Shown here piece after piece: positions 1-64,000 of a stretch of 64,000 nt of DNA. The stretch is from Planctomycetota bacterium. Its GTDB lineage: Bacteria; Planctomycetota; Phycisphaerae; Phycisphaerales; SM1A02. The notes under the pieces are model-generated. The model saw only the letters and a list, made by a program, of their open reading frames with translations, was not told the DNA's origin and ran no database searches. Location of the stretch: the NCBI GenBank assembly GCA_022574595.1, contig JACZRS010000001.1, positions 310,001-374,000 on the forward strand. The letters run 5' to 3'. Made by a program: the position numbers and the translations under genes. Numbering within the stretch: position 1 is the stretch's first letter; every line of letters begins with the position of its first letter.

Positions 1-1
1 C

Positions 2-769
2 AACCAACGAATCCGAGCTGAAGTAGAGCATGTGGCTGATATTCAACGTGCGCTTCTACCTAACCCGTTGCCCAAAATCCCCGGACTTCAAATTGCCACA
101 AGTTATGAAACTTTCGATCAAGCAGGTGGTGACCACTATGACTTTCGTCCGCTTTGTGAACTTCCAGATGGAAGCGGCCCGGATCCGGAAGGCATGTGGA
201 GCATTCTAATTGCTGATGCATCAGGACATGGACCGGCTGCGGCGGTAGTTGTGGCGATGCTGCACGCAATACTTCATGCATACCCCCACCAACCAGATAG
301 TGCTGCTGCAATGCTTAATCACGCCAACAGCCACCTCGCAGCAAAGCGCATCGAAAGCTCGTTTGTTACTGCGTTCCTTGGAGTATATGATCCTAAAACC
401 AAGCGATTAACCTACGCACGCGCCGGGCATAATCCACCATTATTAAAAAACCCAGGATCAGGCGGTGAGGTACTGCGCTTGGAGGCAGTAGGCGGCGTGC
501 CTCTAGGTGTTGAAGATCAATCGCACTATGAAGATGCAACCATCGAGCTTAAGACCGGCCAAACGCTGGTGTTGTATACCGATGGCATAACCGAAGCACG
601 GAATTCTGATGGTGAAATGTTCGGCGTAGAGGGGATCGAACGTGCGCTTGAAGAATGTACCGGCCAACTTGATTGTGTGGTTAAATCAATAACCGAGCCA
701 CTTGGTCGCCATCAAAAAGATAACCAGCCCGACGATGATCAAACCGTCGTGGCCATGCAGATTCTTTGA
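2..769 (+). CDS. PP2C-type serine phosphatase, RsbU/SpoIIE family (5' end cut by window)
   Basis: This is a metal-dependent phosphoserine phosphatase domain of the kind that ends RsbU/SpoIIE-type signalling proteins and dephosphorylates anti-anti-sigma partners. The frame is open to the first bases of the window, reading NQRIRAEVEHVADIQRALLP, so the GTG at 32 is an internal codon and the N-terminal sensor region lies upstream. Visible motifs are the first metal-binding segment GGDHYDF, then LIADASGHGPAAA, the RAGHNPPLL segment, and LVLYTDGITEARN near the end. The C-terminus is natural and converges with the epimerase gene 16 bases away. Family assignment is firm; the partner protein and sensory input cannot be seen. 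Confidence 0.9.
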   Translation, partial: NQRIRAEVEHVADIQRALLPNPLPKIPGLQIATSYETFDQAGGDHYDFRPLCELPDGSGPDPEGMWSILIADASGHGPAAAVVVAMLHAILHAYPHQPDSAAAMLNHANSHLAAKRIESSFVTAFLGVYDPKTKRLTYARAGHNPPLLKNPGSGGEVLRLEAVGGVPLGVEDQSHYEDATIELKTGQTLVLYTDGITEARNSDGEMFGVEGIERALEECTGQLDCVVKSITEPLGRHQKDNQPDDDQTVVAMQIL

Positions 770-785
770 GATTGTTAATCTAAAC

Positions 786-1769
786 TCAGCTAGCCGGCTG
801 GCCATAGGTTTGTTTGTAATACACCAAGGCATCTTGCAAACCCTGCTCGAAGTTCAAGATTGGTTCATAGTTGAGCAATTTGCGTGCTGCATCAATGCTT
901 GCGCAGCTATGCTGCACTTCGCCAACACGAGGTTCAGCAAATTCGCACTCGCTACTGACTCCAAGAATCTTTGCCATTAAAGCAACTAGTTCCAACAGGT
1001 CAAAGCTCTTGCCACACGCTACATTTACAGTTTCGCCTTTTAGGTGTTTGTCGCTAGCGCCTGCAAGTAAGTTTGCGTGAACCGCATTTTTAACGTGTGT
1101 AAAGTCGCGCGTTTGTGAACCATCTCCATATATCACGGGCTTTCGACCTTGCAGCATAGCCTCAGCGAATTTAGGAATAACCGCTGCGTATGGAGAGTCT
1201 GGCCGTTGACCCGGGCCGAAGATGTTGAAGTAGCGTAAATTAATGGTTGAGATATTAAAGCAATACGAGTAAGCCCTTAGTAAATACTCAGCTGAACATT
1301 TTGCAACTGCGTAAGGTGACATTGGTTCCGGTGGCATGGATTCGATCTTTGGCAGTATTGGATTGTCGCCATAGACACTACTTGATGCTGCAAACACAAC
1401 ACGCTTTGCTTTTGTTGATCGCGCTGCTTCAAGAACTCTTAGCGTTCCCGTTGCGTTAGCTTCGTAGTAACCGACAGGATCATCGACACTGCCTGGAACT
1501 GATGTTAGAGCTGCTTCGTGAAAAATCAGATCGATATCGCTTGTAGCGCTGGCTAATGCATCCGCATCAAGAATCGAACCGCGCACCAGACGAATCTGGT
1601 CCGTAAACGGTTTGAGGTTCTCTTCAAGCCCGCTAGAAAAATCATCCAGCACACAAACATCTGCTCCAAGCTTTACAAGTTCGCTCGTAAGATGCGAACC
1701 GATGAAGCCCGCACCTCCAGTTACACAGACCTTTCGCCCTTGGTATTTTACTTTAAGATCTATGCTCAT
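786..1769 (-). CDS. NAD-dependent sugar-nucleotide epimerase/dehydratase (extended SDR)
   Basis: An extended short-chain dehydrogenase/reductase of the UDP-glucose/UDP-GlcNAc 4-epimerase type, 327 residues, the usual length. It carries the Rossmann motif TGGAGFIGSHL near residue 17, a DDFSSG segment typical of NAD binding, the ASSSVYGD segment holding the catalytic Ser, and the YxxxK pair in SPYAVAKCSAEY. NLRYFNIFGPGQRPDSPYA and YGDGSQTRDF are typical of the WbpP/GalE branch. It probably supplies an epimerised nucleotide sugar for surface polysaccharide; the exact substrate is not readable. It stands alone, convergent with the phosphatase. The ATG at 1769 fits the family start. Confidence 0.88.
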   Translation of the reverse strand: MSIDLKVKYQGRKVCVTGGAGFIGSHLTSELVKLGADVCVLDDFSSGLEENLKPFTDQIRLVRGSILDADALASATSDIDLIFHEAALTSVPGSVDDPVGYYEANATGTLRVLEAARSTKAKRVVFAASSSVYGDNPILPKIESMPPEPMSPYAVAKCSAEYLLRAYSYCFNISTINLRYFNIFGPGQRPDSPYAAVIPKFAEAMLQGRKPVIYGDGSQTRDFTHVKNAVHANLLAGASDKHLKGETVNVACGKSFDLLELVALMAKILGVSSECEFAEPRVGEVQHSCASIDAARKLLNYEPILNFEQGLQDALVYYKQTYGQPAS

Positions 1770-1905
1770 GAGTTAGGAAGTTTAGCCATCGCAAGCTGTA
1801 ACGCTTTTGGGTTCTAGTGGGTTGTTTGAGCGCAGCAGAATCTTCTAACTGCACATCAGAAATGCTTCTATCTGGTCTAGTTTACGTTGTACGCAGCTAA
1901 CTTGC

Positions 1906-2430
1906 TTACGGTTCATCGCCTGGGCCAGTTGGGGCAGAAACCGCATCCATAGCCGATTCACTGTAGTTTGGCTTAGGTGTATTTTTAGAGATCCGCCAAA
2001 ATCGCGTGTGCTTCACCGTATAGCTACCAAATAAGTCCTTGGTGAATTTCATGGTTACAAAATCGTGATAGATCCCTTGGCGCGGATAGTATATATCTAC
2101 CGCCGCTTCCATATCCCAAAATCTAACCTCAACAATGTGGTAGGCTGGTTCATCAGAATCAAATTGCGGGTGCCCGCCACCTAATTTCTGAGATACTGCG
2201 TAGTAAACTACACCGGGCGTACCCGGCGGCAAGTTTATCGCAATATCTTCACCAACATTTCCATTGTAGTGGATTTGTGCGTAACGAATCGCCTTAGCCA
2301 TAAGCGTCGGCATAGGCTCCGCAGATGCATCAACCACACCCTCAAATCCAGGTGGGGGTGGGTACATAGTCATAGAAGCGCACCCAGTTAGTGTTATTAA
2401 GACTAATCCAACAATCGCAGCCATCTTCAT
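1906..2430 (-). CDS. Hypothetical lipoprotein
   Basis: I do not recognise the family. The frame can be read from 2487, but the ATG at 2430 is preferred: an AGGGAG ribosome site lies just upstream and the protein then begins MKMAAIVGLVLITLTGCASM, a short lipoprotein signal with lipobox LTGC. The mature part is about 160 residues, starts with a proline-rich stretch after the Cys (MYPPPPGFEG), and contains alternating beta-type segments without Cys pairs or known catalytic motifs. It is probably anchored in a membrane facing the periplasm. No operon partner is evident; the intergenic space upstream separates it from divergent ubiX. Confidence 0.7.
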   Translation of the reverse strand: MKMAAIVGLVLITLTGCASMTMYPPPPGFEGVVDASAEPMPTLMAKAIRYAQIHYNGNVGEDIAINLPPGTPGVVYYAVSQKLGGGHPQFDSDEPAYHIVEVRFWDMEAAVDIYYPRQGIYHDFVTMKFTKDLFGSYTVKHTRFWRISKNTPKPNYSESAMDAVSAPTGPGDEP

Positions 2431-2560
2431 CAGCAAGCTCCCTTTTTGAGCTATTTTCAGCTGCAAGTGTACCAAGTTCGCCCGCAAACGCAGCTAGTTG
2501 CCTACCCTATTAACGAACTTATTGAGTTCATAGTGCCAAATGCCTTTTTTCCATTCCCTC

Positions 2561-2585
2561 GTAGGGTCAAGCCCTACGGCTAAAC
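2561..2585 (+). repeat. Short hairpin repeat, family A, copy 1
   Basis: Perfect 6-bp stem GTAGGG/CCCTAC around loop TCAAG, followed by the constant tail CGGCTAAAC. Related copies lie at 22004, 32351 (minus), 41488 and 47998, with different stem bases that still pair. This copy sits upstream of ubiX. Confidence 0.75.
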
Positions 2586-2607
2586 GTGTTTTTTTCTCGA
2601 TCCCTCG

Positions 2608-3234
2608 ATGCCTTCTACTACACCTTCCAACATTGTCTTAGCCATCACCGGTGCGTCCGGAGCTATTTACGCCCAAAGGGTGATGCAGCTACTCGCCCAA
2701 GCGGATGTGCAGATCCATCTGACGATTTCCTCGCTGGGTAAGAGGCTGCTATTTGATGAGCTAGATATGAAACGCATTGATGCGGATGCTCTGACAGGCG
2801 GGTGTGGCGAGCGCGTCACTATCTATAGCAATAATGATGTAGGAGCAGCAATCGCATCGGGATCGTTCCTGCATGATGGGATGATAATTGTGCCATGCTC
2901 AGCTAACACAATGGGCGCAATCGCAGCAGGCATCGGCGACAACCTGGTCAAACGCGCAGCTGCAGTAACACTAAAAGAGCGACGCAAGTTAATTCTTGCG
3001 TATCGTGAAACACCTATGAGCCACATTGATATTTGTAATATGAAAAGGTTAAGTGAAGCGGGAGCCATAATCGCGCCGCTAGCGCCCGGTTTTTATCTAT
3101 TACCAAAATCAATTGATGATCTAGTAGATTTCATGGCCGGTAAACTGCTGGACCTACTTAACGTGCCCCATGATCTAGACATCCGCTGGGACGAACACAT
3201 TGTAACAAAAACCGACACAGACACCCACGCATAG
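2608..3234 (+). CDS. ubiX: Flavin prenyltransferase UbiX
   Basis: UbiX attaches a dimethylallyl unit to FMN to make prenylated FMN, the cofactor of UbiD-type decarboxylases. The protein (208 residues, normal size) begins with the flavoprotein motif LAITGASGAIYAQRV, has the VPCSANTMGAIAAGIGDNL segment that shapes the FMN/prenyl site, then the signature RETPMSHIDICNM and APLAPGFY near the C-terminus. No ubiD is in the window, so the decarboxylase partner must be elsewhere. The last codons and the stop lie in the first unit of a 22-bp tandem repeat that continues downstream, so the C-terminal DTHA may be repeat-derived. There is no clear ribosome site before the ATG. Confidence 0.95.
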   Translation: MPSTTPSNIVLAITGASGAIYAQRVMQLLAQADVQIHLTISSLGKRLLFDELDMKRIDADALTGGCGERVTIYSNNDVGAAIASGSFLHDGMIIVPCSANTMGAIAAGIGDNLVKRAAAVTLKERRKLILAYRETPMSHIDICNMKRLSEAGAIIAPLAPGFYLLPKSIDDLVDFMAGKLLDLLNVPHDLDIRWDEHIVTKTDTDTHA

Positions 3235-3289
3235 CCATCCCGACGCCCACGGATAGCCATCCCGACGCCCACGGATAGCAATCCGTGGG
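3220..3289 (+). repeat. Three 22-bp tandem repeats ending in a perfect palindrome (family B)
   Basis: Units start at 3220, 3242 and 3264, each close to GACGCCCACGGATAGCCATC. The third unit runs into a perfect hairpin: CCCACGGAT, loop AGCA, ATCCGTGGG (3268-3289). The first unit contains the stop codon of ubiX. Single related hairpins occur at 21954-21975 and 63006-63025. It could end ubiX transcription, although no clean T-run follows. Confidence 0.8.
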
Positions 3290-3312
3290 GTTCCGGGGTT
3301 CTTATTCTTACC

Positions 3313-3333
3313 CCCTCTCCCCCCGGGAGAGGG
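3313..3333. repeat. Palindrome CCCTCTCCC/GGGAGAGGG (family C)
   Basis: A 9-bp perfect stem with a three-base loop. A relative with stem CCCCTCTCC/GGAGAGGGG lies at 32463-32485, also beside a short tandem repeat and a family A hairpin. GC-rich palindromes of this look are common dispersed intergenic repeats in many bacteria. Confidence 0.7.
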
Positions 3334-3390
3334 CTGGGTCTCCATAGGCGACTCGCCGTGGCGAGGTGAGTGTCCTATCTTCTCTTTCCC

Positions 3391-3412
3391 CTGACTCCTG
3401 ACTCCTGACTCC
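3391..3412. repeat. 7-bp tandem repeat (CTGACTC, three copies)
   Basis: Three contiguous CTGACTC units between ubiX and the giant VIT/VWA gene. A reverse-complement-like pair of TCAGGTG units lies at 32395-32408. Confidence 0.65.
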
Positions 3413-3428
3413 TAACACTTCCCCCAAA

Positions 3429-3455
3429 CGCTCCCCTCCAGGTCGCGGCTAAACG
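3429..3455 (+). repeat. Family A variant, immediately after the VIT/VWA gene stop
   Basis: Carries the tail GTCGCGGCTAAACG preceded by CGCTCCCCT. It is almost identical to the inverted copy at 63064-63091, so the two ends of this window share a 27-28 base element. Confidence 0.65.
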
Positions 3456-3457
3456 CG

Positions 3458-6400
3458 TTACTGCTGCGTAACCCGTGCCAACTCAATCCATTTCACTGCT
3501 TCAAGTAATGCTACATTTGCGAGCTTGTCCGCCTGGATTTCACCAACAACAAACGAGCAGCCTTTCGGTTTGGCGATGATCGTCAGGCCCACTTCTTTAA
3601 GCGAGCTAATTGCTTCATCATCAACGCTTGTTAGAAGCACGCTCACAAGAAGCGTATTATCTTCTTCTGAGCGAGCCGTTTTGTCCCCAGAACGGTTATC
3701 GCTCAATTGCAATACAACTAACTTTTGATAAAGACTATCTTCAAGCACATTTTGCAAACGCGCTTCAATATACGCAGCGAGCAGAATCTCATTTAGTTGG
3801 TTGTAAGCCTGTTTAGCGATCTCAACCACCGCTTGTTTTTTCTGCTCATCATCAAGCGCTTCGTTCTTAAATGTGTCGCGCATCTTTGAGCCGTATTCAT
3901 AGTCAGGCAGATATTCGACTAACTCATCTGTTAGCTGTGATGCCACTTCAAGTTCATCAGCGTTTGCGAACTGTCCAATGATGATCGCAACTTCATTAGC
4001 CAGCATGGGCCGACCTGCTCGGTTAAATAGATGTGTTAGTAAAGGTAAATCGACTTGCTCGGATGAAGTTTGAACTTCAGCTTGCTCTGCTTTAAGCGCA
4101 TCAATCCAATCAATCGCTTCTTCGAGCTGGTTCTTCAGTTCATCCGAATCAACTGGCTTGGCAGTAGATTCATCTACTTGAGCTAGTTTTAAATCAGTTG
4201 TTTGTGAATCTTTTCCAGTAGCTGCGTCAAAATCTGTTGCTGATTTTACAAGCTCTTTAATAGCTTTCTTTTTTTCAACTATATTTTTGAGTTCGAGATA
4301 GACATTCACTTGACCACCAACTGGTTCGCCGAATGTAGTGCCGTTCTTATCCGCTATTTCATCATCATTAACGTTCTTCTTGAAGAAGAACGCATCGCTA
4401 ATCATGGGAATATCGCCCATCAAAATACCTTCTCCCGAGAGGATAAATTTGGTTCGTGTATTCTCGAACCCAGCTCGATCCTCACCGATTGGCCCACCTG
4501 CCAACTGTTTTGTTTGCTGCCAGAGGAATGTAATGTTTCCGCCCATTTCAGATTTCTCGGCGGTGTTGTTATAGATGCGCCGTTGCTGATTGCGAATAGG
4601 AGTGTTCAAAGTCCAGTTGCCATCTGAGCCGCCTCCGCCGATATCGGGCCTAAACCCAGCTTTGTTAGCACCGCCACCAGCACCACCAGCGAAGCCGGCT
4701 GCTGGTGCGGGTGTATTTGCAGCAACTCCGCCGCGCATACGTCTACCAGCTTGAAGTCCCAAGCTCTCACCACTTGCTACACCCCTCTTGCCTTTAGCAA
4801 GTGTTCTTTTTCGTAGCATTTTTGGTGAGGGGTATGTTTTCCTCGGTGTAGCAGTAGTGCTTAGATATCCTTTGAATTGTGGTTCTGGTGCTCCCAAAGG
4901 AGCACTCGGTGATATTGTGACACCAACATTCGAGCGAACACCCGATTCGCTTATCCTCATTTGGAGTCTGTCAGCATTCGATCTAGCTTCTTTGAGTTGT
5001 TCACGCATCAATTCACTGTCTATGTCTAAAGAGATACCAGCTGAAATCTTTCCAATGCTTTGCTCTGGCCAATCCTCTGGATATGCCACGATTCCGCTTA
5101 TTGACTTAGGCCCAGGTTCGGTAGAGTTTTTAACCGGGGCAACCATCCGCTGCTGAGCCTCATACTGCAATTCATTGTAGCTACGATTCTTTTGTATTTG
5201 AATCGCATCCCAGTCACGATAATTCATCGTCGCGGTGATAACTTCTTTTAATGCCTTAGCTGCTGGATTCAACTCATCAATAAAGAGAATCCCATCTAGA
5301 ACCTGTATAGCTTCATTGTATTTAAGTTCTTTCTGCAACTGGTATACCCGAAGCAGATTCTCGTGGATCACTGCCTTGCGAACAATTGATGCTTTTCTTT
5401 CAGCTTGCTCAATAGGTGACAACTTTTCAAATTCACCCGAATCATCAGTCAGCTGCGCCACGACGCGCCCTAGATAGTGTGTTCTAGCGCGCAACTGCTC
5501 GCCGTAAATTGCATTATTGACCATCCCACCCCATATTCCCTCAAAGGAAACGCCGGCTGGCATTTCTATTGGTACTGCTACTAACACGGGTTCGCCGCCG
5601 ATTGTTATGCGCGATTTTTCTACAGCTACGAAACTTGTGAACTGTGTCATGATCTGAAATTCTTCGCCTAGCTCCACTATTTGCTGCGTTAAATCAGCGG
5701 GGAAGCGATTTTCCTGGGCCGCTCTTAAATCCTTATTCAGAATCTGCTCAACTTTCGCTCGCGCCCAAAGAGTTGATATCACATCATGCTCTTTTTGATC
5801 TAACGCAAACTCAAGATCAACTGTGCGCTCGTATCTGCCAGAGCCAGTATTACCCGCAATCGTCAACGTCCCCGTCCCGGCCTTGCTATAGCGCCCATGA
5901 ATAATCAATGGCTTAACATCAAACAAATCAGGCACCGCATCAAGCGGCGGAATTACATCCGTAACTTCAAGCCCATCACTGAACTCCAGCTTAATATCTG
6001 TTAGCACAGGCGTTTGGATTCGCCTGGTAAACCTCTTAACCGCTTCATCACTATCACTTTCAAGCAAAACGAATTCCGCTTCACCTCGGCCGGCATTGGC
6101 CATACCTTGCAGCAGCCAACGGTTTACGGAATTACCAATCCCGAAACTGAATACGCGCGTTGTGTGCGCGTTATTTTTAACCGCATCAATAATCGCCATA
6201 TCGTTACCGACATAACCATCGGTAAGGAACAGTACGATTCGCATGGCTTTGGCCGACTCTAGTTCTTCTTTATTTAGCACACTAGCATGGGTTACATTCA
6301 GGATGCGTTTACCGTCGCGCGTATCCCATGTGCCAGTCATGCGAATAGTTGCGCCCAGTTTTTGATAGATCAATGAAAAATCACTAATTGAGACTGCTTC

Positions 6401-8413
6401 AATAAATAGTCCATCTCGGACAGGAATATGCAAGGTTTCCGAATCCGCTGAGATGAAGCCCTTGATTAGTGCATCGACAATTACGCTTCTGCCATCGGCT
6501 GGGAGATTTGCAAGTTCATTGGGTGTTAATGGTAGTTTCTTTTTATCAATTCTTTGCACCAAAGCTTGATTAATCGCGGTCATCATTTCCGTGCCGCCGC
6601 GCCCTGTTTGTGAATCAATAAACGCTTGCGCAGCATTTCGGTTTTCCGCAGTGGCCGGCTTAGGTTCACTCCAGAGAACACTAGTTGAGCCTGCAAATGT
6701 AATAACATTAAAGGTATCTCCATCGCGCATGGCATCGATAGCTTTGTTTATTACTTCCTTGGATTTTTCGATTGGGAAACCGCTCATTGAGCCGGAGGTA
6801 TCCATCACGAAAATCAATTCGCGTGGCCCTACATTCGCATCATTCACACGATCTGGCGGCTGAAGGATCAGCGTAAAGAATCCACCATCTTCGCCTGCGT
6901 GTGTGAGCTGAGCTTCCTGGATTGCGTTAGATGATGTTTTCCAATTGAGCACAAAATCGCGGTTGGGGATTTCCTTGTCACTTGCCAGTGCGATAGTCAC
7001 TTTGCTGGGCGGTTCGCCGAGCTTGTTAACAAATTTTCCACCATCTATTTTGTGTTGCATAGATTTCAGATTGATAATGCCAGGCCCGCCGGTGTCGATG
7101 GTTACCTTCAGGGAAATGTTGTGCCCGGCGCGCACGCCTGGTTTTACCGGCTCAGGTGTAATGCGACTGGCATCGGGGACTTGGTTTGTGTTCTTTGAGA
7201 AGCCTGTTCCCATATTTTTGATAGATGCGGGGTCGGTATAGAACCATCGGCCGTTGATTTCGCCGGTTCCATCGGTATATAGCTGACCAAACTCTATTGA
7301 CTTATCAGTGTACTGAGCTTCAAAGCGGTACCACACGGTTGGCTGAATTGCGCCTCCGGTAGGATCACCTTTACCCCACCAGGTATTGCCGGGGTATGCG
7401 ATTGGCTGAGCAGATGAAAGTAGCGTATTAAGTTTACCGGTTTGTAGTGAGCCAAGTTTTTCGACATCGCCCGCTGCTCCGACGGTGAGTTTGGCCGGCC
7501 CTCTAAGAATAATACCATGACGAGCAGTAAGCTCAGCCGGCACGATTGATGGGCTGGTCATGGATGCGCCTGGAATATAGCGAGGTCCAACCACCATGGG
7601 AAAATCAAAAGTGAACTGGCCATCCTTACTTTCCAGTATTTCAACGTAACTGATTTCAATAATGATTTCCGCTTGCGGTTCGATGTTGGCGACAGATTGT
7701 GTGAAAATGTTCGGCCTCTCCTGTTCGAGCAGACTCGCAACGTACCCTGCTGCGCGCGCAGCTTGGTAAATCTGCTGCGCTACTTTGCGCTCTTTTACTT
7801 CGCCGATCACAACACGATCGCCTACGGTCATAGTCATGCGATCAACCGCAGCACGATGACTCATGGGGAAGGTGTACTGAGCTTCGATCTTGCTTAGATA
7901 AGGATTCTGGTAGGTCTGTTTAATCGTAACGCGGCTGAACAGCCCCGATATCTCAACATCAACATCAGTATGCTTAAGTGGGCATGGGCCTATTAGATTG
8001 CCATCTTCATCGTGGGCTTCGAGCTTACCGCCTTCGGGAACCATGATGATCTCAGCTTGCGCGTATGCAATACTGCCCGGCGTTGGAATGAATAGTGTAA
8101 CCAAAGCAACAAGGATAATCAGTGAAGCTGCTAATCGAGAATAGGGGTTCATAGCTATATTCCTTAATAGCGCAAAGGGCGATTGGCGCGATGTTGTAGA
8201 TTGTTGTGCAATTTCTTCTTGCTTGGCCTTTAGTTGAAAAATGTATTCTTCTTCAAGAGCTTGCTCAGCCAGAGCGCGAACAAGTCTGTCTCGGCCCAGC
8301 GCTGCTTGCTGTGCATTTTCTTCGTGCCAAGTTCGAAGCATTGCATCGAGCTGATCGTTTGGAGGTGGGCCAGCATCATTAGGCGTATTTAGATTGTCGT
8401 TTTTATTAGTCAT
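3458..8413 (-). CDS. Giant membrane protein with VIT and VWA domains; predicted anti-sigma partner
   Basis: 1651 residues. Residues 1-90 are hydrophilic and presumably cytoplasmic, followed by one membrane helix at about 93-112. A VIT domain lies at about 145-270 and a VWA domain at about 530-800 with an intact metal site: DTSGSM (Asp538), Thr608 in GRGGTEM, Asp732 in LTDGYVGND. About 100 residues (622-722) are inserted inside the VWA fold. A Gly-rich linker follows in the last third, then a C-terminal region I cannot assign. The start is 3 bases after the stop of an ECF sigma gene, so the two are one operon. The cytoplasmic stub next to a sigma factor suggests an anti-sigma role with an outward VIT/VWA sensor; this is inference. 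No cysteine-histidine zinc motif is seen in the stub. Confidence 0.88.
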   Translation of the reverse strand: MTNKNDNLNTPNDAGPPPNDQLDAMLRTWHEENAQQAALGRDRLVRALAEQALEEEYIFQLKAKQEEIAQQSTTSRQSPFALLRNIAMNPYSRLAASLIILVALVTLFIPTPGSIAYAQAEIIMVPEGGKLEAHDEDGNLIGPCPLKHTDVDVEISGLFSRVTIKQTYQNPYLSKIEAQYTFPMSHRAAVDRMTMTVGDRVVIGEVKERKVAQQIYQAARAAGYVASLLEQERPNIFTQSVANIEPQAEIIIEISYVEILESKDGQFTFDFPMVVGPRYIPGASMTSPSIVPAELTARHGIILRGPAKLTVGAAGDVEKLGSLQTGKLNTLLSSAQPIAYPGNTWWGKGDPTGGAIQPTVWYRFEAQYTDKSIEFGQLYTDGTGEINGRWFYTDPASIKNMGTGFSKNTNQVPDASRITPEPVKPGVRAGHNISLKVTIDTGGPGIINLKSMQHKIDGGKFVNKLGEPPSKVTIALASDKEIPNRDFVLNWKTSSNAIQEAQLTHAGEDGGFFTLILQPPDRVNDANVGPRELIFVMDTSGSMSGFPIEKSKEVINKAIDAMRDGDTFNVITFAGSTSVLWSEPKPATAENRNAAQAFIDSQTGRGGTEMMTAINQALVQRIDKKKLPLTPNELANLPADGRSVIVDALIKGFISADSETLHIPVRDGLFIEAVSISDFSLIYQKLGATIRMTGTWDTRDGKRILNVTHASVLNKEELESAKAMRIVLFLTDGYVGNDMAIIDAVKNNAHTTRVFSFGIGNSVNRWLLQGMANAGRGEAEFVLLESDSDEAVKRFTRRIQTPVLTDIKLEFSDGLEVTDVIPPLDAVPDLFDVKPLIIHGRYSKAGTGTLTIAGNTGSGRYERTVDLEFALDQKEHDVISTLWARAKVEQILNKDLRAAQENRFPADLTQQIVELGEEFQIMTQFTSFVAVEKSRITIGGEPVLVAVPIEMPAGVSFEGIWGGMVNNAIYGEQLRARTHYLGRVVAQLTDDSGEFEKLSPIEQAERKASIVRKAVIHENLLRVYQLQKELKYNEAIQVLDGILFIDELNPAAKALKEVITATMNYRDWDAIQIQKNRSYNELQYEAQQRMVAPVKNSTEPGPKSISGIVAYPEDWPEQSIGKISAGISLDIDSELMREQLKEARSNADRLQMRISESGVRSNVGVTISPSAPLGAPEPQFKGYLSTTATPRKTYPSPKMLRKRTLAKGKRGVASGESLGLQAGRRMRGGVAANTPAPAAGFAGGAGGGANKAGFRPDIGGGGSDGNWTLNTPIRNQQRRIYNNTAEKSEMGGNITFLWQQTKQLAGGPIGEDRAGFENTRTKFILSGEGILMGDIPMISDAFFFKKNVNDDEIADKNGTTFGEPVGGQVNVYLELKNIVEKKKAIKELVKSATDFDAATGKDSQTTDLKLAQVDESTAKPVDSDELKNQLEEAIDWIDALKAEQAEVQTSSEQVDLPLLTHLFNRAGRPMLANEVAIIIGQFANADELEVASQLTDELVEYLPDYEYGSKMRDTFKNEALDDEQKKQAVVEIAKQAYNQLNEILLAAYIEARLQNVLEDSLYQKLVVLQLSDNRSGDKTARSEEDNTLLVSVLLTSVDDEAISSLKEVGLTIIAKPKGCSFVVGEIQADKLANVALLEAVKWIELARVTQQ

Positions 8414-8416
8414 GAT

Positions 8417-9061
8417 TTATTCGCTTGATAGCATGAGTTGTGCAAGACTATCTCGCGCTTTTGCTAGCAGTTTGTAGTAACCACTGCGTGAAAGCCCGAG
8501 TGTGGATTGGGCAGATTGAACAGGGTCTTTTTCCAGGTAATAAAGGTGAATCGCTAGACGCTGACGATCATCGAGTTGGTCGATTGCTTTATCGAGTTGC
8601 TGCATCTGCTCAGCGTGTTCAACAGAGTCTGTGGGCGTGACGGCTTTTGAGGATTGTTCTGCTGTTTTAATTAGCATCGCTTGACCCTCGTGTCGTTTTC
8701 TTCGTTGTTTTGATCTAACAAATTCGGAGCAGACGCGTCTTGCGATTCCATATAGCCAGGGGCGAAGTTTGTTTGCCGATTCGACTTTTTCCAAAAGGCG
8801 GTAAGCACGGATGAATGTCTCCTGCGTTGCATCCTCCGCTTCTGTGAGCGATAGCCGCCGACATAGCGAAAGCACAACCGCTGCGTGTCGGTCATAAATC
8901 CGAGCAAAGGCAGCTTGATCTCCGCTCTTTGCAGCGTTGAAATCCGCTATTTCCTGCTCGTCTACATTGGATATGGCCGGCGTAGCTGGGGAGTCTCCAC
9001 CTGTTTGAAGCTTTTCTTCAGCCTTCTCGGAAATGGGTTTGCCAGGCGTTTTTATGGTCAT
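8417..9061 (-). CDS. ECF-type RNA polymerase sigma factor
   Basis: A sigma-70 family protein of the extracytoplasmic-function type, 214 residues. After about 45 polar residues come region 2 (FARIYDRHAAVVLSL, DATQETFIRAYRLL, RPWLYGIARRVC) and region 4 (LDDRQRLAIHLYYLE followed by the helix-turn-helix LGLSRSGYYKLLAKARDSL). It would direct RNA polymerase to its own promoter set, probably including this operon. The next gene, starting 3 bases on, is a membrane VIT/VWA protein that is the natural candidate regulator. The ATG at 9061 is chosen because the frame upstream has no better start. Confidence 0.92.
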   Translation of the reverse strand: MTIKTPGKPISEKAEEKLQTGGDSPATPAISNVDEQEIADFNAAKSGDQAAFARIYDRHAAVVLSLCRRLSLTEAEDATQETFIRAYRLLEKVESANKLRPWLYGIARRVCSEFVRSKQRRKRHEGQAMLIKTAEQSSKAVTPTDSVEHAEQMQQLDKAIDQLDDRQRLAIHLYYLEKDPVQSAQSTLGLSRSGYYKLLAKARDSLAQLMLSSE

Positions 9062-9121
9062 CAGAGGGCGGTCCAGGTCAAAACCGGGCGGTTAATTAAG
9101 CAATACGTCGCTTAAAGCTTT

Positions 9122-10465
9122 ATGATGCTAACCATGAATGAATGGTTATGGGCAATAATCGGGCTAGTCGTCGGCTCCTTGGGAGTATTGGTCTTAGCCC
9201 TCATCAAACGGGCAAAGCTTCATACGGATCTAAGTAACGCACAAGTTCGCATTGGATTGCTTGAAGAACAGCTTCAAAAAGCTACAGATGAGCTAAGCGT
9301 TACAAATCAAGAGAAAAACCAGATAAATCTACAGCGCGAAATAGCGGAAAAACGCATCGCAACATTAAACGAGCAGATCCTTTCCAAGGAGCGCGAGCTG
9401 GAAGATAAAGAAGCGCTTAGTAATGAGTTTGAAGCGCTTAGCGCTAAGGTACTAAAAAGCAGCAATCAACAATTCTTGATACTTGCAGAAGCCAAGTTCA
9501 AGCCGATTAAAGAGACGTTGGAAAAATACAACCAAGCGGTTCGGGAAATTGAGTCCAAGCGTGAAAAGGCCTACGCCAAGCTGGATGAGCAAATTAATCA
9601 AATCGCCCAGTCAAACGAAAAGCTTGGATCAGAAACCACAAAGCTGGTGAGCGCGTTAAGGAGGCCGGAGCAACGTGGCAGATGGGGTGAGATGCAGCTT
9701 CGCAACACTGTCGAGCTTGCGGGGATGGTAAAGCATTGTGATTTTATAGAGCAGCCGACTGTTCGCAGCGATGAGGGGCATTTAAGGCCTGACATGATTG
9801 TGAATTTACCGGGTGGGGGAGTGATAGTTGTAGATTCCAAAGTTGCACTTGATGCGTATTTAGATTCAATTGAGGCGGATGCAGATAGCAAGGAAACTCT
9901 TGGCAGACATGCCAAACAGGTTGTGGATCATTACAAGAAACTTGCGCACAAGCGATATTGGGAGCAGTTTGAAAGAACCCCTCAGTTTGTGGTGATGTTT
10001 ATGCCCTTGGAATCTGCGCTGACTGCTGCGCTTGAGGTTCAGCCACACCTGATAGCTGAGGCTATAAAGGATCATGTGATAATTGCTACACCGACGTTGT
10101 TGATTGCGCTATTGCAAGCTACTGCTTACGGTTGGCAGCAAGAGGATGTCGCGGCCAACGCACGTGAAATTTCTAATACCGGCAAGGAGTTATACGATCG
10201 GCTAAAGAAATTTGTCGAGCATTTTGAGAAGGTAGGTTCAGGGCTGGCGCGGGCTAGTGATTCTTACAATAGTGCGATTGGATCTCTTGAACGTATGGTT
10301 CTGCCAAGTGCGCGTCGGCTTAAGGAATTGCACGCTACGACTGAAGCAGAGATTGAGTTGCCAAGCCCAATTGAAATTGAAACACGACAAATATCTACAA
10401 GTGAGCTAAAGCCGGTGCAGCTTTCGCTATCTAAATCGACATCGGCTGATGAAGAAGAGAATTAG
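9122..10465 (+). CDS. rmuC: DNA recombination protein RmuC
   Basis: RmuC is a membrane-anchored, nuclease-fold protein that limits rearrangements at inverted repeats. The protein has an N-terminal membrane helix (WLWAIIGLVVGSLGVLVLAL), a long coiled coil at about 30-120, and the RmuC core with RGRWGEMQLRNTVELAGM, RPDMIVNLPGGGVIVVDSK and ATPTLLIALLQATAYGW. Its length, 447 residues, is usual. Three in-frame ATG codons (9122, 9125, 9134) are possible starts and I cannot choose between them firmly. It is divergent from the sigma factor gene and converges with the adaptor gene 5 bases away. Confidence 0.93.
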   Translation: MMLTMNEWLWAIIGLVVGSLGVLVLALIKRAKLHTDLSNAQVRIGLLEEQLQKATDELSVTNQEKNQINLQREIAEKRIATLNEQILSKERELEDKEALSNEFEALSAKVLKSSNQQFLILAEAKFKPIKETLEKYNQAVREIESKREKAYAKLDEQINQIAQSNEKLGSETTKLVSALRRPEQRGRWGEMQLRNTVELAGMVKHCDFIEQPTVRSDEGHLRPDMIVNLPGGGVIVVDSKVALDAYLDSIEADADSKETLGRHAKQVVDHYKKLAHKRYWEQFERTPQFVVMFMPLESALTAALEVQPHLIAEAIKDHVIIATPTLLIALLQATAYGWQQEDVAANAREISNTGKELYDRLKKFVEHFEKVGSGLARASDSYNSAIGSLERMVLPSARRLKELHATTEAEIELPSPIEIETRQISTSELKPVQLSLSKSTSADEEEN

Positions 10466-10470
10466 CTAAA

Positions 10471-12378
10471 CTAGTTATTCGATTCTTTGCCTTTTTGTTG
10501 GCCTTGTTGTGTTTCGCCAGATGATGGGTGTGCGTGTTCTGCTTCGTCGCTTGTACGTCTAGCACTATCGCCAACCGGTCGTGTACCGCTACCTCTTTTG
10601 CCTCTAGAACCGCGCATGTATTCGCCGCCTCCACCCGGACCTCGTTGCGGTCGATCTGCTCCTGCTGCTGATGCAGGTCTGCCGTTACCTTGTCTTTTTG
10701 ATGATTGGGAAGCAAGGGTTATGTCTACGTCTAACTTAGCCACGATTTCTGAAGGATCCGGTACACGAAGCAAGACTATTTCACCTTCGGTCAAGCCGCT
10801 TGTTATTTCTACATCCAGCTCAGAAATTCTCCCGAGCGATACTTGTTTTTGTTCATAGCCAGAGGCTTTCGGGACATAAACAAAGGGTACAGCACCATTG
10901 CGGAAGACTGCCTGGATGGGAACGCACAATGCATCGTTGACCTCGCCTACGTTGATCTCAGCTTTGCAGCGCATTGAAGGCTTAAGGCCAAACCCACTTG
11001 CATCATACAGCAGGATCTTAATGCTGTAATCTCGGCGATTGGGGTCGCGCCAACCTCCTGATTCAGCCAGCACACCGACTTCTATCACTTCGCCGTTTAA
11101 AATTACATCGGCAAGGGCATCTGATTTAACTGTTGCTGATTGGCCTATTTTAATAAGACCACTACGAGCTTCGTCAACTTTTACGATTGCGATAAGTTGA
11201 GCCATGTTTGGAAGTAAAATAACTCGTTCGTTAGGCCTAAGCTCCGTGCCCACATCAGGCGGTTGACCTTGGTTGCGCCAGTGCCCGCCAGATTCGAGAC
11301 TGCTGTAGTAAACCACCAAGCCCTCTGTGGGTGCGGTGATAATGCAGTATCCCAATTGCTCCTTAAGGTCTGCCAAGCGCTCGCGTCTACTTTCAGCTTG
11401 ATATTTCTTGCTTGCTACATCTGAGTCAGAGGATTCCAGTTCAGCTTTTTGTCTTTCCAGGACGCGACCAAGTCTATCAATTGCCTGTTTGACATCGGAT
11501 TCGAATTCAGCTTTCTCTATTACGTAGGTGTATTTTTCGTAAACCTCACAATCGAGTTTCGCTTGCTCCAGCGCAGCTGCGGCTTTGATCTTTGTGATCT
11601 CATCGCGCTTGAATTCATCCATAGAGACGAAATCTTCCTTTACAAGCCTCTTGGAATCTTCGAATCTCGCTACAGCCCGCTCGTGATCCAACTCAGCAGC
11701 TTCAAGATCAACAGCTAGGCCTTTTCGCATTCGCTTAACCGAGCCTCCCTCCCAAGCTTTAAGAGAAAGCTTTGCGAGCATTACACTTAAATTCGCATCC
11801 GCCAATTCAGATTCCTGCTGAGAAAGCGTAATTGCTAAATTGGATGTAGCTGCAACAAAAGTACTTTCTGCAGTGTTTACCTCATCCTGTGCATCCTTAA
11901 TTCGGTTGTTAATTTCATCATCCGCAAAGCGCATTAGAACGTCGCCAGCTTTTACATAATCGCCTTCATCTACGATTTCCGTAATGACCGCTCTAATCTC
12001 GAGCTTGTTTCGGATCTCGACTTGTTCGAGAGCTGCCAATTCGCCAGAGGTTGGTATGCTAATTTTAAATGAACTTCGTTTGACTAAGGCGCGATCACCG
12101 GCTGCGATTGATCCATTATCCTTACCGCTGTTTTTTACTATCAGTGTTGTCGCACCCAATATCGCTACCAAGCTGACGGCAAGTATGACAATTCCTGTGG
12201 TTCCCCCGCGACGATGAGTTGCTTTATTTTTCATGACTTTGGCTTTCATATTTTGCCAACCGCAAATGGCTGAGGATTCTTCGACCTTTATCGGCCTCTT
12301 ACTTATACATCTAATACAGTAGCTTAGCGGTGGGTTAGAATCGAGAGGATTAGAGCCCGATTTTCCATGACTTTGCAC
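10471..12378 (-). CDS. HlyD/RND-type periplasmic adaptor of an efflux or secretion system
   Basis: A membrane-fusion protein: one membrane helix (GIVILAVSLVAILGATTLIV), then a barrel/lipoyl half motif (VITEIVDEGDYVKAGDVLMR), a long coiled-coil hairpin at about residues 160-330, the second lipoyl half (IITAPTEGLVVYYS) and a beta-barrel domain. The C-terminal 70 residues are an unusual Gly/Arg/Ser/Gln-rich tail. Start is uncertain: a GTG at 12378 has AAAGGGGG six bases upstream, but the first 43 residues look unlike a leader, and ATG codons at 12249 and 12234 lie right before the membrane helix. It follows the TolC-like gene by 31 bases. No inner-membrane pump gene is adjacent. Confidence 0.88.
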   Translation of the reverse strand: MQSHGKSGSNPLDSNPPLSYCIRCISKRPIKVEESSAICGWQNMKAKVMKNKATHRRGGTTGIVILAVSLVAILGATTLIVKNSGKDNGSIAAGDRALVKRSSFKISIPTSGELAALEQVEIRNKLEIRAVITEIVDEGDYVKAGDVLMRFADDEINNRIKDAQDEVNTAESTFVAATSNLAITLSQQESELADANLSVMLAKLSLKAWEGGSVKRMRKGLAVDLEAAELDHERAVARFEDSKRLVKEDFVSMDEFKRDEITKIKAAAALEQAKLDCEVYEKYTYVIEKAEFESDVKQAIDRLGRVLERQKAELESSDSDVASKKYQAESRRERLADLKEQLGYCIITAPTEGLVVYYSSLESGGHWRNQGQPPDVGTELRPNERVILLPNMAQLIAIVKVDEARSGLIKIGQSATVKSDALADVILNGEVIEVGVLAESGGWRDPNRRDYSIKILLYDASGFGLKPSMRCKAEINVGEVNDALCVPIQAVFRNGAVPFVYVPKASGYEQKQVSLGRISELDVEITSGLTEGEIVLLRVPDPSEIVAKLDVDITLASQSSKRQGNGRPASAAGADRPQRGPGGGGEYMRGSRGKRGSGTRPVGDSARRTSDEAEHAHPSSGETQQGQQKGKESNN

Positions 12379-12409
12379 TTAAGGCCCCCTTTGATTACTG
12401 ATTTTTACC

Positions 12410-14209
12410 TTACGGGCCGTCTGGAGGGTCATCGATTTCCACTGGTTCTTGGAGAATCATCCCATTTAGAGGCTGAATTGTCCCATTAGCATCAACCCGC
12501 AATTGTCCGCTATCTAGAAGATATCTAAGAATTCCAATCTGAAGGTCGCGAACAGAGCGGTCGTAAGCATCTCTAGCTCGGTTCAAGTCGTCGATTGCTC
12601 GACTTCGCCTTATCGCATCTGCGCGATCCGGTGCAGCTGCGATACTGTCAACTTGTCTTTGAGCGATCTTACGGTTTTGGTCTTGCAATTGCACACTAAA
12701 CCTGGCTCGATCAAGATCTCGAACCGCAGCTCTCGCATCAATCGCAATAGTGTCACGGAATTCATCAAAGTTCCGTATGGCACGTTGAAGTCGAATATCT
12801 GCCTGCCTCAAGTTCAACCTCTCGATCTCACGATCCAGGGGTAATCCAAAGGTAATAGAGGCTAAGAACGAAGATTCATCAGACTTAAAATCAAGCCCCG
12901 CCCGTTCACGATTTTCATTTGTGGGTATTGAAAATGATGCGGAAAGATCAAGGTCAGGAAGCAAACCGTTGCGAGCGTTTTCTACTGCTCGCTTTGAATC
13001 ATCAAGCTGATCACGCCGATTTTGTAGATCGAGTCTTAAGCTTAATGCTAGAAGAACTGATTTTGTAATATCACTTTCCGGTGCGGGAAGATTAAGCATG
13101 GATAGTTCGATAATTACTGGTTGACTCTGATCAATACCTAGGCGGATCTTAAACCGGTCAACTGAGAGTCTGTAGCTTTCCTGCTGCTGATTAAGTCGAT
13201 CGCGCGCTTCGAGGGTTTCTTGCACTGCCTGTGCAGCACCAAATGGAGGTTCTCTGCCTGCGGTAACAAGCGCTTTAGAACGTTGTTCTGCCTCTTCTTG
13301 CATTAGTACACGGTTCTTTGTGTTGATAATGGCTTGCTGCTGCACTACGAGATTTAGAAAATCACGCGCAATATCAAAGAGGAATACTCGGCGAAAACGC
13401 TCAAAATCCCTGGCTGCGTAAATCAGATCTCTTTCTGCCTGGATGCGATCTTCGCGCGCAACGTTGCCCGCGCCACGAAGTAATGGAATATCCGCTTGGA
13501 GAATTATGTCTGCGGTTTGTACGCCTTCGCCTGACACTTTTCGATGTAAATCTTCAGTTGCGCGAATCAGGGCGCGTGCGGAGACCTGACCTCCATAAGG
13601 CAAGCGCTGCGTTATTCGAAATTCATTTACTAAACGAAGCGCAGTTTCATAGTTTCCATTATCTGCTTCACCATCTGCGGTCGCACTAATTTCATCAAAG
13701 AAACGTGGCCCCCAACGATGACGCTCGATCAGTAAGCGCAAACATGCAAGGATGTACTCTTCTTCATCGAATTGATACTCGCGGCTGGTTCTAATTGCCT
13801 GTCTTAACGATGATTCCAAATCCAGTGTAATAGCCTCAACGGGTGAATCAGCATACCCCTGCAACCTTGCCATTACAGCCTCAGCAGTATCCGTTTCCGG
13901 GGCAGGTGTGAAAGTCAGCTGATCTGCGGATGGGTTCCTGGTCTGCAATTGCTCCGAATATATATCTCGATCAGCATCAAAAGGGATCGAAAGCCTTGTT
14001 GAATCTGTAGTGCGAGGGACAATGCTGGCTCCACCTAGTTCAGCTGATGTCTGGCTCAGCAACTGCGTGGTCCTGCGATCAATTCTCACAAATGAAGATT
14101 CACAGCCAATGAGTAATAGTCCCGTAGCTGACATCAGACAAAGGGGGAAGGTGAGCGTCAAAGCTCGAGCCTTTGGTTGGTGCGTTTTTGTGGGGGAGAT
14201 AGATTTCAT
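12410..14209 (-). CDS. TolC-family outer membrane efflux lipoprotein
   Basis: An outer membrane factor that would form the exit duct for the adaptor encoded just downstream. The TTG at 14263 can be read in frame, but the ATG at 14209 (MKSISPTKTH...) gives a compact lipoprotein signal ending in LLLIGC and is preferred. The body shows two long helical halves with the Ala/Arg/Gln-rich pattern of the family, including QADIPLLRGAGNVAREDR, LPDLDLSASFSIPTNE, and AARAAVRDLDRAR-like helices near the C-terminus. Length about 600 residues is longer than E. coli TolC. Transport substrate unknown. No ribosome site is evident. Confidence 0.85.
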   Translation of the reverse strand: MKSISPTKTHQPKARALTLTFPLCLMSATGLLLIGCESSFVRIDRRTTQLLSQTSAELGGASIVPRTTDSTRLSIPFDADRDIYSEQLQTRNPSADQLTFTPAPETDTAEAVMARLQGYADSPVEAITLDLESSLRQAIRTSREYQFDEEEYILACLRLLIERHRWGPRFFDEISATADGEADNGNYETALRLVNEFRITQRLPYGGQVSARALIRATEDLHRKVSGEGVQTADIILQADIPLLRGAGNVAREDRIQAERDLIYAARDFERFRRVFLFDIARDFLNLVVQQQAIINTKNRVLMQEEAEQRSKALVTAGREPPFGAAQAVQETLEARDRLNQQQESYRLSVDRFKIRLGIDQSQPVIIELSMLNLPAPESDITKSVLLALSLRLDLQNRRDQLDDSKRAVENARNGLLPDLDLSASFSIPTNENRERAGLDFKSDESSFLASITFGLPLDREIERLNLRQADIRLQRAIRNFDEFRDTIAIDARAAVRDLDRARFSVQLQDQNRKIAQRQVDSIAAAPDRADAIRRSRAIDDLNRARDAYDRSVRDLQIGILRYLLDSGQLRVDANGTIQPLNGMILQEPVEIDDPPDGP

Positions 14210-14450
14210 TTGTATCAATAGTTTTACCAAGCTCTTGCCATTAGGCCACACGGTTTTGTTCAAAGTAGTAAAGAAGTTGGTTTCAAAGGTGCCAAATTGT
14301 TGTCTATCTCATCCAAATAGCCACTAATTCTTATGAGCATTCGATGAGACTGCTAGTTATCGGGCGGTCTCGGACCCAAATCTGTCATCCTTTAGCAGTA
14401 GTGCCAGAGTGGACCTGACGCTTGCCAATTGTCGGGCTACACTTGCCCCC

Positions 14451-17225
14451 ATGTCACGGGTGACACACGATGGACAAAGCTTCTCAATCGACGGCAGGCG
14501 TATCTGGCTCCTGGCGGGATCGATTCACTATGCCCGTGTACCTGCTGAGGTCTGGGAGGATCGAATAGCAGCAGCTGCCCAGGCGGGCCTTAATACTATC
14601 GAAACCGTTTGCCCCTGGTATTTGCATGAGCCTCGCAAAGGCCGCTTTAGCTTCTCGGGCCAGGCGGATGTAGGCCGATTTATTCAGCTTTGCCAAGAAG
14701 CAGGGCTTTGGGTGATTTTAAGGCCCGGGCCATACGTCGGTGATCATTATGATGCGGGAGGCCTGCCCGCTTGGATTATCGAGAAGCCAGATGTGAAACT
14801 TAGAGAGGCGAACGAGAAATTCCTCGAACGCGCCAGTTTGTACTTACGCAAACTTATGGGAGAAGTGTCGAAATTACAGGCTACCGAAGGTGGACCCATC
14901 GTTCTTATGCAAAGTGAACACGCATGGCTGTGCGCTAACGATGTACAAGGCGACAAGTACCTAAAAGAAATCACACGCTATCTGCGCGAAAATGGGGCCA
15001 GTGTACCAATCATAAACACCAACGATCTTTGGCAAGAATCTGCGGGCACAATTGCTACTTGGAGAGGTAGTGAAGATTTACTTTTGCACCTGCGTCAATT
15101 GCGCTCGGTTCAAAATAATGCGCCTAGATTGGTAAGCGCACTTGAATCTGCGGATATCCAAACTTGGGGCACTGATACCTCTAGCGATTTTACGCCTGAT
15201 GCTCTCTTGCAGCGAATTGCGCAAGTTCTCGCAGCTGGATCCCAGCTGGTGATTTCACCGTTTCATGGCGGAACTAACTTTGATTTTCAAGGCGGACGTG
15301 CTGCGGGAGGTTCTGACCAATTCATAAGTACTACTTTGGCGAAGAATGCTCCACTTGGTGAAGCAGGCGCGCGCGGGGAAAAATATAACGCAACCAAACG
15401 ATTGATGACGTTTGCTAGTAATTTCGCTGCTGTCTTTGCGGAGCTTGACCCGCAGTATCACCCAATTGTGTTGGATCCGGTCGATCCAAACCAAGCGTTG
15501 AATAATAAATCGTCTAGCAAAACCAGCACATCAGTAACCGTAGTGCCACAGCGCGGCGCAGCTGGTCGTGTGGTGTTTGTCTTTGGCGGAAGTAAAACGC
15601 GTGAAGTAACTTTGCTTATTGATCAGGGAATTCGCCTTCCCGTTTATCTGGGCGATCAATCCGTGGGGTGGTACATCTTTGATGTAGATCTTCAAGGTCA
15701 AGGCCGATTGGACTATGTAAACATCTGCCCGTTTGCGCTAATAGATCGATCGATTCTCGTACTTCAAGGACCAGCAAGAGCTCCTGTTTTTCTTTCTATT
15801 AGTGATAGCTCACTACAGGCGAATGTTCCATCAGGTAAGACTCCACTGGTTAAGCGGCATAAGAACATCACCATTATTATCTGCAATCAAGAGCAAATTG
15901 ATACTGCTTATCCAGATAAGGATTCGCTGCTTGTTGGAGTGGCGGGAATCGATAAAGATGGCCAACCTCTGCCACTTGAGGGATCAACCAATGCCTTGCG
16001 TATTGGTAAAGATGGCAAAATTGTAAAGTTGGATCTACCAAAGCCCAAAGCTAAGCCTAAACCGATCAAGCTAAACGATTGGCAAGGTGCATCTCGTTGT
16101 GCGTATATAGATGGAAGCACGCCAAAGTTCGCCAGCTTAAATGGTCCAGCTACATTGGCTGAGTGCGGCGCATCGGTAGGTTATGGCTGGTATCGAATAC
16201 AGCTAAAAACTACGACTACCAAGAAACACAATATGCACATGCCAATGATCGCAGATCGTGTTCATCTATATGAAGATGGCAAATTCGATCGAACTCTAGG
16301 CTTCGGCCCGGGCGCATCCAATACTCCTTTTGAAGTTACAATTGCTAAGGGGCAGCACACCTATGTTGCTTTGGTAGATAACCTTGGGCGATTCTCTGCG
16401 GGTAATGATCTCGGTGAAGATAAAGGTTTCTTTGGGCATATGCTGGATGTAAAAACCCTAAAGGCTATCAAGCCCAAAAAAATCGAAGCACAACCAGTCG
16501 ACCCGTTTACGGTTCGTGGGTTTATCGAAGGCTGCACACTTGGGCAGCTTAGCGATATCAATCAGTTGGCATGGACATTCATGCACGCAAAAAAATCATC
16601 GCTCCTTCTTGAAGTAAAAGGGGCAAATTCCAGCGGAACATTCCTGCTAAACGATAAACCATTAGGGTACTACGCAGGTGCAACCGGTGGCAAGCAATTT
16701 GAAGTGCTGCTTCAGCCTGGTGTGACAGAACAGTTTAGACGAGGAAAAAATGTTCTGCGTTTTGCACCCGATGTCATGCAGGATGGTGCGCTGGATGAGT
16801 TAGCTGGAGCTACTGTGCTATATGAGTGTGTTGACGTTATTAGCGAAAAAGCTACATGGAGTTATGCCAAGTGGGATCAGCCAAGAGCTACTGAGTATAA
16901 ACCGCTGACAGAAGAAGCAGCCAAGGAACGACTTGGCGCGCCGTGTTGGTGGCGATGTTCCTTCGAGCCTCCTCAAACCCAAACGCCGATCTGGTTTGAT
17001 ACCCATGGCCTGAGTAAGGGTCAGGTTTTTGTAAACGGCCTGGATCTGGGTAGATATTTCACATCCACAGCTCAAGGCGAAGCGGTTGGCCCACAAACTT
17101 TGCTATATGTTCCTACTAGCTGGGTCGAGCCAGGCGAACCCAACGAACTGGTCATTTTCGATGAGCATGGCTTCGCCCCTCACCAAACCCGCCTGGTCTT
17201 CGCCGATGCCGGCCCGTTGGATTAA
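14451..17225 (+). CDS. GH35 beta-galactosidase-fold protein with both catalytic Glu replaced by Ala
   Basis: Clear family 35 fold: HDGQSFSIDGRRIWLLAGSIHYAR at the start (given here only as landmark pieces: SIDGRRIWLLAGSIHYAR), GLNTIETVCPWYLHEP, LWVILRPGPYV, GGLPAW, and later FHGGTNFDFQGG with APLGEAG. Numbering from the GTG at 14409, the acid/base motif QVENEYG of active enzymes reads QSEHAW, placing Ala172 (codon 14922-14924) at the catalytic Glu. The nucleophile segment P..MEFWDGWFDHWG aligns without gaps to PRLVSALESADIQTWG, placing Ala244 (15138-15140) at the nucleophile. The C-terminal half has jelly-roll type domains as in the family. No signal peptide. The ATG at 14451 is preferred to the GTG at 14409. 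Likely a pseudoenzyme or one with altered chemistry. Confidence 0.85.
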   Translation: MSRVTHDGQSFSIDGRRIWLLAGSIHYARVPAEVWEDRIAAAAQAGLNTIETVCPWYLHEPRKGRFSFSGQADVGRFIQLCQEAGLWVILRPGPYVGDHYDAGGLPAWIIEKPDVKLREANEKFLERASLYLRKLMGEVSKLQATEGGPIVLMQSEHAWLCANDVQGDKYLKEITRYLRENGASVPIINTNDLWQESAGTIATWRGSEDLLLHLRQLRSVQNNAPRLVSALESADIQTWGTDTSSDFTPDALLQRIAQVLAAGSQLVISPFHGGTNFDFQGGRAAGGSDQFISTTLAKNAPLGEAGARGEKYNATKRLMTFASNFAAVFAELDPQYHPIVLDPVDPNQALNNKSSSKTSTSVTVVPQRGAAGRVVFVFGGSKTREVTLLIDQGIRLPVYLGDQSVGWYIFDVDLQGQGRLDYVNICPFALIDRSILVLQGPARAPVFLSISDSSLQANVPSGKTPLVKRHKNITIIICNQEQIDTAYPDKDSLLVGVAGIDKDGQPLPLEGSTNALRIGKDGKIVKLDLPKPKAKPKPIKLNDWQGASRCAYIDGSTPKFASLNGPATLAECGASVGYGWYRIQLKTTTTKKHNMHMPMIADRVHLYEDGKFDRTLGFGPGASNTPFEVTIAKGQHTYVALVDNLGRFSAGNDLGEDKGFFGHMLDVKTLKAIKPKKIEAQPVDPFTVRGFIEGCTLGQLSDINQLAWTFMHAKKSSLLLEVKGANSSGTFLLNDKPLGYYAGATGGKQFEVLLQPGVTEQFRRGKNVLRFAPDVMQDGALDELAGATVLYECVDVISEKATWSYAKWDQPRATEYKPLTEEAAKERLGAPCWWRCSFEPPQTQTPIWFDTHGLSKGQVFVNGLDLGRYFTSTAQGEAVGPQTLLYVPTSWVEPGEPNELVIFDEHGFAPHQTRLVFADAGPLD

Positions 17226-17265
17226 TATCGAATTCTAGTGGTCAAGCTGTCAATTAAAGTGCTGC

Positions 17266-17294
17266 TTGCGCAATTTAGTTTCTTGCTCTATCAT
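17266..17294 (+). promoter_or_regulatory. Possible sigma-70 promoter of the DNA methyltransferase gene
   Basis: TTGCGC (17266-17271), 17 bases, TATCAT (17289-17294). The start codon is 24 bases downstream and is preceded by AAAGGA at 17307-17312. It is a motif match only. Confidence 0.35.
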
Positions 17295-17317
17295 TTGCGT
17301 TATAGCAAAGGATCAAT

Positions 17318-18364
17318 ATGCCTGAGAAAAAGAACACTAAATTTGATCGACCAGGTGGTTATGCCATGCCCAAAGGTGGTACACAGATTATGAGGCAATC
17401 CGCAGCCGCATTGGCGGAATCTCAAATCACGCTCTATGGCGATAAACTTCCCTCATATGTATCTAAGAAGATAAGCAAACTAAAACCTGCACACAGCGCA
17501 AAAGATCCCGACACTCGCGTTTATGTTGGCGATTGCCGAGATGTCCTGGCGAATTTGCCGGATAAAGGTGAAGTAGATTTGATCTTCGCCGATCCGCCGT
17601 TTAATTGGGATGTGCCGTACGATGAATGGGATGATGGCATGCCCCGCGCTGAATACGAACGGTTTACCTTCGATTGGCTTGATGCTTGTATCGAAGTTCT
17701 AGCGGCGCACGGAAGTCTTTGGGTGAATATCCCAGATGATACCGCAGCTGAGGTAGTATTACATCTAAAGCGTCGCGGCCTATCCATGATCAACTGGTGC
17801 ATTTGGCATTTTCGCTTTGGTCAAAATCGTAATACTTCATTCATCCTCTCAAAATCTCACGTTTTTTACTTTGCCAAAGATCCGGATGCAAGAATTTGGA
17901 ATCCTTCAGCTGTTCTGGAGCTATCAGATCGGGCTGCGGTTTACTTCGATGCGCGAACCATGGCCAAGGAAAATAACAAAGGTATGCGCTTGCCTATGGA
18001 TGTTTGGTATGGCCAATATTGGGGGCGCGTACAAGGAAATAATAAAGAGCGCCGTCACGGCCACCACAACCAAATACCCGAAGTCTATCTTGAGCGAGTA
18101 ATAGAAGCCTGCTCAAACAAAGGTGATATGGTTTTGGATCCATTTCTAGGTAGCGGAACTACTTGCACTGTCGCACGCGCACTTGAGCGCAGATCCATCG
18201 GCATTGAATACTCTGCTGTTCACGCAAAGAGTGCCTGGGAGCGCATCACTAAAGTAGGAATGATTCGTAAGGGTGCTGCACTAGGACAATCCTCCGCTAT
18301 TTTTAAGGCAAGAAGACCAAAGCCAAAAGGATACGAGATTCCTGAAACTACAGTTGCTAAGTAG
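17318..18364 (+). CDS. Orphan DNA methyltransferase (N6-adenine or N4-cytosine, beta-type order)
   Basis: Transfers a methyl group from S-adenosylmethionine to an exocyclic amino group in DNA. The catalytic motif DPPF (residues 92-95, in DLIFADPPFNW) precedes the cofactor motif DPFLGSGTT (274-282), the order of the beta group. The middle part (about 170-250) should recognise the target. The first 65 residues are a basic extension (GGYAMPKGG, KLPSYVSKKISK) not part of the core. No restriction endonuclease or specificity gene is beside it, so it looks like a solitary methylase used for regulation or acquired alone. The ATG has AAAGGA six bases upstream. Its 3' end overlaps the convergent YdjM-like gene by 8 bases. 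Confidence 0.88.
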   Translation: MPEKKNTKFDRPGGYAMPKGGTQIMRQSAAALAESQITLYGDKLPSYVSKKISKLKPAHSAKDPDTRVYVGDCRDVLANLPDKGEVDLIFADPPFNWDVPYDEWDDGMPRAEYERFTFDWLDACIEVLAAHGSLWVNIPDDTAAEVVLHLKRRGLSMINWCIWHFRFGQNRNTSFILSKSHVFYFAKDPDARIWNPSAVLELSDRAAVYFDARTMAKENNKGMRLPMDVWYGQYWGRVQGNNKERRHGHHNQIPEVYLERVIEACSNKGDMVLDPFLGSGTTCTVARALERRSIGIEYSAVHAKSAWERITKVGMIRKGAALGQSSAIFKARRPKPKGYEIPETTVAK

Positions 18365-18929
18365 ATTTAGCTTGGACTGATTGCTTTGGGCTAAATATTT
18401 TTCGCAAGCAATAAACCAACCCGCTAAAAACTACGGTTGGCAGACATATAAAAAGTAGTTCACTTAGCAATACTTTGGCAAAGTAGTTTGTGAATATGTC
18501 TCTAACTCCAAGCGGCGAAACTTCAATAGGTCGCCAAGGCATAAAATATCGTTCATTATCAAACGGCGCAAAAAACGCTACGCCAAGCCCGCCATCGGTA
18601 AACGCATCCAAGAATCCATGCGAAGCGGTAAGCAGGAAAAAGAACACAACATATCCCAACCACTTGTGGCTTAGCGGTTTTGCCTGCTTATAAAGGATCA
18701 CAGTTACAAGCACTAGGCTCATAATCGCAGCAAAGAAAAGCGAATGTGTCATTCCCCGATGGCCCCAGGGATCGCCGTATTGAACTCCATAATAATGAAG
18801 CCCTACATCCAGATCCGGTGCAACTGAGCAAAAAACCGCCAAGGCCCAGAACTTCCAAGGCATTTTTTGTGGATATGCAGCCTTACCTAATGAAGCTGCA
18901 ACAAATGCGTGGGTAAAGGCTGTGGCCAT
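18357..18929 (-). CDS. YdjM-like membrane-bound metal-dependent hydrolase
   Basis: Integral membrane protein of the YdjM/DUF457 group, annotated as LexA-regulated putative metal-dependent hydrolases. Conserved polar motifs within helices are visible: FTHAFVAASLG at the start, SVAPDLDVGLHYY, GHRGMTHSLFF and ASHGFLDAFTDGG, with His and Asp residues that would bind metal. Four to five membrane helices. Length 190 residues is normal. The ATG at 18929 is chosen over the TTG directly before it. Substrate unknown. It converges with the methyltransferase with an 8-base overlap of the two stop regions. Confidence 0.8.
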   Translation of the reverse strand: MATAFTHAFVAASLGKAAYPQKMPWKFWALAVFCSVAPDLDVGLHYYGVQYGDPWGHRGMTHSLFFAAIMSLVLVTVILYKQAKPLSHKWLGYVVFFFLLTASHGFLDAFTDGGLGVAFFAPFDNERYFMPWRPIEVSPLGVRDIFTNYFAKVLLSELLFICLPTVVFSGLVYCLRKIFSPKQSVQAKST

Positions 18930-19071
18930 CAATTCTGTTACGTCGGCCGATTGAAACCGGTTTCACCAAGAGCCAGGCCACCACATTTGTGAAAGAAATT
19001 TCTAGCCCATTGGCTGACTTTCTTGTATTGTGTATGGGTCTCGAACAGAAATTTCAAATTGGAGTAGCGAT

Positions 19072-21924
19072 ATGAAGCTTAATCGCCATTGTGACCAAAG
19101 TATCTTTAGACCGCTTGCAGCCTCTATTCTAGCATTAGGCTTGGCTTTTACCCTTACGCTACCTGTAAATGGACAAGCGCGCCCAGGCTCGGAGCAAAAT
19201 AGCAAAAGTATGGCCATATCCAACTTCTCCAATTGGATAAGCAACACTAAAAGCGACGGCTCGCTTGAGGTGGCGGACTTTGCGCTAGCGGATATTGGTT
19301 CGGTCAAGCTTAAATTGCACAAGGTAATTAATTCGCAGTCAAACACACAATTTGTCGTGGGTAAGCCTGGAGGAGGCCAGAGGCCTTTTCCATACCAATC
19401 ATCAAGCGTTGCAATATATCGAGGCCACGTTGAAAACCATCCCGCTTCAAGAGTATTCATTGGCATCTCGGAATCACTAACACTTGGTTACGTTGATCTG
19501 GGAAGTAGTGGCGCGCAATATTGGATTTCCTCAAATTCAGTAAAAACTGAAATAAACAAAGCCAGTGAAATTGGCGGCTTTCCCCCGAATATCCCTCTGT
19601 GCGGTTTACAAACAGCGAATGGTACGCCACCACCAATGCAGTCTTCGCAGCTAGACACGCTGCCTCCAACTCCTCGCGTGCTTGAGCTTGCTGTTGAAAC
19701 CGATTACGAATTATTCGAGCTGTTTGGCGATCTGAAAACTGAAGCTGATTATGTTACTTTGATGTATGCAGCTATGAGCGACATCTTCCTGCGCGATGCA
19801 AACATTAGAGTCGAGCTGACTTTTGTGCGCTTGTGGGACACGCCCGATGATCTTTTCAATGAAGAAAGTCCACTGGCTCCTTTTCGCAATTATTGGAATA
19901 ACAACATGCAAGAAGTTGTCCGCGATGCTGCTCAATTCTTTTCCGGCAGGCGAAATATGCCTTACGGCGGAGCTGCATATTTAGGTTCACTATGCGGCGG
20001 TGCTGCATATTCAGTAGTCGGCTATGCGCTGGGATTCTCACCTGATCCATCCATGCCTAGTGCGTTTCATTATGACATCCATGTGACCGCACACGAACTA
20101 TCACATAACTGCGGAGCTTTACATACTCATAGCTATGGAATAGATGATTGCGATAACTTTGAAGGAGTAGCGCGACGCGGATCAATTATGAGCTATTGCA
20201 GCCAAACCCGTAGTGGTGGTAACGCCAATACCGATCTGAGATTCCACGAAATAATAAAAGCTGTAATGCGAGACTATTTCGATGGTATCATCGACTGTCT
20301 TTACTTTGACTGTAACGAAAACGGTGTGCCCGACGATCTTGATATCTCGGGGGGCGATAGTCAAGATCTTAATTTCAACGGCGTACCCGATGAATGTGAA
20401 GACTGCAACAACAACGGGCAGCTCGATACTATCGATATCGCTAACGCAATCAGCCTCGACCTTAATGGCAATCAAATTCCAGATGAATGTGAGCCGGATT
20501 GTAACTCAAATAATATACCCGATGACTTGGATATCCTTAGCGGACAAAGTCTGGATATACACGGCAATGGAATCCCCGATGAGTGTGAAACCGATTGCAA
20601 TTCAGATGGCGAAGCAGACTACAACGAAATTCTTGCTGATATGACACTGGATGTTGATAGAAACGCAATCCTTGATAACTGCCAGGATTGTGATAACGAT
20701 GGGATCAATGATCTTATAGCTTTAAGCTCAGCACATAACGTATGGGTTGCCAGCTACGATGTTGGGGGAGAACCCAAGGAATTTCATGCGGTAAGCGGAG
20801 CGATGGCAACAGTCGGCCAAGCGGGTATGTTTGATGGTGGTGAAGATCTTTTTATTACCCCAGATGGGCGGATACTTATTAGTAGTGGTAATGAAGATCG
20901 TGTTGTTGAAATAGATGAAGATGGCCAATTCCTGAGAAACTTTGTTGCCATAGGTTCAGGCGGTTTAGATCGACCTACAGGTATGACATTCGCGCCCAAT
21001 GGCAATTTAATCGTGGCCAGCAGCAATACTAACAGCGTGCTTGAATATCATGGCCAGACAGGCATGTTTATTGGGGCATTCGTCGAATCAGGCTCAGGCG
21101 GTTTGGTAGAGCCGTTTGGTGTTGCATACGGACCGGATGGCAACCTTTACGTTACCAGTGCAGCTGTTGGCAATCAGCAAGTACTGCGTTATGAAGGGAC
21201 AAGTGGAGACTATATCGATGCGTTTGTTTCCTCTGGTGATAATGGCGGGCTTATGCAACCACGCGGGATACTTTTTAAGCCCAACGGTAATCTGCTGGTT
21301 GCGAGTTTTGACACGAATCAAATTTTAGAATTTGATGGCAAGTCAGGTGCTTTTATTGATCAATTCAATCACAACGGAACAATAGTCGCCCTTACACTTG
21401 ATGGCCCGTGGGGATTGCGCCTTGGACCATCCGGAAACGTATTCGTCAGCCGCCACTGTATATTACCTGAATGTGGCCAAGGTGGTGATGGCCATGATGA
21501 GCTCAATAACAACGTTCAACAACTGCACCTTAACTTAACGCGGATATTTGAGTTTGATGTTGATAGCGGGATTTTCTTGCGCTCATATGTCCTAGGTCAC
21601 GATACTGAACTTGATTCGCCGACCGGCTTTGATTTTATGCCCAGCCTGGGCAACGACTGTAACTTCAATCAGATCCCCGATTCTTGCGACATAACAAGTG
21701 GTTTTTCTGTTGATAAGAACGGCAACGGTATTCCCGATGAATGTGAAACTCCCAGCTCGCCCGGAGACCTTAATGGTGATGGCGTGGTAAGTACAATCGA
21801 CTTATTGATCCTGTTTAGTAACTGGGGGCCTTGCGATGATTGCAATATGTGCTTGGGAGACTTAGATGGCGATTGCGCTATCAGCACAAACGATCTACTT
21901 CTGCTGTTTGCAAATTGGGGTTAG
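19072..21924 (+). CDS. Secreted metzincin (reprolysin-like) protease with dockerin end
   Basis: Begins at the ATG preceded by GGAG at 19061, giving a signal peptide that ends in VNGQA. A propeptide-like region is followed by the protease domain with the zinc motif HELSHNCGALH (about residues 341-351) and Met-turn SIMSYC. Next come Ca-binding EF/thrombospondin-3-like repeats (DCNENGVPDDLDI, FNGVPDECEDCNNNG and others), then NHL-like beta-propeller repeats (GLDRPTGMTFAPNGNLIVAS type). The C-terminus is a two-unit GC-type dockerin (GDLNGDGVVSTIDLLILFSN, then DLDGDCAISTNDLLLLFANW). Predicted extracellular and surface-docked via a cohesin not seen here. A full-length paralog lies at 45192-47990. 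Confidence 0.9.
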   Translation: MKLNRHCDQSIFRPLAASILALGLAFTLTLPVNGQARPGSEQNSKSMAISNFSNWISNTKSDGSLEVADFALADIGSVKLKLHKVINSQSNTQFVVGKPGGGQRPFPYQSSSVAIYRGHVENHPASRVFIGISESLTLGYVDLGSSGAQYWISSNSVKTEINKASEIGGFPPNIPLCGLQTANGTPPPMQSSQLDTLPPTPRVLELAVETDYELFELFGDLKTEADYVTLMYAAMSDIFLRDANIRVELTFVRLWDTPDDLFNEESPLAPFRNYWNNNMQEVVRDAAQFFSGRRNMPYGGAAYLGSLCGGAAYSVVGYALGFSPDPSMPSAFHYDIHVTAHELSHNCGALHTHSYGIDDCDNFEGVARRGSIMSYCSQTRSGGNANTDLRFHEIIKAVMRDYFDGIIDCLYFDCNENGVPDDLDISGGDSQDLNFNGVPDECEDCNNNGQLDTIDIANAISLDLNGNQIPDECEPDCNSNNIPDDLDILSGQSLDIHGNGIPDECETDCNSDGEADYNEILADMTLDVDRNAILDNCQDCDNDGINDLIALSSAHNVWVASYDVGGEPKEFHAVSGAMATVGQAGMFDGGEDLFITPDGRILISSGNEDRVVEIDEDGQFLRNFVAIGSGGLDRPTGMTFAPNGNLIVASSNTNSVLEYHGQTGMFIGAFVESGSGGLVEPFGVAYGPDGNLYVTSAAVGNQQVLRYEGTSGDYIDAFVSSGDNGGLMQPRGILFKPNGNLLVASFDTNQILEFDGKSGAFIDQFNHNGTIVALTLDGPWGLRLGPSGNVFVSRHCILPECGQGGDGHDELNNNVQQLHLNLTRIFEFDVDSGIFLRSYVLGHDTELDSPTGFDFMPSLGNDCNFNQIPDSCDITSGFSVDKNGNGIPDECETPSSPGDLNGDGVVSTIDLLILFSNWGPCDDCNMCLGDLDGDCAISTNDLLLLFANWG

Positions 21925-21953
21925 CTGATCCGCCTCCATCCTTCCCCCTTACG

Positions 21954-21975
21954 TCTACGGATAGCAATCCGTGGG
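21954..21975. repeat. Family B hairpin, copy 2
   Basis: ACGGAT, loop AGCA, ATCCGT, with the three outer positions also pairing through wobbles (TCT against GGG). It lies 30 bases after the protease-dockerin stop and may aid termination. Confidence 0.65.
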
Positions 21976-22003
21976 TTTCCATAACCACAAATATAAAAAC
22001 CAC

Positions 22004-22028
22004 GTAGAGTCAAGCCCTACGGCTAAAC
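22004..22028 (+). repeat. Family A hairpin, copy 2
   Basis: GTAGAG, loop TCAAG, CCCTAC (one mismatch in the stem), then the constant CGGCTAAAC. Confidence 0.7.
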
Positions 22029-22106
22029 ATGGCGTATCGCTCGTTACTCTACCCAGACCTTGCCTTAGCGGCAGCTCCGGCTTGTGAGATTCGCTAGACT
22101 GTATCC

Positions 22107-22982
22107 GTGGACTCTCAAACCGACCTTACAAAATCTGAGCAAGTTACAGCCCTTTTTGAAAGTGCTGCAAGAGTAATGCGCTCATCTTGCCAAAGATCAG
22201 GTTCGATTATCAAGCTCCCAGCTCATGGGCGATTGCTAGTAACAGGTGACCTGCACGATAACCCCATACATCTAAAAAAGATCGTGCATTTAGCCAAGCT
22301 CGATGCTTCTAAGGACAACCACGTAGTATTACACGAAATCATTCATTCTGAGCGATTAGTCAACAAGGTAGATCTTAGCCACCGTATGCTGGCGCGCAGC
22401 GCTGAACTTATTATTATGTACCCCAAACAGGTACATGTTGTCTTAGCCAACCACGAATTATCTCAAATGATGGGTAAGGGAGTATCAAAGGGAGCCGGTA
22501 ATAGTGTTGAATTATTTGACGATGGCTTAGCATTTGTCTTTGGCGATGATTGGAAGTGCGTAGCCGATTCGATCAACAACTTCATTGCAGCAATGCCACT
22601 TGCAATAAAAAGCGAATCGGGGCTTTTATGCGCCCACTCTCTTCCCGCAGCTAGAACTTACAAACAGTTTGATCCAGGCATACTTGATCGTGAATTAACA
22701 GAAGATGATTATCAGTCCCGGACCGGGTCCGCATATTTAATGGTTTGGGGGCGTGGCCATGAGCAAGACCAGCTTGATGATCTAGCCAAGCGTTGGGGGG
22801 TAAAGCTATTCTGCCTCGGCCACGAATTCGTTGAGACTGGCATCTTGTTGAAGGACGATCACATGTTTATTTTAAATAGCGATCATGAAGGTGCAGCTGT
22901 ATTGCCGGTGGATTTAGCGTGTTTACCTTCAGCTGAAGAGGCAGCATATTCTGCTATACGTTTGGCGTCTGTGCCGCTTTGA
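22107..22982 (+). CDS. Calcineurin-like metallophosphoesterase family protein
   Basis: The first metal motif is VTGDLHDNP (standard GDxHG) and the second block is VVLANHELSQ (standard GNHE), with LLCAHSLPAA and LFCLGHEFVETG supplying late His positions, so the fold is a dinuclear phosphoesterase. The position that usually reads GDxxD in HVVLHEIIHS is altered, and the last GHxH motif is GHEF, so metal ligation may differ. About 290 residues, no signal peptide, so cytoplasmic. It starts at a GTG and its stop overlaps the tsaB start (TGATG), so the two are translated together. The substrate is not predictable. Confidence 0.75.
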   Translation: MDSQTDLTKSEQVTALFESAARVMRSSCQRSGSIIKLPAHGRLLVTGDLHDNPIHLKKIVHLAKLDASKDNHVVLHEIIHSERLVNKVDLSHRMLARSAELIIMYPKQVHVVLANHELSQMMGKGVSKGAGNSVELFDDGLAFVFGDDWKCVADSINNFIAAMPLAIKSESGLLCAHSLPAARTYKQFDPGILDRELTEDDYQSRTGSAYLMVWGRGHEQDQLDDLAKRWGVKLFCLGHEFVETGILLKDDHMFILNSDHEGAAVLPVDLACLPSAEEAAYSAIRLASVPL

Positions 22983-23707
22983 TGATTGTTATGGAGAACA
23001 TTGCTTTGGCCCAGCCGATTATCCTAGCCATTGAAACATCGCAGAGAATAGGCGGTGTGGCGTTGCGCGACGCTGAGGGCAAGATTCATGTTGAATCTGT
23101 CTCAAGTGACTTACGACATGATGATGATCTATTACCGGCAATTGATCGCTTATATAAACGTATCAATCTAAAGCCAACTTCAACAACCGTAGTAGGAGTA
23201 TCAATAGGTCCAGGTGGATTTACCGGCCTGCGCATAGCTATAACTACTGCAAAGATGCTAGCTGAAGTTACAAACTGTAAATTGGTTGCAATTGAAAGCT
23301 CATTAGTAGCTTGCCAATCGCTAAATCAACAAGGACCGATTATTGTTGCCCTGGCGGCTAAAGGTGAATCGTGTTGGGCGACCAGGATAATAAAAAAGGA
23401 CGATCGTTGGCAGATTTCCGAGCAGGGAAGGTTGGTTGATGCCAGCTCAATAAATCTTGAAGATGCCAAGATTCTGCTGGGTGATAAACATCTGCCGCTA
23501 GAGATTCGGTCTTTGTGTCAGCAAGTGGGGGTTGGGATTATAGAACCCTCATTTGATCCCGTTGCGTGTGTAAAAATCGCCTATCAACTTTTTAGTATTG
23601 GGCAGTTAGTAGACCCTTTGAAAATAAAACCTTTGTATCCCAGAGAGCCAGAAGCGGTCACACTATGGGTCCAAAAGGGGCACAAAAAAGCCCTTTCGGA
23701 CCCTTAG
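22982..23707 (+). CDS. tsaB: tRNA threonylcarbamoyladenosine biosynthesis protein TsaB
   Basis: TsaB partners TsaD and TsaE in adding threonylcarbamoyl to A37 of ANN-decoding tRNAs. The ASKHA-fold start ILAIETSQRIGGVAL, the segment HDDDLLPAIDRL (usual HSExLLP), and the hallmark GVSIGPGGFTGLRI are all present; length 240 is normal. The ATG at 22982 overlaps the stop of the upstream phosphoesterase gene; a TTG at 22979 and an ATG at 22991 are alternatives. The other two complex members are not in this window. The last codons lie inside a strong hairpin (23667-23703). Confidence 0.92.
   Translation: MIVMENIALAQPIILAIETSQRIGGVALRDAEGKIHVESVSSDLRHDDDLLPAIDRLYKRINLKPTSTTVVGVSIGPGGFTGLRIAITTAKMLAEVTNCKLVAIESSLVACQSLNQQGPIIVALAAKGESCWATRIIKKDDRWQISEQGRLVDASSINLEDAKILLGDKHLPLEIRSLCQQVGVGIIEPSFDPVACVKIAYQLFSIGQLVDPLKIKPLYPREPEAVTLWVQKGHKKALSDP
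23667..23703 (+). other. Strong stem-loop overlapping the end of tsaB
   Basis: GGGTCC then AAAGGG pair with CCCTTT and GGACCC, with one A/C mismatch, around an A-rich loop. It lies within the last dozen codons of tsaB. There is no T-run directly after it, so it may be a 3' stabiliser or a weak terminator. Confidence 0.45.
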
Positions 23708-23882
23708 GGTTTCATATCGAAAGCCTGTGTCAGATATACCCTTTAGGAGGGGCTCTAACCGGTCTAAGCTGCGGTGTGCGCTGAAGTTGCGCGTTCTCGC
23801 AACCGATGTGCAAGTGTGTTAATCTAGGGAACTTACGTGGATCTGCCTCGGTCAGAGCTGCGTATAGTCAGAAGGGCGTGAT

Positions 23883-24485
23883 ATGGCGAAGGCGAAGAAT
23901 AAAAGTGCTGATGTGTGGGCCGATAAGCAGGTCTTTACAACTGGTGAGGCAGCAGAGATTTGCAAGGTCTCTCAGCAAACGATTATCCGTTGCTTTGATA
24001 GCGGAAGGCTCCAGGGCTTTCGTGTGCCGGGATCTCGCTTCAGGAGAATCCCCCGCATAGAGCTTATGCGCTTCATGAAAGCCAATGAGATCCCAACCGA
24101 CGCATTGGAAAGCTCGCGCAAGCGCATCTTGGTTGTTGATGATGATGAACAAATCATTGAATTGTTCCTGGATGTTCTCAGTCGCGATGATCGCTTTGAG
24201 GTTAAGTCCGCTAGCACGGGTTACGATGCAGGCGTGCTTACCGAACAGTTCCGACCTCACCTCGTGTTATTGGACTACATGCTTCCCGATGTAAACGGAA
24301 ACCTGGTCTGCCATCGCATTAGATCTAACGAAGATCTTAATGGTACGAAGATCATGGTCATCTCCGGCGTGGTAAATCAAGAAGAAATCAACACCCTTTT
24401 AAGAAGCGGTGCGGATGACTTCGTGAAAAAGCCGTTCAATATCGAAAAGCTCATTGAAAGAATGGCTCAACTCCTGGAGATTTGA
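23883..24485 (+). CDS. Response regulator with N-terminal excisionase-type HTH and C-terminal receiver
   Basis: Residues about 17-65 (FTTGEAAEICKVSQQTIIRC through SRFRRIPRIELMRFM) form a MerR/excisionase-type DNA-binding winged helix. Residues 80-200 are a complete CheY-like receiver: acidic group VVDDDE, phosphoacceptor Asp in LVLLDYMLPDVNG, Ser in VISGV and Lys in VKKPFN. In most response regulators the DNA-binding domain is at the other end. It is followed after 46 bases by an HDOD/histidine kinase, the likely phosphodonor, and then by a pseudo-receiver protein. The ATG has AGAAGGG upstream. Target genes unknown. Confidence 0.88.
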   Translation: MAKAKNKSADVWADKQVFTTGEAAEICKVSQQTIIRCFDSGRLQGFRVPGSRFRRIPRIELMRFMKANEIPTDALESSRKRILVVDDDEQIIELFLDVLSRDDRFEVKSASTGYDAGVLTEQFRPHLVLLDYMLPDVNGNLVCHRIRSNEDLNGTKIMVISGVVNQEEINTLLRSGADDFVKKPFNIEKLIERMAQLLEI

Positions 24486-24531
24486 TCCAGGCTTCACTGA
24501 CCAAGACAAGCCATTCGTCGTGGGGACTTTG

Positions 24532-26799
24532 ATGAGCAGCGTGCATTCCAATCAGTCCAGACGAGTCGAGATAATCTTACAGCAGTTGGATTCACTGCCC
24601 ACGCTCAGCTCAATCGCAATCAAACTGCTTGATATAGTATCTAGCCAAGATTCAGACTTCAGCGACATTATCGAACTCATCTCTTGCGATCCTGCCTTAT
24701 GCGCAAAGGTTTTGAAAATTTGTCGGTGTATGAACGGCGGACGCGCAAGGCAAATCACCAATATCAAAGGCGCAGTTACTATGACCGGCTTCGATGCGGT
24801 TCGTAGTGCGGTACTTTCCGTACAAGTCTTCGAAGCATTCGATTCAATCGAAAGCGCAGGAGGCGAGCAAACGCCAACGGAATTAGTCTTTGAGCGTGAA
24901 ATGTTCTGGCGACACTCAGTAGCGGTTGCTGTGGCATCTGAGTGGCTGGCTGGGATGACCAAGGGACCAAATAAAGTGGAGCGAGGCGAGGCGTATGTTT
25001 GTGGCCTCCTGCACGACCTGGGGCTGCTTGCAATGCATGTCTTGATGCCACGCAGCTTTGACCGAGCATGCGAACTGGCGGAGTCCAAAGCCATCTCACT
25101 TGATTCAGCTTGCAATAGAGTTATCGGAATAGATGGTCGTGTTGCGGGTAAGCGACTTGCGCAACATTGGCAACTACCTCAGATAATCGTAGATGCAATG
25201 TGGCTACACGGGCAGCCGTTTGATGCCCTGCCGAAACTCCCACATCAGAACCTCATTGCGCTGGTCACTCTTGCGGACGCATTGGTTCGTCAGCGATATA
25301 TCGCACCGGTTGGGCACGCTCCTCAAGGCGAAGACCTTCGAACATTAGCTGAGCAGTTTGAGCTTAAGTCTGAACACTTAAATAGAGTTGCATCTCGTCT
25401 TCACGATGAAGTTGCTCAGCGTGCAATAGCAATCGGGCTAGGCGAAGAACCCACTACCCAGTCGCTTCTTCGTTCCATAAGCAGAGCCAATGATGTACTT
25501 GGCAATATGGCCACAACCATGCGCGCCCAGGCTAATGAAGCTCAATTTCAAACTAAAACATTGATTGCAATAACACAATTTCACAATTCATCAGCAATGG
25601 AATCAGTTGAGAATGTTCTTGTAGCAATTGCAAAGTCAATTGGACCTGTAATTAAACAAAGCCCAATAGCAGCTATATATCACTCTTGTAATGATGATGT
25701 GTGGGAGCTTTTGCAATTTAATGATGAAGGATGCATAGTTGCCCGTGAAATCCTTACTCCTCCGGTTAGCGCAAAGCCACTTACTGATTTTGCGAACCTT
25801 ACGGGACATTCTCTTCTTCTAGCAGATTTTGCGCCGTGGTTTGATGTTTCATTATTATCAGGTGTGAATGTAGATCAGATATACATCATCCCGCTAGCAA
25901 CAGTGGGGGCGTCCGCAGGAGTTGCCTTGCTGCATAATCAGCCTATTGCGCTTCACGAAAAATGCTGCGGAATCGACGCAATGTTTAGCGCATTTAGTGC
26001 TGCTATCGATGGAGTAGCTCAGCAAGAGCAATCAAGGCGTTTAGCAGAGGATTTGGTTGAAGCTTATCGCACGTTATCTGAAACTCGTGAGATTGCAGCA
26101 AAAACGCAGGCAATGGCAGCACTTGGCGAAATTGCAGCAGGAGCGGCCCATGAAATGAATAACCCTTTAGCGGTGATTTCAGGCAGATCTCAATTGCTTG
26201 CTCAGAAATTAAAAGATGGCGAACTCAAGTCCGCAGCTTTGCAGATTGCAGAGCGCTCCCATGAGCTGAGCGAGATGATTACCGCCCTACAATCCATGGC
26301 AAAGCCGATCTACCCAAATAAAGAGTCCGTAAATATTGCAAATCTCGTCCAGGAGAAGGTTGATAACCTCGGTCCGAGAAATAGTGCGTCTAGTAAGATC
26401 AAACTTGTTGTAGATGCAGAACTTCCATCAATTCACTTAGATCCAAAACAAATTTCGTTAGCGTTGGGTGAGTTGATTCGTAACGCCTTTGAAGCCGCTC
26501 CGGACACTCAGATCCAAGTCAACGTTCAAATTGACCCTCTAGATAACCGATTGAAGATTCAGGTGACGGACAGTGGTCCTGGGTTCAGCGACGATGCCCT
26601 GGCTCACGCGTTCGTGCCGTTCTTTAGCGACAAGCCCGCAGGGCGACAACAAGGCCTGGGCCTTGCCAGAGCAAGAAGGCTAGTGCTGGCCAATCGTGGT
26701 CAGATTACACTGGAGAACGGTTCAAATGGGGGTGCAACTGCCACGATTTGGTTAAGTGCGTCGCAAGAAAATAAACGCTCCTATAAGGGAGCTGCATGA
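24532..26799 (+). CDS. HDOD-domain histidine kinase
   Basis: The ATG preceded by GGGGA is preferred to a frame extension back to 24454 that overlaps the previous gene. Domains in order: HDOD (about 10-280, with FDAVRSAVLSVQVF and YVCGLLHDLGLLAM), a GAF-like region (about 340-520), then HisKA with the phospho-His box MAALGEIAAGAAHEMNNPLA, and an ATPase domain with N box LGELIRNAFEAAP, G1 VTDSGPGFSD and G2 QQGLGLARARRL. It should autophosphorylate and pass phosphate to the HTH-receiver encoded just before it. No membrane segments, so a soluble kinase with an intracellular cue. HDOD domains often act as scaffolds in signalling networks. Confidence 0.9.
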   Translation: MSSVHSNQSRRVEIILQQLDSLPTLSSIAIKLLDIVSSQDSDFSDIIELISCDPALCAKVLKICRCMNGGRARQITNIKGAVTMTGFDAVRSAVLSVQVFEAFDSIESAGGEQTPTELVFEREMFWRHSVAVAVASEWLAGMTKGPNKVERGEAYVCGLLHDLGLLAMHVLMPRSFDRACELAESKAISLDSACNRVIGIDGRVAGKRLAQHWQLPQIIVDAMWLHGQPFDALPKLPHQNLIALVTLADALVRQRYIAPVGHAPQGEDLRTLAEQFELKSEHLNRVASRLHDEVAQRAIAIGLGEEPTTQSLLRSISRANDVLGNMATTMRAQANEAQFQTKTLIAITQFHNSSAMESVENVLVAIAKSIGPVIKQSPIAAIYHSCNDDVWELLQFNDEGCIVAREILTPPVSAKPLTDFANLTGHSLLLADFAPWFDVSLLSGVNVDQIYIIPLATVGASAGVALLHNQPIALHEKCCGIDAMFSAFSAAIDGVAQQEQSRRLAEDLVEAYRTLSETREIAAKTQAMAALGEIAAGAAHEMNNPLAVISGRSQLLAQKLKDGELKSAALQIAERSHELSEMITALQSMAKPIYPNKESVNIANLVQEKVDNLGPRNSASSKIKLVVDAELPSIHLDPKQISLALGELIRNAFEAAPDTQIQVNVQIDPLDNRLKIQVTDSGPGFSDDALAHAFVPFFSDKPAGRQQGLGLARARRLVLANRGQITLENGSNGGATATIWLSASQENKRSYKGAA

Positions 26800-26872
26800 C
26801 TGGATTTGTTAAAAGTCGCCAAGGGTTGTTTGGCTAAGTAAAGCAAACATGCAACCTAAGGGGAAAAGAGTA

Positions 26873-28021
26873 ATGGAATCGCTAGACAAGGAAATCGCAG
26901 AAGTCTTGGCAGAGCAGCAGCCTGCAAAAGGTCCGGCGCGCATTCTCATCGTATGCAGGCCAGGTCAGCTAAGCCGATGCTTGCGCGAGAGCCTTACATC
27001 CTGTGGCCATGAGTGCAGCAACGTCGAATCACTTACCAGTGCTAAAAGCGCAATCGCTCAGCGGCAATTCGATTTGCTCTTACTCGAAGCAATTCTTCCT
27101 GATGGCGATGGTCTTAATCTTGTTAAAGCGTTGAGAAAACTTGCCCCCGCTACTCGCTGCATTGTGTTTTCAAATACCAACTCGTTCCAAAAAGTTGTTG
27201 AAGCATTGCGCTGCGGTGCGGTGGATTATGTGAATCTACCTAATGATTTTGATTCCTTGCAAGATCGTGTGGAATCAGCTCTTACACAAGTTAGAGCGGA
27301 AAGCCAGCGTGAAAATAGAATTGCCAGACTAAAAAGAATCTGCGACAAACTTGTTACTTCCAGGCAGGAAGTGACACAACAGGTTGATCGCCTTTGCAAA
27401 GACCTGGTTGAAGCGTATCAAGATGTATCATTGCAAATGAGCGAAGTTGCCATGGCTAGCGAATATCGAACCCTGCTCAAGCAGGAGCTTGACGTAGAGG
27501 ATCTTCTTCGAACTTCGTTGGAATACTTGCTGACAAAGACTGGACCAACAAACGCAGCTGTCTTCCTGCCTGATTCATCTGGACGCTTTGATCTAGGCGC
27601 CTACGTGAACTACGACTGTCCTCGTGAAACTATCAATACTTTGCTGGAGCATCTGTGCCAATACGTCTGCCCGCAAATGAGCGGTGAAACACAAATCGTC
27701 AAATTCGATGACGCCAACGAATTTGCTGAGTGGATCGGAACCGACGCGGATTACTTAGCGGGTAGTCAGGTGGTTGCGTTTTCCTGCCTGCACCAAGGTG
27801 AATGTCTTGCTGTGATGGTACTCTTTAGAAACGAGTCAGTACCCTTCGGCCAGGATCTTGCTGCAACAATCGATATTCTTCGTCCTATCTTTGCCGAGCA
27901 AGTTGGTAACTGCGTTAGTGTGCATCACCGCGCATCGCCAAGTTGGCCCGATGAAGCTATTGATGATGAATATGATTACAATGACTACGATGATTTAGGC
28001 TTCGGTGGATACGCAGCCTGA
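26873..28021 (+). CDS. Pseudo-receiver and GAF-like signalling protein
   Basis: Starts at the ATG with AAGGGG upstream. Residues 15-140 have the receiver fold but have lost its chemistry: the acidic group after strand 1 reads ILIVCRPGQ, the phosphoacceptor position is Glu in LLLLEAILPDGDG, and the conserved Lys region reads VNLPND. Glu at that site may mimic a permanently phosphorylated state. A coiled-coil stretch (150-205) and a GAF-like domain (about 210-365) follow, then a tail rich in Asp and Tyr (DEYDYNDYDDLGFGGY). It is third in line with the HTH-receiver and HDOD kinase and is probably part of the same pathway. The ligand is unknown. Confidence 0.82.
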   Translation: MESLDKEIAEVLAEQQPAKGPARILIVCRPGQLSRCLRESLTSCGHECSNVESLTSAKSAIAQRQFDLLLLEAILPDGDGLNLVKALRKLAPATRCIVFSNTNSFQKVVEALRCGAVDYVNLPNDFDSLQDRVESALTQVRAESQRENRIARLKRICDKLVTSRQEVTQQVDRLCKDLVEAYQDVSLQMSEVAMASEYRTLLKQELDVEDLLRTSLEYLLTKTGPTNAAVFLPDSSGRFDLGAYVNYDCPRETINTLLEHLCQYVCPQMSGETQIVKFDDANEFAEWIGTDADYLAGSQVVAFSCLHQGECLAVMVLFRNESVPFGQDLAATIDILRPIFAEQVGNCVSVHHRASPSWPDEAIDDEYDYNDYDDLGFGGYAA

Positions 28022-28061
28022 ACCCATCCAAGTCATTTAACCGCCAACTTATCACAACTGA

Positions 28062-31000
28062 CTAATTAACCAAATGAACGTGTGCTTGACCAAGCATATT
28101 GTTTAGCTCATCTATTAATTGCCTGCCCGCAACAATTTTCAGGCCATGTGGCCGAATTGATACACGCTTGCCTTGAGTGTGTATATGCAGCATGACATCA
28201 ACGCGTGGCCCGCCGTTTAATGTTCCTCTGACAGAAGCATCGTGCAGCAACTGTTCTACCTTGTGCATGGATTGTTCGAGAGTTTCAAAATTCTTATCTT
28301 CGATTAACTCTAATTCCAAGTGTAAAGCGAAATGGTTAGCTACCTCATCAATCGCAACAACCTTATCCACCATTAGATTCAGCTCACCTCGACTTCGATC
28401 CAGCTTGCCTTCTATCATGACAATGGCATCGTCTTGCAATATCGCAGCATGTTTTTCATACGGTTCTGTGAAAACAACACCAACCATCGAACCGGTCTTA
28501 TCTTGCAAAGTCAGCCGAGCCATCCTGTCGCCTGCGCGCTTGCCGCGCTGAATAACTATTGTGCGAATTTGCGATAAGGAGCCAGCAAGCATAACCGCAG
28601 CAGCATTGGGTAATTCATTGGCTGCTTTGATAGAGCAAGTGCTGTAGAGATTTACGATTTTTTCATATGGATCAAGCGGGTGACCTGATACGTAAAAACC
28701 CAACGCTTCTTTTTCAAATTCCAGAGTCTCGTTTTCATTCCAAGGCTTAATCTTTGGTAATGGTGGCTCAACTGCGAATTCCTTTGGCCCATCTGCTGAA
28801 AGTGATGCGAAGATATTTAACTGCCCATCACGCTTATCCGCAGCAGCACTTTGGCCGCCGGATATTGCGTCAGTTATTGCTGCGAATACCGCTGATCTGT
28901 TATCTAAACTATGCAAAGAATCAAACGCGCCTCCTTTTATCAGGGTTTCTATCGTTGCTCGATTTACTATGTTTAGCTCTACGCGCTCACAAAAGTTGAA
29001 GATCGATTTGAAAGGCCCATTGGCTTTTCGCTCTGCAACAATCGCCCCAACTGCGGAATTACCCGAACCGCGAATCGCATTTAACCCAAAACGTACATGC
29101 CCATGCATTGAATCTTGCGCTTCGCCATCATCAAACACAATGGTAAAATCATTTTCCGAGAGGTTTACATCCGGCGGCTTAACTTCCACACCTTTGTGTG
29201 GCCGCTTCTTGGAGTGATCTGCAAATTCAGTTTTCTTACAATCCTCAAGATATCCAACCCAACTCTCAACTTTCCGAGCAGCGCTTTCATAAGTTAGCAG
29301 GGCAGCCATGTATTGATTCGGGAAGTAAGTCTTAAGGTACGCAGTTTGATAAGCAATGATCGCGTAACCCGTTGAGTGAGATTTATTGAATCCATAGCCA
29401 GCAAACTTGAGAATCAAATCGTAAAGCTTTTGTGCTTGCTGACTTGATAAGCCTTTCTCTTGTGCGCCTCTTGCGAAATTTGATCGTTCCGCATCGATGA
29501 TCTTGCGACTCTTTTTACTAATGGCTTTGATTAACGTATAAGCACGCCTTAGCGGAATATCACCCAACCCATGCAATATCTGCATTACCTGTTCTTGATA
29601 CACCATTATCCCGTGAGTTTGAGCGGTATATTTATCAACGATCTCGTGGACCTTTGGCACCTCTTCTTTGCCATGTTTTCGCATAGTGTAATTAGGAATT
29701 AACTCCATAGGACCGGGTCGAAACAGCGCGTTAGCAGCTATCAAATCCTCAAGCTGATCCGGCTTCATTTCTGCTAGCAGTCGCCTCATTCCACCCGATT
29801 CAAACTGAAATACACCTGCGGTATCACCTCGCTGAAATAACGCAAATACTTTTGGATCGTCATAGCTAAGCCGCTCTAAATCCAGTGGATGAGCGCCCTC
29901 TCCCTCACTTCGACTAACCGCATCCCAAATGCTTTTCTCTGGCAAGGTGTCGCGCACCAGTTTCTTGGCTCGCTCAATAGTTGATAGTGTGCGCAGCCCA
30001 AGGAAGTCCATTTTCAGTAAGCCCATCTTCTCGCAGGTTGGACCATCCCACTGCGTTACAATATCATCACTGCCTGATGCGCGATACAGCGGCAAAATCG
30101 TATCTAGAGGTTGAGTTGCAATCACAACGCCCGCAGCATGAACACCTGCGTGTCTAGCGTGCCCTTCCAACTTCCTTGCCGAATCAACTACACGCTTGAC
30201 TAGCTTGTTCTCTTGATACTCTTTCTTAAAGTCCGGCTCCTTGTCAAGTGCTGCATCAATTGTAATATTCAGTTCACTCGGAACTAAATTCGATAACCGC
30301 TGGCCTTCGCGTGGCGTAAGCCCCATCACCCGCGCCACATCCTTAATCGCCGCCTTGGCTTTCAGCCTTCCATATGTAATGATCTGCGCAACGTGGCCAT
30401 ACTTCTCTCGCACATAGTCAATCACATCCGCGCGACCATCCTGGCAAATATCAATATCAATATCAGGGTATTCGCTTCGGTCCGGATCGGTGAATCTTTC
30501 AAACAGCAGTCCGTAGCGAATGGGACATGCGTTAGATAAACCAAGCGCATACCCGACCATTGTTCCAACACCCGATCCACGAGCCATTGCAGGAATATCT
30601 CTCTGCCTGGCCCAGTTTACAACATCCCACACAATCAGAAAATACGCGGAAATGCTTTTGTCTGCGAGTATCCCAAGTTCACGATCAAGGCGGTTACGTA
30701 TTTCATCCGTAATACCATCAACTCCGTAGCGCCACTCCAAACCCGCAAGGCTCAGCGCACGTAGAGCCTCATCGCACTGCGTTTTAAGCGTTTCTGCGGG
30801 AGTATCATCAACCGATGAATCAAACGGCAACAACTCAAACTGCGAACAATACTTAATAAACCATTCCGTTGAGCCACGGGATTCATCACTAACAGCATCA
30901 TCTGCTGTGTGCCGCCTAACCTTCACTACCGGCGTGTGCGAGCTAGTGAAATCCAACTTGACATTACACCGATCCGCAATGCGAACTGTATTTTCGATCG

Positions 31001-31871
31001 CTTCGGGAATATCCGTAAACAGTTCCGCCATCTCATCAGGCGATTTCACATAGATCTGCGCGGGATATTTAAGTCGATCCGCATCATCCTTATCCTTAGC
31101 CATGGAGATGCAGCAAAGCGTATCGTGAACATCGTGATCTTCCGCTAATAAAAAGTGCGCATCATTATCCGCAACCAAAGGCAGATTCAATTCTCTTGCA
31201 AGCTTAATCAGCAGTGGATTAATACGCTCCTGATCCGCAGTCTCGTGTCGTTGAAGTTCCACATAAAACCGAGGCTCACCATTTTCATTCTTGCCGAAAC
31301 AATCTGCGTGCCACTTGGCTTCATCTAGCGCAGCTTGATAGTGCGCTGGGTTATTAGTTTGTGAGTAATGAAGCAGGTAGTGGCCCAGCGAACTTCCAAG
31401 GTGGCCGTTGATTGCGATTAGGCCGTCCGACCATTGTTCTAAAGTAGTTTTATCCATGCGTGGCTTGTAATAAAACCCATTTAAGAACGCATCGGAACTA
31501 AGCTTCAATAGGTTCTGCCAACCGACATTATTTTCCGCTAATAGAACGAGATGAAATCCGCCATCAACAACGCCGGTATGTGTTTTATCTTTTCTATCAC
31601 CCGGCGCGACATAGGCTTCAATTCCGAGGATGGGTTTGATTCCTGCTGCGGTGGCTTTTGTGTAAAGCTCAACTGCTCCGTGGAGGTTGCCGTGATCGGT
31701 TACCGCTACCGCGTCCATTCCCAGTTCCTTGACGCGTTTGACAAGCCGATCTATTCGGATTGCACCATCAAGCAGCGAATATTCGCTATGGAGATGCAGG
31801 TGAACAAAACGTGCGTTGCTGGGGCTGGGCATTGTTAGTTTTCCATGTCCAAATAAAGAAAAACGGGACAT
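28062..31871 (-). CDS. dnaE: DNA polymerase III alpha subunit DnaE
   Basis: The replicative polymerase catalytic subunit, 1269 residues. The N-terminal PHP domain keeps metal-binding motifs (FVHLHLHSEYSLLDG, AVTDHGNLHGA, ADNDAHF), so it may retain phosphoesterase activity. The polymerase core shows AMARGSGVGTMVGYALGLS and the catalytic Asp cluster YPDIDIDIC (Asp470-474). HhH and OB-fold regions end the protein (VMLAGSLSQIRTIVIQRG). About 55 residues near 310-365, between the PHP and palm regions, look like an insertion. Start is 31871 or the ATG at 31832 that gives MPSPSNARFVHLH; neither has a clear ribosome site. Confidence 0.95.
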   Translation of the reverse strand: MSRFSLFGHGKLTMPSPSNARFVHLHLHSEYSLLDGAIRIDRLVKRVKELGMDAVAVTDHGNLHGAVELYTKATAAGIKPILGIEAYVAPGDRKDKTHTGVVDGGFHLVLLAENNVGWQNLLKLSSDAFLNGFYYKPRMDKTTLEQWSDGLIAINGHLGSSLGHYLLHYSQTNNPAHYQAALDEAKWHADCFGKNENGEPRFYVELQRHETADQERINPLLIKLARELNLPLVADNDAHFLLAEDHDVHDTLCCISMAKDKDDADRLKYPAQIYVKSPDEMAELFTDIPEAIENTVRIADRCNVKLDFTSSHTPVVKVRRHTADDAVSDESRGSTEWFIKYCSQFELLPFDSSVDDTPAETLKTQCDEALRALSLAGLEWRYGVDGITDEIRNRLDRELGILADKSISAYFLIVWDVVNWARQRDIPAMARGSGVGTMVGYALGLSNACPIRYGLLFERFTDPDRSEYPDIDIDICQDGRADVIDYVREKYGHVAQIITYGRLKAKAAIKDVARVMGLTPREGQRLSNLVPSELNITIDAALDKEPDFKKEYQENKLVKRVVDSARKLEGHARHAGVHAAGVVIATQPLDTILPLYRASGSDDIVTQWDGPTCEKMGLLKMDFLGLRTLSTIERAKKLVRDTLPEKSIWDAVSRSEGEGAHPLDLERLSYDDPKVFALFQRGDTAGVFQFESGGMRRLLAEMKPDQLEDLIAANALFRPGPMELIPNYTMRKHGKEEVPKVHEIVDKYTAQTHGIMVYQEQVMQILHGLGDIPLRRAYTLIKAISKKSRKIIDAERSNFARGAQEKGLSSQQAQKLYDLILKFAGYGFNKSHSTGYAIIAYQTAYLKTYFPNQYMAALLTYESAARKVESWVGYLEDCKKTEFADHSKKRPHKGVEVKPPDVNLSENDFTIVFDDGEAQDSMHGHVRFGLNAIRGSGNSAVGAIVAERKANGPFKSIFNFCERVELNIVNRATIETLIKGGAFDSLHSLDNRSAVFAAITDAISGGQSAAADKRDGQLNIFASLSADGPKEFAVEPPLPKIKPWNENETLEFEKEALGFYVSGHPLDPYEKIVNLYSTCSIKAANELPNAAAVMLAGSLSQIRTIVIQRGKRAGDRMARLTLQDKTGSMVGVVFTEPYEKHAAILQDDAIVMIEGKLDRSRGELNLMVDKVVAIDEVANHFALHLELELIEDKNFETLEQSMHKVEQLLHDASVRGTLNGGPRVDVMLHIHTQGKRVSIRPHGLKIVAGRQLIDELNNMLGQAHVHLVN

Positions 31872-32036
31872 TTAAGGTTTCTAGCTATATATAGGCGTAG
31901 CATACCCCCGTTTAAGCCAACCAGCCAATGCGAGGAAAGTTACTAACGGTCTGTTAGCTACTGACAGTAGCGAATATGTTTTCCAAATAAGGTTTATACA
32001 AGTAGTTACCGATCGCTTTGAAGAAAACAAGTATAT

Positions 32037-32324
32037 ATGAACCAGACAGAAAACATCCGAAACTTCACCGCTCAGCAGCGCCAGCGAGCTGCGCGCAGCT
32101 ATCAATGGATCGCATCGCAGCCGAGCTGGGTGATGCGCTTAGCGCTACTTTCGTTTTTCATAGTGGTTGTGCTGCCGATCATGCTATTGATATTCATAGC
32201 AGTCGCAGCAATGGTAATAGTCTTCGGCTCACTCGCAGCAGTGAACGTGCTATTTAACAAACTGAAAAACCTACTCCCCACCCGCGACGGCAGATCGAAT
32301 GTGAAAGTTATTCGCAGGGATTAG
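32037..32324 (+). CDS. Small membrane protein of unknown function
   Basis: 95 residues. A polar N-terminus rich in Gln and Arg (FTAQQRQRAARSY) precedes one long or two short membrane helices (about residues 32-70), then a basic C-terminus (GRSNVKVIRRD). Divergent from dnaE. The hydrophobic pattern, charge bias and lack of any overlapping better frame support a real gene, but there is no clear ribosome site and I do not recognise the family. Confidence 0.55.
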   Translation: MNQTENIRNFTAQQRQRAARSYQWIASQPSWVMRLALLSFFIVVVLPIMLLIFIAVAAMVIVFGSLAAVNVLFNKLKNLLPTRDGRSNVKVIRRD

Positions 32325-32350
32325 TATAACCCTAAAATTGATGCAATACC

Positions 32351-32377
32351 CGTTTAGCCGGCGGGCTTGACCCGCTG
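32351..32377 (-). repeat. Family A hairpin, copy 3 (minus strand)
   Basis: Base for base the reverse complement of 47998-48024 over 27 positions: stem GCGGG/CCCGC, loop TCAAG, tail CGGCTAAAC. Confidence 0.8.
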
Positions 32378-32394
32378 CGTTGTGGGAGAATGCG

Positions 32395-32408
32395 TCAGGT
32401 GTCAGGTG
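32395..32408. repeat. 7-bp tandem repeat (TCAGGTG, two copies)
   Basis: Two contiguous units and a partial third, between a family A hairpin and a family C palindrome. Confidence 0.5.
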
Positions 32409-32462
32409 TCGGGGAATATAAGTTAAGCAGAATAAAAGATAAGAGAAGACCCTCACCCCTAG

Positions 32463-32485
32463 CCCCTCTCCCGGGAGGAGAGGGG
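32463..32485. repeat. Family C palindrome, copy 2
   Basis: CCCCTCTCC, five-base loop, GGAGAGGGG. It lies 19 bases beyond the stop of the class IV aminotransferase-like gene on the minus strand and could end its transcript. Confidence 0.7.
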
Positions 32486-32504
32486 GACAAGAATAAGATA
32501 TTGC

Positions 32505-33392
32505 TTATTGGGTTTCTTTTTCTATCAATTCCTGTAATGCATCGCGCATCTGTTTGGAAATTGCCCCAACCTCGCCGCCGGCGATTTTTTCGCGTTCCAT
32601 GCCAACAACGGGTAAGACTCCCCAGCTTGAGTTTGTTAGGAATACTTCGGATGCGCTAAGTAAGTTGTTGATATCCAACATTTTCTTATTTACTTTAATT
32701 TCCATTTGTTCTGCGATCTCGATTATTGCTGATCGCGTAATGCCCGGCAAAGTAGATGATGGGATTGAGCCTTCGACTTCTTCCCCGCGCGCGATCGGAG
32801 TAAAAAGCTCATTATCCTTAACCAGGAAAATATTACTGACTGAACCGCTTGAGATGTGGTTTGAAACGGAAAACCAAAGCGCTTCACTGGCCTGCTTGGT
32901 AGTTGCCAATTGCAGTGCATGAATTCGTTGCCAATAATTAAGGGTTTTGTGGCCGGCCATGGGATCAAAAGGATTTTCGCGTCCATCTGCAATCATAACA
33001 GTCACCCCCTTGTCAAAGAACTCCTGCGGATATTCAGTAGGCGGCTGGGCGACGACAATAATCGTCGGATCAATACGCTTTTCCCCTTTATTTTGCAGTT
33101 GATTTAGGTTCCCGCCGGTAAGGGTTAAGCGGACTCGTGCAGACTCCATATTGTTTTCCTGAACAACATGGTTGACCGCTTCCACTAAAGGTTCGATGCG
33201 CAATCGATCACTAAGCAAAAGCAATTTTGCAGATTCTGCCAGGCGGTTCATGTGTGCGTGTGCGCGAAAGACTTTGCCGTGGCGCGCAGTCATGGTTTCA
33301 AAGAGTCCTATGCCGTGCTGAAAGCCCGCGTCGAATATACTTATATTTGCGCTATCTTGTTGTATAAGTTTACCGTTGATCCAAACATGCAT
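32505..33392 (-). CDS. PLP-dependent class IV enzyme (aminodeoxychorismate lyase / branched-chain aminotransferase family)
   Basis: Fold-type IV PLP enzyme, about 295 residues. It begins MHVWINGKLIQQDSANISIF followed by DAGFQHGIGLFETM, the standard family opening. The PLP lysine is in HKTLNYWQRIHAL, and cofactor phosphate contacts are in SSGSVSNIFLV and LPGITRSAIIEIA. It could be PabC (4-aminobenzoate for folate) or a branched-chain or D-amino acid aminotransferase; the sequence alone does not separate them. The ATG at 33392 is preferred because GGAGGA directly abuts the upstream ATG at 33404 but lies 12 bases before this one. It is downstream of a small membrane protein gene. Confidence 0.88.
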   Translation of the reverse strand: MHVWINGKLIQQDSANISIFDAGFQHGIGLFETMTARHGKVFRAHAHMNRLAESAKLLLLSDRLRIEPLVEAVNHVVQENNMESARVRLTLTGGNLNQLQNKGEKRIDPTIIVVAQPPTEYPQEFFDKGVTVMIADGRENPFDPMAGHKTLNYWQRIHALQLATTKQASEALWFSVSNHISSGSVSNIFLVKDNELFTPIARGEEVEGSIPSSTLPGITRSAIIEIAEQMEIKVNKKMLDINNLLSASEVFLTNSSWGVLPVVGMEREKIAGGEVGAISKQMRDALQELIEKETQ

Positions 33393-33437
33393 TGTTGGCT
33401 TCATTCCTCCAGCAATTCATTTGAGTGTATTAAGAAG

Positions 33438-33869
33438 CTATTGTGGCCACCATATCCCGATGATCTCCATATCACCTCCCATTCTTTGATGGACAATTCT
33501 TATTCCGAGTTTGTCTTTGCCATTGGTTCTGATCATTGCGGTATGTGTTGCGGTTCCATTACCGATATCAAGTGCATCGCCCGAGTGCACGATAATTTCC
33601 AGGCCAGCTAAATCCTCAGGCAAGTCCTGGCATAAAATTTTCAAGGAATCCACCATGCGCTTAGCTATTGTTGGATTAAGCTGCCCCAACCTCGAGTCAA
33701 GATCGCGCCCATTTGCTACATCTTCACAAATTAATAAGACATACTCCCTAACTTCATTTACCTTATCAGATTCATTTTGCCAGCCCCAACTGGCAATCGC
33801 AACCGCTGCCAAAATAATAGCGATCGGCATAAATATCTTTCTTTTATTTGTCAGCTTAAGGTTATGCAT
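33438..33869 (-). CDS. Small envelope protein of unknown function
   Basis: 143 residues with one N-terminal hydrophobic helix (MPIAIILAAVAIASWGW, itself a possible start) and a soluble domain facing the periplasm. The C-terminal part (DLAGLEIIVHSGDALDIGNG, then IRIVHQRMGGDMEIIGIWW) reads as mixed alpha/beta. No recognised family. It precedes the class IV enzyme gene by 45 bases on the same strand and is probably cotranscribed, but a functional link is not evident. No ribosome site visible. Confidence 0.65.
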   Translation of the reverse strand: MHNLKLTNKRKIFMPIAIILAAVAIASWGWQNESDKVNEVREYVLLICEDVANGRDLDSRLGQLNPTIAKRMVDSLKILCQDLPEDLAGLEIIVHSGDALDIGNGTATHTAMIRTNGKDKLGIRIVHQRMGGDMEIIGIWWPQ

Positions 33870-33954
33870 AATGACCGCTCAATGTAAGTACACTTTGTCT
33901 AACAAGTGTACCCACCTCAGGCGGTAATGTTTATATTTGCACTACGCAGTTTTT

Positions 33955-34860
33955 TTACGGGATGGGCGGAGTCTTCGGTGCTTCATCATTAACCACTGGA
34001 TCAGCGTAAAGCACATAGGTGGTTGAGGAGTCGAATGCTCGGTTAAGCGCCATGGCCAATTTAGATGTAAACGGATATGGCACGTTAGGCCGGGCGTTAT
34101 TGATCTGCACTGTCTCGGACCCAACTTGGTTTCCATCTTCATCAAAGAAAGTAATGGCAATCCCCAAATTGCGCGTCACATCCGCAGCATTTATCACGCT
34201 GCCGGAGATAGTCATCTTCGAGAAATCCAGTTGATTGCCTCGATTGTATCTACCATAGTAGTACCTACGGATGTATGGATAATACTGAACATCGTAAGTT
34301 GTTGTGTCTTCTGATCCATAATAAAAAGCCATTTTGCCAACAAACACATCAAGGCCGACCGGCGTAAAACCTGCACGACGATAATCGCTTATTCGATTCT
34401 TTTCCGTTTTTGCGATATCGCGTTGCGCCTTTGCTTCTCTACGTCGTTGAGCGCGTTGGTTTTGTTCTTCATCCCTTTGCCTGCGCGCTTCATCCTGCCT
34501 GCGCTGTTTTACTTCGCGCTCAGCTATATCCTTAACAGCCTTATATTGTGCAAAGTCCTGGCCGAACTGTTTATTGTCTGAAATGAATTGCTTTAATTGA
34601 TCAAGCTCACGCTGGGCTTGGTTTCTTTCTAACTGCGCTTGAGCTAATTCTTTTCGTAGCGCAACCAGCTGTGCATGTACACGATCAACTTCTTTAAGCA
34701 GCATTCTAATCGGGTCAGATTCCTTCTGATCCTCCGCTGTTTGCTTGTCGCTGGATGTAGAAGTTGGTGGCGCATTCTGCGCAATCGCTGCTGCATTAGT
34801 TGCGAGCGATCCAAAGAAAAAGACCAACATTAATGCTGCTGATGTAAACAAAGACTTCAT
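33955..34860 (-). CDS. Secreted coiled-coil protein of unknown function
   Basis: A clear signal peptide (MKSLFTSAALMLVFFFGSLA, cleavage near AIAQ) is followed by an acidic linker, a charged coiled coil at about 50-160 rich in Arg, Gln and Glu (REVKQRRQDEARRQRDEEQN), and a C-terminal beta-type domain of about 130 residues with many aromatics (YYPYIRRYYYGRYNRG) ending PKTPPIP. That domain looks like an immunoglobulin-like or FxLYD-type fold (ISGSVINAADVTRNLGIAIT). Predicted periplasmic or surface location. The strongest ribosome site in the window, AAGGAGG, lies six bases before the ATG, suggesting high translation. Confidence 0.8.
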   Translation of the reverse strand: MKSLFTSAALMLVFFFGSLATNAAAIAQNAPPTSTSSDKQTAEDQKESDPIRMLLKEVDRVHAQLVALRKELAQAQLERNQAQRELDQLKQFISDNKQFGQDFAQYKAVKDIAEREVKQRRQDEARRQRDEEQNQRAQRRREAKAQRDIAKTEKNRISDYRRAGFTPVGLDVFVGKMAFYYGSEDTTTYDVQYYPYIRRYYYGRYNRGNQLDFSKMTISGSVINAADVTRNLGIAITFFDEDGNQVGSETVQINNARPNVPYPFTSKLAMALNRAFDSSTTYVLYADPVVNDEAPKTPPIP

Positions 34861-34866
34861 TACAAG

Positions 34867-34873
34867 CCTCCTT
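34867..34873 (-). promoter_or_regulatory. Strong ribosome binding site
   Basis: AAGGAGG on the minus strand, six bases before the ATG of the secreted coiled-coil protein; fixes its start. Confidence 0.85.
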
Positions 34874-35021
34874 GGAAAAAACCCAGAACCATCAAGTCCA
34901 TATTTATAGACCGAGCGTAGCTATATCCTATTCCATCTCATTACTCGACAGCTTAAGTATGGTTTTCTGTCGCCAAATAGCCGTTTGCTTACCTCAGAGC
35001 AAGCTATGGCCGCTTTACTCT

Positions 35022-35435
35022 TCAATCATCCTCAATTTCCCCGCCAACAGTTGATCGCAGATTATTTGCGCGTTCAATTAGCGCGCCTAGATCATTATTA
35101 ATAGGCTCCAGCACATAATGCCAACTGATTTGACTATGTAGATCGGCAGGCATGATCTCGGCAAAGAAATCTGCTCCTAATCCATCCCACCATGGAGGCT
35201 TGGCGTCGCCAAAGGTCAGCATTGATTCATAACCATTAAGACGCAGCCTCACATCATATTTGCCATAATGCAGGAACTCGACCTCAATAGGCGTTCTTCC
35301 AACTTCACGATCATTAAGCCAAACCAGCGCGCCAGACGGATCGGAGGTGATGCTTATGGTTCGTTCAACGCAACCGCATAAAAAAGCTGATACCGCAAGA
35401 AGTGTTGTTAGGGCAATGTTTTTCTGGCCAGTCAT
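35022..35435 (-). CDS. PEGA-domain lipoprotein
   Basis: From the ATG at 35435 the protein starts MTGQKNIALTTLLAVSAFLC and has the lipobox FLCGC, followed directly by a PEGA domain (ISITSDPSGALVWLNDREVG then RTPIEVEFLHYGKYDVRLRL), a beta-sandwich of cell-surface proteins. A shorter Trp-rich region (PPWWDGLGADFFAE) follows. The frame also runs upstream to 35645, but that extension has no leader character and would overlap the divergent FG-GAP gene region. About 137 residues, membrane-anchored. No ribosome site visible. Confidence 0.8.
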   Translation of the reverse strand: MTGQKNIALTTLLAVSAFLCGCVERTISITSDPSGALVWLNDREVGRTPIEVEFLHYGKYDVRLRLNGYESMLTFGDAKPPWWDGLGADFFAEIMPADLHSQISWHYVLEPINNDLGALIERANNLRSTVGGEIEDD

Positions 35436-35641
35436 GATGAAGATTGTATCGCTGCAAATCGACTCTGCGGGTGATTGGGGGCTGATTATCACTTTATATG
35501 ATAAAAAGTATCGTTCTGCGCGCAAGATTTCGCTCAAAACGGCGTATAGACCCGAGGATGTAGCTTTGAATTGATTGGCGAGGTATTTGACATGTTCATA
35601 ATACTTAAGCAAAACCGCAAGCGAGCCGGGGCGTCTCAGTG

Positions 35642-35662
35642 GCACGGGCGTCTCGCCCGTGC
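35642..35662. repeat. Perfect hairpin just before a start codon (family D)
   Basis: GCACGGGCG, loop TCT, CGCCCGTGC. It ends 7 bases before the ATG at 35670, where a ribosome site would be expected. GGGCGTCTCGCCC-type palindromes are a common dispersed repeat in bacteria. Confidence 0.75.
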
Positions 35663-35669
35663 ATCAAGC

Positions 35670-37208
35670 ATGAAAAGCTTGGCTGCACTTTGCATATTGG
35701 TCATATTATTCTCTGGCTTTTCTTCACATGCTTCGGCACAATGTCTCGCCAACGAAATCCAAAAACTCACAGCATCCGATCCGAGTCTTGGAGACCACTT
35801 CGGAACTTCAGTTATAATTCTTGGAGATATGGCCATCGTAGGAGCTAACAGGGCAAACGTTGAACAATACCTTGGAGGCGCTGCGTACGTCTTTCGTAAA
35901 GAGCCAATAACAAACCAATGGATCCAGGAGCAAAAAGTATTTGCTGCTGATCCCGGGCCTCAGGATGAATTTGCGCTTTCAGTAGCTATTAATCCCATCG
36001 ACCCCAATCTGATCATCATTGGAGCATGGGCGGATGATGATGCTGATGATTGTGGCAATGATTCGGCATGCGAATCAGGATCAGCTTATATCTTCCGCTT
36101 CGATCCCGATCTGGGTCTGTGGATCCAGGAACAAAAACTCACAGCTTCCGATGCTGAACCTCAAGACCGCTTTGGCTGGGCAGTTTCTATCTGGGGTGAT
36201 GTTGCGATCATCGGCGCAAGATTTGATGATGATCCATCTCAAAATAGCGGAACAGCATACGTTTTTCGTTATGATGAGAATACAGGGACTTGGAATGAAC
36301 AGCAGAAAATCTTATCTCCTGATCCGGGTACGTTCGGCACATCAATCTCCCTTGAAGGAGATGTTGTTTTAATCGGCGCATCAGCAGATCAGGAGTTTGG
36401 AATAGGATCAGGGGCTGCTTACATTTTTCGTATGGATCCTGACACGCAAATCTGGCAACTGGAGCAAAAGCTACTACCTGATGACCCCGTGCAGGGAGCT
36501 GGCTTCGGTCGTTCTGTTTCATTAGATGGTAACACAGCCTTGATAGCAGCGCCCGGGGCAGACGGCGTTTGGTTTCTGGAAGGCGCTGCGTACGCATTTA
36601 CCTATAACGGCCGGCAATGGACCCAACAACAAAAACTATTTGCTTCGGATGGCGAACCACTCGATCTATTTGGACGGGCTGTCTCTTTAGCAGGTAACAC
36701 CGCAGTAATTGCGGCTATCTTTGATGAGGTCAATGAACAGACTGTAGGTTCAACTTACATATTCACTTTCGATTCCCAACAATGGAACGAAACCGCCAAG
36801 CTATATGCATCGCAATTCGATGGAGCCGAAGCATTCGGCACACACGCAGCCACCGATGGCGAGAACGTCATCGTAGGAGCTAATTTCGCGGTTATTGATG
36901 GCAATAACGAAGCGGGCGCAGCATTCATCTTCGGCGGACTAGGTGATTGCAACAACAACGGCATAATCGACATCTGCGATATCGCAGATGGCAACGCAGC
37001 CGACAAAAATAGCAACGGCCTGCCTGATGAGTGCGATGACTTGCCTTGCCCATGGGATCTGGATAATAGCGGCAGCGTCGGCGTCGGCGATCTGCTTATG
37101 ATGTTCGCCCAATGGGGAACCCCCGGAATAGCCGACTTTAACGGAGACGGCATAGTCAACACTAGTGATCTACTAATCCTCCTAGCCAATTGGGGGCCGT
37201 GTCCGTAG
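35670..37208 (+). CDS. Secreted FG-GAP repeat protein with dockerin-like end
   Basis: The ATG at 35670 gives a signal peptide (MKSLAALCILVILFSGFSSH, cleavage near SAQC). The body, about residues 30-420, is a beta-propeller of FG-GAP-like repeats: each unit runs DxFGxSVxxxGDxAxVGA then AYVFRxDxxxxxWxxxQKL, at least six times. A Ca-binding linker (CNNNGIIDICDIADGNAADK) leads into two dockerin units (DLDNSGSVGVGDLLMMFAQW and DFNGDGIVNTSDLLILLANW). Predicted extracellular. The frame extends to 35571, but that part contains a palindromic repeat and is not a leader. A perfect hairpin lies at the ribosome site position. Two terminator-like hairpins follow. Confidence 0.85.
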   Translation: MKSLAALCILVILFSGFSSHASAQCLANEIQKLTASDPSLGDHFGTSVIILGDMAIVGANRANVEQYLGGAAYVFRKEPITNQWIQEQKVFAADPGPQDEFALSVAINPIDPNLIIIGAWADDDADDCGNDSACESGSAYIFRFDPDLGLWIQEQKLTASDAEPQDRFGWAVSIWGDVAIIGARFDDDPSQNSGTAYVFRYDENTGTWNEQQKILSPDPGTFGTSISLEGDVVLIGASADQEFGIGSGAAYIFRMDPDTQIWQLEQKLLPDDPVQGAGFGRSVSLDGNTALIAAPGADGVWFLEGAAYAFTYNGRQWTQQQKLFASDGEPLDLFGRAVSLAGNTAVIAAIFDEVNEQTVGSTYIFTFDSQQWNETAKLYASQFDGAEAFGTHAATDGENVIVGANFAVIDGNNEAGAAFIFGGLGDCNNNGIIDICDIADGNAADKNSNGLPDECDDLPCPWDLDNSGSVGVGDLLMMFAQWGTPGIADFNGDGIVNTSDLLILLANWGPCP

Positions 37209-37231
37209 GATATAACATTGTTCTAATGAAA

Positions 37232-37266
37232 GTGAGTCGTGGTGAAATCCCTCGGCTCGCTTTTTT
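37232..37266 (+). terminator. Terminator-like hairpin after the FG-GAP gene
   Basis: GTGAGTCG pairs with CGGCTCGC (two G-T wobbles) around a 13-base loop, followed by TTTTTT. It is 24 bases past the stop. Confidence 0.6.
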
Positions 37267-37289
37267 CTTGCATCCATATATGCGTTACA

Positions 37290-37319
37290 AGGCCGCAGGG
37301 CCTGTTTTTTTATTTTTTT
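37290..37319 (+). terminator. Second terminator-like hairpin
   Basis: AGGCC, loop GCAG, GGCCT, then GTTTTTTTATTTTTTT. The stem is short but the T-run is strong. Confidence 0.55.
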
Positions 37320-37775
37320 GAGATTTTCGCATGAATGCGCGCAGGATATTGCAGTAAACGGCGTATATACCACTGAGGAAACGCAGTCATATCTTTTTTT
37401 CTGGTTTTCAAAGGATTCATAGGCTCAGAAAGACATTTCTACTCGGCCCGCTTGATGCGCCGAAGGAGCCCCGAATATGCAGCGCATTTGCCTGCACAGC
37501 ATCGTCAACCCGCACTCCGGGTGTGGTGGAAGTTTAAGTTGCCGCAGCGATAGCCCACGGGAGGTCACTTTCAGTGATCGATTCGACGCTGCGCCAATTA
37601 CCGCACCCGGATTTTTAATTGCATTTTTCTTAGCAACTTGGGGGTGAACTGAACAATAGTGAAATACATCTAACCCAACCTCTTTCTCCTCCTTCGGCTC
37701 AGCAGATTGCTGAGCATACAGTCTGGGTTCCCACTCAGGCTGTTTTTTCTTTGTAAGGAGGATTTCACCCAAGCG

Positions 37776-38807
37776 CTAGGGCGCTTGAGATAGGATTTTC
37801 TCAATCAGCTCCGAATTATCCGGCAGGAGCTCGGATTTAACCAGTCTAGGTACAAGTTCTGCCCAGATTGGTTCACGAGCAAAGACACGCTTAAAAATGG
37901 GCAACGATTTCTCTACTTTGCCGCTACTGGCCAAAGTTACTGCGTGCCAAAATGGAATCTCTACAATGTGCGGAGCGATCTTCTCCGCAGCACTATATTC
38001 CTGACTGGCTTTGGCGAAGTCGGACTCTTCCATTGCTAAGTCACCTGCATTCATGTGCAGATATGCTCGTTGTAATTGCACGAGACGTTTTAGCTCCTGC
38101 ACAGGATGAGGATGATCTTCGATGCGCAAATCGAACTTGCGATCGATCCAGGGTTTGCCGGTCGATTCAGCTGCGACGATCAGGATTGCTGCGGATTGCT
38201 TACCACGAATATCGCCACCCACGCTTTGCGCTGCTTCAAGAGCTGCTAACATTTTATCCGCCAAGTCTCCTGTGGTTTGGCGGTAGGCTTTGGCCATGGC
38301 CGGCCAAACCTCATCACCTAACATTAAATTGGCCTGCACAGAGAATTGGTTCTCTGAGTCAGTAACGTGGCCAGCTGCGGCAATGCAGCGCTCGCCCGTG
38401 TGTGTGGCGACATTTCCGGATGCATCAATCATCGCCACCTGGCGCACTGCTTGCCCCTCATCGCCAGCTAGTAACGACCGTAGCGATTCGGATGCTGTGC
38501 GCCCTGCACGCATCAATTCCAGCCCAAGTGGCCCATACGCGGGATCAACAAATGATTGCGTAGCCACAGCTCCCACACCTGCTTCAGCCCAGGGAACGAT
38601 CGGACCAACCGAGAACCAATGCGACTGCACAGCTACGCCCATTTCACCCGTATCAGGATCACGAGCAACGATTGAATACGTAGCGACCGGTCGCTGAAAA
38701 TGTCGCTGGCTTGTGGGTATTGTGCGTTGCAGTTCTTGCTTAATTATGGCGCAACTTATCATTGTGAAACACCCAACAAGAGCGATGACTATTTGGAATT
38801 GCCGCAT
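37776..38807 (-). CDS. DUF1028 family lipoprotein with C-terminal TPR region
   Basis: N-terminal leader with lipobox-like ISC (CFTMISCAII). Residues about 40-265 are the DUF1028 domain, an Ntn-hydrolase-like fold of unknown activity: ATYSIVARDPDTGEMGVAVQ, WAEAGVGAVATQSFVDPAYG, and QANLMLGDEVWPAMA. The rest (about 265-340) is helical with TPR-like pairs (YLHMNAGDLAMEESDFAKAS). The start is supported by AAGGAGA nine bases upstream; that site, the start codon and the first codons lie in a 27-bp sequence repeated at 41562-41588. The GC-rich block begins just beyond, so the original promoter may have been displaced. Confidence 0.88.
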   Translation of the reverse strand: MRQFQIVIALVGCFTMISCAIIKQELQRTIPTSQRHFQRPVATYSIVARDPDTGEMGVAVQSHWFSVGPIVPWAEAGVGAVATQSFVDPAYGPLGLELMRAGRTASESLRSLLAGDEGQAVRQVAMIDASGNVATHTGERCIAAAGHVTDSENQFSVQANLMLGDEVWPAMAKAYRQTTGDLADKMLAALEAAQSVGGDIRGKQSAAILIVAAESTGKPWIDRKFDLRIEDHPHPVQELKRLVQLQRAYLHMNAGDLAMEESDFAKASQEYSAAEKIAPHIVEIPFWHAVTLASSGKVEKSLPIFKRVFAREPIWAELVPRLVKSELLPDNSELIEKILSQAP

Positions 38808-38822
38808 TGATCTGATCTCCTT
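38796..38822. repeat. 27-bp perfect direct repeat, left copy
   Basis: Identical, in the same orientation, to 41562-41588. It covers the start codon, first codons and ribosome site of the DUF1028 gene. The two copies bracket about 2.7 kb containing the GC-rich block. Confidence 0.85.
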
Positions 38823-38857
38823 CGCTCGGCTTCCCGTTTGCCTATATCTGTTTCAAT

Positions 38858-38914
38858 GTTATCACTAATCTCGGCGCGAGCGATCTGGTGATTTTCTTGG
38901 CCAATTGGGGATGA
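38858..38914 (+). pseudogene. Relic of a dockerin-gene 3' end
   Basis: In frame, ending at a TGA, this reads NVITNLGASDLVIFLANWG, matching the last helix of the dockerin proteins here (SDLLLLFANWG, SDLLILLANWG). There is no upstream gene in this frame, so it is a leftover tail at the left edge of the GC-rich block. Confidence 0.6.
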
Positions 38915-39024
38915 ACCAGAGAACTCGAATCGCTTCGTTGCCCGATGCGTTTGCTTGGCTCAGATCACTGGGCCGCGCCTATTAGCGGGTAGTATTGCGT
39001 TGTAGACAGCGCGTCAGTTCACGT

Positions 39025-39744
39025 TCAGTGTTTAGGCTCAGGTGCTTGTGCCTCTAGCAGCGCAAGGAACTGCGGCGGCATCGCATGCCCAACGTCTTGC
39101 GCGGAATGCGTCTCTTGCCACGCTTTGGAGTAGTCATGGTCGTAGTAGTGCCAAATGGCCAGACGTTCGTGCGCCAACCCATGATCAGGATCGAGCTGGA
39201 CAGCCCGCTGCATCTGTTGGATTGCGCTGTCCTGTTCGTTGCTCATTGCTAGTGTGAGTGCCAGGCTCACTCGCGCTTCGACGAACGTAGGGTCGATCTC
39301 GACCGCGCTGCGAAAGGCGGCAAGGGCGTGGACGTCTTTGGCATCGGACATTAACGCTTTGCCGAGCCCGTGATACAACTCAGCGATGTCCGGCGCGTTG
39401 CGGATGGCATCTGCATACGCTCTGATCGCGTTGGTGCTCTGATTGACATCGAGAAGGGCAGCGCCTTGTGTTGCCCGCTGCAATGCGCGTTGGACATTGC
39501 GCACCGTGAAAGCCTCCACTTCCACCAGCCCTGCGTAGAAATTCAACCCGCGAATCGCCTCTTGGAACTCCTCTTGCTCTCTTTGATCGCGCGTCGAGGG
39601 GGGCTTGGCCGCTGAGGCTTGGGATGTCGTTGGGTATTGTGGGTTCTCGGCCGTGGAAAAGACCGGAGCCGTTTCGCAACTGCCACTGAACATGGCAATC
39701 GCGGTCAAGGCAAGCGTTGTCGCGCAAAGTCGTGTTGTAGTCAT
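39025..39744 (-). CDS. TPR lipoprotein in the GC-rich block
   Basis: The ATG at 39744 with TAAGGAGA six bases upstream gives a lipoprotein leader (TTRLCATTLALTAIAMFSGS, lipobox SGSC). Three to four tetratricopeptide units follow at about residues 95-225 (LYHGLGKALMSDAKDVHALA, VSLALTLAMSNEQDSAIQQM and others), suited to protein binding. The longer frame up to 39891 is not needed. Base composition is GC-rich compared with genes on either side, as for the next gene, supporting shared recent arrival. It is divergent from the BNR-dockerin gene. Partner unknown. Confidence 0.82.
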   Translation of the reverse strand: MTTTRLCATTLALTAIAMFSGSCETAPVFSTAENPQYPTTSQASAAKPPSTRDQREQEEFQEAIRGLNFYAGLVEVEAFTVRNVQRALQRATQGAALLDVNQSTNAIRAYADAIRNAPDIAELYHGLGKALMSDAKDVHALAAFRSAVEIDPTFVEARVSLALTLAMSNEQDSAIQQMQRAVQLDPDHGLAHERLAIWHYYDHDYSKAWQETHSAQDVGHAMPPQFLALLEAQAPEPKH

Positions 39745-39750
39745 CGCAGG

Positions 39751-39757
39751 TCTCCTT
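39751..39757 (-). promoter_or_regulatory. Strong ribosome binding site
   Basis: AAGGAGA on the minus strand, six bases before the ATG at 39744; decides that start over the longer frame. Confidence 0.8.
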
Positions 39758-39958
39758 AAGCGAACCCGTCGGGCAAGGTGATGCCAAGACCATACTATAC
39801 CACCAGCCACTGAGAAAAGGGCCGAAATATCGCAAAAGGCCATTTTCGCGATGCCCAGTGAGTGAATTAGCCTGTTTTTTGGTGTACTCAAGCGGCCCCG
39901 AGTGGTAGGATGGCAGTTCGATGGGCGCGAGAACCCTGGTTATGACAAGGATCAGACG

Positions 39959-39965
39959 AAGGAGG
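39959..39965 (+). promoter_or_regulatory. Strong ribosome binding site
   Basis: AAGGAGG six bases before the ATG at 39972; decides that start over one at 39921. Confidence 0.85.
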
Positions 39966-39971
39966 TCGGCC

Positions 39972-41477
39972 ATGCTAGTGAATCTACGTTTTGCAAGAGT
40001 GTCGCGTCGTCGCATGGGGCCCGCTGCGGTGGCGTTGGCCTTGCTCACGGCGTCGGTTGCGACAGCACAAGCTCCCATCATCGGTCCGCAAGTTCGCATT
40101 GACGTGGGCGGGGGCACGTCCGTAGCGAACGAGACGACCGCATCGGCGAGTGAAATGGACCCTAACGTGGTCATAGCCGCCTGGAACGATTGGCGCGAGG
40201 CTCCGCCCGGGGGGACCATCCCCATCAGATTGGGTGTTGCACGCAGCTTCGACGGTGGCCAGACGTGGGAAGACTTGGTTATTCGTGCTCCGAAGGGATT
40301 CCAGGCATACTGCGAATGCGACCCGATGACCGCCTACGACGATCGCACGGGCACGCTCTGGGTGGGTGCGCTCGCCTACCCCGGCAGCGTGTTCGTCAGT
40401 CGGCTCGATCCCGGCCAGACGGAGTTTGAACCTCCGGTCGCCACGGTTACCGGTGGAAGCTTTGACAAATGCTGGATGGCGGCGGGGCCGCGCATGGGAG
40501 AGCCGGACTCCACCCGACTGTACATCGCGATGTCAGCCGGAATTCAGTGGTCCGACGATATGGGCGACACATGGACAAATCCGCTCAGCTTCGGCTGGGG
40601 CGTAGGATTCCTTCCCCGAGTAGGACCGAACGGTGAGGTGTATGTCGCCTATTGGGACTTCCTCGCCGGTCCCTACATGAGACTCAAACGGAGCCTCAAC
40701 GGCGGGGCAAGCTTCACCACCCACACGATCGCCGTGCGCATGGACACGTGGGGTTTCGAGGGCCTTCGTTTCCCCGGGCGGTTCCGCGTCCCGATCTTCG
40801 TGTATCTGGATGTTAGCCGAAAGACAGGCAAACTCTACGCAATCTACTTCGACACGACCGACGTGCACGAAAATGGCAGCAACGTGGATCTCTATTTCAC
40901 GACATCCGTCGATCAGGGAACCACCTGGACCACGCCGGTGGTGATCAACGGGGACAATGATCCACCGGGCGATCAGTTCTTCCCGTGGATCGAACTCGAC
41001 GAAGAGGACCGCATCCACGTTGTCTTCCTCGACTCTCGCCACACTGTTCAAAACGACAATACTCTTCATGGCATGATCGACGCGTACTACACTTACAGCG
41101 ACGACGACGGCGCAACCTGGAACGAGTTCCGTCTGACGCCGAAATCCTGGGACAGCTTCGATGACGGGGCACTCTATAATTCTGAGCAATTCCTCGGCGA
41201 CTACACGGGCCTGGCCGTCGCGGGCAATCGCGTTTATCCCGTCTACCTTGACACTACCGGCGGTGATCCGAATATTTATACGAACGTGATAGTGTTTCCA
41301 AGCAACGGTGATCTGAATGGTGACGGTGTAGTAAATACTTCTGATTTACTCATCTTGTTCAGTAGTTGGGGTTTATGCGTTGATTGTGCGCTTCCAGGTG
41401 ATTGCCCCGCGGATCTAAATGGCGATTGCACGGTAAATACAAGTGATCTGCTGGTTCTGTTTTCAAATTGGGGGTAA
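39972..41477 (+). CDS. Secreted BNR/sialidase-like repeat protein joined to a dockerin
   Basis: Signal peptide ends near TASVATAQA. The body is a beta-propeller with BNR/Asp-box motifs: SFDGGQTWE, SDDMGDTWT, SLNGGASFT, SVDQGTTWT and SDDDGATWN. The family includes exo-sialidases, but I cannot place a full set of catalytic Arg/Tyr/Glu residues, so activity is unproven. The C-terminus is a two-unit GC-type dockerin starting at about 41307. The propeller part is strongly GC-rich (41 of 60 bases in the row from 40201 are G or C), while the dockerin part uses the AT-leaning codons of the other dockerin genes, so the gene looks like a chimera with its joint near 41290. Confidence 0.85.
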   Translation: MLVNLRFARVSRRRMGPAAVALALLTASVATAQAPIIGPQVRIDVGGGTSVANETTASASEMDPNVVIAAWNDWREAPPGGTIPIRLGVARSFDGGQTWEDLVIRAPKGFQAYCECDPMTAYDDRTGTLWVGALAYPGSVFVSRLDPGQTEFEPPVATVTGGSFDKCWMAAGPRMGEPDSTRLYIAMSAGIQWSDDMGDTWTNPLSFGWGVGFLPRVGPNGEVYVAYWDFLAGPYMRLKRSLNGGASFTTHTIAVRMDTWGFEGLRFPGRFRVPIFVYLDVSRKTGKLYAIYFDTTDVHENGSNVDLYFTTSVDQGTTWTTPVVINGDNDPPGDQFFPWIELDEEDRIHVVFLDSRHTVQNDNTLHGMIDAYYTYSDDDGATWNEFRLTPKSWDSFDDGALYNSEQFLGDYTGLAVAGNRVYPVYLDTTGGDPNIYTNVIVFPSNGDLNGDGVVNTSDLLILFSSWGLCVDCALPGDCPADLNGDCTVNTSDLLVLFSNWG

Positions 41478-41487
41478 TCTAAGAACA

Positions 41488-41513
41488 CAGGGGCACAAGC
41501 CCTGCGGCTAGAC
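41488..41513 (+). repeat. Family A hairpin, copy 4
   Basis: CAGGG, loop GCACAAG, CCCTG, tail CGGCTAGAC. Same position after a dockerin-gene stop as the copy at 47998. Confidence 0.7.
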
Positions 41514-41518
41514 CCCGG

Positions 41519-41569
41519 TCAATTCTTACGATCATTAGCCCATCTGCCTGTTACCATTGCCGAATTGCC
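41519..41569 (-). pseudogene. Relic of the 3' end of a thioredoxin-like gene
   Basis: Read on the minus strand this gives GNSAMVTGRWANDRKN and a stop, which aligns codon for codon with the end of the intact thioredoxin-like gene (NGSSAKSKGRWANERKK, ending at 48028). There is no gene body upstream; the frame runs into the right copy of the 27-bp repeat. Confidence 0.7.
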
Positions 41570-41588
41570 GCATTGATCTGATCTCCTT
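41562..41588. repeat. 27-bp perfect direct repeat, right copy
   Basis: Same bases and orientation as 38796-38822. Here it carries a vestigial DUF1028 start region with ribosome site but no gene body. Confidence 0.85.
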
Positions 41589-41711
41589 AGCTTGCCGTAT
41601 TTGTTTTAACGGGTTACGGCGAGAGATCATTATATCTTGCGATACTCTAAATGCTATCAATATAGCGGTAATACTAGATAGGCCAGCCTTCCTGGCACGC
41701 GTGCTCTATTT

Positions 41712-44366
41712 CTATTGCTTTGGCATCATCGTTGCGGCCTTGTTGACTAGCTCAATGAATTCTTCTCGGTAGTTAGTTTTAGCCTTTGCTGGGGGAGGTA
41801 CTAAATTAACAGGCACAACAACGCCGCGGCTGTTCTCTATTCGTTTAGTTAATTCCTGAGTTGGCTCAGCTAAACCCTCGAGTTTGGCAGCCATGACTAT
41901 TGCTCTTGTTAAGCGATCGCGCAGGTCAGGATTTCCGTTTGTCAGTGAAGCAATCTCACTGTCATTGAGATCTGAATCTAACAGAGCGCGGATGTTAGCA
42001 GCTGCAAGTTCTGGCTTGGCAATTAGCGTGTAGTGAATGAAATCTTCCAGGAAGCGATGAGCTTGCCCCATATTGCTGCTGTTAGATAGTCCCGCCCTTG
42101 CAAGATATAGAACGCTTTCAAACGTCGCATTACCTTTGTGTGGCGAACCTCGCAGAAGCATGCCGAAGCTTGCGACTGCAGATGCGAACTTAAAATCAGC
42201 TGATGCATCTGCTAACTCAATTACTTCATCCATAATTGGATATTCCAGCAGCTTGCTGACATCGCCTTCTGGTTCCTTGTAGCGCAGCTTAACCGTCATC
42301 AATTCGCCGGTTGTCTTAGCAGCTTCGTTTGGCTTAACCTTCTCTTGATATTTCAGATCGTCTACAGGCGGAGTATCTGCGATAGTCAATTCTTCTTCGT
42401 CGCCAACAAGAACGATTTCATACAAAGCGGTAACTGTGTGACCCGCCCCGATCTCGCCAGCATCTTTAGTGTCATCATTAAAATCTTGGGCAGCCAGCAC
42501 GCGGTTTTCGTAACCAATGAGGCGATATGAGCTGACTACTGCGGGATTAAATTCGATTTGGATTTTCACATCTTTAGCAATTGTTACAAGTGTTCCGCCC
42601 ATTTCCTCGACGAGAACTTTGTTGGCTTCCCTAAGCGAATCGATATAAGCGAAGTTGCCGTTACCTGCATTTGATAGTTGTTCCATTTTGCTATCTTGCC
42701 AATTGCCTGTACCAAATCCGAGCACGCTTAGGAAGATGTGGCTTTTGCGTTTTTCTTCTATTAAGCGAACGAGGTCGCCATCGGATGAGATGCCGACGTT
42801 AAAGTCGCCATCGGTGCAGAGAATTACGCGGTTGACTCCACCTTCGATGAAGCTCTGGGCTGCGGTGTTATATGCAAGTTCGATACCGGCTCCGCCGTTG
42901 GTTGATCCGCCTGCGTGGAGGCGTTCAATGGCGCTCAAAATGACCTGTTTATCCGTGCAATAAGTTGATGGTAGTACGAGGCCTGAGGCTCCTGCGTATA
43001 CGACGATTGCTACACGGTCATCAACGGTTAGATTATTCAAGAGCAATTGCATTGATCGTTTAACCAGGGGCAATTTATTGGGTTGGTTCATCGAGCCGGA
43101 AACGTCAAGCAGGAATACAAGATTTGTAGCAGGCCTCATATCAGATTCGATCTCACGGCCTTTGATACCAATGCGCGCCAAACGATGCTTACTATTCCAC
43201 GGGCAGACTGCTACTTCAACGTGGGTAGCAAAGGGATGTTCATCAGTTTCCGTTGGGCCTGCGTAGTCATAATTAAAGTAGTTAAGTAATTCTTCAATAC
43301 GTACAGCATCAGGCGGCGGAAGCGAACCGCCATTAATAAAGCGCCGCATGTTGGCGTACGAAGCGGTATCTACATCAATAGAGAATGTAGATAAGGGCTG
43401 CTCACCAACTCGCATGAATTTGTTGTCAACAATGCGCGCGTAAGCTTCACGGGAAGAATCGCCTGTGAGTAAAAGCCCGCCAGAAATGTTCCAACGTGCT
43501 TCATCACCCGTTAAGATACGATATGACTCGCTAGAGTTTGGCTTAGTTCTGAGGCCAACATTTGCGCCTCCTCCCACTGCCACACCACCAACTCTACCTC
43601 CTGTGAGCTTGTAATTGAGATTCTTTCCTTGTTGCTGCGCTCTCAGTGCGTTCACTAAAGCCAAAGTTTTTGCGAGCTTTTTGTCTTGAACAGATAGATC
43701 TACTGAGCTGTAATCAGTAACCGGTGTGCCATCGTTTGCGACAACACGTCCATCCCGTATGCTTAAAGTCGGATTGGCTTTAAAGAGTTCATAAACTTCA
43801 TTAGTAGGACTTTTAGGACTATCAACTGAATGAAGACCAACAGGCCCATTACCATCCTTGACGGTCATTGGGGAAATGTTGAAACGTGCTGCTTCTTCTT
43901 GAACTCCAGGACTAAGACTAGTCGCTGATGGTGTTCTCTTTATATGCGCTTTTCCTACAACAGATGCATCCGCCGGCATATCTAGCACTACTAGATCTGC
44001 ATCTCCATCCTCCCAAAACGTAGGCAGAGATAGCGACAAAACCAAACAAGCTGCGGCAGCTAGTCCTGCGCTCATCCAGAATCTGCGTGAAGTAAGGAAT
44101 GACGATCGCGTTTCTACAATAGGTATTTGCTTCGCGCTCTGCTTTACAACTTCTCGTTGCGAATCATTTAGTGATAGCCTCGGCTCATCTGCAAACTCAC
44201 TTTCAAGCTGCTTAGCGGTTTGGCGAATCTCATCAACCACTTTGCGAGCTGCATCATCATCTGCGATTAGTGTTTCAACTTCCGCTGCTTCGGTTGCATC
44301 AAGCTCACCAAGCGCGTAAGCGGTCAGTTTGGGATCATCATATATATTGTTATTGGATTGGTTCAT
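41712..44366 (-). CDS. YfbK-like VWA membrane protein with anti-sigma-like N-terminus
   Basis: 884 residues. The first 60 residues (DDPKLTAYALGELDATEAAE onward) resemble the helical sigma-binding part of anti-sigma proteins; a membrane helix follows at about 97-115. Then come a disordered stretch, the VWF_N domain (ARIVDNKFMRVGEQPLSTFS, PPPDAVRIEELLNYF, about 310-400), a VWA domain with metal site DVSGSM, Thr in GGSTNGG and Asp in LCTDGDFN (about 414-600), and a DUF3520-like C-terminus. This is the YfbK architecture. Its start overlaps the stop of an ECF sigma gene by four bases (ATGA), so the pair is translationally coupled and it probably holds the sigma factor at the membrane. Confidence 0.9.
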   Translation of the reverse strand: MNQSNNNIYDDPKLTAYALGELDATEAAEVETLIADDDAARKVVDEIRQTAKQLESEFADEPRLSLNDSQREVVKQSAKQIPIVETRSSFLTSRRFWMSAGLAAAACLVLSLSLPTFWEDGDADLVVLDMPADASVVGKAHIKRTPSATSLSPGVQEEAARFNISPMTVKDGNGPVGLHSVDSPKSPTNEVYELFKANPTLSIRDGRVVANDGTPVTDYSSVDLSVQDKKLAKTLALVNALRAQQQGKNLNYKLTGGRVGGVAVGGGANVGLRTKPNSSESYRILTGDEARWNISGGLLLTGDSSREAYARIVDNKFMRVGEQPLSTFSIDVDTASYANMRRFINGGSLPPPDAVRIEELLNYFNYDYAGPTETDEHPFATHVEVAVCPWNSKHRLARIGIKGREIESDMRPATNLVFLLDVSGSMNQPNKLPLVKRSMQLLLNNLTVDDRVAIVVYAGASGLVLPSTYCTDKQVILSAIERLHAGGSTNGGAGIELAYNTAAQSFIEGGVNRVILCTDGDFNVGISSDGDLVRLIEEKRKSHIFLSVLGFGTGNWQDSKMEQLSNAGNGNFAYIDSLREANKVLVEEMGGTLVTIAKDVKIQIEFNPAVVSSYRLIGYENRVLAAQDFNDDTKDAGEIGAGHTVTALYEIVLVGDEEELTIADTPPVDDLKYQEKVKPNEAAKTTGELMTVKLRYKEPEGDVSKLLEYPIMDEVIELADASADFKFASAVASFGMLLRGSPHKGNATFESVLYLARAGLSNSSNMGQAHRFLEDFIHYTLIAKPELAAANIRALLDSDLNDSEIASLTNGNPDLRDRLTRAIVMAAKLEGLAEPTQELTKRIENSRGVVVPVNLVPPPAKAKTNYREEFIELVNKAATMMPKQ

Positions 44367-44923
44367 GTTGAAAACCTTTTGATATTTGCTGTAGTAGTGG
44401 GGGATTGATTTTCAGATGGGTTGAGTTGTTCGCGCAATTTCTTGAGGCCGGCGTGTATCATCACACCGACATTGCCTGGAGTTGTTTCTAGTACGTTTGC
44501 GATAGCTTTGTAACTAAGACCCCCATCAAACTTCAAACGTAGAGCTTCTTGTTGGTTGTCTGGTAGAGAGCTGAGCATTTGCAACATGCCTTGACTTTGC
44601 TCGGATTGCTCAGCTTTAACTGTTGAGTTGAAAGTCGTATGGGAAATGGCTGCGATTTTGTCATCTGCAATTAGTTTCATGCGGCCATCCTTTCTTTTCA
44701 CATCAAGAGCTCGATTCCTACAAACAGTAAAAAGCCACTGCTCAACTCTGCCATCTATCGAAGCGCGATCCGCTTCACAGAATCGCACAAAAACATCCTG
44801 CACGACATCGCGCGCACTTTCCACATCGCCGGTGAGCTTTGCTGCGTATCGCAGCAGCGGCGACTCATATCTCTCGAGGATAGAGTTAAGCTGAATCGTC
44901 AAATTCGGTCGGCCATCTGTCAC
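44363..44923 (-). CDS. ECF-type RNA polymerase sigma factor
   Basis: 186 residues starting at a GTG. Region 2: YESPLLRYAAKLTGDVESAR, DVVQDVFVRFCE and VEQWLFTVCRNRALD. Region 4: LPDNQQEALRLKFDGGLSYK followed by AIANVLETTPGNVGVMIHAG, the helix-turn-helix that reads the -35 element. The tail after residue 165 is polar and likely disordered. It overlaps the downstream VWA gene by four bases. It is the second sigma/VWA pair in this window; its region 4 differs clearly from that at 8417-9061, so the pairs are not a recent duplication. Probably controls envelope genes. Confidence 0.92.
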   Translation of the reverse strand: MTDGRPNLTIQLNSILERYESPLLRYAAKLTGDVESARDVVQDVFVRFCEADRASIDGRVEQWLFTVCRNRALDVKRKDGRMKLIADDKIAAISHTTFNSTVKAEQSEQSQGMLQMLSSLPDNQQEALRLKFDGGLSYKAIANVLETTPGNVGVMIHAGLKKLREQLNPSENQSPTTTANIKRFST

Positions 44924-45089
44924 GATCCATATTCCCGTTGGGATCTCAGCTTTGTGCTGAGGTCCCCTTCCAATAAGTAATACGTACGAGCGGGCAGAGT
45001 ATTAGTAAATAAATCAAAAAAGATGTGGCAGCTGCTGAGTTTGGTGAGTATCTAAGTCAAGATAGGCCATGAATTTCAAGCTTTACCTC

Positions 45090-45119
45090 TTGCTTGAGTT
45101 AGGTAAGGCTTGTTATGCT
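45090..45119 (+). promoter_or_regulatory. Possible sigma-70 promoter of the second protease-dockerin gene
   Basis: TTGCTT (45090-45095), 18 bases, TATGCT (45114-45119), 72 bases before the ATG. A motif match only. Confidence 0.3.
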
Positions 45120-45191
45120 GGCAATATTATCGCCCATTCGCTGACGCTCCAATGCAACAGATTCTCAATTGCCTTCGAAGGAATTTGATAC

Positions 45192-47990
45192 ATGCGCCTT
45201 ATTTCACATCATAATTGGAAGATATCAATATTTATAGTTGCGACCATAGCTGGCTGCGGGTTGATGATGCTCGGTGCGGTTGCCCAAGAAACTAAAAACA
45301 ATTCATCCGATGCAGCCAATAGCACTGTTGTTGATTTCAATCGCACAGCTGTGATTCAAGCGGCTGCCAATGCTGATGATCAAGTATTCCAGATCAAGCA
45401 AATCTCGTTAACAAATGAACTTGCAGTGAATCTGAACCTGACGCAGTTTTCAATTACAACTAGTGATACCCAGTTTGTATTAGGCTCGACTGGCAAAAAC
45501 ATTTTATCATTCGATCCATCTTCCGTCACTTTATTGCGCGGAGAAGTTCAGGACATACCCGGTTCGCATGTATTTCTTGCGGTAAGCGAAAATAGCGTAG
45601 CTGGCTATGTGGATCTCGCTGCGGGCAAACGGTTTCAAATAACGTCAAAAACAAGCTCAATTGCGCAGCTAAATAACCACCAGGTATTGGTCTTTGAAGC
45701 TACTGCTGTGATAGGGCCACTTCTGGGCGTAGATGTCTGTGGGCTTGATACATCTCAATCTAGACCAAGCCTGCCGAATTCGCCGGAAGGTTCGCCCCTT
45801 TCAGGTTTAACGAATAGCTCCACTCAAACAATCGAATTAGCCATCGAAACCGATTACGAATACTACTCGTTATTTAGCGATGTAGATTCAGCAGCTGAAT
45901 ATATTGTTCAGCTTTACGGGGCTGTAAGTGACATTTATTTGCGCGACGCAAATGCACGCTTTGAACTGACGTTTGTAAGAATTTGGGATACTGAGGATGA
46001 TCTTTTCAACGAGGATAATCCGTTGTTTCCGTTTCGTGATTATTGGAACGCAAATATGGGAAAAGTGCAGCGCGATGTGGCGCAGTTTCTTACCGGTAGA
46101 AGAAATCTTCCCTATGGCGGAGTGGCTTGGCTTGATGCTCTGTGCGGTGAACTAGGTTATTCAGTTTCAGGCTATGCGCTCGGTTCGTTCGTAGATCCAA
46201 ATGGATCAAGCACAGGTAACTGGGACCTAATTGTTACTTCGCACGAACTTGGACATAACTGCGGAACACTTCATACGCACGATTACAAAATTGACAGTTG
46301 TAATGTTGGTGATTTGCAGCGCGGCACAATAATGAGCTACTGCCACACCACTGCAGGTGGAAATGCAAATATCGACTTGCGATTCCATGAATTTATTAAA
46401 CCAATTATTTATAATTATGTATCAAGCGAACAATGCACAATTAATGATTGCAACGGTAACTACATAGATGATGCAATCGATATTTCAGAAGGTGATAGTA
46501 CTGATAATAATCTAAACGGCATACCCGATGAATGTGAAGACTGTAACCAAAACGGTCAACTTGATGATGAAGACATTTCATCGGGCTTTAGTGATGATCT
46601 AAATGGAAACTCCATACCCGATGAGTGTGAACCAGATTGCAATAGCAACGGCATGCCGGATGATCTGGATATTCTAGATAATACTAGCGAAGATCTAAAT
46701 GGCGACGGCGTGCCTGATGAATGCCAAGCTGATTGTAACGGTAACCAAATCGCAGATTACAACGAAATTCAATTAGATATGAGTCTGGATATTGATCGCA
46801 ATGTTGTGCTGGATTCCTGCCAGGATTGCGATAATGATGGGATCAACGATCTTGATGCACTTGGAGGCGCACACAACCTCTGGGCAGCAAGCTTGGATTC
46901 AAACAGATTAAGTCAATGCCACAGCGCTACGGGAGTGGTTGCTGAGCTTTCAGATGCAGGGCAAGTAAGTTCGCCACAGGATTTAGTTGTCCGTACTACA
47001 AATAAGCATGTACTTGTTACAAGTGCAACTGATAACCGTGTTGTTGAATTTGACGCGCAAGGAAATTACGTTGGTGATTTTGTGGCAGCAGGTGATGGCG
47101 GCTTAAGTATGCCGACCGGACTTACTTTCGCGTCAAACGGCAATCTACTTGTTGCGAGTTTCAATACAGATAACGTGCTGGAATATGATGGAAAAACCGG
47201 ATCATTCGTTGGTGAATTTGTTGCAATGGGTGATGGCGGGCTAATCGGACCCTTTGGAATAATCTTCGGCCCCAACGGCAATCTCTATTTAACTAGTACG
47301 AATAACCAAGTTATAGAATTTGATGGTCAAACTGGGGACTTTGTTGGCGTTCTTATTGCATTCCCTGATAATGGGGGATTAAATGACCCCAAGGGATTGC
47401 TCTTTAAGGATGATGGCAATCTACTTGTTACCAGCTTCGGTAGTGATCAAATCCTTGAATATGACGGTCAAAGTGGCGCATTCCTTGGGCAGTGGGATCA
47501 TGGGGGGAACGATAATGGATTCTGGGGGCTGAACGGCCCATGGGGTATCACAATAGGACCCGATGACAACGTGTATGTAGCTTCACATTTTGGAAATGCA
47601 GCAATACACATGTATCAAATGAGTACCGGCGCTTTTATGCGATCATTTTATGTGCTAGCGGTAGAAGCCCTGGTTAATCCCACCGGCTTGGGATTCGTTC
47701 CTGGTGATGATATAGATTGCAATTTCAATTTAATCCCAGATTCCTGCGATATAACCTCCGGCTACAGCTTGGATGTAAATTCCAACGGCATACCTGATGA
47801 GTGTGAACCTCCAAGCCCCGGCGATCTGAATGGTGATGGAGTTGTAAATACTACTGACCTGCTTATTTTGTTCAGTAGTTGGGGGCCATGCGCTGAATGT
47901 AAGCTTCCTGGAGATTGTCCTGCGGATTTAGATGGCGATTGCACGGTTAGCACAAGCGATCTGCTGCTTTTGTTTGCAAATTGGGGGTAG
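45192..47990 (+). CDS. Secreted metzincin protease with dockerin, paralog of 19072-21924
   Basis: 932 residues, GAAGGA about ten bases before the ATG, signal peptide ending near GAVAQ. Protease domain with HELGHNCGTLH (351-361) and Met-turn TIMSYC (379-384). The same order of parts as the first copy follows: Ca-binding linkers (NLNGIPDECEDCNQNGQLDD), NHL-like propeller repeats (SMPTGLTFASNGNLLVAS type) and a two-unit GC-type dockerin. Long stretches match the paralog (FRDYWNANM, GRRNLPYGG, DCDNDGIND), so both derive from one ancestor. Here the zinc motif has the usual Gly after Leu (HELGH) where the paralog has Ser. Predicted secreted peptidase docked at the cell surface. Confidence 0.9.
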   Translation: MRLISHHNWKISIFIVATIAGCGLMMLGAVAQETKNNSSDAANSTVVDFNRTAVIQAAANADDQVFQIKQISLTNELAVNLNLTQFSITTSDTQFVLGSTGKNILSFDPSSVTLLRGEVQDIPGSHVFLAVSENSVAGYVDLAAGKRFQITSKTSSIAQLNNHQVLVFEATAVIGPLLGVDVCGLDTSQSRPSLPNSPEGSPLSGLTNSSTQTIELAIETDYEYYSLFSDVDSAAEYIVQLYGAVSDIYLRDANARFELTFVRIWDTEDDLFNEDNPLFPFRDYWNANMGKVQRDVAQFLTGRRNLPYGGVAWLDALCGELGYSVSGYALGSFVDPNGSSTGNWDLIVTSHELGHNCGTLHTHDYKIDSCNVGDLQRGTIMSYCHTTAGGNANIDLRFHEFIKPIIYNYVSSEQCTINDCNGNYIDDAIDISEGDSTDNNLNGIPDECEDCNQNGQLDDEDISSGFSDDLNGNSIPDECEPDCNSNGMPDDLDILDNTSEDLNGDGVPDECQADCNGNQIADYNEIQLDMSLDIDRNVVLDSCQDCDNDGINDLDALGGAHNLWAASLDSNRLSQCHSATGVVAELSDAGQVSSPQDLVVRTTNKHVLVTSATDNRVVEFDAQGNYVGDFVAAGDGGLSMPTGLTFASNGNLLVASFNTDNVLEYDGKTGSFVGEFVAMGDGGLIGPFGIIFGPNGNLYLTSTNNQVIEFDGQTGDFVGVLIAFPDNGGLNDPKGLLFKDDGNLLVTSFGSDQILEYDGQSGAFLGQWDHGGNDNGFWGLNGPWGITIGPDDNVYVASHFGNAAIHMYQMSTGAFMRSFYVLAVEALVNPTGLGFVPGDDIDCNFNLIPDSCDITSGYSLDVNSNGIPDECEPPSPGDLNGDGVVNTTDLLILFSSWGPCAECKLPGDCPADLDGDCTVSTSDLLLLFANWG

Positions 47991-47997
47991 CCTAAGA

Positions 47998-48024
47998 CAG
48001 CGGGTCAAGCCCGCCGGCTAAACG
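47998..48024 (+). repeat. Family A hairpin, copy 5
   Basis: GCGGG, loop TCAAG, CCCGC, then CGGCTAAAC. Exact inverted match over 27 bases to 32351-32377. It lies between convergent genes. Confidence 0.8.
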
Positions 48025-48027
48025 CGG

Positions 48028-49191
48028 TTACTTCTTACGCTCATTAGCCCAACGACCTTTTGACTTTGCTGAACTGCCGTTTAGGCTGCGGTTGGCTGCG
48101 ACAATTTGTCCAAGAGTATTTGCGCTAAGTGATTTGGGATGACCTTGCCAGCGAACAATCCAATCACTACTGACAACAATAACGTGGGGTATGCCTCGAA
48201 TTCCGATGGCTTTTGTCATTGTCCTGCTGCTATCTAGCGCAAGATGATATCTAAACGTATCGAGGTTGATCCCTTTTGATGCATAAAGTTTGTTAAGACC
48301 AGTTTGAAACTTGCTATCGGTTTCAGCTGAAATACCAATGATCGCTACATCATCACGAAACTGATCCGCTAATTCATTTGTGTGAGGTATCGAGGCAACG
48401 CAGGGGGGACACCAAGTTGCCCAAAAATCTATTACCACAACTTTTCCCGCTGTATCGGGCTTGGAATTAAGCCAATGAGATACATACATATCCGGTGCGC
48501 GTTGGCCTCGAATATCCTTAGCGCTGGAAACCTTACCGGTAAAAGATGGGAAGTCCGTGTTAGCAAAAACTTGTGGTGCCGGCCGAGACTTGGGTTTTGC
48601 CAGCGGATCATGTTCTTCTGCTACAAGTTCCGCTAGAGCCAATTTTAATCCTTTTCGAGTTAATCCGTTGTAGCGTGTAGTACCGTTACGATCAATAAGA
48701 ATATTGACCGGCCGTTTGTAAGCTCCCAGCCCATCACAAAAACTCCCATCCGCATCGATTGCTATAGGTATTTCTAGCTCGCGTCTTTCTAAGAATTTAT
48801 CAACCGTAGCAGTTCCTTGGGGTGTATGTATGGCAACAAGTACAACATCATCGGGGTTGTAATCTTCAATTAGTCGTGGTGCGCGCATCACCCAGTTTCG
48901 CCCGGCTGCTGTCTTACTTGTCCAAGTTTGTATTACAACTACCTTGCCACGCAGCTTGCTGAAGTCCATCGGTTCGTGGTTATACCATTTGAGGTTTCCA
49001 GCAAACTCTGGCGGGGCGAATCCTATCCTCTGCTCGAGATTTCGGCGATCTTCCTTGTTAATGCGATCAAGCCAGCGTGGATTAACCTTCTTGCTCTCCT
49101 CTTGAGTGTCCGGAGAAGTTGTAGCTTTTGTTGCAACCAACGCTATAAGGCAAATTACAGTTGCAAGTTGAAGGTTTATTCGTTTGGGCAT
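48028..49191 (-). CDS. Tandem thioredoxin-like protein (TlpA/ResA type)
   Basis: 387 residues with an N-terminal signal (QLATVICLIALVATKATTS). Two thioredoxin-fold halves follow. The first (about 60-190) keeps the fold (LRGKVVVIQTWTSKTAAGRN, then YKRPVNILIDRNG) but has no CxxC. The second (about 230-365) has the active WCPPC in VVVIDFWATWCPPCVASIPH and the cis-Pro in IRGIPHVIVV. It should act in the periplasm as a thiol-disulphide reductase, the first half perhaps as a scaffold. The C-terminal tail GRWANERKK recurs as a relic at 41519-41569. It is convergent with the protease-dockerin gene. Confidence 0.88.
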   Translation of the reverse strand: MPKRINLQLATVICLIALVATKATTSPDTQEESKKVNPRWLDRINKEDRRNLEQRIGFAPPEFAGNLKWYNHEPMDFSKLRGKVVVIQTWTSKTAAGRNWVMRAPRLIEDYNPDDVVLVAIHTPQGTATVDKFLERRELEIPIAIDADGSFCDGLGAYKRPVNILIDRNGTTRYNGLTRKGLKLALAELVAEEHDPLAKPKSRPAPQVFANTDFPSFTGKVSSAKDIRGQRAPDMYVSHWLNSKPDTAGKVVVIDFWATWCPPCVASIPHTNELADQFRDDVAIIGISAETDSKFQTGLNKLYASKGINLDTFRYHLALDSSRTMTKAIGIRGIPHVIVVSSDWIVRWQGHPKSLSANTLGQIVAANRSLNGSSAKSKGRWANERKK

Positions 49192-49418
49192 GGTTCGATC
49201 CTTAACTAAAAGGTGCCTTGGGCAAACCAGAATTAGCTTTTTCTAGCAGTAGTATCGTAGGGCAAGCGAGGCATTGGGAGTTAAAAAATGCGGGTTATTA
49301 CATTTAGATCATAAGCAGATTATTGTTTACACACTCAAATAAATGGACTAATTCGTGCTTAAATTATTCCCTAGTCCAATACATTGCCTACGATCGGCCT
49401 TTATTTTACAGACCAAAT

Positions 49419-50999
49419 ATGAGCGATAAGCTGGAAAAACCCATAATTGCCCTGACCAGCGTTCATCCGCTACGCGAGGTGTGGTCCATAGCCTGGCCAA
49501 CCGTCATGACCATGACCAGCTATACGGTCATGCAGTTCGTGGATGCTCTGATGGTTGCCCGCGTTAGCCCTTTAGCTGTAGCTGCGCAAGGTAATGGTGG
49601 GATATGGTCGTTCACTCCCATCGCCTTCGCCTTCGGCCTCCTCACCGTGGTCAATACCTATGTGAGTCAAAACCTCGGAGCAAACACACCACAAAACAGC
49701 CCCAAATACGCATGGGCATCATTTTGGCTTAGTTTGCTGATATGGGTTGTTGTGCTCCTTCCATTTGCGTTTTGCTTGCCTTGGTTGTTTGAGTATTTGC
49801 ATAGTGGGCAGGCAATCGAGAATGTCGACGAGCTTGTTCATTTAGAAAGCGGTTACGCAAAGATTCTCTTAATTGGGGCTGTAATCCTAATGACCGGCAA
49901 GGGGCTGCATCATTATTTCTTTGGAATGCACAGGCCTAAAGTCGTCACTATCTCTGCGCTGGCAGGCAACATAGTCAACATTGTTGCTAACTACATTCTG
50001 ATCTTTGGCGAAGATGGGCTGCCCGCACTGGGATTGCCGGGCATACCCGGCGTAAAACCCATGGGCCTATTCGGAGCTGCGATTGGAACCGTACTGGGAA
50101 CGCTAGTTGAACTGGCAATACCAGCTGCGATATTCCTAGGCCCGAAAATGAACGCAGAGTTCAAGACGCGCCAAAATTGGAAACCATCGTGGAGCCCCAT
50201 CAAGGATCTTTGTAAATTAGGTTGGCCGGCTGCGCTTCAATTCGGCAATGAGATCATTTGTTGGTCTATATTCATGACGGTTCTTGTTGGCAAGTTCGGT
50301 GCGGAGCATATGACCGCTGGTTGGGCGGTGCTGAAGTTCATGCATCTGAGTTTTATGCCGGCTGTGGGTTTTTCCGTTGCAACCACTTCGCTAGTTGGCA
50401 AATACATAGGCGCTGGGCAACCTGATGTTGCTGCATCGCGGGCGCGCTGGGCCCTTGGGATTGCCATGGTTTATATGACGATTTGCGCTCTAATTTTCTT
50501 TTTCTTCCGAGCAGATCTAATAAGCTGGTTCGTGGGTGGCAAGAATGTAACGCCGGAGCAAGCGGAGATGATCATCAGTATTGGCTCGAAGTTGATGATC
50601 TGTGCGGCTATTTTCCAGACAGTCGATGCCTTTGGAATCGTTTACACCGGAGCATTGCGTGGGGCGGGTGACACAGTTTGGCCTGGCGTGGTGACAGTCA
50701 TTTATAGCTGGTCGTTTATTGTGCTGGGAGGCCTGGGTATGACTGTGGTTTGGCCCGAGCTGGAATCGGTTGGGCCATGGATCGCTGCTTCGGTTTATAT
50801 CATTTTGTACGGCATCACCATGGCATGGAGGTTTGAGAGCGGCCGGTGGAGGTCCATCAAGCTGCTGGGGACCGCTAGGGAAGAGGCAGCGGAAATCGCA
50901 CCAATCGGCCCTGGGATACCCGCAGGCGATGCTACAGCTGCTGTTAGAGACATCGCAGAGTCAATGGTGGACGCTTCGCAGCCCAAATCAAAAGACTAG
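49419..50999 (+). CDS. MATE family multidrug/sodium antiporter
   Basis: Twelve-helix exporter that expels drugs or metabolites in exchange for Na+ or H+. The ATG at 49419 (MSDKLEKPI) is preferred; the earlier frame from 49323 has no leader. Two MatE halves are seen: the first begins EVWSIAWPTVMTMTSYTVMQ with FVDALMVARV, and the second KLGWPAALQFGNEIICWSIF with AGWAVLKFMHLSFMPAVGFS. The family hallmarks VGKYIGAGQPD and YTGALRGAGDTVWP are present. The C-terminal 60 residues are a soluble tail. It stands alone; substrate unknown. Length of 526 residues is slightly above average. Confidence 0.9.
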   Translation: MSDKLEKPIIALTSVHPLREVWSIAWPTVMTMTSYTVMQFVDALMVARVSPLAVAAQGNGGIWSFTPIAFAFGLLTVVNTYVSQNLGANTPQNSPKYAWASFWLSLLIWVVVLLPFAFCLPWLFEYLHSGQAIENVDELVHLESGYAKILLIGAVILMTGKGLHHYFFGMHRPKVVTISALAGNIVNIVANYILIFGEDGLPALGLPGIPGVKPMGLFGAAIGTVLGTLVELAIPAAIFLGPKMNAEFKTRQNWKPSWSPIKDLCKLGWPAALQFGNEIICWSIFMTVLVGKFGAEHMTAGWAVLKFMHLSFMPAVGFSVATTSLVGKYIGAGQPDVAASRARWALGIAMVYMTICALIFFFFRADLISWFVGGKNVTPEQAEMIISIGSKLMICAAIFQTVDAFGIVYTGALRGAGDTVWPGVVTVIYSWSFIVLGGLGMTVVWPELESVGPWIAASVYIILYGITMAWRFESGRWRSIKLLGTAREEAAEIAPIGPGIPAGDATAAVRDIAESMVDASQPKSKD

Positions 51000-51097
51000 C
51001 GAAAAACTCCAAAAGGCCTACGAATTGTCCTAACGATTCAGCGCTGCTAGGCTTAGAGATTGGCACATACAAGGGGTCTTTCAAACCATTACTGGAG

Positions 51098-52036
51098 ATG
51101 TTGACAGTGACTCAGGATGTCCTTGACACAATGATTGGATCTCGCGAGGTTGCAATCGATCCGCAAGCTGCTGAATCGCACTACAAAGCTGCGTTAGAAG
51201 CTGAAGCAAATGCAGATCGGCCTGCTGCGATTGATCAACTTCGTAAAGCAGTAAAAATGGGCGATAGCCCTAACTATGAGTTCAAGCTCGCTTACTTTCT
51301 GGATCTTGTTGGAGAGGAAGATGAAGCTGTCAGCGTATATGAGCAGCTTTGCAAGCGCGATCATCCCTACGAAAATGCTTTAGTGAATCTAGCTGTTTTG
51401 TATGAAGATCGAGGCGATGTCTCAAATGCTGAAAGATGCTTAAAGCAAATACTCGAAACTAAACCTAATCACCCGCGAGCATCAAGATATCTAAAAGATG
51501 TAATGGCATCGAGGGACATGTTCTATGATGAAGAGCACGCGCGTGATCTGGCTAAACGAAATGCTCTGCTTGATACGCCTGTTACTGACTTTGAGCTTTC
51601 TGTTCGAGCGCGAAACTGCCTCAAGAAAATGCAGATCAGATCGCTTGGAGACTTATTGAAGATCTCAGAGGCTGAACTGCTGAGCTATAAAAACTTTGGC
51701 GAAACATCTTTAGTAGAAATCAAGACCATGCTCGCTTCCAAGGGGCTTAGGCTTGGTCAGGGTGTTGATGGCCAATACAGTCGAATTCGTAAGGAAATCT
51801 ATGATCAACTTCGTGGGGCTGCATCTGATACGGTCCTGGCAAAGTCAATTTCGGTACTGGATCTTACAGTTCGCGCAAGAAAAGCTTTGCAATTCCTTGG
51901 CATTCAATCAATAGGCGATCTAGCCACGCGAACCGAAGCAGAACTTATGGGCGTCAAGAATTTCGGACAAACAAGTTTGACGGAGATTCGTGAAAAGCTC
52001 TCTGAATACCATTTAGGTTTGCGCACACTCGATTAA
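51098..52036 (+). CDS. TPR protein with two RNA polymerase alpha C-terminal domains
   Basis: 312 residues. Residues 22-135 are tetratricopeptide-type helices (SHYKAALEAEANADRPAAID, ALVNLAVLYEDRGDVSNAER). Residues 161-220 and 249-310 are two RpoA-CTD folds: DFELSVRARNCLKKMQIRSL with KNFGETSLVEIK, and DLTVRARKALQFLGIQSIGD with KNFGQTSLTEIR. In the first copy the residues matching E. coli alpha Arg265, Asn268 and Cys269 are kept (Arg170, Asn173, Cys174); in the second only the Arg is kept. It lacks the rest of RpoA, so it is not the polymerase subunit. It may bind UP-type DNA or sigma and activators. The start may be the ATG at 51098 or the GTG at 51107, which fits GGAG better. Confidence 0.88.
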   Translation: MLTVTQDVLDTMIGSREVAIDPQAAESHYKAALEAEANADRPAAIDQLRKAVKMGDSPNYEFKLAYFLDLVGEEDEAVSVYEQLCKRDHPYENALVNLAVLYEDRGDVSNAERCLKQILETKPNHPRASRYLKDVMASRDMFYDEEHARDLAKRNALLDTPVTDFELSVRARNCLKKMQIRSLGDLLKISEAELLSYKNFGETSLVEIKTMLASKGLRLGQGVDGQYSRIRKEIYDQLRGAASDTVLAKSISVLDLTVRARKALQFLGIQSIGDLATRTEAELMGVKNFGQTSLTEIREKLSEYHLGLRTLD

Positions 52037-52087
52037 TTAAAACAAGTAAATAAAACTCTCGCAGCAGAAGGCTATTGAGCGTACACT

Positions 52088-53452
52088 TTGCGCATCCACG
52101 GACGGAGCCAACCATCACGACGAGCATTCCTCACACGATTAGCAGCTATTACAGCTGCTCCTTGCATGTTTACTGCGTGTAATTCTCAAACGGATAATTC
52201 GGATTCCGAAACCGGGGAATCTACGGATATTGCAGAGTCTCTAGTGAAGATGACGGGTTCGCGCCCTGATCTGCCTGGTTCTCCGCCGATGATGCGCGTG
52301 CGGATCTTCCGAGCGCGCAAAGAAAGCACAAAGATCACCGTAGGCCCCGATCAACAACACCTTCGTGTATTTCCTGTTTATATTGGTGGCGGCGAAGCAA
52401 TTCTAAAAGGACCACTTCGCATATCTATTGTAGGAGATCGTTGGTCGATCATTGACTCAGATAATTTCCGCGTACCGGTTGAAGATCTGAAAAGCTTAGA
52501 TATCGCTTCAACGAGTTCCTCTCCAGAGCTTATTATTAGCAAGCGAATCTATCCTGGCTCGCTAAGATTAATTGCGCGAACTGATATAAATCCTAGTGCG
52601 TTTGACATCATAAATATCGTACCCATTGAAGCGTATTTGCCAGGCGTAGTTGCAGGTGAACTATTTAGCCATTGGCATTTACAAACAAAAGCAGCTCAAG
52701 CTATCGCAGCAAGAAGCTTTGCCTGCAGCGAGCATGCCTACTTTAAAGGAAGAAGAGATTACGATGTAACAGATACCGCTCAATCTCAAATGTATATAGG
52801 AGCTGTGAAGCAGGATGAAACACTCCAAGCTGTAACTATGACGCGAGGCATGGTGCTTGAATATGAAAACAAACTCGTGCCAGGCTATTACTCAAGTTGC
52901 TGCGGAGGTGCAGCTGCGCGAGCTGTCGATGTAATTGGCAAACACAAAGCCAATAACGTAGCGCCACTACATGGCAGAGTCGGTGAAGATGTTTGTGTTA
53001 ACGTAAAGATCGCTAACTGGTCAGTGAAACGACCATTGCAAACGCTAACAAGACGCTTAATAGCTTACGGAACTAAATACAAACGCCAAGAACTTTCAGG
53101 ACTGGCTGAAATTACTTCTATTAAGATCGCAAAAAATAACCAACATCAACGACCAACACACTTTAAGATTACTGATATTGCTAACCATTCCGCCGAGATG
53201 TCCGCTGAAGCGTTCATGCGCGCAGCCAATTACTCGGGCCAAGGTCTAAACGCACCGGATGAACCTTTAATTAGTTCGTTTGTGGATGCCAAAATCGAAG
53301 ATTCGCAAGTAACCTTCCAAGGAAAAGGGCTAGGCCACGGCGTGGGGCTTTGCCAATACGGCGCAGAACAATTAGCTAAAGATGGCAAAGATTATGGCGA
53401 GATCATAAGTTGGTATTACCCCGGTGCCAAGATCGTTGAAGCGTATACCTAA
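52088..53452 (+). CDS. SpoIID/LytB-domain lipoprotein
   Basis: Twin-arginine type leader SRRAFLTRLAAITAAPC with lipobox-like MFTAC. Residues about 165-450 form the SpoIID domain, a lytic transglycosylase fold acting on denuded glycan strands: LPGVVAGELFSHWHLQTKAA holds the likely catalytic Glu191, followed by QAIAARSFA, GYYSSCCGGAAARA, GLGHGVGLCQYGAEQLAKDG and ISWYYPGAKI. Starts at a TTG; an earlier start is not evident. Such proteins in non-sporing bacteria remodel peptidoglycan at the cell surface. It follows the TPR/alpha-CTD gene by 51 bases and may be cotranscribed. Confidence 0.88.
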   Translation: MRIHGRSQPSRRAFLTRLAAITAAPCMFTACNSQTDNSDSETGESTDIAESLVKMTGSRPDLPGSPPMMRVRIFRARKESTKITVGPDQQHLRVFPVYIGGGEAILKGPLRISIVGDRWSIIDSDNFRVPVEDLKSLDIASTSSSPELIISKRIYPGSLRLIARTDINPSAFDIINIVPIEAYLPGVVAGELFSHWHLQTKAAQAIAARSFACSEHAYFKGRRDYDVTDTAQSQMYIGAVKQDETLQAVTMTRGMVLEYENKLVPGYYSSCCGGAAARAVDVIGKHKANNVAPLHGRVGEDVCVNVKIANWSVKRPLQTLTRRLIAYGTKYKRQELSGLAEITSIKIAKNNQHQRPTHFKITDIANHSAEMSAEAFMRAANYSGQGLNAPDEPLISSFVDAKIEDSQVTFQGKGLGHGVGLCQYGAEQLAKDGKDYGEIISWYYPGAKIVEAYT

Positions 53453-53466
53453 AGCAGTTATGCATC

Positions 53467-56400
53467 TTACGCTGAATTAGATGATTCATCGCTATCCATT
53501 TGCTGCTGCGCTCTGCGCTTTGCTGCGAGCAGGTTACTCGTTGTTGCAGTAGCATCAGGTTCAACATCTCTTACTTCTTGTGCTTGAGGTTCCTTGGCAA
53601 TGCCAGAAGGATGTTTGCCGCGCAAGGCGGCTAAAGCTGTCGCAACCTTAGATTGATCGCTTTGGGCTGATGATATTGAGATTTCAGAAGGAGGGCTCGG
53701 ACGCTGTGGCTTAATGGCTTTTCGAAGCTGAGGCGCTTCTTTGGGTTGAGTAAGCAATCTTTCTTCGATATTTTGGCCGCTCTGGCGCAGCGAAGCAAGA
53801 GTAGCTGCTGCCTCACCGCCGCGAACATGAGCTGGAGTTACGCGTGCAATTGCATGAGCTGCAAACCTACGCAGTAAAGCAAAGTCCCAGGCTATACGTC
53901 GAAACGCAACATCAACTAAAAACATCGCAAGGGCTATCCACAAGATATTTCGCCACGCGGGAAGCGATGAAACACTCGGGGCCATATTCGTTCGATCAAA
54001 CAAATCCGCACTTTCGGGGTTTGCTATTTCAAGTACGCGCCCACCTGTTGCTTCTGCAATTTTTTCAAGCAAGCTGCGATTAGATTGATAGCTGCGATAC
54101 TCAGGACTAGATGATTGGGTTGCGCCCCCAATTACTGGTGAAAGTTGACGTGTTCCAATTTGTGGCGAGATCGCAACAACATAATTGCCCGGCAAAGTTG
54201 CGGGGACCGATCCTTCATAACGCCCCGGGGCTGTCTGCTGCAAACTAACACTGATGGCACTGGCGTCCGGCGTATACACAATTCCCTTGACGCGCATGTA
54301 ATCAACAAACCCGCTTTTTTCTCCAATAGCATCGAGTACTAACTTTAATCTTCCATCTTCAATGATGGTGGTTAATTCAAGATCGCGATTGGTGGGGGGG
54401 CGAGAAATTGTGCGCGCTAGTTGCGCCCAAAAGGAACCATACCCTGGCCAATCTATCCAGCGTTTAGACCATGTTCCGTTGGCATCAGACGTAAACGCTG
54501 CGACTCGCCCCATACCCGCCTGCCAATGTGCAAGTAACGGTTCGCCATCTGGGTGAATCATCTCTATGGTTACTGTAGGATCATCACGCACTGCTGTAAT
54601 TACCAGTCCATCGAGAATGGGCGCATTCTCCATGCCAGCGCTTAACGTTGAACCAGTCGGTTTAATTTCCGGAACAAAGGGAACCTCTTTTAGCAATGGT
54701 TTATTTATGATTTGTACCGAATCAACAAGTACGCGTGGCAAGGTCTTGGGATTCTGCACACGATAAAACTCGCCCCCACAATCCTTAGCAAGCTTTGACA
54801 AAGTCACATGATCCGCATCATCACCAATCGCAATTGTAGTTACCTTTATATTTGATGCATTCATTGCCTTAACTATGTCATCAAAGTCTGTTCTATGCGA
54901 TCGGCCATCACTAAGGCAAACGATATGTTTGCGCTGGGCTTCGGTATTTTTCAGCATTTGATAAGCGGTTTCTAGAGCAGGCAAAAGGTTTGTGCCACCC
55001 TCTGCAACAATCCCCCTGACTTTATCTGCGATTTTTTTGGGGTCATCATTACGTTGCAGCGGAACATGAACATGAGCGCTAAAATCAAAAGTAACCACGC
55101 CCACCATGCTCTCGCTACGCAAAGATTCAATAGCTAGTGCTGCTGCTTCATTAGCAACGTGTTGCTGAGATGATCTTGTACCTGCAACAGGTTGATTCAT
55201 TGACCCCGATTTATCCAAGACCAACACCAGCGCAGCTTCCGGCAACCTGGCTTCGCGTGGCGGGTCAAGTTCCAGAGGCAGAATTTCTTCTAGTACAGTC
55301 CCATTCCAACCACCAGCACCGAAACTACGTTCACCACCCACCATTATCAGGCCGCCACCTAAATCATTTACATACCGACTCAGCAATTCATGTTGATGCG
55401 TACTCAAATCAGATGCGGAGACATTATCTAGAATAATCAGGTCATAGCGCTGCAATGAAAGTAAATCATTACCCATCGCTGTTGGTAGCTGGACGCTTGT
55501 TGACAGGTTGGCACGCTTTAATGTTTGTGATAAGACATTGGGGATGCGATTGGCCTGCGTATCAAGAACAAGAATGCTGCCCTTGCTTGGTGTTGAAGTA
55601 AATGCTTCCGCCTGATTATTATCAGGTAGCGCATCATCAGTTGGATCAAGTGGCTCAAATATCGCAACAAACCGGTTAATCGGGGTTTCACCAAGCGTTA
55701 CCTCAACAAGATGGATCGAATCACCCTTTTTAGCGATCATCTTTCGAGCAGTACCGACTTCAGAACCGTTAAGGTCAATTGCCACACCTTCATGCTCTAG
55801 CGATAGCAGGCCTTTAACGGTCTTTACAGCTCTTAGCACAATACGAAGAGTTACAGTTTGCCCGCTCTGTGCGTTAGGTGGAGCTTCGATGCGCAGAACT
55901 TGTACATCGCTACTTACATGAAAATCAATCGGCACAACGTCAATTGGAATCCCAATGCGAAACTGTTGCTGCGCAGTAGTGCTGCCTTGAATTGAACCGG
56001 CTGCGGCTTGCTGCGCTGCTTCAAGCGCGCTGCCGATAGTTTCATTGCCATCACTTACAAGAACCAGCCTCTTAGATGTATCCGCAGGCAGCATAGCCAG
56101 CGCAAGGTCTATTGCCTCAGCGAGATTTGTTCCCTCAAGTACGCGAATATCAAGATCATCATCAAGATAATCACCTTTAGTGGGAACGGAAATTACCGTG
56201 GCTTTGCCATCAAAGACAATCAGGCCGAACCTATCGTTTGGAGTTTTGGTTTGTGTTGCCTGGCGAAACCAATGCCTCAAATAATCGAGATTCGATCGTT
56301 TTCCAAGTTCGGGTATTTCAGGCAAATCCGCAAAGCGCGCTACGGACCCGCTTATATCGAGCAGGCCTATCACGGTTAAATCATGGTGCTGGCGAACTAT

Positions 56401-56574
56401 ATGTGGCCCTGCAAGCATTATGGCCATGGCTGCGATTAACAATACGCGCATCAGCGTAACCACGGTTTTTCTAAGCACATCAAAACCACTAAGCCAGCGC
56501 CACCCTAATAGTGCAACAGGAATACCAATAGCAGCAAGCAATAAAAACTCAGGCTGATCGAATCGCAAATTCAC
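53467..56574 (-). CDS. Membrane protein with two VWA domains and a glutamine-amidotransferase-like domain
   Basis: 1035 residues. Two N-terminal membrane helices (FLLLAAIGIPVALLGWRWL and VTLMRVLLIAAMAIMLAG) precede a first VWA-like domain (VIGLLDISGSVARF, metal site mostly kept), an Ig-like stretch, a GATase1-like domain (ILVLDTQANRIP ... LGGGLIMVGGERSFGAGGW, about 330-445) and a second VWA domain with intact LDKSGSM, Thr in EGGTNLLP and Asp in LSDGRS. A further beta domain, a membrane helix (ILWIALAMFLVDVAF) and a disordered tail follow. This is the BatA/YegX-like layout frequent in planctomycetes. It begins at a GTG overlapping the previous stop (GTGA). Confidence 0.85.
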   Translation of the reverse strand: MNLRFDQPEFLLLAAIGIPVALLGWRWLSGFDVLRKTVVTLMRVLLIAAMAIMLAGPHIVRQHHDLTVIGLLDISGSVARFADLPEIPELGKRSNLDYLRHWFRQATQTKTPNDRFGLIVFDGKATVISVPTKGDYLDDDLDIRVLEGTNLAEAIDLALAMLPADTSKRLVLVSDGNETIGSALEAAQQAAAGSIQGSTTAQQQFRIGIPIDVVPIDFHVSSDVQVLRIEAPPNAQSGQTVTLRIVLRAVKTVKGLLSLEHEGVAIDLNGSEVGTARKMIAKKGDSIHLVEVTLGETPINRFVAIFEPLDPTDDALPDNNQAEAFTSTPSKGSILVLDTQANRIPNVLSQTLKRANLSTSVQLPTAMGNDLLSLQRYDLIILDNVSASDLSTHQHELLSRYVNDLGGGLIMVGGERSFGAGGWNGTVLEEILPLELDPPREARLPEAALVLVLDKSGSMNQPVAGTRSSQQHVANEAAALAIESLRSESMVGVVTFDFSAHVHVPLQRNDDPKKIADKVRGIVAEGGTNLLPALETAYQMLKNTEAQRKHIVCLSDGRSHRTDFDDIVKAMNASNIKVTTIAIGDDADHVTLSKLAKDCGGEFYRVQNPKTLPRVLVDSVQIINKPLLKEVPFVPEIKPTGSTLSAGMENAPILDGLVITAVRDDPTVTIEMIHPDGEPLLAHWQAGMGRVAAFTSDANGTWSKRWIDWPGYGSFWAQLARTISRPPTNRDLELTTIIEDGRLKLVLDAIGEKSGFVDYMRVKGIVYTPDASAISVSLQQTAPGRYEGSVPATLPGNYVVAISPQIGTRQLSPVIGGATQSSSPEYRSYQSNRSLLEKIAEATGGRVLEIANPESADLFDRTNMAPSVSSLPAWRNILWIALAMFLVDVAFRRIAWDFALLRRFAAHAIARVTPAHVRGGEAAATLASLRQSGQNIEERLLTQPKEAPQLRKAIKPQRPSPPSEISISSAQSDQSKVATALAALRGKHPSGIAKEPQAQEVRDVEPDATATTSNLLAAKRRAQQQMDSDESSNSA

Positions 56575-58958
56575 GAGTCATCTTCAGTTGTAGTTTTAGT
56601 GGGGGTTTTATTGGTAGTTGAGTCGGTTTTACCAGATTGCTTTTCTGCTTTTTCTACTGTGTCGTTTAGTTTGCCGAAGTATCGCTGAATCAAATCGTGA
56701 TAGCGTTTGGGTACGGTGGACTCCCCGACTGCATGTTCAGCTGCGGATCGTGCTTTGCGCACAACTTGCTTGCTTTGTGTTGTTCTTTTAGGATCGCCTT
56801 CAATTGGCTGATCGCTAAGCCACTCAAATATCGATTTAGCGCCGGGATTATCACCTGTTACATCAACATCTTCAATGTCAGGTTCGAGATTGTCTTTAGT
56901 GTTTTGTACGATTCTATCTGCTGCAGAGCCGTGAGTGTTCTGCGAATCTTCGCCGCCACTTGGTAGTGGAGTTTTATCATCGGGAGGTTTATTAAACTTG
57001 CCCATCCATTTTTCTGCCAGCTCGCGTTTTTCCTCATCAGATAAAGAGTCCGCAAGCTTACGTGCAGCCTCACGCAATCGCTCGCTGGCTTTTTTACCCT
57101 TTGCAGCATCCTGCGCTTTCTTGGCTAACTCGCGCAGAGCTTTACCAAGATCCTTAGGAAGCTTCCTTTTTGCGTTTGGATCTTCTTTGCCAACGGATTG
57201 CTTCTTATTTGATTGATCGTTCTGCGGCTGCTGCTTATCTTCTTCCTGAGAAGCTTCTTCCTGCTTAGGAGCATTTGGATCAGCGGGGTCAAAGGTTTGT
57301 TGTCCAGGTTTCTGCTGCTCGATTTGTTCTTTGCCCGGCTTTGCTATTTGTTCTTCTTGGCGTTGACCTTCTTCCTGGTCTTGTTGCCTAGCTACTTGTT
57401 GTTCTTGCTTAGAATCAGTTTGTTTCGTTGATTCATCATTTTCTACTTGGCGCTTCTCAGTTCCTTCCTGGGTTTGTGTATCTTGCTCATCCTGTGACTC
57501 ATCACCAGATGCAGCATCAGCTGTCGAATCAGCTTCGCTATCAGAACTATCTTTAGGCGAACTACCCTGTTGCGGTTTTTCTTGTGGTTCTTCTTGCGGT
57601 TCTTCCTGATCAATATCATCGGCAGCATCATTCAGCGCATCCGCAAGATCCTTGGTTTGCTCATCAACCTGCTGATCTATTTCCTCTTGCTCCTGGGAGT
57701 TTTTCACATCCTCAGCTAACTCTCTTGCAATATCTTCATCAATGCCTTGCTCTTTTAATTCGTCAGCGATCTCATCTTCAGTTTTTTCTTCATCAAGAAT
57801 CGCATCAATTGTTTCTTCATCCATTCCCAGATCGCGCATGGCATCACCAACCGGATCAATTTCTTCATCAGCAGTAGTTGATTCATCATCTTCTGAAAGC
57901 TGCTCACTCATGTTGCGGAAGTGTTCTGCGACCGCATCACGCTCCGCCTCGGACATCTGCTCAGCTTGGCGTTTTAATTCATCTAAAATTTCAGCAGCAT
58001 CCTCAAACTCACCATCGCGTAGAGCTTTCTCAAACTCTTGTGATTTCATTGGAGCTTGCGTTTTCTCCATCCCCGCAAAGCGTTCAGCGATGCTATCAAC
58101 TGCTTGTGAATTACGCTCAGATTGTTCTTCTAAACGCTTAGCTATTGCGCCAAGCTCCGCAGCCGACCTATTACGCGCATCGGCTAAATCATTTTCAGAT
58201 TGAGCATCATCAGAAAGCTGCTGAGCTAATCTCTTAAGAGCTTCTAGATCCTCGCGAACCTTTTCATCAAGCAGTTCAACATCAACATCCGCAACTGCAT
58301 CTTCAATAGTTTCAGCGATATTTTGTTGCTGCAGCTGTAACTGCTCTTTATGCTCAGCTATTTCCTGTGGCGTTTGCCCCTTGGATGATCTATCAAGCGA
58401 AGGCACAAACGCAATTGCCGCTCCTAGCGCTATTACTAACAGTCCAGCCACCGACCAATCGTTGCTAAACCGAATCGGTGTCGCTGCTTTTACATCTATT
58501 CTTTGGGCAACGCGTTCTGCATCACGCGTTATTAGCTGGCCGAACTCGGTATCACTTATTTCCCCGCTTCGGATTGCCTGGGCGGTACCTAAACGATCAC
58601 GCAGATTAAGCCTTCTATCGAGTCGTACCGCAACGGTTAAGGTATTTATCTTACTTAATAATGCGGTTATGACCCCGATTAACACTCCGGCAGATCCAAT
58701 TGCAATATAAGTGACCGTTGGCAGATTAAGATTCATCAGCCGATCCACAGCTAATACCACAATCGCAATCAAAATTGCTGTAACCAAGGCTCGGCCTGTG
58801 ATATAGACCGCCCGCGCAGCAGCCATCCGCCTCTTTGCCTTGTTAATAATGTTATGGAACTTGGTCATAACCTGGTCGTATTCTTGGGCGTAGTTATCAG
58901 TACTAAGTAAAGACGCCCTCTCTTGTTCGCCTACTACGGAATTAGCTCCCGTATCCAC
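56571..58958 (-). CDS. Membrane protein with very long acidic Gln/Glu-rich coiled-coil region
   Basis: 795 residues from a GTG. Residues 45-110 hold two membrane helices (ALVTAILIAIVVLAVDRLM, TYIAIGSAGVLIGVITAL), and a third lies near 170-190. The rest is cytoplasmic or periplasmic and charged: helical heptad regions at about 215-330, and from about 345 to 610 a low-complexity stretch of Glu, Gln, Asp and Lys (QEEPQEEPQEKPQQG and similar). Related DUF4175-like proteins accompany VWA/BatA proteins in planctomycete and Bacteroidetes genomes. It overlaps the dual-VWA gene by four bases, so the two are partners. Specific function unknown. The repeat-rich region resists any alignment by eye. Confidence 0.8.
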   Translation of the reverse strand: MDTGANSVVGEQERASLLSTDNYAQEYDQVMTKFHNIINKAKRRMAAARAVYITGRALVTAILIAIVVLAVDRLMNLNLPTVTYIAIGSAGVLIGVITALLSKINTLTVAVRLDRRLNLRDRLGTAQAIRSGEISDTEFGQLITRDAERVAQRIDVKAATPIRFSNDWSVAGLLVIALGAAIAFVPSLDRSSKGQTPQEIAEHKEQLQLQQQNIAETIEDAVADVDVELLDEKVREDLEALKRLAQQLSDDAQSENDLADARNRSAAELGAIAKRLEEQSERNSQAVDSIAERFAGMEKTQAPMKSQEFEKALRDGEFEDAAEILDELKRQAEQMSEAERDAVAEHFRNMSEQLSEDDESTTADEEIDPVGDAMRDLGMDEETIDAILDEEKTEDEIADELKEQGIDEDIARELAEDVKNSQEQEEIDQQVDEQTKDLADALNDAADDIDQEEPQEEPQEKPQQGSSPKDSSDSEADSTADAASGDESQDEQDTQTQEGTEKRQVENDESTKQTDSKQEQQVARQQDQEEGQRQEEQIAKPGKEQIEQQKPGQQTFDPADPNAPKQEEASQEEDKQQPQNDQSNKKQSVGKEDPNAKRKLPKDLGKALRELAKKAQDAAKGKKASERLREAARKLADSLSDEEKRELAEKWMGKFNKPPDDKTPLPSGGEDSQNTHGSAADRIVQNTKDNLEPDIEDVDVTGDNPGAKSIFEWLSDQPIEGDPKRTTQSKQVVRKARSAAEHAVGESTVPKRYHDLIQRYFGKLNDTVEKAEKQSGKTDSTTNKTPTKTTTEDDS

Positions 58959-59112
58959 AATGATATCGGCCTAAGTCCCTTTTCCGTAGTTTTTGAGGAA
59001 TTACGCACCAAAACCACAAAAACCGCCCGGAACCGGAGACAATTCCCTGCGTCGGACCATATGGGGATGGAGAAGCGCCATGCCATCTCCGCAAAATAGA
59101 AGAGGAAAATCC

Positions 59113-61488
59113 ATGCGAAATCTATTAGCTACTCTTTGCACTCTGGCTCTAGCATCCAGCGCCCAAGCTTCAGGCTTGCTCACACCAACCGATCAGTCCC
59201 TGCCGCCACTGCGCATAACCGATCATCTGGTTGATGTGGAGATTCAAGATCAGATTGCTATTACCAACATTACTCAAACCTTTCACAACGAGACCAAGCG
59301 CCGATTGGAAGCAACTTACATCTTCCCGCTTCCAGAAGATGCGGACCTTACAGATTTTCAAATGACGTTTAACGGCAAGATGATCGAAGGCGAAATTCTG
59401 CCCGCGGATAAAGCAAGGCAAATCTACGAATCAATAGTTCGCAGAACTAAAGACCCGGGTCTTATTGAATTCATCGGCCGACGCTTGCTTCAAATGCGCG
59501 TCTTTCCAATTGAGCCGGGCAGCGATACAACAATTAAACTTCGCTACCAACAAATCAACCGCCCAATCAGTTCAATGAGTGGTTTTCATTATCCCTTAAG
59601 AACCAGAAAAACAACTGGACAAGCTTATGGCTTAGTTCGTTTTTCGGTAAAACTAAGAACTAGCGCGCCGTTAAAAAATATCTGGTCGCCCAGCCATGCT
59701 GTAGAAATTGTTCGTGATGGTGAATACGCAGCAACAATTGCATACGAAGCCTCTGGCGGAAGTCTCGAAGAAGATTTTCTGCTGCTCTACGACACAGATG
59801 CCAGCGATCTGGGAATGTCGCTAGTAGCGCATAAACCTAATGAAAAAGAAGCTGGTCATTTTGTGTTGATGCTCACACCTAAACAGTTGTGGCCCAAGTC
59901 TGACTATCAGCCACAAGATGTTGTCTTTGTAATCGACACCAGCGGTTCCATGGCTGGTGAAAAAATCCAACAAGCAAAAAATTCACTTAGATTCTGTATA
60001 GAAAAACTCGATGAACGTGACCGGTTCAGCGTAGTGCGTTTTTCAACCGGCTTTGATTCGTTATTCCAGGAGCTGCAACATGCCACCAAGGATAATCTCA
60101 AAAAAGCTCACACGTTTATCGATAGCTTCGAAGCGCGAGGCGGAACTAATATCTCAGATACGCTGCATAGCGTAATGGGACTTCGTCCTACTGATGATGG
60201 TGAAAATGCACGTACTTTCGTAGTAGTATTTTTAACAGATGGTAAGGGAAACCGTGAAGCGGACGAAATACTTGCGGTACTTAAAAACGCAAAGTCACAA
60301 GGCATGCGCATCTTCCCCTTTGGTGTTGGACACGATGTCAACACAATTCTGCTAGACAGATTGGCTAACACTTATACCGGCCGACCAACCTACGTTCAGC
60401 CCGGTGAGAATCTCGAACTGGTGCTGGGCGATTTCTTTTCCGTTATTAGCCAACCCGTACTTACTAATTTGAGATTAACACTTCCAGAGGCAGGTGTAAC
60501 CGAACAATTCCCTGCAACGTTGGGTGATTTATATAACGGCCAGCAACTTATTATCGCGGGCAAGTTTAGTGAAGCAGCAACCGGTCCGCTTAAACTGACT
60601 GCAACCCGCGATGGCAAACAAGTTGAATACGTTTGGCCCAAGGCTGCGTTTACTAATACTTCTCAGGCCAAATATGTGCCCGCAGTTTGGGCTGGGCGCA
60701 AGATTTCCTTCCTTATAGATCAAATTCGCGCACATGGTGAATCGCAGGAGATGATTGATGAGATTCTGCAGCTTAGTCAGGAATATGGGATTCAAACGCC
60801 TTACTCAAGTTGGCTTATTGTTCCGGAACAACATCGCTTGACATTTGCGTGGCAACAGCAGAGATCTGTTGGCCAAGGCCGTGGCGGTGGTTTTGGTGGA
60901 GGTGGTGGCGGTAGAGTCCCCTCACCAATGAGCCCCGGTGCTCCCGGTCGACGCAAGAGACCGAGCGCGCCTCCTGGAGGAGTTGCGGGTGGTGTTCCTC
61001 GCTCTTCTGCTTCTGGTGGTGGTGTATTCGGTGATCCTCAAGATGAACCAGCACGCTACGGCGACATCAACGGATATATTGATCTAACCGAAGCTGAACT
61101 TTCAGTTGCTAAATCATCTGGCAAAGTCGCAAACTTAATTGCACGAAAAAACGCTGCCCTAAAGGACATGCGAAATCGCGATAATGACCGCTTATCTGAC
61201 AGTCTCTTATTAGTGCGAAAGATCAACTCGCGCTGGTATCACAAAATGGGAGCCTACTTGGTGGATGAGGATTTCACCGAGGATATTAAGCTGGTTACAG
61301 TTAAATTCGGCTCCAACGCATACTTTGATCTTGCGCTGAATCGGGCTGACTTACGCGAGGTTTTAGCTTCCAACCGCAACGTATTAGTCCTTGTTGCGGA
61401 TAAAATAGCGGTCCTAATTGCTGAAAATGAAGGAATCGAGGATTTTTCCGAAAAAATGCGGGAAGAATTTTCGCTAGCGGGGGATTAG
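59113..61488 (+). CDS. Secreted VIT/VWA-domain protein with glycine-rich linker
   Basis: The ATG at 59113 preceded by AGAGGA gives a signal peptide ending near SSAQASG. VIT domain at about 25-165 (VDVEIQDQIAITNITQTFHN, YIFPLPEDADLTDFQM, ADKARQIYESIVRRTKDPGL), then VWA at about 265-440 with DTSGSMAGEKI, Thr in ARGGTNIS and Asp in FLTDGKGN, a beta region, a Gly-rich linker (GRGGGFGGGGGGR) and a C-terminal domain of about 140 residues. Unlike the giant at 3458-8413 it has no cytoplasmic stub and no sigma gene beside it, so it is an exported inter-alpha-trypsin-inhibitor-like protein. It is divergent from the dual-VWA operon. A strong terminator follows. Confidence 0.9.
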   Translation: MRNLLATLCTLALASSAQASGLLTPTDQSLPPLRITDHLVDVEIQDQIAITNITQTFHNETKRRLEATYIFPLPEDADLTDFQMTFNGKMIEGEILPADKARQIYESIVRRTKDPGLIEFIGRRLLQMRVFPIEPGSDTTIKLRYQQINRPISSMSGFHYPLRTRKTTGQAYGLVRFSVKLRTSAPLKNIWSPSHAVEIVRDGEYAATIAYEASGGSLEEDFLLLYDTDASDLGMSLVAHKPNEKEAGHFVLMLTPKQLWPKSDYQPQDVVFVIDTSGSMAGEKIQQAKNSLRFCIEKLDERDRFSVVRFSTGFDSLFQELQHATKDNLKKAHTFIDSFEARGGTNISDTLHSVMGLRPTDDGENARTFVVVFLTDGKGNREADEILAVLKNAKSQGMRIFPFGVGHDVNTILLDRLANTYTGRPTYVQPGENLELVLGDFFSVISQPVLTNLRLTLPEAGVTEQFPATLGDLYNGQQLIIAGKFSEAATGPLKLTATRDGKQVEYVWPKAAFTNTSQAKYVPAVWAGRKISFLIDQIRAHGESQEMIDEILQLSQEYGIQTPYSSWLIVPEQHRLTFAWQQQRSVGQGRGGGFGGGGGGRVPSPMSPGAPGRRKRPSAPPGGVAGGVPRSSASGGGVFGDPQDEPARYGDINGYIDLTEAELSVAKSSGKVANLIARKNAALKDMRNRDNDRLSDSLLLVRKINSRWYHKMGAYLVDEDFTEDIKLVTVKFGSNAYFDLALNRADLREVLASNRNVLVLVADKIAVLIAENEGIEDFSEKMREEFSLAGD

Positions 61489-61548
61489 TAAAGACACAGG
61501 CTGGAATTTTTCTCATCTGGCCTTGAGATCCTTCCCTCTTCCCCCACG

Positions 61549-61586
61549 CAGCCTGACCGGTATTACGCCTGGTCAGGCTGTGTTTT
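61549..61586 (+). terminator. Intrinsic terminator of the VIT/VWA gene
   Basis: CAGCCTGACC, 12-base loop, GGTCAGGCTG: a perfect 10-bp stem, followed by TGTTTT. It is 60 bases past the stop. Confidence 0.75.
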
Positions 61587-61638
61587 AATACCAGCACCTA
61601 ATAGCAACCAGCAGCAAAAAGTAGCGTAATATTCAAGC

Positions 61639-62982
61639 ATGAGCCTGTACCTAATTCCAGCAAGGCAATCAACCAGCCAGCGCAAATCAACCCAGCTTTT
61701 GCGGATGCTTTGTTGTGCAATGCTTGTACAGGCATTTTCTCTGATTAGCCAAACTGCACTCGCTCAAAGCAATCCCCAAAGACAAGCCCAACTTCCCTGG
61801 TGGGATCGAGCTGAAATGCGCAACATCGGAAACTACTGGATTAAAACCGATCTGCCCGCAGACCAAGCTAACCAACTCGCGCGCCATCTTAATTTAATGC
61901 ACGATGAATACTCACGCAGGCTGGCATCGCTTCCACCTCGATCTCCCACGCCTATGAATGTCATGATCTTTAAACATAGGCGCGAGTATATGGACGTACT
62001 GAGAACACGATTTGGCGTTAACGCAACAGGTACCGGCGGGATGTTTTTCGTAAACCCATCCGGTACTTCTCTTGCATTCTGGACCGAAACCCTACCTCAG
62101 AGGCGAATACTAGAAGTGCTGCAACACGAAGGATTCCATCAATTTGCCTACACCAGATTCGGCAGCGATCTTCCTGCCTGGGTAAACGAAGGACTCGCAG
62201 AATTCTTCTCAGAATCCGTATTGGTAAACAAAACATTCATCATCGGCCAAAGTAAACCACGCGTAATTAACGCAGTAAAAAAAGCTATCGAACTTAACCA
62301 ACATATTCCCCTTCGCCAAATGCTAATGATGACTCGGAAAACGTGGGGTGAGGCGCTAGTAAGCGGTACAGCGTCGCTGCAATACCACCAAGCGTGGTCC
62401 ATGGTGCATTTTCTGGTATATGGCGACAACGGCAGATATACACAGAGCTTCGAAGCATACCTTCGCCTAATAAACTCAGGCGTCCAATCAGAACAAGCAT
62501 TCATTCGCGCCTTTGAAACCGATGATATTGAAGCATTCGAAAACCGCTGGAAAATATACGCTCTCGCAGCCAATCCCAGCGGTTTTGTAACCGCGCTTGA
62601 ACGCATTGAATTTCTAGCCCAGGGCGCTTTAGAGCTTAGCGGGCTAGGAATATCCCCTAAATCTGCGGATGAGCTTCAGCAGGAATTAATAAAGATCAAC
62701 TTCAAATATATAGTTCAAAAGCATGGACGCGAATTTCAGCTAAGCGCAACTGATCCGCAAATGTTTCAAATCCCCGATGATGATCTGGCGCAAGACAAGC
62801 CAATTTTTGTAATTGAGCCGGCTAAATTGCGAGGGTTATCCAGGCGTCAACTAAAATTCGAAGAAGTAAACCCAACTCCGCCCTCAATTAAGACAGAAAA
62901 CCTTCGCCCCAAGTCACTGACAATCCGCTGGAAACGCGACCGCAAAACCGGCGACTTAAGATACGAAATAATCGTTAAGTGA
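61639..62982 (+). CDS. DUF1570 gluzincin peptidase, secreted
   Basis: 447 residues. The leader (RMLCCAMLVQAFSLISQTAL, cleavage near ALAQS) may start at the ATG at 61639 or closer to MLCCAML. The peptidase domain has HEGFH (His163, Glu164, His167) with the third ligand Glu184 in LPAWVNEGLAEFF, the gluzincin arrangement of the DUF1570 family, and a helical C-terminal part with TLPQRRILEVLQ upstream of the zinc helix. Predicted extracytoplasmic protease; natural substrate unknown. It is one of three zinc-peptidase genes in this window and the only gluzincin. The C-terminal tail (LRPKSLTIRWKRDRKTGDLR) is basic. Confidence 0.85.
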   Translation: MSLYLIPARQSTSQRKSTQLLRMLCCAMLVQAFSLISQTALAQSNPQRQAQLPWWDRAEMRNIGNYWIKTDLPADQANQLARHLNLMHDEYSRRLASLPPRSPTPMNVMIFKHRREYMDVLRTRFGVNATGTGGMFFVNPSGTSLAFWTETLPQRRILEVLQHEGFHQFAYTRFGSDLPAWVNEGLAEFFSESVLVNKTFIIGQSKPRVINAVKKAIELNQHIPLRQMLMMTRKTWGEALVSGTASLQYHQAWSMVHFLVYGDNGRYTQSFEAYLRLINSGVQSEQAFIRAFETDDIEAFENRWKIYALAANPSGFVTALERIEFLAQGALELSGLGISPKSADELQQELIKINFKYIVQKHGREFQLSATDPQMFQIPDDDLAQDKPIFVIEPAKLRGLSRRQLKFEEVNPTPPSIKTENLRPKSLTIRWKRDRKTGDLRYEIIVK

Positions 62983-63005
62983 AGAAGGCTTCTCACCCCC
63001 GACGC

Positions 63006-63025
63006 CCACAGATAGCAATCCGTGA
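63006..63025. repeat. Family B hairpin, copy 3
   Basis: GAT, loop AGCA, ATC extended by CAC/GTG across one A/C mismatch; preceded by GACGCC as in the copies at 3220-3289. Confidence 0.55.
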
Positions 63026-63063
63026 GTTATCATGAAGATGGCATCATGGCATCAAGATCAATC

Positions 63064-63091
63064 CGTTTAGCCGCGACCCGATAGGGGAGCG
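63064..63091 (-). repeat. Family A variant (minus strand)
   Basis: Inverted near-copy of 3429-3455: CGCTCCCCT, a short variable part, then GTCGCGGCTAAACG. Confidence 0.65.
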
Positions 63092-63178
63092 TTTAAAGCA
63101 GGTATCCTCGCAAATCGCTTCAATAACTAGAGCTTTGATCAACTTCTTGTCAGTAATTAGTTACAGTTTTACGTACAC

Positions 63179-63249
63179 TTTTACTGACGGTTTTACTGAC
63201 GGTTTTACTGACAGTTTTACTACAGTTTTATTGACAGTTTTCTTGACCA
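63179..63249. repeat. 12-bp tandem repeats, six units
   Basis: Units TTTTACTGACGG (63179, 63191), TTTTACTGACAG (63203), an 11-base TTTTACTACAG (63215), TTTTATTGACAG (63226) and TTTTCTTGACCA (63238). They degrade toward the gene downstream. Confidence 0.75.
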
Positions 63250-63436
63250 AACTGCCTTGTAGCCTTGTTAGCTTAAGATTGTATCACTGAGTATGGTTTT
63301 GCTTAGGTTTCTAGTGTTATCCCTGGTTAATGAGACAAAAATAAATACATCCATAAAAAAGTGTTTTTGTTAGCCTAATTAGCCTAGCTTCGCGTATACT
63401 AGTTAGTGCAATTCGCTATTTACCGGAGGACAAAGC

Positions 63437-64000
63437 ATGAAACTGAATTATCACAATCGCTTTATTGGCCTTTGCGCACTCATCATATTAATGATCTCAG
63501 TCCACGCAAAGGCGCAAGTTCCTTGTGAATATGATGTGACAGTCATCCAAGCTCCCGTCGATTGTGGGTTCGGGATTGTGATTACCACTGGCCTTGGTCT
63601 AAATGAGAATGGGGCGGTGGTTGGTAACTATTGGTGCTCAGCTTGGGAGCATACCGAGGCGTTTGTCTGGTCGGCTGAGGATGGCTTCATCACACTTGAT
63701 CGGCCAGCGGGTGTAAGTTCGGCCAACGCGGTGGATATCAACGATAACGGAGTGATCTGCGGCACGGTCGTCGTATCCGGCTTGGGCTTTAGGGGTTTTG
63801 TTTATGAAGATGGCAAATGGACAATTCTCGACCCCGTCGTGCCGAATGGCGGCTGGTCCAGCGCCAGCGCAATAAATAACGCTGGAATTGTAGTTGGTAA
63901 GCGCAGTATTTCAGAAAACCTCAGTCCACAAGTAGCATACATGTGGTCAGAGAAAGATGGCTTTAGCCATCTTGATGGACTCGAAAAATTGAGTTCAGCT
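63437..64000 (+). CDS. Secreted HAF-repeat protein (3' end cut by window)
   Basis: An open frame of 188 codons to the window end, starting at an ATG with GGAGGA nine bases upstream. Signal peptide of about 27 residues (FIGLCALIILMISVHAKAQ). The mature part consists of HAF-type extracellular repeats: GLGLNENGAVVGNYW, EAFVWSAEDGFITLD, AVDINDNGVICGTVV, AINNAGIVVGKR and AYMWSEKDGFSHLD, each pairing an INxxGxxVG strand with a FxWSxxxGxxxL strand. These are surface repeats of unknown function, usually followed by sorting or dockerin tails; given the other genes, a dockerin end beyond the window is plausible. Confidence 0.85.
   Translation, partial: MKLNYHNRFIGLCALIILMISVHAKAQVPCEYDVTVIQAPVDCGFGIVITTGLGLNENGAVVGNYWCSAWEHTEAFVWSAEDGFITLDRPAGVSSANAVDINDNGVICGTVVVSGLGFRGFVYEDGKWTILDPVVPNGGWSSASAINNAGIVVGKRSISENLSPQVAYMWSEKDGFSHLDGLEKLSSA

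What the first reader, a model, noticed from the sequence alone, without database searches (positions are those of the whole stretch)
41290..41569. Duplicated cassette: dockerin end, hairpin element and tail of a thioredoxin gene
From about 41307 to 41569 the sequence aligns with 47820-48080: two dockerin units, stop codon, family A hairpin, and then the last 16 codons of the thioredoxin-like gene on the other strand. At 48028 that gene is intact; at 41519 only its tail is left. So a dockerin 3' module moved together with its convergent neighbour's end, and a foreign propeller was joined upstream. This suggests how dockerin tails spread among unrelated secreted proteins.
Basis: seen in the sequence. 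Interest (0 to 1): 0.65.

Follow-up and report, generated by a model that had tools for sequence, protein, structure and literature searches.

The report
Foreign propeller grafted onto resident dockerin
In this bacterium a gene for a secreted propeller protein, foreign by its composition, was joined in frame to a second copy of a local gene's docking tail, and about half of the GC-rich dockerin-tailed genes surveyed show a similar break, which suggests how such tails spread.

Summary
41297-41569 is a second copy of 47810-48080: dockerin, stop, hairpin and the end of the convergent thioredoxin-like gene. No third copy was found. The interpretation needs turning round. In a sister genus (G105) the order is DUF1028 - reprolysin/dockerin - thioredoxin - MATE. 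Here 6.4 kb lies between DUF1028 and the reprolysin gene, and the copied thioredoxin tail is fused, at GAA[C/T]TGCCG, to a 31-bp copy of the DUF1028 gene start. That is the joint expected of a duplicated DUF1028-reprolysin-thioredoxin block. So the tail stayed and the body was replaced: a GC-rich TPR + propeller pair stands where the reprolysin body was. Propeller body GC3 is 0.71, its dockerin 0.37. The dockerin is 82% identical to the reprolysin gene's, but 62% (background level) to that of the propeller's own paralog. Of 32 surveyed GC-rich dockerin genes of this genome 16 show a GC3 drop above 0.2 at the dockerin, against 0 of 33 in relatives. In-place tandem duplication is the favoured route; re-entry of a diverged version of the block is the main rival, and homogenisation of dockerins may explain part of the genome-wide pattern.

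The parts
37776..38807 (-). DUF1028 gene; its start is the left edge of the rearrangement
   Evidence: PF06267 E 3.8e-70; ortholog beside the reprolysin gene in G105 and G036
38796..38826 (+). left 31-bp repeat: first codons, start codon and ribosome-binding region of DUF1028
   Evidence: 38800-38870 is similar to the G105 and G036 DUF1028 upstream regions, 0/300 shuffles as good in each
38879..38914 (+). orphan dockerin tail (SDLVIFLANWG stop) at the left edge of the foreign segment
   Evidence: matches many dockerin ends, mostly at 78-87%; translation
39025..39891 (-). TPR gene, GC3 0.62, usual neighbour of the propeller gene (ORF start is the longest; true start may be inside)
39921..41477 (+). 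PROP: BNR/sialidase-like propeller gene with dockerin; chimera
41297..41477 (+). dockerin of PROP with its linker, second copy of that of the reprolysin gene; dockerin GC3 0.37
41482..41517 (+). diverged copy of the hairpin
41519..41569 (-). remnant of the last codons of the thioredoxin-like gene (GNSAMVTGRWANDRKN)
41562..41592 (+). right 31-bp repeat: second copy of the DUF1028 start, joined to the thioredoxin tail
41712..44366 (-). VWA (YfbK-type) gene, also between DUF1028 and REPRO here; no match in G036 or G105 at E <= 1e-80
44363..44923 (-). ECF sigma factor gene, beside the VWA gene
45192..47990 (+). REPRO: M12B reprolysin-like metallopeptidase + NHL-type propeller + dockerin, source gene of the tail
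47810..47990 (+). source dockerin with its linker
47992..48023 (+). source hairpin, one of a dispersed family
48028..49191 (-). TRX: intact AhpC/TSA thioredoxin-like gene, source of the tail remnant

Best explanation
PROP is a chimeric gene. The resident block DUF1028 <- -> REPRO -> <- TRX was duplicated in place by recombination between GAATTGCCG in the DUF1028 start and GAACTGCCG in the last codons of TRX. Copy 1 then ended in REPRO dockerin, hairpin and TRX tail, joined head to tail to a DUF1028 start (shown: joint, 31-bp repeat, order in G105; inferred: in-place tandem duplication). Later a GC-rich segment carrying the TPR-PROP gene pair replaced the REPRO body of copy 1, joining in frame at the linker before the dockerin, so the foreign propeller gained a resident docking tail (shown: composition break and dockerin relationship; inferred: order and mechanism). 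Copy 2 still carries REPRO and TRX. The dockerin most likely serves to attach the secreted propeller to a cohesin-bearing surface complex (from family knowledge and the published planctosome model, not tested).
For: Order without the insert in G105 contig C74; DUF1028 beside REPRO also in G036 contig C10. Only two copies of the dockerin-hairpin-TRX tail. Joint TRX tail|DUF1028 start, and a 31-mer found only at these two places. PROP body GC3 326/459 v dockerin 22/59, Fisher p 6e-7; in the 8 dockerin-tailed homologs examined body and tail differ by at most 0.08, including the own paralog on C31 (0.38/0.40). PROP dockerin 82% to REPRO, next best 72%, 62% to that of its own body paralog; mean of pairs with unrelated bodies 62.0%. 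TPR and PROP lie side by side in 11 of the 13 genomes with PROP, of 61 searched, so the pair is a unit of its own. 38800-38870 resembles the sister genus' DUF1028 upstream region (0/300 shuffles), so the left edge is old chromosome.
Against: Outside the microhomology the DUF1028-start repeat differs at 3 of 36 aligned sites (gaps left out), the TRX tail at 11 of 43: P about 0.009 if both are of one age. Nothing of the REPRO body survives in copy 1. Similarity between the two DUF1028 upstream copies past the 31-mer is not significant (56 and 129-134 of 500 shuffles; 60 of 300), and 41566-41711 resembles the sister intergenic region only weakly (11/300 G105, 52/300 G036). REPRO beside TRX rests on G105 and the window: in G036 another dockerin gene follows REPRO and TRX lies on another contig, and in 9 other DUF1028 loci read no full-length REPRO stands beside DUF1028. 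No PROP relative above 65% aa among 400 genomes of the order; no second genome of the genus was found among those searched.
Confidence: 0.55

Rival explanations
1. Re-entry: in a congeneric strain the REPRO body was replaced by TPR-PROP at the orthologous block. That diverged version then entered this genome by homologous recombination at DUF1028 on the left and by the short shared sequence on the right.
For: Explains the two apparent ages: nearly identical 31-mer, but dockerin dS 0.78 and TRX tail 26% different. Composition of the dockerin is native-like.
Against: Needs an unseen donor that itself carries the chimera; no second genome of the genus was found among those searched. DUF1028 shows no clear composition or identity break.
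Confidence: 0.25
2. One replicative template-switching event: incoming TPR-PROP DNA copied the REPRO dockerin, hairpin and TRX tail and then jumped back to the DUF1028 start.
For: Short shared sequence at the joint and direct repeats near both edges.
Against: Predicts that native DUF1028 upstream sequence stops at 38826 on the left, but similarity to the sister genus continues to about 38850; same age problem.
Confidence: 0.1
3. One reading: a mobile dockerin 3' cassette was copied behind a foreign propeller already sitting at this locus.
For: The copy includes 3' flank and neighbour's end; another pair of loci shares 688 bp of dockerin plus downstream DNA.
Against: The right end lands on the DUF1028 start, i.e. 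the other end of the same ancestral block; no third copy in the genome.
Confidence: 0.07
4. For the genome-wide pattern: dockerins are homogenised by recombination among resident dockerins, or GC-rich bodies are not foreign but GC-raised by conversion between their internal repeats, so no tail capture is needed.
For: One body family supplies 7 of the 13 break-at-dockerin genes; the four of its members scanned are FG-GAP repeat proteins. Dockerins of unrelated bodies are rarely above 90% identical (1 of 1308 near-full-length pairs), so most captures are not recent, yet some bodies keep GC3 near 0.88.
Against: Bodies without FG-GAP repeats break near the dockerin too: subtilase, amidohydrolase, PROP within 12 codons, DUF7453 30 codons inside it. 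PROP's dockerin is traced to one gene together with its flank.
Confidence: 0.4

Closest known systems
Planctosome: cohesin/dockerin system proposed for freshwater Planctomycetes of the family Nemodlikiaceae (PMC6461901; passages read)
   Same: Dockerin-tailed M12B reprolysin-type peptidases in a planctomycete; REPRO here has that make-up.
   Different: The passages seen propose a complex, not how tails reach new proteins; no cohesin was sought here.
KLIKK proteases of Tannerella forsythia (PMC4404884; abstract and section list seen)
   Different: That the domain is a type IX secretion tail is recalled, not read; here the tail is a dockerin, and its source gene, flank and joint can be traced.
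Tandem duplication at short homologies and homology-facilitated illegitimate recombination in bacteria (general knowledge; PMC6382021 seen only in a search listing)
   Same: Joint at a 9-bp shared sequence, head-to-tail order of block ends.
   Different: Copy 1 afterwards received a foreign gene body.
Type I dockerins of cellulosomes (solved chains 2y3n, 1ohz, 2ccl)
   Same: Duplicated calcium-loop helix module at the C-terminus.
   Different: On a sialidase-like propeller and a metallopeptidase, not on cellulases.

Membership tests
Type I dockerin | Two DxNGDG-type loop/helix repeats at the C-terminus, recognised by PF00404 | tested here: met
   PROP 463-513 E 6.8e-5, 23.4 bits v cut-off 22.9; REPRO 20.4 bits, just under the cut-off; PROP matches solved dockerin 2y3n E 3.9e-7
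Type I dockerin | Binds a cohesin partner encoded by the same organism | not tested
   no genome search for cohesins was run; none among the 15 window proteins scanned
Tandem segmental duplication | Single-copy block with the same ends in a relative | tested here: met
   whole block in G105 C74; DUF1028-REPRO part only in G036 C10; not in 9 other DUF1028 loci
Tandem segmental duplication | Joint of unit end to unit start, in order and orientation | tested here: met
   41551-41592
Tandem segmental duplication | Both copies of the whole unit present, of equal divergence throughout | tested here: not met
   REPRO body absent from copy 1; divergence uneven, P 0.009. So it is described as the remains of a duplication, not as a standing one
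Mobile element or gene cassette | Recombinase gene in the segment, or several copies with the same ends | tested here: not met
   31-mer only twice in the genome; the two genes of the segment are TPR and PROP. Recombination sites such as attC were not searched
Horizontally acquired gene | Composition unlike the host genome | tested here: met
   GC3 0.71 (PROP body) and 0.62 (TPR) v 0.37-0.55 in the 27 other window genes tabulated
Horizontally acquired gene | Tree or identity pointing to a donor | tested here: inconclusive
   best identities 61-65% in several genera, own paralog 59%; no tree was built

The most novel reading that the evidence does not exclude
Dockerin 3' ends act as recombination landing sites: incoming genes for secreted proteins are repeatedly joined in frame to a resident dockerin, which enrols foreign proteins in the host's cohesin-based surface complex. 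This locus is a fossil in which the source gene, the joint and the leftover neighbour's tail can all still be read.
Probability: 0.45. Interest if true: 0.75.

Novelty: new variant of a known kind. Interest (0 to 1): 0.6.

Why it matters
This 4.1 Mb genome holds at least 152 dockerin matches (capped list), on proteins of many kinds. How unrelated proteins come by the same tail is an open question. This locus lets one case be read step by step, and the body/tail composition test gives a simple, countable sign of tail capture that can be applied to any genome with terminal docking or sorting domains.

Tried and rejected
The genome-contig scan with TRX kept 80 loci with only distant thioredoxins at the top (46% over part of the query), of no use. 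Rfam (37000-49500) and tRNA (36000-50000) scans found nothing, so no tRNA integration site. Hairpin folding: trimmed copies z -0.98 and -0.72, longer stretches z -2.37 (PROP) and -0.64 (source), so no claim is made for it. A donor-derived 5' half of DUF1028 was considered because of a local GC rise; GC3 shows no sharp break. Misassembly is not excluded by reads, but the segment lies inside a 570-kb contig with native genes on both sides. Of the in-register 3'-flank matches (first 41 printed) seven pairs of loci were compared whole: C7/C9 is reported; L373/L314 (repeats) and L364/L377 (contig edge, the one pair above 90%) were set aside; the L345 and L364 matches to C7/C9 share a shorter flank. 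Pairs within L383, L380 and L318 were not followed. Novelty searches, listings read only: dockerin + planctomycetes (24 papers); dockerin + horizontal gene transfer + domain shuffling (3); dockerin + gene conversion (1); dockerin + phycisphaer (4); C-terminal domain + type IX secretion + horizontal gene transfer + acquired (20, 10 listed); homology-facilitated illegitimate recombination + microhomology (4); dockerin + cohesin + noncellulosomal + recombination (13, 8 listed); chimeric genes + GC content + sorting signal and others (0). No listed title or abstract start described dockerin tail capture; only PMC6461901 (passages) and PMC4404884 (abstract, section list) were opened. Rows dropped before counts: dockerin genes with bodies under 120, 150 or 180 codons, and all but one row per distinct 120-nt tail. 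One search scored 150 of 330 candidates, so more dockerins exist than were surveyed; one listed gene (C23:308286) was left out of the fetch.

Full report
What is there. The two segments align as described. 41297-41484 and 47810-47997 share 154 of 188 bases without a gap, the dockerin codons 142 of 174 bases and 48 of 58 residues. Past the stop codon the hairpin and the last codons of the thioredoxin-like gene (TRX) also align beyond chance (0 of 500 shuffles as good for each). Upstream of 41297 there is no similarity (341 of 500 shuffles as good). A genome search with the source segment listed 51 matches (40 of 159 candidates scored); besides the source itself only 41297-41570 runs through dockerin, hairpin and TRX tail, the other dockerin matches end at or near the stop codon, and 17 places match the hairpin alone at 92% or more. 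A search with hairpin and tail alone, all candidates scored, agrees.

A repeat scan of the window shows a 31-bp direct repeat, 38796-38826 and 41562-41592, 30 of 31 identical. Genome searches with either side found it only at these two places. The left copy is the start of the DUF1028 gene: its first codons, start codon and ribosome-binding region. The right copy begins where the TRX remnant ends. TRX has GAACTGCCG there, DUF1028 has GAATTGCCG and the joint has GAATTGCCG.

Ancestral order. DUF1028 was searched in 61 and then 181 genomes; the best matches, 83% and 81%, are two genomes of genus g37. Contig C74 of G105 reads DUF1028 <- -> REPRO -> <- TRX <- -> MATE in 7.1 kb. In G036 contig C10 has DUF1028 <- -> REPRO, but the next gene is another dockerin gene and TRX lies at the end of a different contig. 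In 9 other DUF1028 loci that I read no full-length REPRO lies beside DUF1028. So the whole block rests on G105 and on the window itself, where the same genes stand in the same order, with these between DUF1028 and REPRO: an orphan dockerin tail (38879-38914), a TPR gene, the propeller gene PROP with the copied dockerin, hairpin and TRX tail, the DUF1028-start copy, a VWA gene and a sigma-factor gene. The VWA gene has no match at E <= 1e-80 in G036 or G105 (4 of 12 genomes searched have one). The TRX-tail|DUF1028-start joint is what a head-to-tail duplication of the block from DUF1028 start to TRX end would make.

The body is foreign, the tail is not. TPR and PROP have GC3 of 0.62 and 0.67; the 27 other window genes tabulated range from 0.37 to 0.55. 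Inside PROP the body has 326 of 459 and the dockerin 22 of 59 GC-ending codons (p 6e-7), with the break about 12 codons before the modelled dockerin start. In the eight dockerin-tailed homologs examined, body and dockerin differ by at most 0.08. The PROP dockerin is 82% identical to that of REPRO, 72% to the next, and 62% to the dockerin of PROP's own paralog on contig C31 (body 58% aa); the mean is 62.0% for pairs with unrelated bodies and 71.4% for 97 pairs with bodies at least 45% alike. PROP relatives occur in 13 of 61 genomes at E <= 1e-30, and TPR lies beside PROP in 11 of these 13. In G009 and the four f4 genomes the match to PROP ends at residue 457-469, before the dockerin; the tails of G009 and G051 were read and show other C-termini. 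So this is an old gene pair whose propeller changes tails.

How it most likely happened. I favour an in-place tandem duplication of the block, followed by replacement of the REPRO body in copy 1 by a GC-rich TPR-PROP segment joined in frame before the dockerin. The orphan dockerin tail on the far side of TPR suggests that dockerin sequence was involved at both edges of the incoming segment; that step is inference. Against a single age for everything: the DUF1028-start repeat differs at 3 of 36 sites outside the microhomology (gaps left out), the TRX tail at 11 of 43 (P 0.009). The main rival, entry of an already rearranged and diverged version of the same block from a congeneric strain, explains this better but needs an unseen donor. 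A template-switching event fits less well, because the left edge keeps sequence like the sister genus' DUF1028 upstream region to about 38850 (0 of 300 shuffles).

Is it general? A profile search listed 152 dockerin matches in the genome (150 of 330 candidates scored). From the fetched stretches 154 dockerin-ended genes were read. In 130 with bodies of at least 180 codons, observed dockerin GC3 follows the amino-acid-corrected expectation from the body with slope 0.27, while the 60-codon stretch just before the dockerin follows with slope 0.95 (95% interval of the difference 0.52-0.83). Of 33 GC-rich bodies (as defined), 32 have a dockerin below expectation, and 13 have a control segment below expectation. 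By the definitions, with PROP included, 16 of 32 (bodies of 150 codons or more) or 15 of 31 (180 or more) have a drop above 0.2, and the control segment in none. Of 23 significant GC3 change points in 130 genes, 13 lie within 20 codons of the dockerin start, with 2.2 expected; ten do not, and three of the 13 (g45, g84, g130) go the other way, poor to rich. Counted by body family: 15 of 15 GC-rich families have a lower dockerin, 7 of 15 a lower control; slope over 53 families 0.36 v 0.97; the 13 genes fall in 7 families, 7 of them in one. In 36 dockerin-ended genes of relatives held in 111 loci the slope is 0.82 and 0 of 33 GC-rich bodies have such a drop (Fisher p 9e-7 against 16 of 32). These loci were fetched for other reasons and come from many genomes, so that slope is partly between genomes; but it shows that dockerins as such are not held at low GC3. 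Ten of the stronger cases, picked by hand and without PROP, carry FG-GAP (four), subtilase, DUF7453, LVIVD, beta-helix, amidohydrolase and DUF5122 bodies.

Limits. Most dockerins of GC-rich genes are not recent copies: of 1308 near-full-length dockerin pairs with unrelated bodies 11 reach 85% and one passes 90%, at a contig edge, yet some bodies keep GC3 near 0.88. Homogenisation of dockerins by recombination, or GC-raising conversion inside repeat proteins, could make part of the genome-wide pattern. Nearest dockerins belong to a body relative more often than chance (29 of 106, 6.7 expected), so tails and bodies are not fully independent. The assembly is a draft in 31 contigs with 3% estimated contamination.

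What it resembles. Dockerin-tailed M12B peptidases were proposed as parts of a planctosome in freshwater Planctomycetes (PMC6461901, passages), and REPRO has that make-up. A near-identical C-terminal domain on a set of proteases is known from Tannerella (PMC4404884, abstract). I found no report of dockerin tail capture in the searches named under Tried and rejected.

Noticed in passing
L329 (C7:3257-6306) 310-995 and L336 (C9:23144-30300) 2056-2742: A second shared 3' segment: latter part of a dockerin plus about 580 bp downstream, 88% over 688 bp, between a 460-aa FG-GAP gene and a 67-codon dockerin ORF.
   Followed up: partly
L350, L329, L318, L340, L330 (genes g78, g87, g104, g120, g131): Five dockerin genes share upstream DNA (65-79%) and signal peptide (77-84%), but judged by the residues that follow they carry about three kinds of body: gene starts may be shuffled as well as gene ends.
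   Followed up: partly
L075 about 1500-1545 (C21:171570) and L076 about 1500-1545 (C8:1793): Two further orphan dockerin tails in intergenic DNA, both starting at the same Ser-Asp-Leu codons as the relic at window 38879.
   Followed up: partly
window 3217-3284, 21945-21982, 62996-63033: Another dispersed hairpin-like repeat family (CCCACGGATAGCAATCCGTGGG-like), separate from the one at 47992.
   Followed up: no
window 19030-21924: Second reprolysin-NHL-dockerin paralog; its dockerin is the next best match to 47800-48090 at 73%, and a relative of the hairpin lies at 22000-22031.
   Followed up: no
L145 (G030) and L146 (G031), downstream of TRX: In two other genera the TRX gene also converges on a dockerin-tailed gene that is not a REPRO match: the slot beside TRX seems to be reused by dockerin genes.
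   Followed up: partly
window 41712-44923: YfbK-type VWA gene and ECF sigma factor stand in the DUF1028-REPRO interval here; the VWA gene was not found in G036 or G105 at E <= 1e-80.
   Followed up: partly
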